From Deltaproteobacteria bacterium (GTDB taxonomy: Bacteria; Desulfobacterota; Syntrophia; Syntrophales; Smithellaceae): DNA of 48,031 nt. The notes below the pieces were generated by a model, which had not been told where the DNA came from, did no database searches, and saw only the letters and a program-made list of their open reading frames with translations. The stretch is taken from the NCBI GenBank assembly GCA_021372815.1, contig JAJFTS010000295.1, positions 1-48,031 of the forward strand, read 5' to 3'. A program made the translations under genes and the position numbers. Shown here in pieces: positions 1 to 48,031 of this stretch (position 1 is the first letter of the stretch; every line of letters begins with the position of its first letter).

Positions 1-85
1 CGATGTTGAGCCGCTGCAAAAAATAACGCCAGATGATCCGGCTCAAAAATAAAATTAAAAATATAAGTAAAAGTGCTTTCTCCAT
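1..85 (-). CDS. N-terminus of a small membrane protein, cut by the window edge
   Basis: Only the first 28 codons lie in the window. The peptide begins MEKALLLIFLILFLSR, a hydrophobic stretch followed by basic residues, so it is probably a membrane anchor or signal anchor. The ATG has a clear ribosome binding site (AGGTGA, 6 nt upstream on the minus strand). It is divergent from the men operon. No family can be assigned from so few residues. An inverted repeat at 89-109 pairs the ribosome binding site with an upstream complementary hexamer. Confidence 0.6.
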   Translation of the reverse strand, partial: MEKALLLIFLILFLSRIIWRYFLQRLNI

Positions 86-199
86 AAATCACCTGTATCA
101 AAAAGGTGACTATAAATTGCACAATCACACTCTCCGGTCAAGAGACAACTCATATTGCAACTATGATCCCGCGATGCCTTCAAAACATCCTACTTTTTC

Positions 200-229
200 T
201 TGACACACAACATACTTCTTTCCTATACT
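200..229 (+). promoter_or_regulatory. Sigma-70 promoter of the men operon
   Basis: TTGACA at 200-205 and TATACT at 224-229 are separated by 18 bases. This is a near-consensus sigma-70 promoter. The expected start point is near 236, giving a leader of about 90 nt before menF. I see no riboswitch-like fold in that leader. Confidence 0.7.
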
Positions 230-324
230 GCCGCAGCAAAAAGCAAGCTTGATTCAAGAACAAACACGATGCATACGGCGTATCGGCTGTCTGGATTGAT
301 AAAGCGCTTGTCTGCCGAATAAAT

Positions 325-1446
325 ATGAAAGTGATGCACGTGAACAAGCTGATCGATACCATTAATCATTTAATCAACAGTGACCATCCTTTTGCCGTAT
401 TTTTTTATCCCGGAGAAAAGGAGCCGGAACTGGTTTTGCAGCAAAAAAAACGTGTGCATAAATTAATGTCCTTGAGCGACCTGAACAATCAAAAAGGATT
501 CGTCTTTGCCCCTTTTTATATTTCCGGCGATTATCCTCTGGTAATGATTGAGCCGGATATTCACGTAAAAGGATATCAAGCCATCACCGGGCTTCCAAAT
601 ATGATATCATCCGGCAAGCTGTCGTCTGCCGGAAAAACAAAAGGAGAGCACTGCGATGTCAGCAAAGCGGATTACATAAAATTATTAAATAAGTCGATTG
701 ATGAAATCAAGGCCGGAGAATTCGAAAAAGTGATCATCTCCCGAACAATCTCCGCAAATATTCCCGGGGAAACGACAACGGGGGATTTGTTTATAAAATT
801 GAAGGAAAAGCTCGACAGGGCTTTTGTTTATCTTGTTTCACTTCCCGGGACAGGCACCTGGCTGGGCGGAACGCCGGAATTACTGCTGACGAAAACAAAC
901 GGCGCCTATCGCACGGTTTCACTTGCCGGCACGGTTCCCCTTAACGGGGCAGGTCATGAAATAGAATGGTCTGCAGAAATGAAGATGGAACAGCAAATCG
1001 TCACGGACTTCATAGCCGATAATTTAAGATCATTTCAAATCGAAAATTGTTCCCAAACGGGACCGGTTACCGAATTTGCGGGTAATGTTGCCCATCTTAA
1101 AACCATTTTTGAATTTTCCGGCAATAAAATAGAGGAACAGCTTATACCGTTTATTAAAGCAATTCACCCGGGACCGGCCATCTGCGGTTTTCCGAAAGAA
1201 GCAGCGAGAGAATACGTCTTAGAAAACGAAAGCCACCGGAGGGAATATTACTGCGGATTTTTGGGCAACTGGAAGATGGGAGACGAACTGCGGCTGTTTG
1301 TGAATATCCGCTGTATGAAAATACTGGCCGATCGCGCCGTCATCTATGTCGGAGGAGGCATCACCTCCGGTTCAACACCGGAAAGCGAATGGGACGAAAC
1401 CGAGCACAAGGCAAAATCCTTGTTATCCGTCATCGGGAAGAATTAA
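325..1446 (+). CDS. menF: Isochorismate synthase
   Basis: Converts chorismate to isochorismate, the committed first step of menaquinone synthesis; cytoplasmic and Mg-dependent in this family. The 373-residue protein has the chorismate-binding fold over roughly residues 105-370, with the recognisable blocks EKVIISRT, FAGNVAHLKT, HPGPAICGFPKEAA and YCGFLGNW. The length is slightly shorter than typical MenF but similar to EntC-type enzymes; the missing part would be the variable N-terminus. No strong ribosome binding site precedes the ATG at 325. A second in-frame ATG at 334 is possible, and a stop at 250 with no start between rules out a longer form. First gene of the men operon; its stop is one base before the menD start. 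The menD gene next door favours MenF over a siderophore or salicylate synthase. Confidence 0.9.
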   Translation: MKVMHVNKLIDTINHLINSDHPFAVFFYPGEKEPELVLQQKKRVHKLMSLSDLNNQKGFVFAPFYISGDYPLVMIEPDIHVKGYQAITGLPNMISSGKLSSAGKTKGEHCDVSKADYIKLLNKSIDEIKAGEFEKVIISRTISANIPGETTTGDLFIKLKEKLDRAFVYLVSLPGTGTWLGGTPELLLTKTNGAYRTVSLAGTVPLNGAGHEIEWSAEMKMEQQIVTDFIADNLRSFQIENCSQTGPVTEFAGNVAHLKTIFEFSGNKIEEQLIPFIKAIHPGPAICGFPKEAAREYVLENESHRREYYCGFLGNWKMGDELRLFVNIRCMKILADRAVIYVGGGITSGSTPESEWDETEHKAKSLLSVIGKN

Positions 1447-1447
1447 C

Positions 1448-3130
1448 ATGATATCAGTAAAAAAAAATGTTCAATATATGGCGGCAATTCTCCTCAAAAA
1501 GGGAATATCCGATATCGTATTTTCGCCAGGATCGAGAAACGCCCCCCTCATTAATACCTTTACCGCCATGGACCAATTCCGATGCATCAATATCGTGGAT
1601 GAGCGCAGCGCGGGATTTTTCGCTTTGGGCATGGCGCTACATTTGCAAAAACCGGTGGCCATTGCCTGCACGTCCGGCTCGGCGGTTCTGAATTATGCGC
1701 CGGCCATTGTCGAAGCCTATTACCAAAAAATACCTCTTTTGATTCTTACGGCGGATCGTCCTCCGGAATGGATCGATCAGGGCGACGGTCAGACCATCCG
1801 TCAGGGCGATATTTACAGAAACTATGTCCGCAGCAGTTACTCTCTCACGGACAGGGTCGAAAACGCCAACGATGAATGGTACATTGCCGGAATCATCAAC
1901 CGGGCCGTCAACGATCTGACACATCCGGAATTTGCCCCGGTGCATATCAATATTCCTTTTTCCGAACCTTTATACGAACTGATCGATGCGCCATTGCCGG
2001 AACCGAAAATTACCAATCTACACCGGCAGACAGAAACCGAAGGCATTTCGGATGCCGCCGTAAAAAAATTTACCGCGCTTTGGAATCAAAGCAAAAATAA
2101 AATGATTATCGCCGGACAGATGCCCTCCGCAAACGGGCTTAGCGTTGTTTTGAACAATCTGGCGGATGATTCTTCCGTAACCGTGCTGACAGAAACAACT
2201 TCCAATCTGAAAGGAGGCAATTTCATCTCTTGCATAGATAATGTTTTATCGCCAATCGAAAAGGAACAGGATTATGCCCCCGACTTGCTGATAACGCTGG
2301 GCGGACAAATCGTCTCCAGGAAAATTAAGATCTTTCTGAGAAAAAACAGGCCGAAGACGCACTGCCACTTTTCCCGCACCGGCGAACATACGGACACGTT
2401 CCAGTCTCTTACGGATATTTTTCCTGACGATCCCGTGCTTTTTTTCAATTCGGTTAATGATTTCATATGTCCCTGCGAATCCGATTTCGGAAACAGGTGG
2501 AAACAACTTGACTGCATAACCCGGCAGCGGCATGATGTTTTTCTGGAAAAATGCAGATTTTCCGATTTGAAGGTGTTTCAGATCATCATGAAGCATTTAC
2601 CCGACCACTCCATTCTGCACCTGTCCAACAGCACGCCTGTTCGCTATTCTCAGTTGTTTGTCTGCGACAAAGACATCACCTTCATGTCGAACCGCGGCGT
2701 CAGCGGCATTGACGGCGTCGTCTCCACAGCTGCCGGAACGGCTTATGCGACGGATAAAATTACGACAGTGATTACCGGCGATCTGGCTTTTTTTTACGAT
2801 TCCAATGCTCTCTGGAACAAGCACCTTTCCAGCAATCTCCGGATTATCGTTATCAACAACTGCGGGGGAGGAATTTTCCGGTTTCTTGACGGATCATCGG
2901 CCATGCCGGCGCTGGAAGCACATTTTGAAGCAAGGCACAATTACCGGGCGGCAAAAGTTGCCTGGGCATACGGGCTGGATTGTTTTACTGCCGCAGATGA
3001 AAAAACTCTTACCGAAGGACTGAAATGGCTTTATGCTTCCGATTTTACCCGAACGGCTGTGCTGGAAGTCGTTACGCCGACGGAGCAAAACGCTGAAATA
3101 TTAAAAGCGTATTTCAATTATTTAAGATAA
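1448..3130 (+). CDS. menD: SEPHCHC synthase (2-succinyl-5-enolpyruvyl-6-hydroxy-3-cyclohexene-1-carboxylate synthase)
   Basis: Thiamin-diphosphate enzyme that joins isochorismate and 2-oxoglutarate with loss of CO2. The 560-residue protein begins MISVKKNVQY. An in-frame extension to 1346 exists but lies inside menF and is unlikely. The N-terminal pyrimidine-binding domain includes FSPGSRNAPL and the DERSAGFFALG segment with the catalytic-type Glu. The C-terminal diphosphate-binding domain has GDLAFFYDSNAL followed by NNCGGGIFRFL, the GDG...NN-type ThDP/Mg motif of this family. Length agrees with MenD. One base separates it from menF, so translation is probably coupled. MenD is diagnostic of the o-succinylbenzoate menaquinone route rather than the futalosine route. 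Confidence 0.95.
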   Translation: MISVKKNVQYMAAILLKKGISDIVFSPGSRNAPLINTFTAMDQFRCINIVDERSAGFFALGMALHLQKPVAIACTSGSAVLNYAPAIVEAYYQKIPLLILTADRPPEWIDQGDGQTIRQGDIYRNYVRSSYSLTDRVENANDEWYIAGIINRAVNDLTHPEFAPVHINIPFSEPLYELIDAPLPEPKITNLHRQTETEGISDAAVKKFTALWNQSKNKMIIAGQMPSANGLSVVLNNLADDSSVTVLTETTSNLKGGNFISCIDNVLSPIEKEQDYAPDLLITLGGQIVSRKIKIFLRKNRPKTHCHFSRTGEHTDTFQSLTDIFPDDPVLFFNSVNDFICPCESDFGNRWKQLDCITRQRHDVFLEKCRFSDLKVFQIIMKHLPDHSILHLSNSTPVRYSQLFVCDKDITFMSNRGVSGIDGVVSTAAGTAYATDKITTVITGDLAFFYDSNALWNKHLSSNLRIIVINNCGGGIFRFLDGSSAMPALEAHFEARHNYRAAKVAWAYGLDCFTAADEKTLTEGLKWLYASDFTRTAVLEVVTPTEQNAEILKAYFNYLR

Positions 3131-3157
3131 ATACATTCATGAGGTTAAAAATATATT

Positions 3158-3982
3158 ATGAGTAAAAAAAGAAACTGGAAACAAATTAAGGAATATGAAG
3201 ATATCCTTTTCGAGTTCTGGCAGGGCATCGCGAAGATCACCATCAACCGGCCAAGATACCGCAACGCTTTCCGGCCTACAACAACCCTGGAAATGAGTGA
3301 CGCCCTGCGCCTGTGCAAAGAAGACCATGCGATAAATGTCGTTGTTTTTACCGGCACGGGAGATAAAGCATTTTGCTCGGGCGGTGATCAAAACCTCAAA
3401 GGCAAGGGAGGCTACATAGGCAAAGACGGCGTTCCCCGGCTGAATGTACTGGATGTCCAAAAACAGATACGCTCCTTGCCGAAACCGGTTATCGCCATGG
3501 TCAACGGTTACGCCATCGGCGGCGGGCATGTCCTTCATCTAGTCTGCGATCTGAGCATCGCATCGGAAAACGCTATATTCGGACAAACGGGCCCCAAAGT
3601 AGGGAGCTTTGACGCCGGTTTCGGCTCGTCTTATCTGGCCAGCATTGTCGGTCAGAAAAAAGCACGGGAGATATGGTTCCTGTGCCGACAATATTCCGCC
3701 GCGGAAGCGCTGGCCATGGGCATGGTCAACAAGGTTGTGCCGCTTGACAAACTGGAAGATGAAGTTATAGCGTGGGCAAAAGAAATGATGATCTATAGTC
3801 CAATGGCACTGCGGATGATAAAACTCGGCCTGAACGCCGATCTGGACGGACAGGCGGGTCTGCAGGAATTCGCCGGAAATGCGACGCTGTTGTATTATCT
3901 CACGGAAGAAGCTCAGGAAGGCAAAAACGCTTTTCTGGAAAAAAGACTTCCCAAGTTTCATAAATACCCCAAATTCCCATGA
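3158..3982 (+). CDS. menB: 1,4-dihydroxy-2-naphthoyl-CoA synthase
   Basis: Crotonase-superfamily enzyme that closes the second ring of the naphthoquinone by an intramolecular Claisen (Dieckmann) reaction on o-succinylbenzoyl-CoA. The 274-residue protein has the oxyanion-hole segment CSGGDQ near residue 72 and [11 protein letters not shown] near residue 118. The block [12 protein letters not shown] near residue 148 carries the glycine found in bicarbonate-dependent MenB enzymes. The C-terminal [14 protein letters not shown] tail is typical of the family. It lies 27 nt after menD and overlaps menA by 4 nt. Length and motifs separate it from ordinary enoyl-CoA hydratases. Confidence 0.95.
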
Positions 3983-4893
3983 CCGCAAGAGATATCAGCA
4001 CATGGATAGAAGCGGCAAGACTCAGAACGCTGCCGTTGGCAATGTCGAGTATTATAACCGGCAGTGCTCTGGCGCGGTTTGATGGAACATTTAATTGGTG
4101 CGTGTTTATGCCGGCTTTACTGACCGCTGTTTTTCTGCAAATCTTATCCAATCTGGCCAATGACTACGGCGATGCCGTAAAAGGTACGGATAACACTGGC
4201 CGGATCGGTCCGTCACGTGCCGTGCAGTCGGGAGCAATAACACCGGCGCAGATGAAAAAAGGAATTGCGTTTACAGCGTTTGCCGCCGTCTTTACTGGTA
4301 TATGGCTTGTCCGCGAAGGGTTAGATAGTCTTCCCCTGGTTGATTACATCGTTTTCCTGTTTCTTGGTCTGGCTTCTGTGATTGCCGCATTGACCTACAC
4401 ACTCGGCAAAAAACCTTACGGTTACAGCGGATTCGGAGATATTGCCGTATTTCTGTTCTTCGGTTTGATTGGAGTTTTAGGCACCTATTTTCTTCACCGG
4501 CACGAACTCTCCCTGGAAGCCGCTTTGATGGCCGCAGTGATCGGGTTGTTCAGTATGGGGGTTTTGAATTTAAACAACATGCGGGACATGGAAAATGACA
4601 GGCGTTGCGGCAAAATAACCATCGCCGTTAAACTGGGCATGGCCGGAGCAAAAACATATCACTTGTTTCTTATTATATCGGGGCTGCTCGGTGCAACTGT
4701 TTTTACCGCATTGCATTTTAAATCAGTCGGGCAACTGGCCATCTTTTTGATCTTTCCGGTATTCATTCGTGACGTTCATGCCGTCTCAAAAATTAAAGAT
4801 CATCGCGAGCTGGACCCTTTTCTTAAAAAGCTCGCGCTGTCCACGTTCATTTTTTCCATCTTATTCGGGATCGGACTGGTTTGGCATTTATGA
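3979..4893 (+). CDS. menA: 1,4-dihydroxy-2-naphthoate polyprenyltransferase
   Basis: Integral-membrane UbiA-family prenyltransferase that attaches the polyprenyl tail to 1,4-dihydroxy-2-naphthoate, giving demethylmenaquinone. The 304-residue protein has about eight hydrophobic segments. The two aspartate-rich motifs expected for Mg-prenyl-diphosphate binding are visible: [12 protein letters not shown] near residue 55 and [14 protein letters not shown] near residue 199. The start overlaps the menB stop (ATGA) and its stop overlaps the menC start in the same way, so translational coupling is likely. In many bacteria menA lies apart from the other men genes; here it sits in the middle of the operon. 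Confidence 0.93.
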
Positions 4894-5948
4894 TGAAAGC
4901 CGACTATAAGAAGTACATCCTGCATTTTAAGCAACCGGCGGGAACATCAAGAGGCGTCTACACGGAAAGAGCCAGCTGGTTCATATTTGTTTTCGACAGC
5001 GACAATCCCGCGCAGATCGGCATCGGTGAGTGTGCTCCCCTGCCGGGACTCAGCCCTGAACTGAACGCAGGCTTTACAGAAAGACTCGCGGATGTATGCA
5101 AAAACATTGAACGCTATCGCGATTTGACGCCGACTGACCTGGCGGAATTCTCCTCGATAAAAATGGGACTGGAAACGGCTTTTCTCGATTATCAAAATAA
5201 AGGGACTAAAATATTTTATCGCAATGAGTTTACCGAAGGAAAGCGGGGAATTAAAATCAACGGCCTGGTCTGGATGGGAAGGCCGGAATTTCTTGACGAA
5301 CAGATACGCAGCAAACTGAACGACGGATATACCTGTATTAAATTAAAAGTCGGCGCTATTGATTTTGAGGCCGAACTTGCGCTCATCAAAAAAATCCGCA
5401 GAGAGTATGGGGCACAGGACGTTGAAATCCGGGTTGACGCCAACGGAGCTTTCCATCCGGCGGAAGCGATGGACAAATTGAAGGCGCTGGCCGCCCTTGA
5501 CGTTCATTCGATCGAACAACCGGTGAAGACGGGACAGCATGACTTTCTGGCGCGGTTATGCAAAGAGAGTCCCCTGCCCGTTGCCCTAGATGAAGAATTA
5601 ATCGGCATCCATTCTCTCAGTCAGAAGCAGGATTTGATCAATGATATTCGTCCACAATTTCTGGTGCTCAAGCCGTCTCTGCACGGCGGGTTCGGCGGCT
5701 GCCGCGAATGGATTGAACTTGCCGGCGCGTCAAATACGGGATGGTGGATCACGTCCGCTCTTGAATCGAACATCGGCCTCAACGCCATTGCTCAATGGAC
5801 TTACACCCTGGAAAATAAGCTGCATCACGGTCTGGGAACCGGATTATTATTTACGAACAATTTCGATTCTCCTCTTTATCTGGAGAACACTGAATTAAAA
5901 TACGACATCAACAAAACATGGGGGCTGTCCTCACTGCTGAATGACTAA
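4890..5948 (+). CDS. menC: o-Succinylbenzoate synthase
   Basis: Enolase-superfamily dehydratase that converts SHCHC to o-succinylbenzoate. The 352-residue protein shows the superfamily's active-site pattern in order: KLKVGA (the acid/base Lys pair) near residue 153, DANGAF near residue 182, EQPV near residue 209, ALDEEL (metal ligands and following region) near residue 233, and LKPSLHGG with the second base Lys. The chosen start is the ATG at 4890, overlapping the menA stop as ATGA; the next ATG at 4893 is also possible. The 3' end overlaps menE by 8 nt. Enolase-superfamily members can racemise other substrates, but the operon context fixes the MenC role. Confidence 0.93.
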   Translation: MMKADYKKYILHFKQPAGTSRGVYTERASWFIFVFDSDNPAQIGIGECAPLPGLSPELNAGFTERLADVCKNIERYRDLTPTDLAEFSSIKMGLETAFLDYQNKGTKIFYRNEFTEGKRGIKINGLVWMGRPEFLDEQIRSKLNDGYTCIKLKVGAIDFEAELALIKKIRREYGAQDVEIRVDANGAFHPAEAMDKLKALAALDVHSIEQPVKTGQHDFLARLCKESPLPVALDEELIGIHSLSQKQDLINDIRPQFLVLKPSLHGGFGGCREWIELAGASNTGWWITSALESNIGLNAIAQWTYTLENKLHHGLGTGLLFTNNFDSPLYLENTELKYDINKTWGLSSLLND

Positions 5949-7029
5949 AACAATAAACATGGCCGCTTTGTGGCGCGACAAATCCGCTTTTGCAGATTAT
6001 TGCCGGAATAAACTGAACGATCCGCATTACACCAACTGGGACCGGGCCCTGCTGGCTTTCATCGCCGAATGGTTCGATAAAAACGATTTTGTCACCGTCC
6101 ATACCTCCGGCAGCACCGGCGCGCCGAAACCGCTGAAAATCAAAAAGCAGCGCATGATCAGCAGCGCCCGCATGACGCTTGACTATCTGGGGCTGCGGGA
6201 AGGCGACCGGGCGCTGCTCTGCCTGCCTGCGGATTACATCGCCGGGAAAATGATGATTGTCCGTTCTCTGGTGGGAAATCTGAATCTTACCGCCATAGAA
6301 CCGCGGGGCAATCCGCTGGAAAACATGGATGACGAATTCGATTTGGCGGCAATGATCCCCCTTCAGGTTTACAATATCCTGAATCATCCCGACGGGCGAA
6401 AAAAGATCGAACGGATAAGAAAACTTCTTGTCGGCGGTGGAGCCATATCTGCGCCGCTTGAGGAGAAACTAAAGGAACTGAACAACGAGAATTTCTCAAC
6501 CTATGGTATGACAGAAACCGTCTCGCATATAGCCCTGCGCAGACTAAACGGCACAGGACGCTCGTCTCATTATACAACCCTGCCGGGCGTGACGATCAGC
6601 CGGAACAAGAATGACTGTTTGATTATTGATGCTCCTGCCATAGCGGACGGTACGGTGAAGACCCGCGACATTGTGCGCATTATCGAAAAAAACAAATTTG
6701 AAGTCCTGGGACGGCTGGACAACGTCATCAATTCCGGCGGAATAAAACACAACCCGGAAATCATTGAAAAGAAAATTGAAAACCTTATCTCCGACAGGTT
6801 TATTGTTTCATCGGTTCCCGATATCCGTCTGGGAAATAAAATTGTCCTGATCATTGAAACATCCACGCCGCAGAAATACGTTTCCTCCGATTTTAAAAAT
6901 TCTTTAATCGGAAAACTGCCGGAGTTCGAACGGCCCAGGGATTTACTCTTTCTGGAGAGCTTCCCCGAAACCGGCAATTCCAAAATCAAGCGGAAAAAAA
7001 TTACCGATCGGGCTCTTGCCGGCAAATAA
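5941..7029 (+). CDS. menE: o-Succinylbenzoate--CoA ligase
   Basis: AMP-forming acyl-CoA ligase that activates o-succinylbenzoate for MenB. At 362 residues it is shorter than most ligases of the superfamily, as expected for compact MenE proteins. Visible motifs are the phosphate-binding loop TSGSTGAPKPL near residue 56, YGMTETVSHIA near residue 184, the hinge GRLDNVINSGGIKHNP near residue 259, and the C-terminal GNSKIKRKK that carries the adenylation-type lysine. It overlaps menC by 8 nt and is the last gene of the operon. No obvious factor-independent terminator follows before the convergent gene at 7168. Confidence 0.93.
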   Translation: MTKTINMAALWRDKSAFADYCRNKLNDPHYTNWDRALLAFIAEWFDKNDFVTVHTSGSTGAPKPLKIKKQRMISSARMTLDYLGLREGDRALLCLPADYIAGKMMIVRSLVGNLNLTAIEPRGNPLENMDDEFDLAAMIPLQVYNILNHPDGRKKIERIRKLLVGGGAISAPLEEKLKELNNENFSTYGMTETVSHIALRRLNGTGRSSHYTTLPGVTISRNKNDCLIIDAPAIADGTVKTRDIVRIIEKNKFEVLGRLDNVINSGGIKHNPEIIEKKIENLISDRFIVSSVPDIRLGNKIVLIIETSTPQKYVSSDFKNSLIGKLPEFERPRDLLFLESFPETGNSKIKRKKITDRALAGK

Positions 7030-7167
7030 CCCCGATCAGCAAAGAAAAAAAGGGTGGACGGAATATTTTCGTCAGTTGATTATAATAATTAATTGTTGTC
7101 CCTGTTTAGACGTAAATAATTTCCATTAACTTACAATTTTAAGGGCGTCCCTGTGTTCTCATTATCC

Positions 7168-7506
7168 CTAATCAAGAAAATAATTTAATACAAGTGAGAA
7201 AATCGAAAAGACTAATGCAGCAAACAATGCCGGCCAAAAACCGGAAATGTAAAATCCCTTAACGATTGCTGAAACAAGCCAAAACATCAAAGCATTAATG
7301 ACTAAAATAAATAATCCCAATGTCAGCAAATTAATCGGTAAAGTAAGCAGAATTAAAATTGGTTTGATTAAAGCATTTACAAAAGCCAGTACCAAGGCCG
7401 CAACGAGGGCCGTCCCGAAATTCTTAATTTCTATTCCAGGAACAATATAAGGGATGAGCATTAATAAAACCGCATTAACAACCCAACGAAGAATAGTGTT
7501 TAACAT
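7168..7506 (-). CDS. Phage-holin-family (YvlD-like) small membrane protein
   Basis: A 112-residue, almost entirely hydrophobic protein with about four membrane segments. It resembles the widespread 'phage holin family IV / YvlD' proteins in length, in the N-terminal LRWVVNAVLLMLIPYIVPGI segment, and in the NALIKPILILLTLPINLLTLG core, which is the hallmark of that family. Despite the name these are chromosomal proteins of uncertain function; in Bacillus the homolog is linked to envelope stress, but nothing here shows that role. It is convergent with menE. Ribosome binding site AGGAGG precedes the ATG. Confidence 0.85.
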   Translation of the reverse strand: MLNTILRWVVNAVLLMLIPYIVPGIEIKNFGTALVAALVLAFVNALIKPILILLTLPINLLTLGLFILVINALMFWLVSAIVKGFYISGFWPALFAALVFSIFSLVLNYFLD

Positions 7507-7790
7507 AAAACCTCCTGTAATTTGTTTTAAAACCTAACTCCGGAGACATTTTACTAGTTCTTCAAGATTAAAGCTTCGCTTTTTTAGCAAATGCGAGAAA
7601 CTTATATTTCAATGAGTCTCCATTTTTCTTCTACGGGATGAAAAAATATTTTAATGAATACAGGCACGGAACTTGAAATACAAGTTCCCAGATTTAAACT
7701 AACATTACAAATTTATTTTAGTGAAACATGCAAAACCGCGGACATCATATCGCGGGATGGAGTTTTATATCCCTGCTTTGCGGGATCATT

Positions 7791-7816
7791 CCCAATCCCG
7801 ATGTATCGGGATTGGG
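7791..7816. repeat. Perfect 12-bp inverted repeat, 2-nt spacer
   Basis: CCCAATCCCGAT, then GT, then its exact reverse complement. No T-tract follows, so it is not a standard terminator. It resembles the short genome-wide palindromes found between genes in many bacteria. Confidence 0.7.
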
Positions 7817-7841
7817 TAGTTCGACTTACTCTTCAAACTTC

Positions 7842-7859
7842 GTTCCGATCAGTCGGAAC
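7842..7859. repeat. 7-bp inverted repeat with TCAG loop
   Basis: GTTCCGA-TCAG-TCGGAAC, a perfect stem. It lies 25 bases after the 12-bp palindrome and is not followed by a T-tract. Confidence 0.55.
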
Positions 7860-8022
7860 TCGTTTTCAGAGAATCTCACTACAACTTACAAGTTTCACTG
7901 CGCTGCGCTTTTGAAGCTTGAGTCTCATTAACTCCTTTTTTTAAAAATAATTCAAGAAAAAACTTTTAATTACAGTGAATTGTGACGAGTGAATAGTAAA
8001 TAGTGGATGGTGAAAAAGCTAG

Positions 8023-8042
8023 ATTCCGGCTTGCACCGGAAT
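8023..8042. repeat. 7-bp inverted repeat of the ATTCCGG...CCGGAAT type
   Basis: ATTCCGG-CTTGCA-CCGGAAT. This hairpin type (ATTCCGG, short loop, CCGGAAT followed by GA) is a common dispersed intergenic repeat in several proteobacterial lineages. Only one copy is seen in this window. Confidence 0.55.
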
Positions 8043-8146
8043 GATGGAAAGATTGCCACGTTCACTCTCGTGAACTCGCAATGAGCGTAATGGCAAACAG
8101 GCAGGAATTCGCAAATACCCCCGATTTTCCAAGGCAGAAATACCGC

Positions 8147-8175
8147 TTGACAGAAGAATTATCCGGTTATATAAA
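8147..8175 (+). promoter_or_regulatory. Sigma-70 promoter of the acyl-CoA ligase operon
   Basis: TTGACA at 8147-8152 and TATAAA at 8170-8175 with a 17-base spacer. The predicted start is near 8182, giving a leader of about 130 nt before the first ligase gene. No MerR-type long (19-20 bp) spacer is present, so the MerR protein encoded in the operon does not obviously act here in the classic way. Confidence 0.65.
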
Positions 8176-8311
8176 CCAGTTAACGTAAGGTGGGCTTAAC
8201 AACAAAATATCTTTTAATATTAGAAGATTATCATTTTTGCCCTGTTTACGTGAATTGCATTTAATAATTGATTCCACAATAAATAATCTAACGACTTGGG
8301 GAGGATGCAAA

Positions 8312-9952
8312 ATGTCAGATTTTGTCAATAAAACAATCGGCCAGTTAGTCAGGGAAACAACCGCACGTTATCCGCAAAACTTGGCTTTAGTTTGCCCGGA
8401 TTTCGGCATCCGGCAGACATACAGCGAATTTTACCAGACATGCCGGAACGTAGCCAAAGGACTTATCGCTCTCGGCATCAAGCGCGGCGATAATGTCGCG
8501 GTCTGGACAACCAACATTCCCGAATGGATTTATCTGCAGTTCGCGCTGGGAATGACGGGCGGGATTCTGGTTACCGTCAACACAAACTATCAGACCCATG
8601 AACTGGAATACATTCTGAAGCAGTCCGATTCCACCACACTTTTTCTCATGGAATCATATCGTGATACAAATTTCTACGACACAATTTGTAAAATACTGCC
8701 TGATCTGGATAATCATAAAACAGGATCCCGGGCATCGGAAAAACTGCCTTCCTTGATCAATATCATCTACATCGGGAAAAGAGAAAACACTCCGGGCATG
8801 CTTCGTTTCAACGATCTCATTAACCTGGGGGAAAAGATCACTGATAAGCAACTGGACGACAGATTAAACAGTCTCGATGACGACGATGTCATCAACATGC
8901 AGTACACCTCAGGAACAACCGGTTTCCCCAAGGGCGTCATGCTTACGCATCACAACATCGTCAACAACGCCCGCATGGTCGGAGATGTCATGGGCATGAC
9001 CGAAAAAGACAGCCTGCTGATTCAGGTGCCGCTCTTCCATTGCTTCGGCTGTGTAATGAGCAGCCTAAACTGTGTTTATCACGGTTCCACCATGGTGGCT
9101 CTGGAATTTTTTGATCCCCTTAAAGCCCTTCAAACCATATCCGCTGAAAAATGCACGGCAATCAACGGGGTCCCCACCATGTTCATCGCGATTCTGAACC
9201 ATCCCGATTTCGATAAATATGGCATGTCTTCTCTGCGCACGGGCATCATGGCCGGAGCGCCCTGCCCCATTGAAACGATGAACCAGGTGCGCACGAAAAT
9301 GCATTGTCCCGAAATCGTCATCGCTTTCGGCCAGACCGAATCCGCTCCAGTGATGACCATGACGCGCCGCGATGATCCGGTCGAACTGCGCGTTTCCACC
9401 GTGGGCCGTCTTCTGCCGGATATCGAAGGCAAAATTGTTGATCCGGACATGGGCATTGACTTGCCTCCCAATACTCAGGGAGAAATTGTCACGCGGAGCG
9501 CCTGCGTAATGAAGGGTTATTACAAAATGCCCGAAGCCACGGAAGATGCCATTGACAGATACAAATGGCTGCATACCGGTGACCTGGGAGAAATCGACGA
9601 GAACGGCTATTTCAAAGTAACCGGACGCATCAAAGACATGATTATCCGCGGCGGCGAAAATATTTATCCGCGCGAACTGGAAGAATTTCTTTTCACGCAT
9701 CCCAAAGTTGTCAACGTACAGGTCATCGGCGTCGCCGATAAAAAATACGGCGAGCAGGTGTTGGCGGCCATCCAACTGAAAACGGGACAAACCGCCTCGC
9801 CGGAAGAATTCACCGAATTCTGCCAGGGTAAAATCGCGCGGCATAAAATTCCCAGATACTGGGAATTCGTCGAAAGTTACCCGACAACGGCCAGCGGCAA
9901 GATTCAGAAATTTAAAATGAAAGAAATATTTGAAAAAAAATATTGTTCTTAA
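8312..9952 (+). CDS. AMP-forming fatty acyl-CoA synthetase
   Basis: Activates a carboxylic acid to its CoA thioester via an acyl-adenylate; cytoplasmic or membrane-associated. The 546-residue protein has the phosphate-binding loop YTSGTTGFPKGVMLTHHN near residue 201, GQTESAPV near residue 346, the hinge GRIKDMIIRGGENIYPRE near residue 436, and the C-terminal TASGKIQKFKMKE with the catalytic-type lysine. This pattern matches medium/long-chain FadD-like ligases. The start is the ATG at 8312, which has GGGGAGG 7 nt upstream; an in-frame extension to 8237 lacks a ribosome binding site. First gene of a four-gene operon. The natural substrate cannot be told from the sequence. Confidence 0.9.
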   Translation: MSDFVNKTIGQLVRETTARYPQNLALVCPDFGIRQTYSEFYQTCRNVAKGLIALGIKRGDNVAVWTTNIPEWIYLQFALGMTGGILVTVNTNYQTHELEYILKQSDSTTLFLMESYRDTNFYDTICKILPDLDNHKTGSRASEKLPSLINIIYIGKRENTPGMLRFNDLINLGEKITDKQLDDRLNSLDDDDVINMQYTSGTTGFPKGVMLTHHNIVNNARMVGDVMGMTEKDSLLIQVPLFHCFGCVMSSLNCVYHGSTMVALEFFDPLKALQTISAEKCTAINGVPTMFIAILNHPDFDKYGMSSLRTGIMAGAPCPIETMNQVRTKMHCPEIVIAFGQTESAPVMTMTRRDDPVELRVSTVGRLLPDIEGKIVDPDMGIDLPPNTQGEIVTRSACVMKGYYKMPEATEDAIDRYKWLHTGDLGEIDENGYFKVTGRIKDMIIRGGENIYPRELEEFLFTHPKVVNVQVIGVADKKYGEQVLAAIQLKTGQTASPEEFTEFCQGKIARHKIPRYWEFVESYPTTASGKIQKFKMKEIFEKKYCS

Positions 9953-9977
9953 TAATATTCAATGAAAGGTTAAAAAT

Positions 9978-11528
9978 ATGAGCAACATTATTAATCGTGA
10001 TACCATCGGCGATATGGCCCGCAGGGCGGCAACAAAATACGGCGACAAGACTGCTATTATTTTTCGCGACGTAAAACTGTCTTTTTATGATCTGGAACGG
10101 GAAGCAAGGCGCTTTGCCAACCTCATGACCAGCTACGGAATTAAAAAGGGCGACAGAGTAGCCCTCTACGCGTATAACTCCCACTATTATCCGATCAGCA
10201 TGATGGGGCTTGCCAAAATCGGCGCCATACAGGTTCCTATCAACTATATGCTCAATGCCGAGGAAATAGCCTTCATCATCAATCATTCCGGCTCGAAGAT
10301 ATTTATTGTGGAGGACGCTCTCTTCCCCGCTATTGCCGATTGCCGGGATAAATTCCCTACTGTGGAGAAATGGGGCTTTATCCCTCTGGAAAACTCGGCC
10401 GTTCCCGAAGGATTTTTTAACCTGATAACGGAAATAGCCAAAATGACCTATGATGAGCCGCAGGTGGATGTCAGCGCGGAAGATATCGTGCAGATCCCTT
10501 ACACCAGCGGAACAGAATCAAAACCCAAAGGAGCCATGCTTTCGCACAGAGCGCTCATGTCGCAGTATCACAGCTGTATTTTTGACGGCCAGTATGAGAC
10601 GGACGATGTCAGTCTCCACGCCCTGCCCCTGTTTCATTGCGCCCAGCTCCATTGCTTTCTCATGCCCTATCTGTACGTCGGGGCCACCAATGTCATCATG
10701 CATAAGGCTGACCCCGCGGAAATGATCAGGCTCCTTGAAAAATATCAAATCACGCATATGTTCGCTCCACCTACGGTCTGGATTGGAATTCTGAATCATC
10801 CGGAATTCAACAATTACAATCACACCAGTCTGAAAAAGGCCGCCTACGGCGCAAGCATCATGCCGGTGGAAATCATCAAGCAATTGTCCGTCACCTTCCA
10901 CGGCCTGAAGCTTTGGAACTATTACGGTCAGACGGAAATGGGACCGGTGGCCACCATCCTGAAGCCTGAAGATCAGCTGCTGAAACCGGGGTCCGCCGGC
11001 AAACCCGTTCTGAACGTGGAAACTCGGCTGATGGATGACGACGGAAAATTCGTTCCTTTGGGAGAAGTGGGAGAAATCGTCCATCGCTCCGGCCATGTCA
11101 TGACCGGCTATCTGAATGATAATGAAAAAACCACAGACGCTTTCCAGTTCGGCTGGTTCCACAGCGGCGATTTGGGACGTTTTGACAATGACGGCTACCT
11201 CTATGTTGTTGACCGGAAAAAGGACATGATCAAAACCGGCGGCGAAAACGTAGCTTCCCGCGAAGTCGAAGAAGTGTTATACAGGCATCCGGATATTGAA
11301 GAAGCGGCCGTGATCGGCCTGCCCGATCCCAAATGGATAGAGATTGTGGCGGTTGTAGTCGTACCGAAGAAGGGCGTCTCTCTCAAAGAAAAAGACATTA
11401 TCGCCTTCTGCAAAGAGCATCTGGCCGGTTTTAAATGTCCCAAGAAAGTTTTCATTACCGGCAAACTTCCCAAAAATCCTTCGGGAAAGATTTTAAAGCG
11501 GGAGCTGAAACAACAATACAGTTCATAA
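9978..11528 (+). CDS. AMP-forming acyl-CoA synthetase (second paralog)
   Basis: A 516-residue adenylate-forming ligase, paralogous to the gene before it but clearly diverged. The phosphate loop reads PYTSGTESKPKGAMLSH near residue 174, the less common TSGTESxPKG form seen in some FadD subfamilies. YYGQTEMGPV follows near residue 315, then the hinge DRKKDMIKTGGENVASREVE near residue 412, and NPSGKILKREL at the C-terminus supplies the catalytic lysine. It starts 25 nt after the first ligase with an AAAGG ribosome binding site. Two ligases in tandem suggest different chain lengths or different acids of one pathway; that is inference. Confidence 0.9.
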   Translation: MSNIINRDTIGDMARRAATKYGDKTAIIFRDVKLSFYDLEREARRFANLMTSYGIKKGDRVALYAYNSHYYPISMMGLAKIGAIQVPINYMLNAEEIAFIINHSGSKIFIVEDALFPAIADCRDKFPTVEKWGFIPLENSAVPEGFFNLITEIAKMTYDEPQVDVSAEDIVQIPYTSGTESKPKGAMLSHRALMSQYHSCIFDGQYETDDVSLHALPLFHCAQLHCFLMPYLYVGATNVIMHKADPAEMIRLLEKYQITHMFAPPTVWIGILNHPEFNNYNHTSLKKAAYGASIMPVEIIKQLSVTFHGLKLWNYYGQTEMGPVATILKPEDQLLKPGSAGKPVLNVETRLMDDDGKFVPLGEVGEIVHRSGHVMTGYLNDNEKTTDAFQFGWFHSGDLGRFDNDGYLYVVDRKKDMIKTGGENVASREVEEVLYRHPDIEEAAVIGLPDPKWIEIVAVVVVPKKGVSLKEKDIIAFCKEHLAGFKCPKKVFITGKLPKNPSGKILKRELKQQYSS

Positions 11529-11547
11529 CCCCTGCTGGAGTTTTACT

Positions 11548-11937
11548 ATGGAAGAAAAGACCGAAAATTTTACCTCTATCGGCGAAATAGCGCAAAAGCT
11601 GGATATGAGCCAGCGGACGATCCGCTATTACGAAGAAATCGGCTTGCTTAATTCTATTAAACGTGTTGAAGGAGGACGCCGAATTTATACCGACGCGGAT
11701 TTGCGTCGTTTGAAATTAATAAAACGTCTGAAAATTATGGGCATGACTTTGTCAGAAATGCAGGAACTGGAAGCCATGTGGACGATTGAAAAATCAAATG
11801 ACAAAGTTCTCAGACGTCTTGCCGAACTTTTGGGAAATCACTTGAAAAGGCTGGATGATCGCATTACTGATCTTGATATTCTGAAAAATGAAATTATCGA
11901 ATACCAAAAACGAATTAAATCCAAAATCGGCGAATAA
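11548..11937 (+). CDS. MerR-family transcriptional regulator
   Basis: A 129-residue protein with an N-terminal MerR winged helix-turn-helix: IGEIAQKLDMSQRTIRYYEE near residue 12, then EGGRRIYTDADLRRLKLI. A C-terminal coiled-coil dimerisation helix (about residues 75-125, rich in L, K, E) follows. There are no cysteine metal-binding motifs, so it is not a metal sensor; members of this type near acyl-CoA genes (LiuR-like) respond to CoA-ester or fatty acid metabolites. It lies between acyl-CoA synthetase genes, 19 nt after the second ligase with GGAG upstream of the ATG, so it probably controls this operon. Confidence 0.88.
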   Translation: MEEKTENFTSIGEIAQKLDMSQRTIRYYEEIGLLNSIKRVEGGRRIYTDADLRRLKLIKRLKIMGMTLSEMQELEAMWTIEKSNDKVLRRLAELLGNHLKRLDDRITDLDILKNEIIEYQKRIKSKIGE

Positions 11938-11982
11938 ACGTACTTTTTCAATAGTGTTGTGAGAAAGGAGTAATTGAACTAA

Positions 11983-14070
11983 ATGGAAAAATTTTTCTAT
12001 CCGCGCAGTATGGTAGTCATAGGAGCCTCCGCCAATAAAATGAATTTGGGACATATTATTGTTCTGAATAACCGCAAAAACAACTATGAAGGAAACATCT
12101 ACGGGGTGAGCCGGGAAGAAGGGGATATTGCCGGCGCCCACGTTTACGACAGTGTTGAGAAACTTCCGGAGGTTCCCGATGTCGCCATCATCATCTCTCC
12201 GGCGCAAACTGTTCCGGATTTTATGGAAGCTTGCGGGAAAAAAGGCATTAAAAGAATCGTTATTGAATCGGGCGGTTTCAGCGAATACTCGGAAGGGCAG
12301 CAAACTTTAGAAAACAAGATACTGGAAATTGCCGAACGTTACAACATTCGTTTCATCGGCCCCAACTGTATCGGCATGGTTAATTTCGATATCAAAATGA
12401 TGATGCCCTTCGGTTTCTTTTCGGAAACCCCGTCCGGCGGACGCGTGGCCATGATCGTCCAGAGCGGCGGCGTCGGCGGCTCTTATCTCAGAGCATTCGG
12501 CGACAACGCCATTATTCCCGGAAAATTCGCCGCTGTCGGCAACAAATTGCAGTTAGATGAGGTGGATATTCTCGACTATCTGATTAAAGATGAAAAAACG
12601 GATGTAATTTCGATGTATCTGGAAGGCTTCAAGCGCGGAAGAGCCTTTTTCGATCTGGCCGTCAATTCGGATAAACCCCTCATTGTTCAAAAATCCAATC
12701 GCAGCAATCTGACCGCCAAAATCGCTCAGTCCCATACAACCGCCCTTTCTGCCGACGATGCGGTTGTCGACGGCTGTTTCCGACAGGCAGCGGTCATCCG
12801 TGCGGAAGATGACATCGACTTTATTAACGCGGTGAAAATCATCCGCCTTCCTCTGATGAAAAGCAGACGGGTCGCCATCCTCTCCCGTTCCGGCGGACAT
12901 GCCGTCCTAACCGTCGATGCCTGTGCCAAATTCGGATTTTCTCTGGTTGATTTTCCCCCGGCTTTCATTGAAACGGTAAAAACCATCTATCATACACGGG
13001 TCATTGCCCATCAGAATCCTTTGGATCTGGGAGAAATATTCGACTACACAATCTTTACCAGAATTCTGGAAGAAGCGCTCAAGCTTCCGGATGTCGACGG
13101 CGTTTTGTTCAATCATCTTTATATATCCAGTTATGAAGCTGAAATGTCGCGCGATTTCTTAAGCAATGTCACCAGACTGGTGGCGCAGTATCAAAAACCC
13201 GTTGCCGTAACGGTGAACACCGATGCCCCGGAAATGCTGAGTATCTCGAGAGACCAGGGATATCCCCTCTTCGCTACTCCTCTGATGGCGGCCAAGGCTC
13301 TCGATATGTCGGCCACCTACTACGAGGAAAAAACGGCGCGTAATGCGCGAGGTAACTACGTTCAGTCTTCTGTTGATTCGGCTGCTATTAACAAAATCAA
13401 AGAGCACTGTCAGTTTGAAAAACGGATTCCCCTGACGGACGAAGCCCTGAAAATCGCTGAAGCTGCAGGCATTCGATGCATTAACGGTATCGCCGTCAAA
13501 TCCGCAAAGGAAGCAGGCGAAGCCAAACTTGAATTCCCCGTTGCTTTAAAACTTTTATCCCGCGACGCGTCCCATAAATCCGATGTGGACGGCGTGCAAT
13601 TGAAGATTCAAAATCATAAGAAACTTGTCCGGGCCATTTCCGGCATGAAAAAATCTTTCCGGAACATTACGCCCCGGCCAACCATTGACGGTTTCCTCAT
13701 TCAGAAAATGGCGGATGATGGCGTGGAATGCTTCGTCGGCGGCCGGCAGGATCCGGTCTTCGGACCAATTGTCATTGCGGGCTTAGGCGGTATCTTCCTG
13801 GAAATTTTCAAAGACACGGCCATCCGTCTCGCTCCGGTAACAAAAAGCGAAGCGATGGACATGTTGAAAAAACTGCAGGCCTACCCCGTTCTGCAGGGAG
13901 CGAGAGGGAAGATGAAAGCGGATATCGACGCTTTTGCCGATGTAATCTGCCGCGTATCACAACTGTTGGCAACTGCAACGGACATCGCCGAAATAGATTT
14001 AAATCCGGTCATTGTTCACAAAACGGGAAAAGGCGTTTCTATCGTCGACAGCCGGGTGTTCTTCAAATAA
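11983..14070 (+). CDS. ADP-forming acyl-CoA synthetase (acetate--CoA ligase family), alpha-beta fusion
   Basis: A 695-residue single-chain NDP-forming acyl-CoA synthetase, which interconverts acyl-CoA plus ADP and phosphate with acid plus ATP. In order it has a CoA-binding Rossmann domain (YPRSMVVIGASANKMNLG at residues 5-22), succinyl-CoA-ligase-like domains with MIVQSGGVGGSYL near residue 155 and the phosphohistidine segment AQSHTTALSADDAV near residue 247, and a C-terminal ATP-grasp domain from about residue 470 (FPVALKLLSRDASHKSDVDG). The usual SHTG is SHTT here. In anaerobes these enzymes can harvest ATP from acyl-CoA end products, which would complement the two AMP-forming ligases upstream. 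AAGGAG precedes the start. A strong terminator follows. Confidence 0.9.
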   Translation: MEKFFYPRSMVVIGASANKMNLGHIIVLNNRKNNYEGNIYGVSREEGDIAGAHVYDSVEKLPEVPDVAIIISPAQTVPDFMEACGKKGIKRIVIESGGFSEYSEGQQTLENKILEIAERYNIRFIGPNCIGMVNFDIKMMMPFGFFSETPSGGRVAMIVQSGGVGGSYLRAFGDNAIIPGKFAAVGNKLQLDEVDILDYLIKDEKTDVISMYLEGFKRGRAFFDLAVNSDKPLIVQKSNRSNLTAKIAQSHTTALSADDAVVDGCFRQAAVIRAEDDIDFINAVKIIRLPLMKSRRVAILSRSGGHAVLTVDACAKFGFSLVDFPPAFIETVKTIYHTRVIAHQNPLDLGEIFDYTIFTRILEEALKLPDVDGVLFNHLYISSYEAEMSRDFLSNVTRLVAQYQKPVAVTVNTDAPEMLSISRDQGYPLFATPLMAAKALDMSATYYEEKTARNARGNYVQSSVDSAAINKIKEHCQFEKRIPLTDEALKIAEAAGIRCINGIAVKSAKEAGEAKLEFPVALKLLSRDASHKSDVDGVQLKIQNHKKLVRAISGMKKSFRNITPRPTIDGFLIQKMADDGVECFVGGRQDPVFGPIVIAGLGGIFLEIFKDTAIRLAPVTKSEAMDMLKKLQAYPVLQGARGKMKADIDAFADVICRVSQLLATATDIAEIDLNPVIVHKTGKGVSIVDSRVFFK

Positions 14071-14095
14071 TACAGACTGAGCGCTCTCCCCTAAA

Positions 14096-14140
14096 ATAAA
14101 AAAGGCCTCTGACTATCAGAGGCCTTTTATCAGTGATTGA
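14096..14140. repeat. Left copy of a perfect 45-bp direct repeat flanking the island
   Basis: Identical base for base to 33661-33705. It includes the terminator hairpin. Weaker similarity continues to the left (14058-14089 against 33629-33660, about 4 mismatches in 32), covering the last codons of the upstream synthetase gene. The right edge of the other copy abuts the stop codon of the kinase-like gene at 33706. Confidence 0.9.
14098..14128 (+). terminator. Factor-independent terminator after the ADP-forming synthetase
   Basis: Stem GGCCTCTGA (14104-14112), loop CTA, TCAGAGGCC (14116-14124), flanked by an A-tract on the left and TTTT on the right, so it can act in both directions. It ends the plus-strand operon and could also end the minus-strand island transcript. 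Confidence 0.9.
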
Positions 14141-14244
14141 TTGAAAAACAGAGCACGCCCACCCATGATGTACCTACCTTTCATGAGATTGGAAATTTCA
14201 CCAAAATCGATCTACAATGAAGGCGCACTTATAGTCGTGCTTTT

Positions 14245-14382
14245 TCATTTCATAACATCATTGATAATGTTAGTCGGTGTGCCGCTGGAAGAGTTACTCG
14301 CTGTCGATCCCGGCGAAAAACATGGACCCGCACGATCCGTGGCCATATATAACCCCAGCTTATCTTTTTTCATGCATGCCAT
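14245..14382 (-). CDS. Doubtful 45-residue ORF downstream of the ferredoxin
   Basis: A 45-codon ORF starting MACMKKDKLGLYMATDR, in the same reading frame as the ferredoxin after the ferredoxin stop. The open frame between the two contains no stop other than the ferredoxin's own. Upstream GGAAAAAG is only a weak ribosome binding site. No family is recognised. It could be a remnant, a read-through tail, or chance. Confidence 0.2.
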   Translation of the reverse strand: MACMKKDKLGLYMATDRAGPCFSPGSTASNSSSGTPTNIINDVMK

Positions 14383-14421
14383 TCTTTTTCCGAGAATAAA
14401 AGCCGGCTTTAAGTTTTCCTT

Positions 14422-14595
14422 TTACTTGACGTGTTCTACGGCGTAATTTGAGCACGTGTCGGCATACGTGCCACAATCCGTGCACTGAGCTTCATCGATA
14501 ATATACCTGTCAGGTCCCTCGCTTATTGCCTTGACCGGACATTCCTCAACGCATGCACCGCAGGAAATGCATTCGTCGTTTATCCTATATGCCAT
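14422..14595 (-). CDS. Small ferredoxin with one complete and one incomplete FeS motif
   Basis: A 57-residue clostridial-type ferredoxin, found by reading the minus strand (starts MAYRINDECISCGAC). The first cluster motif is complete: Cys9, Cys12, Cys15 and Cys19 followed by Pro. The second has Cys38, Cys41 and Cys48, but position 44, normally Cys, is Tyr (codon TAT at 14464-14466), and the Pro after the last Cys is Ser. The second site may bind a [3Fe-4S] cluster or none. A strong AGGAGGTG ribosome binding site precedes the ATG. It lies downstream of the AOR gene in the same direction and is a plausible electron acceptor for it. Confidence 0.88.
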   Translation of the reverse strand: MAYRINDECISCGACVEECPVKAISEGPDRYIIDEAQCTDCGTYADTCSNYAVEHVK

Positions 14596-14775
14596 CTTTC
14601 ACCTCCTAAGCTTTTTGTTAACAGCCTATATTGAGCAACAATGCCAGACAAGGGATGGATCAACGATATGCCATCCCCACTTTTTCTCTCCAGGAAGGTA
14701 CGGGCTTACCTGCCTCCCAAAACGCCTTGCTCCCCGTTGGTAAATGCTCGAGCCAATCCCTTTCTTGGATCAGCC

Positions 14776-15195
14776 CTATTTCAGAATAAGGTTACTAAGA
14801 CTGTTTTCTTCAAGAACCCGATTATATATTTCTGCAACTTTTTTAAGGTGTGGGGACAGCTTGAGCAGGCTTGTGGCATTGCCTTTAATACGGATTTTTT
14901 TTGTGGTGATGGCTACTATAGGACTCGCTTTGTTGGACCAGGCTTTGTGGGCGTGGTCCGCAGACATACTTAGCGTGAGATCGGGATTTTCAGCGGGCTT
15001 TCCTGGACCTGCCAGAAGTTTGCCGCCCCTGGTATCCACCCATACTGAACAATTCGGACCGTTTTCGGTACAATCGTACCAGATGAGTTGGTTAATTTTT
15101 TTCAACCCCTCGAAGACATCGGACTCCTTTTTACATTCTTCAAACAGTTTCAAGAAAATATTGATGGCTTCATTTTCATCTTTCCAGTATTCCAT
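14776..15195 (-). CDS. SCP2 (sterol carrier)-like protein, copy A
   Basis: A 139-residue soluble protein with an SCP2-like lipid-binding fold. The characteristic pattern is seen over residues 45-125: NCSVWVDTRGGKLLAGPG, then NPDLTLSMSADHAHKAW, then ITTKKIRIKGNATSLLKLSP, matching the beta-sheet and the '...kikvkG...l..l..' segment of the family. Such proteins bind hydrophobic ligands, including acyl-CoAs. A strong AAGGAGGTG ribosome binding site sets the start. It lies between the AOR and ferredoxin genes. A second, diverged SCP2-like gene is at 21057-21473. The ligand is unknown. Confidence 0.8.
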   Translation of the reverse strand: MEYWKDENEAINIFLKLFEECKKESDVFEGLKKINQLIWYDCTENGPNCSVWVDTRGGKLLAGPGKPAENPDLTLSMSADHAHKAWSNKASPIVAITTKKIRIKGNATSLLKLSPHLKKVAEIYNRVLEENSLSNLILK

Positions 15196-15320
15196 AAAAA
15201 CACCTCCTTTTTATTGTTTCAAGCCGGGGTCTTTAGCTTTTTTGTCTCGGATATCTGCAACAATGATAATGCATCTACAACCAGCACAGGTGTGATCACA
15301 AAATCCGGACGATTAATTGC

Positions 15321-17279
15321 TCATCGCAGAATAGAGGCAATAGTATCGAGGCCGAGTTCCCTGAGCTTTTCTATAGTCGGCGTCCCCGTCCGGATATCCC
15401 ATCCACGCTCGTCGTAATAGTCGTCCAGCAGGTGTTCTATATCCTCAGCAGTTATTTTCTTCGTGCCATAACAATTTGTCAGAGCCTGCTCACCATCGGG
15501 TGTTTGGAGAGGCTTCAGCCATACTGGAGGGGGTGCATCCTCCGCCCGACCGAAACCTTCTCGTACGTTCAGCAACTTGTTCAGATTGAATACAGCTTCT
15601 CCACGTAATTTGAGCTCATTGGGTGAGATCTCGAAGCCGGTAGCGGCAGAGTATATTTCCGCAAGATTCTGAAAACCGATTAAATACATGCTCGACCAGA
15701 GGAAACATGTCCCCAGGCAGTTGTTGACGGCAGTAAGATCTTCGGTATGGCTGGTGAACCGGCCAAGATTATAATCACCATAATAGGGAACGGGTTGAAA
15801 AATGCGTTTCATGCGTTCTTCGGAAATGCATAGGGTTTCTGCCTCCATCTTAACATGCTCAAGTGTAAGATCAGGCAGGCCGGTTCCGGATCCGGATGTG
15901 CCAGCATGCCCACCCCTGGGGCTTGAAATGCCCATCGAAAATCGGACCGCATCGAGAACGGAAGCTCGTGCAGGGTAAATACAATCGCTGCCCTTTGCAA
16001 TGCCGCTGCCCTCCACATAATCCGATCGGGCATCCCTTCCCACCCATTTGGAAGTTTCAAACCATCCTTCTGCCAAGATGTTTCCGATCCCTTTCCGCTC
16101 AAGAATTGATTCCAGCAGATCCATATAGCCGGCAAGGTCGCGCTTCAACACCATGCCGCCAGTGTCACGTTGGGTAATGACATTCTCCTTGTAGCGCCGT
16201 GTCACCCAGTCCATGATGCCGAATGCGGTGACAAGGTCAATACCACTGCGGTTCATCTTCTCGATGAGCTTCACCGCTGCACCTACATCTGGAAGTTCGA
16301 ACCTTTGCCCTACGATGGGCACCCAAAGCATGAATCCGGTCTGCGAGTGCGCACCAGCGTGCTCTCCTTCCTTAATCTCCATGTCGTCACCGCAGTCCAG
16401 ATAGCAATGAGCACACGAGTTGCGCTTTCTGATTTGCACCGCTGGTTCAACGAATCTTTCATCCCATTCCGCGCGGCTTAGGATACCTGGATTCATATAG
16501 CGCGTATGCAGTTCTTTCAAACCAAATACAGTCACAGAACCTAGTGGCTTGATTTTGGCCTCATATTCTTCCCTAACCTCCCTGACGGCCTTGACAAACC
16601 TCGGTTTGTCGAAAATGTTAATTGCTCGATTGCCCCCCATGGCCACAATGGCTTTCAGATTCTTGGAACCCATCACTGCTCCAAGGCCTGAACGGCCCAA
16701 AGTGCTTTTCTTGTCAGTCAGAGCCATACTGTACCGGCACAAATTCTCACCGGCTTTTCCAATAGCAACAACACCGCATTTTCCGTAAGTATGTTTCAGT
16801 TCGTCAGTTGTTTCATAGATATCCTTCCCCCAGAGCATCCCCGCTGGACGGATTGAAACTTCCGCATCCGAAATTACCAGTACCACAGGCGCAGATGCGC
16901 GACCGGTAATCACAATATGGTCATACCCTGCTCTCTTCAATAAGAATCCGAATCCGCGACCGCCGCTGACCCCTGTGGACACGAAGAATCGGTTGTCTGG
17001 TGTGGCAGGTATTGCACCCTTGAAGGTGGCATATGTTTTGGCGGCCCCTGGTGCCAGGGTACCCACTAGAGGACCACTGCCAATAGTAATGGGATTCTCC
17101 GGCGAAAGCGGGTCGGTGCCAGATTTAAGTATATCAACCAGCAACCGGTAATTGACGCCACCGCCGCCGATGAACTGTCGGGCCATGTCCATATCGAGTG
17201 CTTCGTGGCAGACCTTTTTACTTGAGAGGTCTACATACAAAATTTTTCCCGTATAGCCACCATACTCTATATTTCCCAT
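15321..17279 (-). CDS. Aldehyde:ferredoxin oxidoreductase (tungstopterin family)
   Basis: A 652-residue AOR-family enzyme, which oxidises aldehydes to acids (or reduces acids) with ferredoxin, using a tungsten bis-pterin and one [4Fe-4S] cluster. N-terminal domain: GYTGKILYVDLSS, then FIGGGGVNYRLL and GPLVGTLAPGAAKTY. STGVSGGRGFGFLLKRAG and LGRSGLGAVMGSKNLKAI are typical pterin-binding segments. The cluster ligands are CAHCYLDC near residue 289 plus a Cys in NNCLGTCFLW near residue 525. The start is the ATG at 17279, with AGGAGG 6 nt upstream; a TTG two codons earlier is less likely. Ferredoxin and SCP2-like genes follow it. Related AOR-family enzymes act on substrates other than simple aldehydes, so the substrate is open. 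Confidence 0.92.
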   Translation of the reverse strand: MGNIEYGGYTGKILYVDLSSKKVCHEALDMDMARQFIGGGGVNYRLLVDILKSGTDPLSPENPITIGSGPLVGTLAPGAAKTYATFKGAIPATPDNRFFVSTGVSGGRGFGFLLKRAGYDHIVITGRASAPVVLVISDAEVSIRPAGMLWGKDIYETTDELKHTYGKCGVVAIGKAGENLCRYSMALTDKKSTLGRSGLGAVMGSKNLKAIVAMGGNRAINIFDKPRFVKAVREVREEYEAKIKPLGSVTVFGLKELHTRYMNPGILSRAEWDERFVEPAVQIRKRNSCAHCYLDCGDDMEIKEGEHAGAHSQTGFMLWVPIVGQRFELPDVGAAVKLIEKMNRSGIDLVTAFGIMDWVTRRYKENVITQRDTGGMVLKRDLAGYMDLLESILERKGIGNILAEGWFETSKWVGRDARSDYVEGSGIAKGSDCIYPARASVLDAVRFSMGISSPRGGHAGTSGSGTGLPDLTLEHVKMEAETLCISEERMKRIFQPVPYYGDYNLGRFTSHTEDLTAVNNCLGTCFLWSSMYLIGFQNLAEIYSAATGFEISPNELKLRGEAVFNLNKLLNVREGFGRAEDAPPPVWLKPLQTPDGEQALTNCYGTKKITAEDIEHLLDDYYDERGWDIRTGTPTIEKLRELGLDTIASILR

Positions 17280-17348
17280 CTCCAACCTCCTTTAACTGCT
17301 TGTTTAGTGGCAATTTAATTTTTAACACTTCCTGCACCAAAAGACTTT

Positions 17349-17495
17349 TTAAATAACTAAACGAACGAGAAAACTAAACGACCATACAACATATTTACCT
17401 ATAACCTTTTGTCTCATCTCCATAACCTCCCGCGGCATCTCATCCTTGAGATCTGGCCATGCAGGTGTTCTTATTACAATTTCCTTTTTTGCCAT
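17349..17495 (-). CDS. Unrecognised 48-residue ORF, possibly a truncated gene
   Basis: Begins MAKKEIVIRTPAWPDLKDEM and runs to a stop 69 bases before the AOR start. It has a good GGAGAGG ribosome binding site. The first 36 residues look protein-like (charged and amphipathic), while the last dozen turn hydrophobic and irregular, as if the reading frame had been broken. It lies just downstream of two gene fragments (17591-17894), so it may be the 5' end of another deleted gene. No family is recognised. Confidence 0.4.
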   Translation of the reverse strand: MAKKEIVIRTPAWPDLKDEMPREVMEMRQKVIGKYVVWSFSFLVRLVI

Positions 17496-17590
17496 GATCC
17501 TCTCCTTTCGGTTTTAGAATCCTGCTTTCCCTAATTAATAATGAAATTTCATTTGTGTCTCAATACTGTCCTAAGGCGGTTAAACCTTGC

Positions 17591-17786
17591 TTACTTAATC
17601 TTTTCAAGGATGTGGATAGTCATGGATACCTCTTCAAACGCGATATTTCCGCCTCCATTTTCCCCAAGAGCCAACCTCATGCCTGAACTGTGTTGCCAGC
17701 TCGTGGATCATGCCGAACCCTGAAGCTCCCACCGGATGCCCAGGAGATTCAAGGCCGCCTGAAGTGTTCAACGGAATTTTTCCGCT
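17591..17786 (-). pseudogene. Scar: C-terminal fragment of an SCPx-type thiolase
   Basis: The minus strand encodes [20 protein letters not shown]..., continues to [10 protein letters not shown], then jumps out of frame; the lost frame resumes with LALGENGGG and ends TIHILEKIK-stop. This matches the last 70 or so residues of the intact thiolase at 30463-31725 ([31 protein letters not shown]). A short deletion (roughly 25 nt) disrupts the frame and the whole N-terminal part is absent. Divergence from the intact gene shows it came from a paralog, not a recent copy. Directly upstream on this strand is a fragment of the kinase-like gene. Confidence 0.85.
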
Positions 17787-17788
17787 AT

Positions 17789-17894
17789 ATATTTAATCCT
17801 TACTTCCAGAGGCGCGACCACCAAAACACGAAGACAAATCTCTTTCGGGAGAAGGTAACTGGTGCCTCTGCCCAGAATAACAGCGTGTCCATGT
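17789..17894 (-). pseudogene. Scar: internal fragment of the cytidylate-kinase-like gene
   Basis: About 105 bases closely resemble 33930-34033 inside the kinase-like gene, including a run of identical bases around the ICLRVLVVAPLE codons. The fragment reads in frame as GHAVILGRGTSYLLPKEICL, then [14 protein letters not shown], and hits a stop just past the join with the thiolase fragment. Neither start nor end of the gene is present. The order kinase fragment then thiolase fragment on the minus strand is the same as for the intact genes at 34.4-30.5 kb. Confidence 0.85.
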
Positions 17895-17958
17895 TACCGT
17901 CAGAAGCATAAGGCTGAATTCTGGAAAACCGCACGAGTTTTCATTTGAACAGGAGTAA

Positions 17959-18522
17959 TTACGAATTCGTTTTAGCGGCTATTTTTTTAGCAAATGCCTC
18001 GGCATTTTTTAAATCCTGGACACTCGGGCGGCCTTTTTTTAAGCCGCCTAAACCTATTATTTTTGCTGCTCCAAAAGTGTCGAAGCCCGGACAATTAAAT
18101 TCTCCGATGACATCAAACCCTTTCGATTGCAGTTTGGCTTTAAGCGGGTTGTGATAAAGATTTACGAAGAATTTCGATGTCAAACCGCTGGTGGTAAATA
18201 TAAACGCCTTTTTATTCTTTAATGGTGGGAATCTGTCGATAAATTGAAACAGACAAGGGTGAAGTTTAAAATAGTATGCCCCTGAGCCGAATCCGATCAA
18301 ATCATAGCCGGCAAGAACTTTTGAATCAATTTGTTCCAGTTTCGTTACATTCCATCTGTCATGCGGTCTCCCCCTCCAGAGAGTCTTATAATATGAATTA
18401 TGGGCATCAGCGGTATCCAAAACCATGTTTTTCATATCCGCTTCAAGATTTTTAGCTAAAACCCTGGCTACTTGTTCAGTATTATTATGATGACCTGAAA
18501 CATAAACAATGAGACTTTTCAT
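17959..18522 (-). CDS. Flavodoxin-family protein
   Basis: A 187-residue protein with a flavodoxin-like FMN-binding fold: beta-strand plus phosphate loop LIVYVSGHHNNTEQVARVLA at residues 4-23, GYDLIGFGSGAYYFKLHP near residue 75, and KKAFIFTTSG near residue 105. It is close in size to the flavodoxin/flavoprotein group often found in anaerobes. The ATG at 18522 has GGGGAG 7 nt upstream; an ATG two codons earlier (18528) is too close to that site. It follows the CoA-disulfide-reductase-like gene by about 60 nt and is probably a low-potential electron carrier for the island's enzymes. Confidence 0.8.
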   Translation of the reverse strand: MKSLIVYVSGHHNNTEQVARVLAKNLEADMKNMVLDTADAHNSYYKTLWRGRPHDRWNVTKLEQIDSKVLAGYDLIGFGSGAYYFKLHPCLFQFIDRFPPLKNKKAFIFTTSGLTSKFFVNLYHNPLKAKLQSKGFDVIGEFNCPGFDTFGAAKIIGLGGLKKGRPSVQDLKNAEAFAKKIAAKTNS

Positions 18523-18584
18523 AGACATTCTCCCCTATCAGTAATTTTTATTTCGCTAAGTAAATTATCGTCACGGATAACCCC

Positions 18585-20237
18585 TCACTCTCGTGTGGCG
18601 GGAACATAAGTTTTTAACCCTCCACTAAGATTTCTGACCTTAAAGCCATTCTGCACCAGAATGCGCAGTGCAATGTAACCCCGCAGCCCAATCGCACAGT
18701 AGACGACGTATGACTTCTTTTTATCGAGTTCGGATAATCTATGGCGCAGATCACCCAGGGGGATATGCATAGCGCCCTTGAGAGGTCCTAACGCCTCCAG
18801 TTCGCCGTCTTCACGCAAATCAATCAGAACATGGTCTTCCGGGAGGGAGCCGATCTCACGCCAGTTCAATATCTGCATGTCTTCCTTCAGAATATTGTTT
18901 GCAACAAACCCGGCCACATTAACCGGGTCCTTGGCGGACGAGTATGGCGGAGCATAAGCCAGTTCGAGCTCCTCCAGGTCGGCCACACGTAAGGCCCCGC
19001 GCAATGCCGTGGCAAGCACGTCAATACGTTTATCCACTCCTTCACCGCCGACTATCTGAGCGCCGAGTATCCGGCCGTCACCGGGGGCAAAGAGAAGCTT
19101 GATCTCCATCATCTCCGAACCGGGATAATAAGAAGCATGGGATGCTGAATGAGTAAAACTTACAAGATAGGGGATTTCGTTTGCTAATAGTGTCTTCTCA
19201 TTAGCACCTGTGGAGGCAACGGTAAGATTAAACAGCCGGACGACAGAAGTCCCCAGGGTGCCTCGAAACTTGGAAGAACGACCCATGGAGTTGCAGGCGG
19301 CGATGCGGGCCTGTTTATTAGCCGGTCCTGCAAGCGCCGTAACCGTGGGGATACACAGAATCAAATCCTGGGTGCATACTGCATCACCCACGGCATAAAT
19401 ATGCGGATCCGAGGTGAGCATGGTCGAATCCACCTTGATATGACCGCTCCGGGATAGCTCCAGACCTGCCTGTTCGGCAAGCGTATTCTCGGGTCGGATA
19501 CCGACGGAGAGGATGAGCATGTCACACATGATCTCAACACCCAAATCGGTAGTAATGATCAAGCCGTTGTGGTTATCGTGCACAGACGCCAATCCCTGTC
19601 CCATCTTTAATTCCACATTCTTGTCTTCCAGGCTGATTTGCACAATCCTTGCCATATCTGGATCAAGGGAAGGCAGTATCTGGCCCAGTTTTTCGAGCAA
19701 AGTAGTTTTGACACCCCGTTTGACCAAGTTTTCAATCATTTCCAGTCCAATAAATCCCCCGCCCACAACCACAGCCGATGCCGGACGTTTGTGATCAATA
19801 TAAGACTTGATGGTATCCGCATCTTTAAGAGTGCGCAGGGTAAACACCTTCCCGTTGTCAATCCCGGCTAACGGCGGGCGGATAGGTGATGCTCCCGGAG
19901 AAAGGATCATTTTGTCATACGGTTCTTCGTAGGTGTCGCGGGTAAGTTGGTTTTTAATTGTAATAGTTTTTTTCTCGCGGTCGATATTTATGACTTCGCT
20001 CCAAAGACGTACATCTATGCGGTATCGTTGACTGAACTCTTCTGCTGTTGTTACCAGCAGTTCGTCCCGATCATCAATGTCACCGCCGATATAATATGGC
20101 AGTCCGCAATTGGCGAACGAGATATACTCCCCGCGCTCGAGAAGAATAATATCGGCATGCTCGTTCAACCGACGGGCTTTGGCGGCGGCAGTGGCACCAC
20201 CGGCCACGCCTCCGACAATAACAAGTTTATTTTGCAT
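18585..20237 (-). CDS. CoA-disulfide reductase / NADH oxidase-like flavoprotein with C-terminal rhodanese domain
   Basis: A 550-residue FAD enzyme. FAD-binding motif VIVGGVAGGATAAAKARR at residues 6-23; active-site cysteine in SFANCGLPYY (Cys44), as in single-cysteine CoA-disulfide reductases and NADH oxidases. NAD-binding VVVGGGFIGLEMIENL is near residue 150 and AVGDAV of the FAD site near residue 280. The C-terminal rhodanese domain (about residues 460-545) carries YCAIGLRGY with Cys514 in the CxxGxRG loop typical of CoADR-rhodanese fusions. These enzymes reduce CoA persulfide, disulfides or polysulfide with NAD(P)H. The start at 20237 has GGAG upstream; a TTG six codons earlier is less likely. 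It sits among redox genes of the island. Confidence 0.88.
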   Translation of the reverse strand: MQNKLVIVGGVAGGATAAAKARRLNEHADIILLERGEYISFANCGLPYYIGGDIDDRDELLVTTAEEFSQRYRIDVRLWSEVINIDREKKTITIKNQLTRDTYEEPYDKMILSPGASPIRPPLAGIDNGKVFTLRTLKDADTIKSYIDHKRPASAVVVGGGFIGLEMIENLVKRGVKTTLLEKLGQILPSLDPDMARIVQISLEDKNVELKMGQGLASVHDNHNGLIITTDLGVEIMCDMLILSVGIRPENTLAEQAGLELSRSGHIKVDSTMLTSDPHIYAVGDAVCTQDLILCIPTVTALAGPANKQARIAACNSMGRSSKFRGTLGTSVVRLFNLTVASTGANEKTLLANEIPYLVSFTHSASHASYYPGSEMMEIKLLFAPGDGRILGAQIVGGEGVDKRIDVLATALRGALRVADLEELELAYAPPYSSAKDPVNVAGFVANNILKEDMQILNWREIGSLPEDHVLIDLREDGELEALGPLKGAMHIPLGDLRHRLSELDKKKSYVVYCAIGLRGYIALRILVQNGFKVRNLSGGLKTYVPATRE

Positions 20238-20386
20238 TTGAAACTCCATATACAAGAATAATCTGCTCCATGGCCGCTTATGCTATGCGAAGGCATGTTT
20301 CATGCTCAACCAGGGAGCAGCAATAAATTTTCAATTACAGTCTCATGCGGTCCTCTGTTTCTTGCCCGACACAGAAGATTCTCCGA

Positions 20387-20896
20387 TTAAGTTTGGGCTT
20401 CATCCTCAGCTTTCGCATTCAAAATAATTTCCAGTGTTTTACGGGCAGCGTTTCCGACCAAAACAGAACAATGATCCCGCATGCCGTCAGCCAATGCCGC
20501 CTCATAATCCTCATCTTTGTCCATATCGTAAAAGCGCCCCATAAGTTTTACCTGAATGTCATTACAGCGGGCTGTCCCGTAACGGGCTCGAAAATCATCA
20601 TACAGCAACCTGACCAGGTCGTACGCGCGCATTGCCGCACCGGGATCTTCAAACTCTTTGGATGTCCGTCCGAATAAGAGACCGATTGCAATGGCTCCGC
20701 CGGTGAGCGCCCCGCAGGTGCCGTCTCCGGTAAGCCCGACCCCCATCGACAGTCCGCTTGCAGCCCTGAATGCGGATTCATCCTTTATCCCAAGCACGTC
20801 CATAACTGCGGCCACTGTGCTCTGGGCACAACCCGTACAGTTTAATTCGTTGTCCTTGGCCGAATCGAATACCTTGTCTAATCGTTTATCTTCCAT
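20387..20896 (-). CDS. C_GCAxxG_C_C family redox protein
   Basis: A 169-residue protein with the family signature: NCTGCAQSTVAAV near residue 19 (C-x-GCAxxx) and GDGTCGALTGGAIAIG near residue 58, then a third conserved-type Cys near residue 110 and another near 143. The family is common in anaerobes and is thought to be redox-active or to bind a cofactor, but has no settled function. AAGGAGGAAG precedes the ATG. It lies upstream of the CoADR-like gene in the same direction, with about 150 nt between. Confidence 0.85.
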   Translation of the reverse strand: MEDKRLDKVFDSAKDNELNCTGCAQSTVAAVMDVLGIKDESAFRAASGLSMGVGLTGDGTCGALTGGAIAIGLLFGRTSKEFEDPGAAMRAYDLVRLLYDDFRARYGTARCNDIQVKLMGRFYDMDKDEDYEAALADGMRDHCSVLVGNAARKTLEIILNAKAEDEAQT

Positions 20897-21056
20897 ATCT
20901 TCCTCCTTCAGTTAATATCTTGCATGTTTTCAGGCGGCGGAAATTCCCAGAGAGCAAATCCTGACTCTCTTAAATTATCGGACGTCACCGATACACGGTC
21001 AGCTCACCGAACACCTGATGTTTTTCCTGAGTCTCCATTATCTAAACAGTTTCTGA

Positions 21057-21473
21057 TTAACCTTCATCCGCAAACTCGGATTTAACCGACTTGAGTACAT
21101 TCATTAAAGCATCATTGGTCTTTGTCCGCCGTAAAAGATATGTCATGCTTCCTTTCACTTTAAGCTTTCGCTCCAGCAGAAGCTTTGTCGGATTCTTTTC
21201 ACCCTTAACAATCTCTTTCCATGTGGAGTACGTGCTTGTTATAATGAAATCCGATTGTTTATCTTCGATACTCTTTAAAATTTCATAACTCCTGACTTTC
21301 CCATGCCATGGATCGAGCCATAGAATAAAAGAGTTATCCAATTTACCTTTTTCCGCTTCGATGATCAGGGTAACACTTTTCTCCCAATCGGCTGCGGTCT
21401 TGGCATATTCTTCGCTGGCATTAATTTTTGAGTAAACATCGTCTGCCCACTCCTTACTTGGAAAAATGGCCAT
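21057..21473 (-). CDS. SCP2 (sterol carrier)-like protein, copy B
   Basis: A 138-residue protein with an SCP2-like fold. After an N-terminal helix (SKEWADDVYSKINASEEY) it has the sheet-forming SVTLIIEAEKGKLDNSFIL, then SDFIITSTYSTWKEIV, then ERKLKVKGSMTYLLRR, matching the core pattern of lipid-carrier SCP2 domains. It shares the layout but little exact sequence with copy A at 14776-15195. GGGAGG lies upstream of the start. Proteins of this type next to acyl-CoA genes probably hold hydrophobic acyl chains or CoA esters; the ligand is not predictable. Confidence 0.78.
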   Translation of the reverse strand: MAIFPSKEWADDVYSKINASEEYAKTAADWEKSVTLIIEAEKGKLDNSFILWLDPWHGKVRSYEILKSIEDKQSDFIITSTYSTWKEIVKGEKNPTKLLLERKLKVKGSMTYLLRRTKTNDALMNVLKSVKSEFADEG

Positions 21474-21528
21474 TTCATTACCTCCCTGTTTTATTTTGAA
21501 ACTAAGTTATATTTCCCTAAATATTCCT

Positions 21529-21636
21529 TTAATGCGGTGTCATAGGTTGAGGTGTAACCCCCGCTTCCTTAAGCTCCTTCTTCTTGGTCCGGAAGATTTC
21601 CATCTCAGGAAAATCATCGGCCACCCCGATATAACG
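21529..21636 (-). pseudogene. Scar: C-terminal tail of an AMP-forming acyl-CoA ligase
   Basis: The minus strand reads RYIGVADDFPEMEIFRTKKK then ELKEAGVTPQPMTPH-stop. It matches the end of the intact ligase at 23211-24770 (RYIRIIDDFPRTETFRIKKG, ELKSIGVT). The preceding ORF sequence up to 21735 does not match a ligase and holds none of the upstream motifs. The full gene has been lost and only about 35 codons remain between the MBL-fold gene and SCP2 copy B. Confidence 0.8.
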
Positions 21637-21805
21637 GAAGGACCAACTCATCCCGAAGGAAATCCAGCGATGATCCCGAACCTCATTTTGAGTAATTGAG
21701 CATGCCCTGTTCCTAATAATTTCGGCAACCGCCATCCGCCGCTAAATCCCGCCATTGTTGAATGTGTGAAGAGACGAGATTTGGTTGATGCATCCCGGCA
21801 GGATT

Positions 21806-23110
21806 TTAGATTTGAAATTGTTTCTTCAGCGAAAAAAGTATTTTATTCCCCGATACCCGCCTGATGTATCCGTGTTCGTCCAGTACTCTGGTGACAAGAA
21901 CATCCGGACGTGACGGGAATGGGAGGCGCTTCTTTAAGTTGGTTTCCGGAGTATCCATTTTGAACCATTCTTGAACAATATCCGGAATAGCCGCTTCACC
22001 CATTTTAGAAATAGTCTGGAGGACATCCCGTTTCATGCCCGAATAAAACTTTTCATATGTCCCGAAGAATTCGATGCATTGCTCCTCGCCTCTTACACAA
22101 TCCTCCAGTTGCAGCGGACTAAGAATAAACTGATCCATATTCAACATATGCATTGCATCACTCATAAAAGTTTTGCTTCTATGGGCATCGGATGCCAACG
22201 TGATAAAACCCTGTTCCGCCATGCGCCGAAACGCTCTGGCCGCGCCAATGCATCTATCGAAATTACTGTCGAAGAAGGGGGGGTTGATCTCAACCGTAAC
22301 ATCACCGCTCAACATGAGGCGATTTAAAGGATCGTAAAGACATACGTGTCCGGGGCTATGCGAGCCGTCATGGATAATAAAGAAACGTCCCACTTGCCAT
22401 CCATAGAATTCCGTATCCCCGTAAGTTCTCTTTTCGCGAGAGCTAAGAGGAAGAATTTCGGCCCTCTCGGCAAGATTTCGTTTGTTTCCGATAAGCAGAC
22501 GGTCAATCAAAAGTCTTAAGGCGGTTCTGTAGTCTTCATGTTTGGAATTGGCATCGAGCTTATTTATCGCATGCCATAAAGGACGATACTGAGGTTCTGA
22601 ATATTCAGCGAAGTTCTTTGCATACGTTTCAATCTCCTTCCAGAGAGTTGACCATTCCGGATATGGATTGAAAAACGCTTCCAATTTGCGGAAATCCCCA
22701 AGCCAATGGTATTGACATTCAATCACCGGGACTTCCGGTTCGGGAAGCAGAAATCGCACATTCTCGAAGCCCGCATCAAGGACAACTGAATTGTTAAGCG
22801 CATGATCCCAATGCCCCTGTGAATCCATTAGAATCAGCGTCTTGCATCCCGCTGACGAATACTTGCGGAGCACTTCAAGTATTCTTGTTCTGTAGAAAGG
22901 CTGCATGCCGGCATCAAACATGAACACAATATCTTTATCCCGCAATATGTAGACATTAGCCGAGGGTGGACAAAGAAAGAACGAGAAGCCGAGTGAACCT
23001 TCTATTTGCCAGACATCATGAGCGATTTCACGGACGGCAGACCTGGCGAATGTTTCTTCCATTTTTGGAAAATGGAACGGGTGAAGTTTTTCTGGATAAT
23101 CATCATTCAT
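21806..23110 (-). CDS. MBL-fold metallohydrolase with a variant zinc motif
   Basis: A 434-residue metallo-beta-lactamase-fold protein. Visible motifs: the pre-motif strand TLILMDS, then QGHWDH near residue 120 in place of the usual HxHxDH, so the first zinc-ligand His is Gln; HDGSHSPGHVCLYD near residue 250; LMLSGDVTVEINPPF; and SDAHRSK near residue 315. A helical C-terminal part resembles the extra helical region of large MBL hydrolases. The start at 23110 has GGAGG 6 nt upstream; a longer in-frame form to 23248 would overlap the ligase gene. It follows the AMP-forming ligase directly. Possible roles are thioesterase or lactonase, but none is shown. Confidence 0.8.
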   Translation of the reverse strand: MNDDYPEKLHPFHFPKMEETFARSAVREIAHDVWQIEGSLGFSFFLCPPSANVYILRDKDIVFMFDAGMQPFYRTRILEVLRKYSSAGCKTLILMDSQGHWDHALNNSVVLDAGFENVRFLLPEPEVPVIECQYHWLGDFRKLEAFFNPYPEWSTLWKEIETYAKNFAEYSEPQYRPLWHAINKLDANSKHEDYRTALRLLIDRLLIGNKRNLAERAEILPLSSREKRTYGDTEFYGWQVGRFFIIHDGSHSPGHVCLYDPLNRLMLSGDVTVEINPPFFDSNFDRCIGAARAFRRMAEQGFITLASDAHRSKTFMSDAMHMLNMDQFILSPLQLEDCVRGEEQCIEFFGTYEKFYSGMKRDVLQTISKMGEAAIPDIVQEWFKMDTPETNLKKRLPFPSRPDVLVTRVLDEHGYIRRVSGNKILFSLKKQFQI

Positions 23111-23210
23111 AAAATACCTCCATTCATTAATTTTCTGTTCATAAGAGCAACTGAATTTCAAAAAGACAAAATAATCATATATTGTCTTAATAATGGCATT
23201 AGAATGTCCT

Positions 23211-24770
23211 TTATGCCTCCGCATCGTAAGTATCCTGGGTGACACCAATGGATTTCAGTTCACCTTTCTTGATCCGGAATGTTTCTGTACGGGGAAAATC
23301 ATCAATGATCCTGATGTATCTCGGGATCGCAAACTTCGCGAGCTTGTCCTGGAGAAAGTCGAAGATTTCCCTGCCTGATAGTTTTTCCCCCTCCACCAGT
23401 TTAACCGATGCCATAATCTCGTCCTCGGTCATTTCGGAAGGCACCGCATAGACCGCGGCTTCCAGCACGGACGGATGCTTGAGAATGGCCTGCTCCACAT
23501 CGTAAGCAGATACGTTCTCCCCTCTTCGACGCATGGAATCCGTACTGCGGCCGACAAAATAGATGTACCCCTGCTCGTCCTGATACACGAGGTCGCCGGT
23601 GTACTCCCATTCGCCCCGTGTCTTCTCAACTGATGCATTGGGATTCTTGTAGTACTCCACCGTACTCTTCTTGTTCCGGTCCACCTTGAACAGCAGTTCA
23701 CCTGTTTCGCCTGTCAGGACCTCGTCACCATGGACGTTCACGAGCTTGATGATTGAATTGAGCGGTTTGCCGATGGAACCCTTGGGACCGTCGCCGAAAT
23801 TCGCGATGAATCCCGATCCATCAATGGCTGCGTAGGCCTCCCATATCTTCACCCCGAATCTGTTCTCAAAAGGCTGCCAGAGTATTGCCGGACATCCTGC
23901 AGACATCACTTTTTCCACCTTGTGATTCCTCTCATATGGACTTTCCGGCTGCTTCATAAGGATGGGTATTATGGCGCCAATAGTATTGAAGACCGTGGCC
24001 CCGGATTTTACGATTTCCTCCCAGAACCTGCTGGCCGAGAAACGCTTCGAGAGTGCCACGGTACACCCCATAATGAGCGATGTCGTAGTTGTCACATACA
24101 GGGCGTTTCCGTGAAAGAGCTGCAGAGCGGTATAGTAGACTGAATCGGGTTTGAGGAGAATGGGGGCAAGCATCTTGAGCTTGTCAACGATGTTTTTGTT
24201 GTACCGCATAACCACGCCCTTGGGTAATCCGGTGGTTCCGGAGGTATACATGAGCATAAGGATGTTATTCTCATCAAACTTAACATCAGGTTTCGTAATC
24301 GAAAGGTCGGCCGCGTAGGCATCCTTCAGGTCAATCATGCCCTCGGGTATCTTGACTCCATCAGGCGCTTCCAGCGTGTTCACGAACACCCATTCCACCT
24401 TGGACAGCCTGCTTTTCACGGTCTGATATATTTCAATGAGATCGTAGTCCACCACCAAGTATTTCGTGTCGCTGTTATCAATGGTGTAGACGAGCTGGTC
24501 GCCCCTCAGCGATGTATTCACCGTGTTCACGTACATCCCGATCTTCTGGATGCCGAAAAAGATATCGAGGAACTGGGGTGAGTTGTTCATGAGAGTGGCA
24601 ATACCATCAGCCGGCTTTGCCCCGATCCTTAGCAGATAGTTCGCTATCCTGTTTGCATTCAGGTCCATCTCTGCATATGAAATGGTGCGGTCCTGATACA
24701 CCAGATATAAGAATGGCTTATCCTTCAGTTTCATTGCCTGATCTTCGAGAAGTGTTGCCCAATTGACCAT
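23211..24770 (-). CDS. AMP-forming acyl-CoA synthetase (CaiC/FATP-like)
   Basis: A 519-residue adenylate-forming ligase that would activate the pathway's carboxylic acid substrate to its CoA ester. The phosphate loop is MYTSGTTGLPKGVVMRYNKN near residue 173. AYAAIDGSGFIANFG takes the place of the usual YGxTE. The hinge GRSTDSMRRRGENVSAYDVE near residue 410 has the RRRGENVS form shared by carnitine-CoA ligase and fatty acid transport protein types, and ETFRIKKGELK near residue 500 gives the catalytic-type lysine. AAGGAGA lies 6 nt before the ATG. It sits in the middle of the island's minus-strand cluster. A second ligase once existed nearby (scar at 21529-21636). Confidence 0.9.
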   Translation of the reverse strand: MVNWATLLEDQAMKLKDKPFLYLVYQDRTISYAEMDLNANRIANYLLRIGAKPADGIATLMNNSPQFLDIFFGIQKIGMYVNTVNTSLRGDQLVYTIDNSDTKYLVVDYDLIEIYQTVKSRLSKVEWVFVNTLEAPDGVKIPEGMIDLKDAYAADLSITKPDVKFDENNILMLMYTSGTTGLPKGVVMRYNKNIVDKLKMLAPILLKPDSVYYTALQLFHGNALYVTTTTSLIMGCTVALSKRFSASRFWEEIVKSGATVFNTIGAIIPILMKQPESPYERNHKVEKVMSAGCPAILWQPFENRFGVKIWEAYAAIDGSGFIANFGDGPKGSIGKPLNSIIKLVNVHGDEVLTGETGELLFKVDRNKKSTVEYYKNPNASVEKTRGEWEYTGDLVYQDEQGYIYFVGRSTDSMRRRGENVSAYDVEQAILKHPSVLEAAVYAVPSEMTEDEIMASVKLVEGEKLSGREIFDFLQDKLAKFAIPRYIRIIDDFPRTETFRIKKGELKSIGVTQDTYDAEA

Positions 24771-24842
24771 AAAGTTCTCCTTTGTTTATAATTTATATTC
24801 TGTACTCACGGCCGGTCTCTCAGAAAGCCGGCTGAAAATCGG

Positions 24843-27377
24843 TTATTTCGGCCCCAGCCATTCCACCTTGGGAAAATCCCTCGGCACGGCGCCATCGGTC
24901 CGCACTGCGGGATAACCCAGGAGGATGAACATGGCCGGCTTGTCGTACGGCCATTTGAGTCCGAGCCTTTTTTTGAACCTGAGTTTGGTTCTCATGTCCT
25001 TGTTGATGGTGTTGGCAGCCAAGCCAACATAGCAAGTGCCCAAGCCTAATGAATGCGCAGCCAGCACCATACTGTGGCATATGATTCCCATGCCGAGTTC
25101 CTTGTCGGATATGTGCAGAGCATGAGGAACCACCATGATGGTGCACGGGGCGTCGAAGAAGGCATGCAACGCCCCTTCCCCGAATTGCGGGGACAAAAGA
25201 CCTGCTATAGCCGCCATGGGGCGTCGATCAAAGGAGTTGGGATATAGCATGCACAATATTTTCTTAAGCTGATTCATGCCGAAATTCTTCTTTGTGTATA
25301 GGTTTGAGAATATGCCGAGAAACTTCCCTGTAGCTTCGCTGAGTTCGTCCATGAGTCCGCGGTCGGTTATCACGATAAACTTCACACCTAAACCATTGCC
25401 GGCCGTGGGAGCAAACCGACCCGCTTCCAGCACCCGTTCAATTATTTCCCTGGGCACGGGGTCAGGCTTGAATATACGCACGCTTCGGCGGGTGTAGATG
25501 ACCCTTTCGGTCTCGGTGATCTTCGACTCAATCTCCTTAAAGGGCACTGGCCTTGGCAGCCTCAATGGGTTGGGCAGACCGTCTTCGAGATGCACGGGAA
25601 TATCGAGTTCGGTTGCCCACCGTCCTTCATCCACACGGTAAAATGTTTTCATTGTTATTGCGCCCTGCGGACAAATAGCATCGCAGTCATGGCACGCAAG
25701 GCACACCTTGCCGAAGTATGGATTCTTATACAGATGCGTGTACTCCACCTTGTAGGTACCACACTGGATGCACCGCTTGCTCTCGCTCATCACCTGGGTT
25801 GCACTCAAAGGAATTCCTTCCTCCGCATCCGGGTTGAGAAGACGATCCCTGACATCGAGTTTGCCGCCGTCGATGCGGGCTATTTCCCGGTACTCTTCGA
25901 GGTGTCGCAGCCTTTCCATAAAAGGGACATTCTTAAAATTGATCTCTTTCTTTTCAGGAATTTCGAGTTTCACATCACGGATGAAGGCATCAATGCCCAA
26001 GGCTGCTTTGCGGCCTGCACCGATGGCCTCGGTCACCAGGCCGGGACCGTCCACCGCGTCACCGCCCGCAAACACATTCTTGTCTGCCGTCTGACCAAAG
26101 GTGTCCGCTCCTATCCAATCCCCTTTGCCCTCGAGGCTTTCAATGCCTGCACCCACGAGGCACTGACCGACAGCCGTGATGAGAGTGGAAAAGTCCACTT
26201 CAAATTCACTGCCCTTGACAGGCACCGGCCTACTTCTTCCGGATGAGTCCTTTTCCCCGAGTTCCATCTTCTGACAGACGGCCTTGTTCTCTTTCACCTT
26301 CACCGGCACGCACAGGACCTTGATATTTACCCCTTCGTCCATGGCCGCCTCCACTTCTGCGGCATGGGCGGGCATCTCAGCTCTGGTTCTCCGGTAAAGT
26401 ATGGTCACGTCCGAACCCATTCTTCGGGCTGTACGCGCTGCATCGAGTGCCGTGTTGCCGCCACCCACCACCACCGTCTTTTTCCCTATCCTGGGCTCCT
26501 TGCCTTCCTTCACACTCCTGAGAAAAGCCAGACCGGAGAGTACGTTGTTGCTGTCTTCATCCGGAATGTTCATGGAAAGGCCATCCTGAGCACCGATGGC
26601 AAGATAAACCGCTTTGAATTCCTTTTTCAGACTGTCAAGAGTGATATCCTTGCCAAGAGTGGTGTTCACCTTCAAGGTAACTCCCAGGTCGATGATCCTT
26701 TGGATCTCCTTCTCCACAACTTTTACGGGAAGCCGGTATTCGGGAATGGCGTAAGTGAGCATACCGCCGGGTTTCGGATTCGCCTCGAATACGGTCACGC
26801 TATATCCCATAAGTGCAAGCTGGTAGGCACACGACAGTCCGGAGGGTCCGGATCCCACTACCGCCACCTTAATGCCGTTCATCTTTATGGGCTTTTCGAA
26901 ACACAGGCTCTGCTCTATCGCGTAATCACCCACGGCGCGTTCGATGCAGTTAATATTCACCGGCTTGTCAAGACACCCTCTGTTGCAGACACTTTCGCAG
27001 GGGTGGGGACACACCCGGCCCGTGACAGCCGGAAACGGGTTCGTCTTCGTGAGAACCTTCCAGGCATGGTCATAGGAACTTCCTCCAGCGATAAGATTCA
27101 AGTATTTCCGCACATTGATACCCGAAGGGCAGGCATTCTGGCAGGCCGGTTCCTGAAGCTCCGAGGGCTTTTCTCTCCGGGTTATGGAAAGCGTCTGGGA
27201 GGGACACTGCATAATGCAGATGCCGCAACCGATGCACTTGTCCTCGTTGAGATCGATGTCCATGGGCGCCGTGGCCACCTCGGGGTCGTTCATGATACGG
27301 AATTTGGAAGGCTTAGGAGTCCTCTGCTGAAACTCAATACCCCCTGTTGTTTCTCGTCTTTCGTTTTTTAATGACAT
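24843..27377 (-). CDS. Fusion: FeS / GltD-like FAD-NAD(P) oxidoreductase / nitroreductase
   Basis: An 844-residue multidomain redox protein. In order: a [4Fe-4S] motif CIGCGICIMQCP at residues 48-59; a GltD/DPD-type FeS domain (CQNACPSGINVRKYL, then RVCPHPCESVCNRGC) over about 75-135; FAD-binding VAVVGSGPSGLSCAYQLA near 172; NAD(P)-binding KTVVVGGGNTALDAARTA near 300; an FeS pair CIQCG near 545 and CLACHDCDAICP near 570; and an FMN nitroreductase domain from about 640 (YTRRSVRIFKPDPVPREII, APTAGNGLG, GLGTCYVGLA). NAD(P)H-driven transfer through FeS and FAD to an FMN site would let it reduce an electron carrier or an enone-like substrate. It lies immediately after the two acyl-CoA dehydrogenases, so it may exchange electrons with them. 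Confidence 0.9.
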   Translation of the reverse strand: MSLKNERRETTGGIEFQQRTPKPSKFRIMNDPEVATAPMDIDLNEDKCIGCGICIMQCPSQTLSITRREKPSELQEPACQNACPSGINVRKYLNLIAGGSSYDHAWKVLTKTNPFPAVTGRVCPHPCESVCNRGCLDKPVNINCIERAVGDYAIEQSLCFEKPIKMNGIKVAVVGSGPSGLSCAYQLALMGYSVTVFEANPKPGGMLTYAIPEYRLPVKVVEKEIQRIIDLGVTLKVNTTLGKDITLDSLKKEFKAVYLAIGAQDGLSMNIPDEDSNNVLSGLAFLRSVKEGKEPRIGKKTVVVGGGNTALDAARTARRMGSDVTILYRRTRAEMPAHAAEVEAAMDEGVNIKVLCVPVKVKENKAVCQKMELGEKDSSGRSRPVPVKGSEFEVDFSTLITAVGQCLVGAGIESLEGKGDWIGADTFGQTADKNVFAGGDAVDGPGLVTEAIGAGRKAALGIDAFIRDVKLEIPEKKEINFKNVPFMERLRHLEEYREIARIDGGKLDVRDRLLNPDAEEGIPLSATQVMSESKRCIQCGTYKVEYTHLYKNPYFGKVCLACHDCDAICPQGAITMKTFYRVDEGRWATELDIPVHLEDGLPNPLRLPRPVPFKEIESKITETERVIYTRRSVRIFKPDPVPREIIERVLEAGRFAPTAGNGLGVKFIVITDRGLMDELSEATGKFLGIFSNLYTKKNFGMNQLKKILCMLYPNSFDRRPMAAIAGLLSPQFGEGALHAFFDAPCTIMVVPHALHISDKELGMGIICHSMVLAAHSLGLGTCYVGLAANTINKDMRTKLRFKKRLGLKWPYDKPAMFILLGYPAVRTDGAVPRDFPKVEWLGPK

Positions 27378-27421
27378 TATCTGCTTCCCTCCTTATTCTG
27401 CATGGGTTATGAATCGTCCGG

Positions 27422-28555
27422 TTAAGCGCTGATCTCTCTGATCAGCGAAAGCTTCCTGAGCGGGACAAGGCCGAGAAGTGCCTGCACCTGCCGTGCATCG
27501 CGGTAACGCTTCTCCTGACCGTAATCTTTCATGTAGCCGTTGCCGCCAAGGACCTGTATCCCGTCGGTCACTACTTCACAGGCCATCTCATGGACGTGGA
27601 TTGCCGCGGCCATGCTGTAGACGCCCCAATCAGGAATACCGGCCTCGATTCCCTGGCAAGTTCCGGCAACACACATGTCAACTGCCTTGCTCTTCACCGT
27701 CATATTGGCCAGAATCATCCTCACCTCACTCCAGTTCACGATAGTCCAGCCGCCCTGCTCCCGTTCCTTTGCATAGTCCATGGCCTCTTTGAGTGAGCCC
27801 TTCATGATCCCGGAAGAGATGGCCGCAGTGGCTACATGCAATACTTTGGAAGCCTTGTTGAAGTACTTTTCCCCTTCTCCCTCCTCACCGAGGAGCTGGG
27901 CGTTCACACCGTCAAAGGTGATGTCCACAATGGGGCAGGCGTGAAGTCCAAGGCTGAAGATGGGGGCGCTTTTTCTGACAGCCTTGTCTTTCAGGTCAAC
28001 AAGGAAGAACGAATATCCCTGTTTTCCCGACACCTTCGCCGGAATGACCGCCCAGTTGGTGAAATTTCCCAAAACCAGGTAATCCAGATTGCCTGTGAGC
28101 TTGTAGTCCTTGCCCGAGATTGCTGCCTGAGGCAAGGTGACGACCTGGCCGGGATTGGTGAAGGAAGGGAAGGAAATGAAATAATCTTGAGCAGTCTTCG
28201 CCTGTGGAAACAGCTTCTTGGCCGTCTTATCGGCACCGGCTGCGAGGATGACCTCCTGGGACAGCGAACTGGTGAAGATGATCAGAGAATAGGACGCATC
28301 CACCTCGGCCACGTGGCCGAGCATCATACACAGAGCACTGATCCCCTGCCCGATGCCGTTGTATTCTTCCGGCAGCATGATGCCGAGGAATCCCAGATCA
28401 TAAATCTTCCGGAAATTGCTCTCGATGATCTCCGCGTCCCGGCTGTCGTAGGGATAGCGGTCGTTTTTTTCCACATGGGGCTTGAGCTCTTCCCTGGCAA
28501 ATTCCGTTATCAGATCTTCAAAAGGTTTCAAATCTTTGTTCAATGCAGTTATCAT
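27422..28555 (-). CDS. Acyl-CoA dehydrogenase-like protein with degenerate active-site motifs
   Basis: A 377-residue acyl-CoA dehydrogenase-fold protein: N-terminal helical domain (GFLGIMLPEEYNGIGQG near residue 56), middle beta domain, and a C-terminal helical domain ending near GGNGYMKDYGQEKRYRDARQ. Two signatures are missing. The TEPxAGSD flavin/substrate motif reads SFTNPGQV, and the YEGT segment with the catalytic Glu reads LLGL. The alternative Glu position used by isovaleryl-CoA-type enzymes also seems to be Leu. It starts 10 nt after the neighbouring full-length dehydrogenase with AAGGAGG upstream, so the two are probably made together and may form a heteromer. Alternatively it binds FAD but no longer oxidises acyl-CoA. 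Confidence 0.85.
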   Translation of the reverse strand: MITALNKDLKPFEDLITEFAREELKPHVEKNDRYPYDSRDAEIIESNFRKIYDLGFLGIMLPEEYNGIGQGISALCMMLGHVAEVDASYSLIIFTSSLSQEVILAAGADKTAKKLFPQAKTAQDYFISFPSFTNPGQVVTLPQAAISGKDYKLTGNLDYLVLGNFTNWAVIPAKVSGKQGYSFFLVDLKDKAVRKSAPIFSLGLHACPIVDITFDGVNAQLLGEEGEGEKYFNKASKVLHVATAAISSGIMKGSLKEAMDYAKEREQGGWTIVNWSEVRMILANMTVKSKAVDMCVAGTCQGIEAGIPDWGVYSMAAAIHVHEMACEVVTDGIQVLGGNGYMKDYGQEKRYRDARQVQALLGLVPLRKLSLIREISA

Positions 28556-28565
28556 GGCATCCTCC

Positions 28566-30074
28566 TTACTCTTCAAAAATTTTAGCCTTGGGACAAGCCG
28601 GGGCAATGAGACTCTTGAATACATTGATCCGATTAAGCTGATTGGTGCCTTCGTAAATCTGAAGAAGCTTGGCGTCCCGGAGGATCTTCTCCATCCCATT
28701 CTCGTGTCTCATGCCGGTTTGTCCCATGAGTTCCAGGGCTATCTGGCAGTTCTTTACGCCGATGTCCGTGCCGTTGAACTTGGCCAGTGATCCCAGGCCG
28801 GTGCAGAGATGCTGGTCCTCGGGCTTCTGACCATCGAGATACCATTTGCTCATGAGCCAAGTGCCTATCGATCTGTTGGTGAGCAGGGGAGAAAGAACGT
28901 TGTTGAAGAATGCCAAGGGCAAATATTTCAGATAATAGTAGATGGGCTTCATCTGGAGGATGTTGTAGACCCCGCGATGCTGATTTGCCAGGTTGGCTTC
29001 AGCATAGGCAAGCCGACCAAGCCTGACATTGGAGTACATCTCAGCAAGTCTACACTGAACCCATTCGTAGCTGATCATGGGTTTTCCGTCGATCTCGGCC
29101 TCGTTGGCAAATCTTAGCGCCGCCTCAAATGCGCCGCGGGCCGCGGATGTGCCAAACGATCCTACAACCGGCCGTGAAAGGGACAAGACATAGTCTAAAT
29201 GGCGCATCTTGACATCCCGGCTCTTCTGCTTAGTGAATCCCTTCGCCCTTTCCGGGTCCAATATCACCAACTCGTCCGGCACGAAGCAATCTTCAAAGTT
29301 GAGTACGTCGGCCGTGCAGATTCGCTGTCCCATCTTGTTCTCATGGGTTCCATAGGTAAATCCCTTCATACCCTGTTTGACCATCATGACCACCGTGTTT
29401 TCCGAAGACTTCTTCAGGTTCGTGTAGCCATAAAGCACTGTCCACTTGGAAAGACGTCCCATGGAAATGAATATCTTAGTGCCGTTCACGATGTAGCCGC
29501 CCTTGACTTTCCGGACATGGCAGGTGATCTTACCCCGGTCCTCGAGTTCGATCTCCTCGACATCTGTTCCCGCCATAGGCTCCGTGATGGCCAGCGCTAT
29601 GAGGCACGGATCGCCGGTCTTCTCTCCCTGCACCACATCGTTCATAACCTTTTTAATGACTCTGGTATTGCCTGCCATCATCAGGCCCGCTACGCCAAGG
29701 TAGTGCACACCGATCACGTTGGCAATACCGAGACACACGGAGCCGATCTCTTCCGAGAAGTACGCTATGGAGGGCATGTTGTAGCCTTTGCCTCCGAAGA
29801 CTTTGGGCATCCACATGGTGTAGAAACCCCACTCGTTGGCCTTCTTCACCAAATCCCAGGGCAGGAATTCCGGGTTCTCATGGGTTTTTCTATCTAGCTC
29901 CAGAAACAGTGGGCGCGCTATCTCGTCATTGAATTTCCGGGCAAGAGCCACAATTTTCTGAGTCTCCTTCACCATGGCTTTGGGCATCCGGGGCGCGTAA
30001 TGGATTGACAACACTTCATCCCTGAAATCGGGATATCGCGATATGAACGATTTCACCTGTGATCGTGTCAGCAT
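28566..30074 (-). CDS. Acyl-CoA dehydrogenase
   Basis: A 502-residue FAD acyl-CoA dehydrogenase that introduces an alpha,beta double bond into an acyl-CoA. N-terminal helical domain with YTMWMPKVFGGKGYNMPS near residue 85; the flavin/substrate motif ALAITEPMAGTDVEE near residue 155; C-terminal domain with ELMGQTGMRHENGMEKILRD and LQIYEGTNQLNR, where the Glu of YEGT is the expected catalytic base. It is longer than the usual 380 residues, with the additions mainly in the middle and C-terminal parts. The ATG at 30074 has GGAGG 4 nt upstream; a longer in-frame form to 30212 lacks protein-like sequence. It sits next to a degenerate partner dehydrogenase. Confidence 0.9.
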   Translation of the reverse strand: MLTRSQVKSFISRYPDFRDEVLSIHYAPRMPKAMVKETQKIVALARKFNDEIARPLFLELDRKTHENPEFLPWDLVKKANEWGFYTMWMPKVFGGKGYNMPSIAYFSEEIGSVCLGIANVIGVHYLGVAGLMMAGNTRVIKKVMNDVVQGEKTGDPCLIALAITEPMAGTDVEEIELEDRGKITCHVRKVKGGYIVNGTKIFISMGRLSKWTVLYGYTNLKKSSENTVVMMVKQGMKGFTYGTHENKMGQRICTADVLNFEDCFVPDELVILDPERAKGFTKQKSRDVKMRHLDYVLSLSRPVVGSFGTSAARGAFEAALRFANEAEIDGKPMISYEWVQCRLAEMYSNVRLGRLAYAEANLANQHRGVYNILQMKPIYYYLKYLPLAFFNNVLSPLLTNRSIGTWLMSKWYLDGQKPEDQHLCTGLGSLAKFNGTDIGVKNCQIALELMGQTGMRHENGMEKILRDAKLLQIYEGTNQLNRINVFKSLIAPACPKAKIFEE

Positions 30075-30462
30075 ACCACCTCCAATTTTTTTTGTATTCC
30101 CAGCGTCTTTATAGCGTTGGATATGTCTTCGGCATGAATATCGTGATTTGCCGTTCGTTGGAGCAACGTGCCTGTTCCATACAACTGGTCTTGCAGAAGG
30201 TTTTTGCAACACCGTGACGCCGATATTGCTTCTCTTAGAATCAATGTGGATGCTATATCCGGCAGGAAACGATTCTTGCAGCCGAACACGCTTCCGGATC
30301 AGGTAATGGTAACAGTCCTTGTTTTGAATCTATTGATGAAACGCCCCTTGAATGCTGAATCAAGAACTCAATGCACTCATTTCTCCTGTTGAGGAGACGA
30401 CCAGGCAGCCATCCCAAGTTGCCACATGGTCGTGAAGGCTATTAAAAGCAATGACTTGTTCC
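30075..30462 (-). other. Gap between thiolase and dehydrogenase genes; one tiny ORF
   Basis: No confident gene. On the minus strand a 29-codon ORF (30377-30466, MRNKSLLLIAFTTMWQLGMA...) starts in an ATGA overlap with the thiolase stop and looks like a signal or membrane peptide, but it is too short to judge. A GTG-initiated 73-codon frame (30068-30289) runs into the dehydrogenase gene and has no recognised family. The gap is large for an otherwise tight cluster and may be where a gene was lost. Confidence 0.35.
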
Positions 30463-31725
30463 TCATTTCCCGTTCATTCGTTCGAGGATATGTATAGTCA
30501 TGGAAGCCTCTTCAAAGGCGAGATTGCCTCCTCCGTTTTCCCCGAGGGCCAGCCTGCATCCTTTCACCTGCCGGGATCCTGCTTCATGTCTGAGCTGAGT
30601 CACCAGTTCATGGATCATGCCGAGCCCGGAAGCCCCCACCGGATGTCCGCGCGACTCGAGTCCGCCTGAGGTGTTGATGGGAATCTTCCCTCCCAACTTC
30701 GTGGCTCCGCTCTCCGCAAAGGCACCCCCTTCACCGATCCTGCAGAATCCCAGTGATTCGCTCTGGTGAAGTTCACCGAATGCAGTGGCGTCATGAACCT
30801 CCGCAGTGTCGATGTCTTCAGGCCCTACTCCTGCAAACTCATATGCCTGTCGCGACAGCCTCACCGCGATATCCTGATCAAGCTTGTCATACGACCTGTT
30901 CGTGCCCGACCCCAGCACCGACGCTCTGATTTTTACCGGTCTGGGATTCTTCAACTTCTTCAGGAAATCTTCGGAACACACGATAGCCGCTGCGGCACCG
31001 TCACCCACAGGTGCGCACATCGGAACGGTAAGCGGCCAGACAACGGACCGCCCGTTCAGGATCTCTTCAGCAGTCATAATCTTCTGGAACTGGGCATTTG
31101 GATTCATGGAACCGTGAAAGTGGTTCTTGGATGCAATGACTGCGAGCTGTTGCCGGGTAGTTCCGAATGTGGCCATGTGCCACCTGATTCCACTGGCATA
31201 TACGTCCATAAAGGCGCTTCTTGTCTTTCCTGCCCCTGCTCCACCGTCATCCTCAGGGATCTCGAACTTCATCCCCTCCATGATGCTCCTCAGGTTTTTG
31301 ATGTGCCCCTCCAGGTTGGACACATCTACCCCTGCGTTGAAAGCCATCATGGTCTTACCCTTGTCCTCGTTGTAAAGCTTTTCCATGCCCATGGCCAACG
31401 AGCACTCATACATACCTCCTGCCACGTCTTTGTATGCGCTGTGCAGCGCGGTGGACCCGCAGGCACAGGCGTTCTCCACATTTGTGATCGGTATGCCCTC
31501 AATTCCCAGGGGTCTTAAGGCCACCTGCCCTCTGATCGAGTGTTGCATATTAAAGAAGCCCCAGGACGTGTTTGCAAAAAACGCAGACTGAATATCGCTG
31601 ACCTTCACTTCCGTCGCGTCCTTGATCACATTTTCGAATGCCATTGCCACAAGATCCTTCTCGCTCTTGTCCATGTGCTTGGTAAACTTAGTCATGCCCA
31701 CCGCAATAATGTAAACATCTCGCAT
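30463..31725 (-). CDS. SCPx-type thiolase (lipid-transfer protein family)
   Basis: A 420-residue thiolase-fold protein. The nucleophile lies in ENACACGSTALHSAY (Cys near residue 87). The family marker VHDATAFGELHQSESLGFC replaces the NEAFA loop of degradative thiolases and matches the HDxF...E...LG pattern of SCPx/Ltp thiolases. The C-terminal [18 protein letters not shown] carries the expected His. SCPx-type enzymes cleave branched or bulky 3-ketoacyl-CoAs, and some partner with a DUF35 protein to act as aldolases; no DUF35 gene is present here. The start at 31725 has GGAG 8 nt upstream. It is the first gene behind the sigma-54 promoter. A decayed paralog is at 17591-17786. Confidence 0.9.
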   Translation of the reverse strand: MRDVYIIAVGMTKFTKHMDKSEKDLVAMAFENVIKDATEVKVSDIQSAFFANTSWGFFNMQHSIRGQVALRPLGIEGIPITNVENACACGSTALHSAYKDVAGGMYECSLAMGMEKLYNEDKGKTMMAFNAGVDVSNLEGHIKNLRSIMEGMKFEIPEDDGGAGAGKTRSAFMDVYASGIRWHMATFGTTRQQLAVIASKNHFHGSMNPNAQFQKIMTAEEILNGRSVVWPLTVPMCAPVGDGAAAAIVCSEDFLKKLKNPRPVKIRASVLGSGTNRSYDKLDQDIAVRLSRQAYEFAGVGPEDIDTAEVHDATAFGELHQSESLGFCRIGEGGAFAESGATKLGGKIPINTSGGLESRGHPVGASGLGMIHELVTQLRHEAGSRQVKGCRLALGENGGGNLAFEEASMTIHILERMNGK

Positions 31726-31799
31726 AAAAACCACTCCTTTCGCTTGTCATGGAGAAAAACGCCCTTTTACGATTATCCCCATACATTTTCGTAAAGAAC

Positions 31800-31815
31800 A
31801 GCAAGCAGTGTGCCA
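31800..31815 (-). promoter_or_regulatory. Sigma-54 (-24/-12) promoter of the island operon
   Basis: On the minus strand TGGCACACTGCTTGCT matches the consensus TGGCACR-N4-TTGCW at every fixed position. The -24 GG is at 31814-31813 and the -12 GC at 31802-31801, so transcription should start near 31790, about 65 nt before the thiolase ATG. The divergent gene at 31977 encodes a sigma-54 activator. Confidence 0.88.
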
Positions 31816-31976
31816 GTAAAAGAAAAAAATACATGTTATTGTTTTCATTTAACTAATCCAATCTATTAACGAAAGGTGTTGTTGTGATTCGTCATATATG
31901 ATAAGCAAACACGTTATTATTAGTATTTTCGCTATATTTCGCGAGAAAGACGGCTTTTGCACTGATAGGAGGCATC

Positions 31977-33518
31977 ATGATTCTTTTGGAAAAAAATGCA
32001 GGCGAAACTCTTATACGCCAGATTTTGAACAGTCAAGATCCGGAAACGGCCATAAACGAAGTCTTTAGATTCATCAGAAAATATCTCCCTCTGGACTTCA
32101 TGACCCTGCCTGTTTACGACTCCCGGAGGGGCATCCTGCGCTACAGAGCATTCACCAACAATGAGGGTGTGTTCTTCACCGACGAGCCCGTCCGGCTGTC
32201 CAAAGATGCCAAAAAAGAAGCTGACAGAATCATGCACCAGAAAATGAAATTCTTCGAAAGCTACCTCGATAATCCTGTCTCGAAAACAGTCACCAGCTAT
32301 TTCGGCCTAAAAGAGCAAGATGTCTGCAGTGGCATCTCGGTCTTCACAGATCTGGGATCATCCCGATATGGCGTCCTGTCCTTCGCAGCCCGAGGGAGAA
32401 ACAGGCACACACCGGAGCATCTTAGAATTATCGAGGAACTGTATGGATCTATTACTGAAGTGACACGGCATATTTTGTCTCAGATGGAAATTGTGAACCT
32501 CAAGGAATACATCACTCTGGTGAACGAGGAAATCAGAGAACGATTCATGGGACGCCGCATCATTGGGTCCACCACCGGCCTTAAAGAAGTGTTGACGTTG
32601 GTGGAGCAGGCCGCCCCCCTCGATATACCCATCCTCATCACAGGCGAAACCGGAGTGGGCAAGGAAGTAGTGGCCAGTATCATCCATCAGCGTTCGAAAC
32701 GTTCCGATGGCCCCATGATCAGCATCAACTGCGGCGCCATACCCGATACTCTGCTGGACAGCGAGCTCTTCGGCCACGAAAAGGGTGCGTTCACCAGTGC
32801 CGACGCCATGAAGCAGGGATATTTCGAGAGGGCCGACCGGGGCACTATCTTCCTTGACGAGATCGGTGAACTTACCCTGCAGGCCCAGGTAAAACTGCTT
32901 CGCGTTATTCAGGATATGACTTTCCAGCGTGTAGGCGGCAAAAGGTTCATCACCGTGGATGTGCGGGTAATTGCCGCTACAAACCGTAATCTCGAAAGCC
33001 TCATAGCAGAACTTCAGTTCAGGAAAGACCTGTGGTTCAGACTCAATGTATTTCCCATTCAGGTTCCACCGCTACGGGAGCGCCTGATTGACATTCCCGC
33101 CCTTGCGGTTTACTTCGCAAGACGGCAGACCATCGAGATGAATCTTCCCTACCAGCCACGGTTCGCGACTGGCGCCATGGAGCAGCTTCAAGCCTATGAC
33201 TGGCCCGGCAATGTCCGGGAGTTGCAAAACGTCATTGAACGGGCGCTTATCACTAATCGTGGAGAACCCATGACATTCCCGAACCTGGCAGGCACATCTC
33301 CTGCTGAACCGACTATCGCGGCTCTGCCGGAAGATACCTCCTATCCTACTCTTGATGAAATAACAGCGCGGTATATCCGACAGACCCTCATGAAAACGGG
33401 CGGCCGGATATCCGGTAAGGGAGGAGCGGCAGATTTACTCGGAATGAACCCGTCCACGCTTAGATCGCGGATGAGGAAGCTCTATATTAAAGTTAAAAAA
33501 ATTCCCGGAAACCCTTGA
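31977..33518 (+). CDS. Sigma-54-dependent transcriptional activator with N-terminal GAF-like domain
   Basis: A 513-residue enhancer-binding protein. Residues about 10-165 form a GAF-like sensor. The AAA+ domain spans about 193-420, with Walker A GETGVGKE at 223-230, Walker B IFLDEIGE at 291-298, and the sigma-54 contact loop reading GAFTSA (270-275) instead of GAFTGA. YDWPGNVRELQNVIERA follows near residue 405. The C-terminus has a Fis-type helix-turn-helix (GKGGAADLLGMNPSTLRSRM near residue 480). AGGAGG precedes the ATG. It is divergent from the thiolase operon, whose promoter is a sigma-54 type, so it is the likely activator. The GAF-like domain probably binds a pathway metabolite, but there is no direct evidence for which. 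Confidence 0.92.
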   Translation: MILLEKNAGETLIRQILNSQDPETAINEVFRFIRKYLPLDFMTLPVYDSRRGILRYRAFTNNEGVFFTDEPVRLSKDAKKEADRIMHQKMKFFESYLDNPVSKTVTSYFGLKEQDVCSGISVFTDLGSSRYGVLSFAARGRNRHTPEHLRIIEELYGSITEVTRHILSQMEIVNLKEYITLVNEEIRERFMGRRIIGSTTGLKEVLTLVEQAAPLDIPILITGETGVGKEVVASIIHQRSKRSDGPMISINCGAIPDTLLDSELFGHEKGAFTSADAMKQGYFERADRGTIFLDEIGELTLQAQVKLLRVIQDMTFQRVGGKRFITVDVRVIAATNRNLESLIAELQFRKDLWFRLNVFPIQVPPLRERLIDIPALAVYFARRQTIEMNLPYQPRFATGAMEQLQAYDWPGNVRELQNVIERALITNRGEPMTFPNLAGTSPAEPTIAALPEDTSYPTLDEITARYIRQTLMKTGGRISGKGGAADLLGMNPSTLRSRMRKLYIKVKKIPGNP

Positions 33519-33660
33519 GAATTGTCGCTACAATATAACTGAAAGAAAAAATAAAAGAGGAACGTTGACGTATAAACCAACATATTGAAGAGAGAATTCT
33601 AAGAAGCACATCATATAAAGACCATTGTTTTCTTCAAATGATACAGGTTGAACGCTCTCC

Positions 33661-33705
33661 ATAAAAAAGGCCTCTGACTATCAGAGGCCTTTTATCAGTG
33701 ATTGA
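33661..33705. repeat. Right copy of the 45-bp direct repeat flanking the island
   Basis: Identical to 14096-14140 over all 45 bases. The copy ends exactly before the stop codon (CTA on this strand) of the kinase-like gene. The imperfect extension on its left (33629-33660) resembles the 3' end of the ADP-forming synthetase gene even though no such gene lies here. Confidence 0.9.
33663..33693. terminator. Bidirectional terminator between the activator and kinase-like genes
   Basis: Stem GGCCTCTGA (33669-33677), loop CTA, TCAGAGGCC (33681-33689), with A6 before and TTTT after. Placed between convergent genes, it can serve both. Confidence 0.88.
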
Positions 33706-34401
33706 CTAAACAGAGTATTTGTACCACTTGCGGGTATTGTAGGCGGTCTTGATCATCTCAATAATCGTATCTTTCTCACACATGGCTGTATTGAAAACCA
33801 GGTCATAATTGACGGGATTCAGCATGTCCTCATGAAAATACCCCCGGATAAAGGCAATGCGCTCAGACTCTTTGCCCATGACATTCTGTCTGGCCACTTT
33901 TTCAGATACCTTATAAGCCTCTCTGACGTTTTCAATCCTTCTTTCCAGAGGGGCAACCACCAGAACACGAAGACAAATCTCTTTCGGTAGAATGTACCCG
34001 GCGCCTCTGCCCAGAATAACAGCGTGTCCATGGGCGCCAATGGCCCCTATTACTTTTGTCAGCTGATCGCGGTATTCATTGGGCCAGAGATGACGCTCCG
34101 CAGTAAGCATAGACAGCCAGTCCAGAACAATAGAGTTGTCCTGCTCGTCGACGGTTTCCACAACACGACGGTTAACATCTGCATTCTTGGCTATGGCATC
34201 GACAATCTCCTGATCGAAAAAATCAATTTCCAATTCTTCCGACAGTTGTTTGGCTATGTTCCAGGCGCCGCATCCGGAAAGCCTTGAAATGGTGATAACC
34301 GGCCTTATCGGTTTTTTATATTTTCTTTTCCGATTGGACTGCCATCTTTCTATTTGCTCATTGACCAGCTTATCAAGTGTCTTCCTTGGATAAGTTTCCA
34401 T
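33706..34401 (-). CDS. Cytidylate-kinase-like family protein
   Basis: A 231-residue P-loop protein of the cytidylate-kinase-like family found in many anaerobes. The nucleotide-binding region is VITISRLSGCGAWNIAKQLS at residues 36-55, followed by EIDFFDQEIVDAIAK. HGHAVILGRGAGYILPKEIC is near residue 123 and LRVLVVAPLERRIENV near residue 143. The P-loop glycine pattern is looser than in true Cmk. This family is distinct from CMP kinase and its substrate is unknown. It has its own likely promoter at 34473-34501. A fragment of a paralog survives at 17789-17894. The right repeat copy touches its stop codon. Confidence 0.88.
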   Translation of the reverse strand: METYPRKTLDKLVNEQIERWQSNRKRKYKKPIRPVITISRLSGCGAWNIAKQLSEELEIDFFDQEIVDAIAKNADVNRRVVETVDEQDNSIVLDWLSMLTAERHLWPNEYRDQLTKVIGAIGAHGHAVILGRGAGYILPKEICLRVLVVAPLERRIENVREAYKVSEKVARQNVMGKESERIAFIRGYFHEDMLNPVNYDLVFNTAMCEKDTIIEMIKTAYNTRKWYKYSV

Positions 34402-34804
34402 AAATCAGCGACCTCCTTATTGTGCATTATTTGCCTTTCAGCATTCACCGCTACTCTCATTTTTACGGGGACATTATATGATATATAGTGCGGAAAAGCA
34501 ATTAAAGCCAAGCCACAAATTTCATATGTTTCCAGTATTAATTTTTATTACGTAAAGGCCAAAACTTATTCAACAAAGTCTGTCTTTTAAAACAATCTTT
34601 CGCTTCTCTTAAAATTCGGCGGTTTGGACAATCGCGTGAATAATTACAATAATTTTTTCTGTATGAAGAGTTTTTAAAAAGCTGACCCGTCGAAATACCA
34701 TCTCCACAAATATTATTTTTCCGCTTTATTCTTTATTGCTTGAAACCCGGAGTGATTTCGTTTAAACAATTTTGTATCATATTCCATTATAAAAAGGAGC
34801 CGCC
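34402..34804. other. Intergenic region between kinase-like and GMP-synthase-like genes
   Basis: AT-rich and gene-free, holding the kinase-like gene's promoter at 34473-34501 on the minus strand. On the plus strand no clear sigma-70 promoter is seen before the gene at 34805, although AT-rich -10-like sequences occur near 34775-34792. Nothing else is recognised. Confidence 0.5.
34473..34501 (-). promoter_or_regulatory. Probable sigma-70 promoter of the kinase-like gene
   Basis: On the minus strand TTGCTT (34501-34496), 17-base spacer, TATAAT (34478-34473). The -10 is perfect and the -35 weak. The leader would be about 65 nt. Confidence 0.55.
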
Positions 34805-35773
34805 ATGATCAAGATTAAAGAAATAAAAGCCAGCAACATGAACGTAAAAAAATTCATAGACAACAAAGTACGGGATATCCAGCAGGCTGTGGAAGACGGT
34901 CTGGCCATCAACGCTCTTTCCGGAGGCGTGGATTCATCGGTTGTCACAGCGTTGGGACATAAGGCGCTGGGCAAGAGGCTGAAAACCTATTTTATCGATA
35001 ACGGCATCATGCGTGAAGGCGAACCCGCCAAAGTCGCCGCGGCTTTTAAAAAGCTCGGTATTCAGATTGAAGTCCTCGACGCTTCCAAAGCTTTCTTTAA
35101 CGCTTTGAAGGGACTGACTGATCCTGAAGAGAAAAGAGAGGCCATTACCCAAACCTTCTATAAAAATATTTTCGGTCAACTGGTCATCAAAAGCAAGGCC
35201 AAATACCTTCTGCAGGGCACTATTCTGACCGACGTAGATGAAACTGTCGCGGGGATTAAAAGACAGCACAACGTTTTCGAACAACTGGGCATTGATCCGC
35301 AAAAAGCTTTCGGTTACAAAATTCTGGAGCCGCTCATCGAGCTGCGCAAGGACGGCGTCCGCAAAGTCGGACGAGGATTGGGCCTGCCGGAAGACATGTT
35401 TGCCCGGATACCCTTTCCCGGACCGGCGCTGGCCGCTCGAGTCATTGGCGAAGTAACGCCGGCCAAAATCGCTCTGGTCAAAAAAGCAACCGCCATTACC
35501 GAAGCAACGCTGAAAGATATCAAAGCTTTTCAGTATCTGGCTATTTTACATGAAGATCGCGTCACAGGCATGCGCAACAACAAGCGTGTTTTCGGCAACC
35601 AGATTGAAATCCGCTGCTGGAACAGTCTGGATGCGCGAACGGCCCGCCCCACCAGACTTTCCTATGACCTTCTGGAAGACCTCGCCGCAAAAATAACCAA
35701 TAACATCCCGGAAGTGGTCAGCGTCACTTACAACATCACTTCCAAACCAACGTCAACCATTGAGGCGATTTAA
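34805..35773 (+). CDS. Stand-alone GMP synthase-type ATP pyrophosphatase subunit
   Basis: A 322-residue protein matching the synthetase part of GMP synthase without the N-terminal glutamine amidotransferase domain. The PP-loop is INALSGGVDSSVVTALGHKA near residue 35; YLLQGTILTDVDE lies near residue 140, RIPFPGPALAARVIGE near residue 202, and the C-terminus ends in PTSTIEAI. The pattern follows GuaA (XMP to GMP) and the split archaeal GuaAB. AAGGAG precedes the ATG. No amidotransferase gene is adjacent, so ammonia may come from a subunit encoded elsewhere, or it is an ammonia-dependent or repurposed enzyme. A terminator follows. Confidence 0.85.
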   Translation: MIKIKEIKASNMNVKKFIDNKVRDIQQAVEDGLAINALSGGVDSSVVTALGHKALGKRLKTYFIDNGIMREGEPAKVAAAFKKLGIQIEVLDASKAFFNALKGLTDPEEKREAITQTFYKNIFGQLVIKSKAKYLLQGTILTDVDETVAGIKRQHNVFEQLGIDPQKAFGYKILEPLIELRKDGVRKVGRGLGLPEDMFARIPFPGPALAARVIGEVTPAKIALVKKATAITEATLKDIKAFQYLAILHEDRVTGMRNNKRVFGNQIEIRCWNSLDARTARPTRLSYDLLEDLAAKITNNIPEVVSVTYNITSKPTSTIEAI

Positions 35774-35796
35774 TTCGCAGAACATTTTTTAAATAT

Positions 35797-35830
35797 AAGA
35801 GGCGGATTTCAACTGAGTCCGCCTCTTATT
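35797..35830 (+). terminator. Factor-independent terminator after the GMP-synthase-like gene
   Basis: AAGAGGCGGA (35797-35806) pairs with TCCGCCTCTT (35818-35827) across an 11-base loop, followed by ATTAAT. Confidence 0.8.
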
Positions 35831-35915
35831 AATCACCTTAAAGTTCCTCATTTAAATAAAGTAAACCAAGAGGGATACTGGAACCTTTCATTTTGCATCA
35901 TGCCTCCCCCCCCAT

Positions 35916-37880
35916 TCATTTATTTTCACCGGCATTGACATCCTGGTCTTTGAGATGCAGATGCATGATCCGGCGGATTTCAATAATGGCTTCGGGCGTT
36001 TCCTGTACGCTGTGCCCGGCTAAAATTACCTCTTCCGAATCCGCGCCTTCCAGATGAGAGCTGGCGTACGGCACCACACCGTCACTGGAATTGGACAACG
36101 GCAATTTCGGTTTGTTATTGCCGATAATCGAATGGTAGTGCACGCTGGGCGAAATCGGTAAATCAGCGGTGAGTTGAATGAAAGGATCATGGCTGCTGAG
36201 GTTGGTGATGCTGTTGAACGAACGGAGCAACGACACAGGATTGGCCGAACCCGGCTCGACCAGCAGTTGCGCCACTTCCTTGAATCTGCCCAACACAGAG
36301 AAAGGAATGGTTACAAAACCGGCTATCCAACGCGCTAAAGCCATTTCCGCAACGGGGGTGCCCCTGTGCGGAGTGGCAATAAAAATTACCCGCCTGACCT
36401 GTGGGAGCGGTTCAAAAGACAGATACGGCCCCAGCTCTTCTTTCACTCGTTCCAGGCGTCTCCCCTTAAGCGGATACTTTTTAAGAAATGCATCCCACAA
36501 ACGATCCCCGGAGGAAGAAATCATCAATCGAGACAAAATTCCGCCCATGCTGTGTCCAACCAGCAAAATATTCCGGGAAGCCGGCGCAGTTCCCTCAGGG
36601 TCAAAATATTCCAGGGTTTGCCTGATTGCCTTGTTGATTTCACAATGATTAAACGCGATATGCGCGTTAGTCGGGTAATAAACCTGCCAGATCTGAAAAT
36701 TCTGGCGCAAGGTTTCGTCACCCAATACCTCGTTGGCCAGATTGATCCAGGCTTCGGGGCTGCTGGCTAAGCCGTGCAGCATGATGACGATGCGGCGGTT
36801 GGGATTATACGGCTGCATCAGATAGACGCGCGGTGTCTCCAGCACATCGCCCTTGCCGAGAAGAGTCAACAGCGACTGCGCGGCAAAGCCGGATCGTGCC
36901 AGCCATAATCCGTAGCCGGAGGTAAAGTTGGCCGCCAGCGGAACTTCCGTTTCAGCCAATTTAATATTTTCACGGCCATAAGGATCATAACCTGTTATAC
37001 TCGCTTCACGGGTTTTCAGCACTTCTTCAAGGCTGCTTCCCGGAAAACTCATCACCGCGGTCACGGCTGGAAAAGGTGTTTCGCTGAAAGGAACTTCCGC
37101 ACTCTGAGTATTGACAACGCGATGAGACGTAATGGCCACCAGTTCAGCGCCCAAGCCGTCACGCCGGTACTGATTGCGCAGACCGGCAAAGGACAGCGAG
37201 GATGCCGGGATCAACTCTTCGGGCAAAACACGCTTGCCCGCAAATCGCACATCTTCGTTCCTGATTGTAATGCGCCAGTCTCCGAACTGCACCTGAATAC
37301 CACGTTTATTTTCAACGTCAGTCGGCGGGTGTTTACGATAATATTCAAATAAGGTGGTCAGTGTTTTTTGCACGGCAAAGTTGTAATAATCCCGCACCTG
37401 TGTCTGACGATCCTCCATGGCGCGCATGCCGGGTCTGCGCTCGGTTTGAAACAAATAGGCATAGGAGAACCTCGCGGTTTCCAGATAGGCATTGAGGATG
37501 GCTTCTGCATGTTCAACGTCCCCGAATTGTGCATCCAGTTCCATGGCTTCTTTGAGCCAGAGTTCGGCAAGAGCCGACAAGCGGTTCTCGCTGGGCAAAC
37601 CAATGGTTTCCAACAAGGCCTTCCGGCAGAAGGCACTCTCTTTATCGCATTTTTTTTTATCGATACCGACCACCTGCAAAGCAGCGCCGGCATAAACACT
37701 CAATTCACCGGTCGTCAGCATGTCACCGCGACGCTGCGACATATAATCGCTGCTGCTGACGGACGACACCTTGACGCTGGCGCAGCCGGTCAGCACTATG
37801 TATAAAGACAAAAGCAGTAATAAATTAAGCCGGCCGGTGGATAGAACACCCCGTGACATGGATAAAAACTTTACTTTCAT
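35916..37880 (-). CDS. Alpha/beta-hydrolase lipoprotein (lipase/esterase-like)
   Basis: A 654-residue exported protein. Residues about 18-33 form a signal peptide ending in the lipobox LTGC (Cys33), so it is probably a lipoprotein anchored in the inner or outer membrane. The C-terminal half holds an alpha/beta-hydrolase: IVIMLHGLASSPEAW near residue 366, the nucleophile elbow LVGHSMGGILSRLM near residue 442, and FIATPHRGTPVAEMAL near residue 503, typical of esterases and lipases that act on membrane lipids. The N-terminal 330 residues are of unknown fold. A consensus sigma-70 promoter puts the start of transcription at the ATG, and no ribosome binding site is seen, so it may be leaderless. 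An internal ATG at 37859 is an alternative start. Confidence 0.85.
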   Translation of the reverse strand: MKVKFLSMSRGVLSTGRLNLLLLLSLYIVLTGCASVKVSSVSSSDYMSQRRGDMLTTGELSVYAGAALQVVGIDKKKCDKESAFCRKALLETIGLPSENRLSALAELWLKEAMELDAQFGDVEHAEAILNAYLETARFSYAYLFQTERRPGMRAMEDRQTQVRDYYNFAVQKTLTTLFEYYRKHPPTDVENKRGIQVQFGDWRITIRNEDVRFAGKRVLPEELIPASSLSFAGLRNQYRRDGLGAELVAITSHRVVNTQSAEVPFSETPFPAVTAVMSFPGSSLEEVLKTREASITGYDPYGRENIKLAETEVPLAANFTSGYGLWLARSGFAAQSLLTLLGKGDVLETPRVYLMQPYNPNRRIVIMLHGLASSPEAWINLANEVLGDETLRQNFQIWQVYYPTNAHIAFNHCEINKAIRQTLEYFDPEGTAPASRNILLVGHSMGGILSRLMISSSGDRLWDAFLKKYPLKGRRLERVKEELGPYLSFEPLPQVRRVIFIATPHRGTPVAEMALARWIAGFVTIPFSVLGRFKEVAQLLVEPGSANPVSLLRSFNSITNLSSHDPFIQLTADLPISPSVHYHSIIGNNKPKLPLSNSSDGVVPYASSHLEGADSEEVILAGHSVQETPEAIIEIRRIMHLHLKDQDVNAGENK

Positions 37881-37886
37881 GTTTTC

Positions 37887-37915
37887 AGTATAAAAAGGAG
37901 GTTTCTGTTTGTCAA
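37887..37915 (-). promoter_or_regulatory. Consensus sigma-70 promoter at the very start of the lipoprotein gene
   Basis: On the minus strand TTGACA (37915-37910), exactly 17 bases, then TATACT (37892-37887). The predicted start site, 7 bases on, is at about 37880, the A of the start codon. Confidence 0.75.
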
Positions 37916-38145
37916 TGAATTATAGGTTCCACAGGCATGAAGAAACGGATAATGTTTGTCGAAAACTGTGCTTCTTGTTTTGGCATGCTGCATCAATCAA
38001 AATCATGGCCGTACAAAATGTTATGCAAGGAAAACAATATTGTGATAGATTTTGCTGAAATGAGATGAAAAGGCCATACGGCAGTTTAGAACATCATTTC
38101 TTTCTTAAAAGAAATTTTCACGTCAAAAAATAAAAGGAATAAGCC

Positions 38146-39309
38146 ATGCAGAATTTCGTTTTTGAAAATCCGACAAAAATTATTTTCGGCAAAGGTCAGA
38201 TTCCCAAAATCGGCAAAGAAACTTTTCGTTTCGGCAAAAAAGCCCTGTTGGTCTATGGCATGGGCAGTATTTATAAAAACGGCATTTATGATCAGGTTAC
38301 GGATTCTCTAAAAAAAGCCGGCGTCGGTTGTATTGATTTTCCCGGCGTCAAATCCAACCCCGTTCTTTCTCACGTACAAAAAGGCATCGAACTGGCACGC
38401 CATGAAAAGGCGGATGTCATTGTGGCGGTTGGCGGGGGAAGCGTGATTGATGCCGCAAAAACCATTTCCGCGGGCGTGAATGCGAATCATGATGTCTGGG
38501 ATTTCTTTACTTTCAGCAAAACCATCACCGGCGCCCTTCCCGTCCTGACGGTCGTCACCGTTTCCGCCAGCGCCTCCGAAATGAATGCCGGCGCAGTCGT
38601 CACCAATGAAGACGGCTGCCGGAAATATTGCATTGTGTCACCGTTTATACAGCCGAAGGTTTCCATTCTTGACCCGACCGTTCTCTTTTCTTTGAGCCCT
38701 GAATACAGCGCCTACAGCGCCGTCGATGTCATCACGCACATGCTGGAGGGATACTTCAATAACACGGCTTCGGCAAGCCCCCTGCAGGACAGGCTTGTCG
38801 AGTCGTTGATGAAAACAGTCATGGAGAGCACGGATATCATCATGAAAGAACCCGATAACTACAATGCGCGCGCCAACATGATGTGGAGTGCCATTCTCGG
38901 CTTTAACGGACTGACCACCGCAGGCCTTGGAAAAGTCATCATGCCCGCGCATATGATTGAACATTCTTTGAGCGCCATTTACAATATCGCTCACGGAGCC
39001 GGGCTTTCCATCGTTACGCCTGCCTGGATGTCCTGGGCATTGGATACAAAAGAGGAAAGACTGGCAAAATTTGCGCGGGAAATTTTTCAGGTAAAAGGAG
39101 CCCGTTTAAGGCTGGCAGCGGAAAAAGGAATTGCCTGCCTTAAACTCTGGTTTGAATCCATCGGAAGTCCCGTATCTCTGAAGGCGGTCAACATTCCCGA
39201 AAGTGATATCGAAGCCATCGCGCAAAACGCTTTCGCTTTGTCGCAAGTCTGGCGCTACGACGGATACACCAAAGATGTCATTACCCAAATATTGTCAAAC
39301 GCCTGTTAA
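38146..39309 (+). CDS. Iron-containing alcohol dehydrogenase
   Basis: A 387-residue group III alcohol dehydrogenase (butanol-dehydrogenase/YqhD-like) that interconverts alcohols and aldehydes with NAD(P)H and a divalent metal. N-terminus FVFENPTKIIFGKGQIPKIG is typical. Dinucleotide site: ADVIVAVGGGSVIDAAKTIS near residue 88. Metal ligands: Asp and His in SAVDVITHMLEGYF near residue 192, then MPAHMIEHSLSAIYNIAHGAGLS near residue 268 with two further His. The likely partner is an aldehyde-producing or aldehyde-consuming enzyme such as the AOR, but they are not in one operon. AAAAGGA precedes the ATG. Confidence 0.9.
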   Translation: MQNFVFENPTKIIFGKGQIPKIGKETFRFGKKALLVYGMGSIYKNGIYDQVTDSLKKAGVGCIDFPGVKSNPVLSHVQKGIELARHEKADVIVAVGGGSVIDAAKTISAGVNANHDVWDFFTFSKTITGALPVLTVVTVSASASEMNAGAVVTNEDGCRKYCIVSPFIQPKVSILDPTVLFSLSPEYSAYSAVDVITHMLEGYFNNTASASPLQDRLVESLMKTVMESTDIIMKEPDNYNARANMMWSAILGFNGLTTAGLGKVIMPAHMIEHSLSAIYNIAHGAGLSIVTPAWMSWALDTKEERLAKFAREIFQVKGARLRLAAEKGIACLKLWFESIGSPVSLKAVNIPESDIEAIAQNAFALSQVWRYDGYTKDVITQILSNAC

Positions 39310-39340
39310 TTTTATTCACAATTCTCAATTAAGAAAAAAA

Positions 39341-40024
39341 TCAGCGTTCTTCTTTTGTGGTTGTGGTGATAATTGTTTTGGCGTTTTTGTATTTATCTTT
39401 TTTTACTATTTGCCTCAGACCGGCGATGGTCTTGATGCCGTAATCCCTGGTAAGCATGCTGACGAGAAAAGGAGGCAGTTCACCGCCCGGATCAGCCAGA
39501 ACCTGATAGATAACCTCCGTCTTGTCTTTACCGCGAGGTATCAACGTGCAATCAACAATAGAGAGCGGCATCCGCACAATTTCTTTATTCTGCTGATACG
39601 TTGTTTTGATTCCTTCCGCATGACAATAAATTGTGCCTGTTGTTTTATCGACGGACCAAACGGCCTTGGACACAACATCCCTGTCCTTTACAGGAAAAGG
39701 AAGATCGGTCAGACTATAGAAATAGATGATGTCTCCGGAGCTTTTCATTTCCGGCGTATTGATAAGATAGGCCTCTTTGCACAAAAAAATATATTGCGGC
39801 ATTACCGAAACATCACGGATAACCGCTTCAACGACAGCTATCGGCGCATTCACGATACCCGCAGCCTTTATCTCATCAATACTGTTTTGGCTTGTCGGAC
39901 GGCTGTAACCCACAATGCCATCCGATTCTCCGGTCTTTTTCCAGCCGTTATCAGCCGCCCAAGACATTACAGCACTGGTCCAAAGGACAAATACAATTGA
40001 AATGCTGAACTTAAAAATTCTCAT
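39341..40024 (-). CDS. Exported START-domain lipid-binding protein
   Basis: A 227-residue protein with a Sec signal peptide (about 23 residues, ending SWAADN) and a START-type domain over about residues 25-210. Fold markers include DGIVGYSRPTSQNSIDEIKA, then FYSLTDLPFPVKDRDVV near residue 105 and VIYQVLADPGGELPPFLVS near residue 168, which are typical of bacterial START-domain proteins. START domains bind hydrophobic ligands such as lipids or sterols. It is the last gene of the liv/fadD operon, 8 nt after the fadD stop. A periplasmic lipid or fatty-acid binding role is likely but the ligand is unknown. Confidence 0.85.
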   Translation of the reverse strand: MRIFKFSISIVFVLWTSAVMSWAADNGWKKTGESDGIVGYSRPTSQNSIDEIKAAGIVNAPIAVVEAVIRDVSVMPQYIFLCKEAYLINTPEMKSSGDIIYFYSLTDLPFPVKDRDVVSKAVWSVDKTTGTIYCHAEGIKTTYQQNKEIVRMPLSIVDCTLIPRGKDKTEVIYQVLADPGGELPPFLVSMLTRDYGIKTIAGLRQIVKKDKYKNAKTIITTTTKEER

Positions 40025-40032
40025 AATAACTG

Positions 40033-41850
40033 TCAGTCGTCTTTGTACATTTCTTCGATAATATCTTTGAACTCTTTTGAAATAGATTTGCGTTTGACCT
40101 TCATGGTGGGAGTGACTTCGCCGTCCTCCGTGTAGAGTTTTTTGTCCAGCAGACGGAATTTGCGGATATTTTCCACGCGGGCAATCTGCCGGTTGACCTT
40201 TTCCACTTCCTCGGTGATAAGCCTGACAACTTCCTCCGCACGCGTTAAACTGGCAAAAGTCGTGTATTGAACCTTGTGATCCTGCGCGTATTTGACGACA
40301 TTTTCCTCATCAATGACAATCAGCGCGGTAATGTATTTGCGTCTGTCGCCGATAACCACGGCGTCCGTGATATAAGGAGAAAACTTCAGCAGATTTTCGA
40401 TGTACTGCGGCGCGATGTTTTTACCGCCTGCTGTAATAATGAGGTCTTTCTTGCGGTCGGTGATTTTGAGATAGCCTTCCGCGTCTATCTCCCCCACATC
40501 TCCTGTATGAAACCAGCCGCCTTCCAGCGCTGCCGCCGTGGCTTCCGGTTCTTTGAAGTATCCCTGAAAAATTCCGCCGTGTTGAATCAGTATTTCGCCG
40601 TCATCGGCTATCTTCACTTCGGAATCCGGCAAGGCTCTGCCCACCGTTCCCAGTTTAAAATGCTCCTCGTCGGAGATGTGCGTAATTCCTGTCGTTTCGG
40701 TAAGACCATAGCCTTCGCGTATCGGAATGCCGATACTCTGAAAGAACTTCAAAATCTCATGCGAAATGGGCGCCGCTCCGGAAAATCCCAGCCGCACTTT
40801 GTCGAAACCCAGACGCTGCTTGAGTTTCCAGAACACACTGAAATAAGCAAGCTGGTAACCAATATATAAATACCAGGGTATGTATTTTCCGGCGAGTTTA
40901 TAATTGTTGTATTGAGTTCCGATCTTGAAGGCCAGATTGAAAACGGTTCGTTTGAACCAGGTGGCATCGGCCATTTTCAGCACAATGCCCGAATGATACT
41001 TTTCCCAGATCCGCGGCACGGCATGAAAAAGCGTGGGAGAAACATCACGCAGGTCATTCATCACGGTATCGGTGTTTTCGGTAAAATTGACAATATGTCC
41101 CGCCCGCATGTGCATCATCAAATCGAATATCTGTTCATAGACATGATTTAGCGGCAGAAAAGAGATGGTCTCGTCTTTCATACTCATTCTGGTTATTTTT
41201 TCCGTCTGACGGGCAATCCACAAATAATTCTGATGTCTAATCATCGCACCCTTCGGCGGACCGGTGGTGCCTGATGTGTAAATAATAGAGGCAGTCTCTT
41301 CGGTTTCTCCTCCATCCACTATTTTTTCATACAGGCCGGGATTTTCCTGATCCACCTTTGCCCCCAGTTCCAGAAGTTTTTCAAAGCTCATCAGCATGGG
41401 ATCGTCGAAGTGCTTGAGCCCCTCCATATCCCAGACCACGATTTTCTGGAGATGCGGCGTTCTTTCACGAAAAGCCAGCGCTTTATCAAACTGTTCTTCA
41501 TCTTCACAGAAAAAAACAACCGATTCGGAATGTCCGACCACATATTCGCACTCCGCTGTCGGATTGGTGGTATAAACGCCGACAAAAATTCCGCGCAGTG
41601 ACATGACACCCATCGCCGAGAAGAGCCACTCCGGTTTATTTTCACCGACAATCGCCACGTGATCGCCAGGCTTGACACCCAGCGCGTACAGTCCCATCGC
41701 CACCTTTCTGACATTTTCATAGTACTGCGTCCAGGTGATGTCATGCCAGATGCCATAATCCTTCATGCGCATGGCAATCCTGTCCGGCTGTTTTTGCACC
41801 AAACGCTTCAGTGCCTGCGGTAATGTTTTGATTTTGTCTTTATCGTCCAT
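40033..41850 (-). CDS. Long-chain fatty acid--CoA ligase (FAA1/FadD15-like)
   Basis: A 605-residue AMP-forming ligase of the long-chain type, longer than the other ligases here. Phosphate loop IIYTSGTTGPPKGAMIRH near residue 191; YGLTETTGITHI near residue 381; hinge ITDRKKDLIITAGGKNIAPQ near residue 470; C-terminal GEVTPTMKVKRKSI with the catalytic-type lysine. The form with a long insert and C-terminal TPTMKxKR is characteristic of long-chain (eukaryote-like) acyl-CoA ligases. It follows livF by 9 nt and precedes the START gene. This position suggests it activates the substrate brought in by the Liv-type transporter. Confidence 0.92.
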   Translation of the reverse strand: MDDKDKIKTLPQALKRLVQKQPDRIAMRMKDYGIWHDITWTQYYENVRKVAMGLYALGVKPGDHVAIVGENKPEWLFSAMGVMSLRGIFVGVYTTNPTAECEYVVGHSESVVFFCEDEEQFDKALAFRERTPHLQKIVVWDMEGLKHFDDPMLMSFEKLLELGAKVDQENPGLYEKIVDGGETEETASIIYTSGTTGPPKGAMIRHQNYLWIARQTEKITRMSMKDETISFLPLNHVYEQIFDLMMHMRAGHIVNFTENTDTVMNDLRDVSPTLFHAVPRIWEKYHSGIVLKMADATWFKRTVFNLAFKIGTQYNNYKLAGKYIPWYLYIGYQLAYFSVFWKLKQRLGFDKVRLGFSGAAPISHEILKFFQSIGIPIREGYGLTETTGITHISDEEHFKLGTVGRALPDSEVKIADDGEILIQHGGIFQGYFKEPEATAAALEGGWFHTGDVGEIDAEGYLKITDRKKDLIITAGGKNIAPQYIENLLKFSPYITDAVVIGDRRKYITALIVIDEENVVKYAQDHKVQYTTFASLTRAEEVVRLITEEVEKVNRQIARVENIRKFRLLDKKLYTEDGEVTPTMKVKRKSISKEFKDIIEEMYKDD

Positions 41851-41859
41851 ACTTTGACC

Positions 41860-42630
41860 TCAACGGAAACGAACTTTGCGGCGATAACGCTTGTAGCCCT
41901 TAATTGATGTTTCCGTGGCAATCCCCAGATAAAATTCTTTGACGTCATCGTCCTCGCGCAGAATTTCCGGCTTGTCCGCCCGGACGATACGCCCGTTTTC
42001 CATTAAAAAAGCATAGTGGGAATATTTAAGCGCCATGTTGACGTTTTGCTCCACCAGCAGAATTGTGACACCCTGCTGATTGATTTTCTGGATGATCGTA
42101 AATATTTCCTTGGTCAAAAGCGGAGACAGCCCCAGCGACGGTTCATCGAGCATGAGCAGTTTAGGACGACTCATCAGCGCCCGTCCGATGGCCAGCATCT
42201 GCTGCTCGCCGCCGCTTAAATGCCCGGCCTGCTGATTTCTGCGTTCGTCCAAAATGGGAAACTGTTTGAGAATGCCGTCAATGTCTTCCTGAATTCCTTT
42301 TCTGTCTTTGCGGGTATAGGCGCCCATGAGAATATTTTCCATCACGGTGAGTTCAGGAAAGACCTCGCGTCCCTCCGGCACATAGCTGATACCCATCCTG
42401 ACGATTTCTTCCGTATCCATGCGGTCTATTCTTTTGCCCAGGAACTCAATGGTCCCTTTTTCCGGCTGGTCGTCATCCAAAAGACGCATGATTGTTTTGA
42501 GGGTGGTGGTCTTCCCCGCGCCGTTGCTGCCCAGAAGCGCCACGATAGCGCCCTGTTGGATTTCAAAAGAAATGCCGTGCAGCGCCCGAATCAGATCGTA
42601 CCAGGTTTCGATATTCTTAACCGCGAGCAT
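41860..42630 (-). CDS. livF: Liv-type ABC transporter ATP-binding protein (LivF)
   Basis: A 256-residue ABC ATPase. Walker A is LLGSNGAGKTTT near residue 33, signature HLSGGEQQMLAIGRAL near residue 138, Walker B LLMLDEPSLGLSPLL near residue 160; its short LVEQNVNMALK loop and ending 'YLGI' are typical of LivF. It overlaps the livG stop by one base (TAATG). It has about 15 extra basic residues after YLG (SIKGYKRYRRKVRFR). With LivG it powers import through LivH/LivM. The gene name is by position and family; the substrate may well be a fatty acid or aromatic acid rather than a branched-chain amino acid. Confidence 0.9.
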   Translation of the reverse strand: MLAVKNIETWYDLIRALHGISFEIQQGAIVALLGSNGAGKTTTLKTIMRLLDDDQPEKGTIEFLGKRIDRMDTEEIVRMGISYVPEGREVFPELTVMENILMGAYTRKDRKGIQEDIDGILKQFPILDERRNQQAGHLSGGEQQMLAIGRALMSRPKLLMLDEPSLGLSPLLTKEIFTIIQKINQQGVTILLVEQNVNMALKYSHYAFLMENGRIVRADKPEILREDDDVKEFYLGIATETSIKGYKRYRRKVRFR

Positions 42631-43403
42631 TAGTCCTCCTCTCCCAGATACGCGGCAATGACTTCGGAATTTCTCTGAATTTCCTGAGGCGTTCCCTCGA
42701 TAATTTTTACGCCCTGATTGATGGCCAGAATCCTGTCGGAAATACCCATGACCATGTTCATGTCATGCTCAATGAGCAGAATGGTTACTTTATAATCTTC
42801 CTGAATATCCTTGATCCAGATACGCAGATCATCCTTTTCTTCCGTGTTCATACCGGCGGACGGTTCATCCAGCAGCAGAACCTTCGGCTCCAGCGCAAGC
42901 GCTCTCCCCAGTTCCACAAGTTTGCGTTTCCCGTAAGGCAGATTGGATACAAACAAATCGCGCAGTGCCTGGAGATCAAGAAAGTCGATAATATGCTCGA
43001 TAACTTCTCTATGTCTTATTTCTTCTTTCGCGGCGGGAGAGCGTCTGCCCAGCATAAAAGCACCGCTCATAATTCCCGTCTTCATATGAATGTGGCGTCC
43101 CAGCATCAGGTTATCCATGACGGTGGCATTGCCGAAAAGCTGAATGTTCTGAAACGTACGCGCCACACCTTTGCGAGCAATGGTATCCGGACGCAGGCCA
43201 ACAAGGTTTTCATTTTCCAGAAATACTCCACCTTCGTTCGGTTTGTAAATACCGCTGATCATATTGAAGATTGTGGTTTTCCCGCTTCCGTTGGGACCGA
43301 TAATCGAAAATATCTTGTTTTGTTCAACTTCAAAGCTGACATTATTAACCGCCTTGATGCCGCCAAAAGAGATGCTTAAATTTTCCACACAAAAGTGCGC
43401 CAT
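42630..43403 (-). CDS. livG: Liv-type ABC transporter ATP-binding protein (LivG)
   Basis: A 257-residue ABC ATPase: Walker A IIGPNGSGKTTIFN near residue 35, the LivG-specific GVARTFQNIQLFGNATVMDN near residue 80, signature LPYGKRKLVELGRALAL near residue 150 (the degenerate YGxxRxLEIARAL form usual in LivG), Walker B LLLDEPSAGMNTEEKDDL, and EHDMNMVMGISDRI. It partners LivF. Its stop overlaps the livF start. Ribosome binding site AAAGG lies upstream. It is 86 nt after livJ, with a strong hairpin in between. Confidence 0.92.
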   Translation of the reverse strand: MAHFCVENLSISFGGIKAVNNVSFEVEQNKIFSIIGPNGSGKTTIFNMISGIYKPNEGGVFLENENLVGLRPDTIARKGVARTFQNIQLFGNATVMDNLMLGRHIHMKTGIMSGAFMLGRRSPAAKEEIRHREVIEHIIDFLDLQALRDLFVSNLPYGKRKLVELGRALALEPKVLLLDEPSAGMNTEEKDDLRIWIKDIQEDYKVTILLIEHDMNMVMGISDRILAINQGVKIIEGTPQEIQRNSEVIAAYLGEED

Positions 43404-43452
43404 GAGTTGCGAACCTTTAAGGCCATTATTTTAGTAACGGCATGTACTAATG

Positions 43453-43486
43453 ATTGGAGGCGGAGCGGTCAGGCCCCGCCTCCAAT
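43453..43486 (-). promoter_or_regulatory. Intercistronic hairpin after the binding-protein gene
   Basis: ATTGGAGGCGG and CCGCCTCCAAT form an 11-bp perfect stem with a 12-base partly paired loop, right after the livJ stop. There is no T-tract, so it is more likely an mRNA stabiliser or partial terminator that raises binding-protein output over livG and livF. Confidence 0.65.
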
Positions 43487-43490
43487 TCCG

Positions 43491-44681
43491 TTATTTCTTC
43501 TTCCAGGTAGCCAGATCGTTAGGTGTCCAGTCCTGCAACATAATATAACTGGAGTTCGGTCCGCATTTTTGAATCTGAATTGAATCGGTTCCCTGATGTA
43601 CTTTAGGAGTCCAGTTTACAACCGAACCTATACCCTGAAAATTCTTTGTGACAGTGAGTTGTTTGATAAATGCTTCCGTGCTCAGTTTAGGCCCGACCCG
43701 CTTGAGTGCGTCTACCAATGGTTCCGCAAACATAATGCCCGCAGCATAGAAAACGCCAAAACGCTCCTCGGGGGCATATTTCTTTACTGCGTTCCGGTAT
43801 TTGTTCATAAGCGGATGATTTGCATCGGACGGTATTACGAACGCACCGGTGATGACTCCTTCCCACAAGCCTCCGGTAATCTTATTCATCAACGGATAAT
43901 CGGACAACGTGTTGGAAGAAATCCATTGCGGTTTAAACCCGATTGTGGCGCTGGTTTTCAGGGCTATGGCAGCAGAAGTAGGATTAACCCACATGATAAC
44001 CACGCTGGCGCCGGAGTTTTTCAGCCTCAGTATTTGGGAAGAAAGATCCTTTTCGCCGGGTTCCACCGAGATTTCTTCCGCCAGTTTCATCTTGTAGGTT
44101 TTCAGGCGTGTTTTGCATCCTTTGAGTCCGCTCTTGCCGTAGGCGTCGTTCTGATAGAGGAAACCGATCTTTTTCGCCTTAAGTTTTTCTACTGCGTATT
44201 TCGTCAGGATGCTGGCCTCGTCATCATAGAGAGGATACACAGCGAAGATGTAAGGATTGACCGGAAATACATACTCCTCGATGGCTGTCGACGGTGACAC
44301 CCAGACGATTTTATTCTGCGCGAGATAGTCCTTCACGGCCATACCGCAGGCAGCGCCGACTCCTCCCACAAAGGCAAAAATACCTTCGCGCTCGACAAGT
44401 TCTTTAACAACGGCCTTAGTCTGAGCGGGATTGTACTGATCATCGCGAATGAAATATTTGATTTTCCGTCCATGGATGCCGCCTTCATCGTTGACAATCT
44501 GAAACAGAAGACCACTTCCTCGGGCTACCGATCCCCAGGGGGCGGCCGGACCAGTCTGCGGTCCCCATTGGGCAATTCTGATTTCCTTGTCATCAAAGCC
44601 GGGCTTGCCGGCAGCAAAGACCAGGAGTGAACACACAAAAACCGTGCATAAAATCATTGACGCAATTAATATTTTTTTCAT
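43491..44681 (-). CDS. Liv-type ABC transporter substrate-binding protein
   Basis: A 396-residue periplasmic binding protein of the branched-chain/amide/aromatic-acid (LivJ-like, HAAT) family. Signal peptide residues 1-23 (MKKILIASMILCTVFVCSLL), cleaved near FAA-GKP; there is no lipobox. The mature protein has IRIAQWGPQTGPAAPWGS, then GGIHGRKIKYFIRDDQYNP near residue 72, FAFVGGVGAACGMAV near residue 100, and IGFLYQNDAYGKSGLKG near residue 175. These are typical of the subgroup that binds aromatic or aliphatic acids as often as amino acids. AAGGAGG precedes the ATG. It lies inside the liv operon. Confidence 0.9.
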   Translation of the reverse strand: MKKILIASMILCTVFVCSLLVFAAGKPGFDDKEIRIAQWGPQTGPAAPWGSVARGSGLLFQIVNDEGGIHGRKIKYFIRDDQYNPAQTKAVVKELVEREGIFAFVGGVGAACGMAVKDYLAQNKIVWVSPSTAIEEYVFPVNPYIFAVYPLYDDEASILTKYAVEKLKAKKIGFLYQNDAYGKSGLKGCKTRLKTYKMKLAEEISVEPGEKDLSSQILRLKNSGASVVIMWVNPTSAAIALKTSATIGFKPQWISSNTLSDYPLMNKITGGLWEGVITGAFVIPSDANHPLMNKYRNAVKKYAPEERFGVFYAAGIMFAEPLVDALKRVGPKLSTEAFIKQLTVTKNFQGIGSVVNWTPKVHQGTDSIQIQKCGPNSSYIMLQDWTPNDLATWKKK

Positions 44682-44754
44682 GACGACCTCCTTACCTTCG
44701 AACGATTAGAATAATTGATTACCCTTTTACCTTCTAATAAATACCTTTGATTTA

Positions 44755-45207
44755 TCAGCCTTTGTACCACTTCCCTTTCTCTTTCAGGAAAGTGAAGCTA
44801 TAGTTATAAATACTATTCGGCCCTGAATTAGTAAAAGATACTTCCACCTCAACCTGGACAAACTTATCCACATCGGGATAGTTCTGCCTGTTATCGTTAT
44901 CGCGCAGGCGATAGACTCTTACAATCTTATACTCGTTGATGGATAAAGGAGGATTTTCGGCAATGTCTTTCAGATATTCTTCATAAGAATGATCGCGTTT
45001 GTAATCGGACGACGGTGCCAGCAAAGCATAGATTTGCTGGAAATCATTTTTCATCTCAGCTTTTAAGTAAGCATGCGCGGTTTTTTCTATTGTGTCTTTT
45101 TCCCAAAACAGTTCCATTTTGTTGCGTGGAACATCCCAGATAAAAAATCCTGAAATAATCAATGCCAAACAGACGATAATTATTACTTTTACTGCCTTGT
45201 TCATCAT
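44755..45207 (-). CDS. Small anchored protein, NTF2-like fold possible
   Basis: A 150-residue protein with an N-terminal membrane anchor (KAVKVIIIVCLALIISGFFI) followed by a soluble domain. ARGAYLKAEMKND-like helix content (here AHAYLKAEMKNDFQQIYALL) and the later strands VQVEVEVSFTNSG and YNYSFTFLKEKGKWYKG recall the alpha+beta NTF2-like family, but this is a guess from the pattern. The start at 45207 has GGGAG upstream (a TTG six codons earlier is less likely). It lies between livH and the binding-protein gene in the same direction, an unusual insertion in a liv operon. Confidence 0.65.
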   Translation of the reverse strand: MMNKAVKVIIIVCLALIISGFFIWDVPRNKMELFWEKDTIEKTAHAYLKAEMKNDFQQIYALLAPSSDYKRDHSYEEYLKDIAENPPLSINEYKIVRVYRLRDNDNRQNYPDVDKFVQVEVEVSFTNSGPNSIYNYSFTFLKEKGKWYKG

Positions 45208-45241
45208 TTTCTCCCGCGGACTCAACTTACAAACAGTTGAC

Positions 45242-46114
45242 TTATACTTTCTTGATATAATGCTTTGCGAATAATCCGCTCGGCCTTACTGTAATAATCA
45301 GGATAATGACGACAAAAGCGACTATCGGCTTCCATTCCGGCCAGGCATAACCGAAGAAGTTTTCGATGATGCCCATAATCAGTCCGCCGATAACGACGCC
45401 GGGAATACTGGTTAAACCGCCCAGTACCGCCGCGGCAAAGGCGCGCATAAACGGTTCCATCATGAAGTTGGGATCGAGCACGGAGCGCGCCGCAAAGAAC
45501 ATAGCGGCAATCGCGCCAATGAGTGAACTCATCGCCCAGGTAATGGAGAAAACTCTCTCCACCTTGATGCCCATAATCTTGGCCGCATTGACATTCTGCT
45601 GGGTCGCACGCATGGCGATACCCAGCTTCGAATAGCGGAAAAATAAAAACAAGGATACCATGATGATGATAGTCAAAGTAAAAACACCGATCGTCCATTC
45701 ATTAATTGCCAGGTCGGGAGCTATTTCGTGCGTCTTGGTAACTGAAAGCAGAAAGGGAAAATCCTTCTGCTCGGCGCCCCACTTCCAGCCGGCCAGTCCC
45801 ATAAGCAGCATCTCCGCACCCAGGGTAATAATCAATAAACCGAGCACAGTCGGATCCTTCGCCGGACGCAGAAAGCAAAATTCAATGGCCATGCCCAGTA
45901 AAATCGCAAAAACCATTGTTGCGGGAAAGGCTATCCAGAAAGGAACATTGTAAACCGTTAAAATATGGTAGGCGACAAAAGTGGCGACCATCCCCATTTC
46001 GCCCTGGGCGAAATTGATGACATCCGAGGTCTTATAGATGATGGCCACGGCAACACCGAAAAGCCCGTAACAGGCTCCGATGGCCAGTCCTTCAATCAAC
46101 AGCATCTCAAACAT
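45242..46114 (-). CDS. livH: Liv-type ABC transporter permease (LivH)
   Basis: A 290-residue inner-membrane permease with about eight membrane segments. LivH landmarks: EGLAIGACYGLFGVAVAIIY near the N-terminus, VINFAQGEMGMVATFVAY near residue 33, GIAMRATQQNVNAAKIMGIK near residue 185 (the cytoplasmic EAA-type loop that contacts the ATPases), and AFAAAVLGGLTSIPGVVIGG near residue 227. It pairs with LivM. It is 21 nt after livM and 34 nt before the small anchored protein. Confidence 0.92.
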   Translation of the reverse strand: MFEMLLIEGLAIGACYGLFGVAVAIIYKTSDVINFAQGEMGMVATFVAYHILTVYNVPFWIAFPATMVFAILLGMAIEFCFLRPAKDPTVLGLLIITLGAEMLLMGLAGWKWGAEQKDFPFLLSVTKTHEIAPDLAINEWTIGVFTLTIIIMVSLFLFFRYSKLGIAMRATQQNVNAAKIMGIKVERVFSITWAMSSLIGAIAAMFFAARSVLDPNFMMEPFMRAFAAAVLGGLTSIPGVVIGGLIMGIIENFFGYAWPEWKPIVAFVVIILIITVRPSGLFAKHYIKKV

Positions 46115-46135
46115 GCGCTCATTTCCCCCGTCTTT

Positions 46136-47206
46136 TTAAAACGGCCAGGTCTTCCAGTATTTTTTAATTCTGATCCAGATGCCGAACATCCCCAGCGGTT
46201 CAAAAATAACAATTGCGATCATGATCAGTCCCAGTGCGATGCTGGAGAAATTGGCCAGCCCGATTACGGTAAACCATTTCTTCGATACGGTCATTAGAAG
46301 CCCTCCCACATAGGGCAGGTTTTCCACATTTTTTAATAAGTCGTACTGGAGATAAGTGATCAGGATAGCGCCCATGATAGCGCCCATGATTGAACCGAGT
46401 CCTCCGACCGTTATCATCACCAGGAAGAGAATGGAAAGAATCAGGTTAAAAGTAAAAGGATCGAAGAAGCCGACGACAAAACCGTAAAGTCCCCCCGCTA
46501 CCCCCGCGTAAAAAGCGCTGACGGCAAAGGACATCGTTTTGTAAATTGTAAGATTCACACCCATGACTTCAGCGGCGATATCGTCGTCCCGAATGGACAT
46601 AAACGCACGACCAACGCGCGTCTTCATCATGTTTCTTGCGCCGATCACCATTAAAACAGTAATGATCAGAATCAGATAATAAATTTTCACGTCACCCTGG
46701 ATCACCCAGCTCATGGATGATCCGGAAATCCCCAGATCAAGGGGAGGTGCGGTGATTCCCATTCTGCCGCCGAAAATATCCCAGCGGCCGATAATATGCA
46801 TGATGGTCAAACCAAACCCCAGCGTGGCAATCGCCAGATATGGCCCTTCCAGTCTCAACGCCGGAAGCCCGATGATAAAACCGAAAATTGCGGCAATAAG
46901 CGCAGCGATAATAAGCGCAGCGATAAAGGGAAAATGTAAGTGGATCATGATCAGCGAGGTGCCATAAGCGCCGATAGCGAAAAATCCCGCGTGCCCGAGC
47001 GATATCTGGCCGGTATAGCCCACCAGAATATTGAGGCCGACAGCCAGAATGACATTAACCATGATGATGTTTAAAAGGTAAATATTATATGAGGGTAAAT
47101 AAATCGCCAGCGTAAAAAGGAAAATCAGTAAAACAACAGTCCAGACCAGAATAGTGCCGCTTTTGAATAACTCAACGTCCTCATAGTAATCGCGCTTCAT
47201 GTCCAT
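46136..47206 (-). CDS. livM: Liv-type ABC transporter permease (LivM)
   Basis: A 356-residue permease with about ten membrane segments. Landmarks are NIIMVNVILAVGLNILVGYT near residue 46, GQISLGHAGFFAIGAYGTSL near residue 66, GPYLAIATLGFGLTIMHII near residue 120, GRAFMSIRDDDIAAEVMGVN near residue 205 (the EAA-type loop) and FLVMITVGGLGSIMGAIMGA near residue 266. First gene of the liv operon. Its promoter at 47284-47312 gives a leader of about 70 nt. Confidence 0.92.
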   Translation of the reverse strand: MDMKRDYYEDVELFKSGTILVWTVVLLIFLFTLAIYLPSYNIYLLNIIMVNVILAVGLNILVGYTGQISLGHAGFFAIGAYGTSLIMIHLHFPFIAALIIAALIAAIFGFIIGLPALRLEGPYLAIATLGFGLTIMHIIGRWDIFGGRMGITAPPLDLGISGSSMSWVIQGDVKIYYLILIITVLMVIGARNMMKTRVGRAFMSIRDDDIAAEVMGVNLTIYKTMSFAVSAFYAGVAGGLYGFVVGFFDPFTFNLILSILFLVMITVGGLGSIMGAIMGAILITYLQYDLLKNVENLPYVGGLLMTVSKKWFTVIGLANFSSIALGLIMIAIVIFEPLGMFGIWIRIKKYWKTWPF

Positions 47207-47283
47207 GGGATCACCAAGCTGTTACTGTTGGTTGGGAGTTAGTTAATTCTTCTGTTTCGATTTTGTTTGCTGAATTGTGGTGA

Positions 47284-47312
47284 AAATATAGCAGGGTACC
47301 GGAAATGTGTCA
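47284..47312 (-). promoter_or_regulatory. Consensus sigma-70 promoter of the liv/fadD/START operon
   Basis: On the minus strand TTGACA (47312-47307), 17-base spacer, TATATT (47289-47284). The -35 is perfect, the spacer ideal and the -10 one base off. Transcription should begin near 47277, about 70 nt before livM. Confidence 0.8.
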
Positions 47313-47426
47313 AGATAATTTGGAACAAACATGAGAGTCAAACAGTCGGGTAAAATACCTTTCGTTCCCTTTACCATTAAATCACTTTATGATAAACACA
47401 GAATAAAATATCAAAAAATTTAGTAG

Positions 47427-47582
47427 GTACCACTGATCGTAGTATATCCCGGTGGCACAAAATCAACCTTGGAAACTTTATTGCAGAGAGATAATGCATG
47501 CGGTTCTAATTACAGTAAATGTATTGGTAACTGGAAATTAACAGACATTGTGAAAGAACTGATTTCGGAACAATACAAGTAA
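47427..47582 (+). pseudogene. Orphan C-terminal reading frame upstream of the right-end gene
   Basis: A frame from just after a TAG at 47424 to a TAA at 47580-47582 encodes a protein-like segment (IVVYPGGTKSTLETLLQRDN, then GNWKLTDIVKELISEQYK-stop). It has no ATG, GTG or clear ribosome binding site; only a TTG near 47462 could start it. It looks like the 3' end of a gene that has lost its front, or a frame-shifted gene. Its stop lies against the ribosome binding site of the next gene. Confidence 0.4.
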
Positions 47583-47593
47583 GGAGTGAAAAA

Positions 47594-48031
47594 TTGAAAA
47601 CAAAGATAATATTAAAAATATTACCGGCGATATTATTCTTAATGTGCTGTTCTAATTCTGTAGTTTACGGTTTTACAAACTTGAATGATTGTCTGATTAC
47701 CAGTGATATTAGTAAATATGTCTACAATTCAGAATACTCTCGACTTGGAAATGCGTCAGGCGTGGTTAATGGAGCAGACCATTTTGATTTGGATCACTCT
47801 GATGCTTTTTGTGAGGGGAAATATTCAAATCGTGGTGAACTTCAAGGTCTGACTAGAAAAGAGAAAAGAAATAAAATTTTAAGTGTTAACGTCGAAGTCA
47901 CCCAGCACACGGGTGGCGATTCGGACAGATGGCTGCTGCATGAGATTGAAGATAGTTATCGTGATCCTGATGATGAAGATGGGAGATTGGGTTTACTGCT
48001 TCAAGCCACAAGGCTACGGGAAATAAGTGGA
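47594..48031 (+). CDS. Start of an exported protein of unknown function, cut by the window edge
   Basis: An open frame of 146 codons runs to the window edge. The start is a TTG (47594) with AAGGAG 7 nt upstream. The N-terminus KTKIILKILPAILFLMCCSN is a Sec-type signal sequence; cleavage near VYG-FT is plausible and no clean lipobox is seen. The rest (DCLITSDISKYVYNSEYSRL, HFDLDHSDAFCEGKYS, HTGGDSDRWLLHEIEDSY) is acidic and has no recognised domain. Base composition is lower in GC than the genes to its left. Because the end is missing, the family cannot be called. Confidence 0.6.
   Translation, partial: MKTKIILKILPAILFLMCCSNSVVYGFTNLNDCLITSDISKYVYNSEYSRLGNASGVVNGADHFDLDHSDAFCEGKYSNRGELQGLTRKEKRNKILSVNVEVTQHTGGDSDRWLLHEIEDSYRDPDDEDGRLGLLLQATRLREISG

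Follow-up and report, generated by a model that had tools for sequence, protein, structure and literature searches.

The window, meaning the whole stretch of DNA that was analysed, is the 48,031-nt contig JAJFTS010000295.1 of a Deltaproteobacteria bacterium placed in the Smithellaceae (GCA_021372815.1). Genes for a thiolase, two adjacent acyl-CoA dehydrogenases (ACADs; here α and β), an 844-aa fusion protein, an acyl-CoA ligase and a metallo-beta-lactamase-fold protein follow one another on the reverse strand, divergent from a gene for a sigma-54-dependent activator:

31977-33518, + strand: divergent sigma-54-dependent activator (domain and NCBIfam matches)
31801-31815, - strand: TGGCACACTGCTTGC, a sigma-54 -24/-12 promoter-like site ahead of the thiolase gene; no other place in the window matches with 0 mismatches
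30463-31734, - strand: SCP2-type thiolase (domain and NCBIfam matches)
28566-30074, - strand: α subunit, acyl-CoA dehydrogenase, predicted catalytic half, 502 aa (ORF, Pfam, alignment, AlphaFold)
27422-28555, - strand: β subunit, degenerate acyl-CoA dehydrogenase, predicted FAD-ADP-binding half, 377 aa (ORF, Pfam, alignment, AlphaFold)
24843-27377, - strand: 844-aa fusion of 4Fe-4S ferredoxin, GltD-like NAD(P)/FAD oxidoreductase and nitroreductase domains (domain matches)
23211-24770, - strand: acyl-CoA ligase, AMP-binding (domain and NCBIfam matches)
21806-23248, - strand: metallo-beta-lactamase-fold protein (domain match); the ORF is listed from a TTG, and translation may in fact begin further downstream

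In many sister loci, separate genes encode what in the fusion are the nitroreductase and ferredoxin parts; crotonase and SDR genes are additional members of sister loci. The gene set looks like an inducible sigma-54-type beta-oxidation operon. An open frame of 76 codons (30068-30298, - strand) lies between the thiolase and α genes and overlaps the α start codon (TATGCTGA); it could encode a short protein or be a protein remnant.

Both subunits belong to the ACAD superfamily: Pfam, AlphaFold and PDB matches, taken together, recover two helical domains, one N-terminal and one C-terminal, with a beta domain in the middle. β is a genuine ACAD by its Pfam matches, PF02771 and PF00441 being over the cut-off and the middle domain, PF02770, being below detection by sequence. 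The AlphaFold models of α and β have the ACAD fold, with mean pLDDT of 90.5 and 90.3 and Z scores of 41 and 44 to solved ACADs, respectively; residues 339-342 of β, in the FAD loop, are the only reported stretch with pLDDT <50.

The original prediction held that α keeps two catalytic signatures of the superfamily and that β, its close neighbour, has lost them. Both readings are borne out: TEPMAGTD stands at residues 164-171 and YEGT at residues 474-477 of α, and β, separated from α by 10 nt, has SFTNPGQV at 131-138 and LLGL at 360-363. The relevant positions are as follows:

29562-29585, - strand: α TEPMAGTD, FAD pyrophosphate/substrate loop, kept (TEP in 59/60 and GTD/GSD in 59/60 α sequences)
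28821-28985, - strand: α-specific 55-aa insertion, LQxKPxYYYxKxxP, three predicted helices (AlphaFold model, conservation)
28644-28655, - strand: α YEGT with the predicted catalytic base Glu475, at the MCAD E376 position (Glu in 60/60)
28142-28165, - strand: β SFTNPGQV, shorter sequence in place of the lost TEPxxGSD loop (loop deleted in practically all 59 β sequences)
27761-27763, - strand: β Arg265, FAD-binding Arg kept, A326 in α (Arg in 59/59 β and 1/60 α sequences)
27542-27556, - strand: β QVLGG (Q334, G337, G338), FAD-binding motif kept, ELMGQ in α (Gln and Gly-Gly in 59/59 β sequences)
27467-27478, - strand: β LLGL in place of YEGT, base lost (L/M/F in 59/59)

What the original prediction overlooked is that α is degenerate as well, with A326, E448 and Q452 where the FAD residues Arg, Gln and Gly are expected. 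The 55-aa insertion of α is conserved and is placed between two helices of the C-terminal domain, where it could reshape the contacts within the tetramer or serve as a docking site for a partner.

It is established for MCAD that every FAD of an ordinary ACAD dimer is placed between two subunits. We take one MCAD subunit to supply the TEPxxGSD loop and Glu376, and its partner to supply Arg281, Gln349 and Gly353. Residue roles were carried over from MCAD through an alignment of 60 α sequences, 59 β sequences and 11 canonical ACADs from the same and related genomes. The base Glu is present in all 60 α sequences and TEP in 59, and the partner-FAD positions hold Arg in 1, Gln in 4 and Gly in 1 of the 60. 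Every β sequence has the Arg, Gln and Gly-Gly (59/59), none has the base Glu, and the TEPxxGSD loop is lost. Complementarity across the two sets is thus nearly perfect, whereas the 11 canonical ACADs keep both sets of residues, apart from isolated exceptions, for example a Ser at the base position of an IVD-like protein (L004). As judged from aligned residues, a single FAD site is divided between two proteins.

The same alignment bears on whether α could work alone, as a self-sufficient homo-oligomeric dehydrogenase, with β a separate non-catalytic protein such as a regulator or carrier-binding scaffold. α does retain the base and the flavin loop, and two genomes carry an extra α (in tandem or at a contig edge). 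A homodimer of α, however, would need the partner-FAD residues that α has lost, and β retains precisely those. This arrangement is also hard to reconcile with gene distribution, since neither α nor β occurs alone in any of 61 related genomes, and we regard it as improbable.

A base elsewhere in β was looked for among the 59 sequences and not found. The claim that β has no Glu at the alternative-base (IVD/LCAD) column holds throughout the family: the column is M, L or F in 59/59 β sequences and L in the window protein. In α this column is T or S, the base Glu being that of YEGT. The only invariant Glu of β is E348, the structural Glu of the (V)E(R/K)xxRDA motif, present in ordinary ACADs. Gly replaces the usual Phe284 beside the FAD Arg in 59/59 β sequences, so the FAD half of β is itself partly non-canonical.

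With both catalytic signatures gone, β might also be a decaying duplicate on its way to becoming a pseudogene. That explanation is ruled out by conservation, β and its invariant FAD residues being kept at dozens of loci, and by dN/dS values of 0.06-0.19 (about 0.06-0.18 for α), which indicate purifying selection on both subunits and show that the losses in β are conserved rather than due to chance; we give it next to no weight.

Relatives of β were found at 57 loci on genome contigs, most of them in MAGs of Smithella/Syntrophaceae and other Deltaproteobacteria, and some in Actinomycetota and Spirochaetes; no plasmid relatives were found at E 1e-40. α adjoins β in nearly all loci and in both gene orders, the order being reversed in Actinomycetota. 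The 61 related genomes divide into 13 with both genes and 48 with neither. The only uninterrupted locus with β and without a neighbouring α (L055) belongs to a genome that has exactly one α and one β of the family, on different contigs. Distances among α and among β sequences are correlated (mirror-tree r = 0.90, 58 pairs), although linked, co-inherited genes alone would give much of this value. One Spirochaetes locus (L054) holds two α-β pairs of the same family within about 10 kb (8438-11092 and 15831-18464), which suggests diversification by substrate.

Taken together, α and β very probably form an obligate hetero-oligomeric acyl-CoA dehydrogenase, probably α2β2, with one composite FAD site per α-β pair. 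α would give the isoalloxazine and substrate side, namely the TEPxxGSD loop, the Ser/Thr after the loop and the base Glu, and β would contribute Arg, Gln and Gly-Gly, which grip the ADP half of FAD. Each α-β pair would then have one composite working site and, at the reciprocal place, an inactive one. Glu475 of α is predicted to take the α-proton of the acyl-CoA while the β-hydride passes to FAD; the enoyl-CoA product would undergo hydration, SDR oxidation and SCP2-type thiolysis. We infer complex formation, the α2β2 particle, one FAD per pair, and the direction, substrate and electron acceptor of the reaction.

Steroid-degrading actinobacteria provide the closest architectural parallel, and the original prediction had tied the pair to their enzymes. 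In ChsE4-ChsE5 the isoalloxazine is bound by the α subunit, which also has the Glu and the substrate site, and the ADP-ribose moiety by the β subunit; ChsE1-ChsE2 divides its FAD site in the same way (PMC11153573). Steroid subunits were represented in our comparison by the solved PDB chains 4x28_A, 4x28_D, 6wy8_A and 6wy8_B, that is, ChsE4-ChsE5 (FadE26-FadE27, PDB 4X28) and Thermomonospora Tcur3483-Tcur3481 (6WY8), and the division of the FAD site is visible in their alignment. Like the window pair, these are encoded by adjacent or paired genes, with an α that has TEPxxGTD and the substrate side and lacks Arg and Gly-Gly, and a β that has Arg and Gly-Gly and Leu for the base Glu. The steroid α subunits differ from the window α in having Glu at the IVD/LCAD position (LNHER) and FGGGTNE or FGGGVNE for YEGT, whereas the window α has an intact YEGT, the base at the MCAD position and the 55-aa helical insertion. 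The pairs also differ in operon and in the anaerobic hosts of the window family, whose α and β fall in clades of their own.

The pair could nevertheless be a true steroid-type α2β2 ACAD (ChsE1-ChsE2/ChsE4-ChsE5/IpdE1-IpdE2) of an organism that degrades sterols or bile acids. The shared division of the FAD site and the same Glu-to-Leu loss in β would fit, as would two neighbours, the SCP2-type thiolase and a protein with an SCP2 domain. In the tree, α and β each form their own clade with 100% support, and the deep branching relative to the steroid subunits was not resolved; joint clades with the steroid subunits were not rejected (AU p 0.39 and 0.40), so common ancestry stays compatible with the data and an independent origin is possible. 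The position of the α base and the strongly supported clades that α and β form of their own weigh against membership, and the NCBIfam matches of the two proteins include neither IpdE2 nor any other steroid-ACAD model. Steroid heterotetramers are absent from the best 50 PDB fold matches of either subunit, where ordinary ACADs come first, which is no argument against relatedness. We consider steroid-type membership slightly less probable even than an α that works alone.

The original prediction therefore stands in part. A hetero-oligomeric ACAD with a catalytically dead subunit in an anaerobe is strongly supported by residue complementarity, co-occurrence, tree co-variation and the predicted folds; the tie to the steroid enzymes holds for architecture only, since the α base position differs and no common clade was resolved. 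The window pair probably has a ChsE4-ChsE5-like architecture and belongs to what is probably a separate, previously undescribed anaerobic family; no report of the α-β pair in Smithella was found in the literature searched.

Other ACADs share features with the pair. The pimeloyl-CoA dehydrogenase PimC/PimD, a suspected heterotetramer, and dicarboxylate pairs related to it are likewise encoded by adjacent ACAD genes in degradation operons (PMC12543098). Against the PimC/PimD models β scores 40 and 33 bits, far below the cut-offs of 624 and 653 (NCBIfam TIGR03204 and TIGR03203, respectively), and α is not listed. MCAD-type homotetramers (1UKW, human MCAD) share the fold of both subunits and the base position of α, but carry both half-sites on each subunit, unlike α or β.

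The same genome contains a second, different adjacent ACAD pair (contig 109, 16908-18507; L006/L007/L096). In one member TEPGSGSD and FEGT are retained and the Arg, Gln and Gly are gone; its partner has kept RVQFG and QILGG, shows NEPRFKFD where the loop would be, and still has Glu at the base position. This pattern is conserved over homologues in the genus and in two other genera, and from these motifs the pair is likely a second heteromeric ACAD. On a more speculative reading, a second complementary pair in the genus would mean that splitting of the FAD site between subunits evolved repeatedly. The window pair indicates that the heteromeric architecture reaches beyond steroid degraders, and its residue rule, one half-site kept per subunit, can spot heteromeric ACADs annotated as two dehydrogenases of which one is seemingly dead.

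In methanogenic settings, Smithella-type syntrophs break down fatty acids and hydrocarbons by means of enzymes that are poorly known. The ligase and SCP2-type thiolase of the window operon are compatible with branched or cyclic acids as substrate, and the "bulky" acyl-CoA of the original prediction is plausible from operon content. The complex might instead work reductively, as an enoyl-CoA reductase with electrons from the ferredoxin and nitroreductase proteins, a reading that keeps the composite site and overlaps the best explanation. In its favour, genes for ferredoxin and nitroreductase recur next to the pair and, in the window, are joined to a GltD-like module, but the thiolase, ligase, crotonase and SDR neighbours suit degradation; the reductive direction is unlikely, though less so than a self-sufficient α. 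A broader proposal, tentative and rather doubtful at present, is that a separate lineage of obligate heteromeric ACADs with an MCAD-position base had an origin in strict anaerobes unconnected with the steroid enzymes, and that in syntrophs it oxidises branched or cyclic acyl-CoAs together with a ferredoxin/nitroreductase electron module.

Glycyl-radical enzymes were sought in the genome as a hint to substrate; several are PFL-like, and 0 reach the glycyl-radical-enzyme equivalog cut-off. On contig C295 of this genome (G000; L090), a PFL-type glycyl-radical enzyme is encoded in one reading frame with its activating enzyme.
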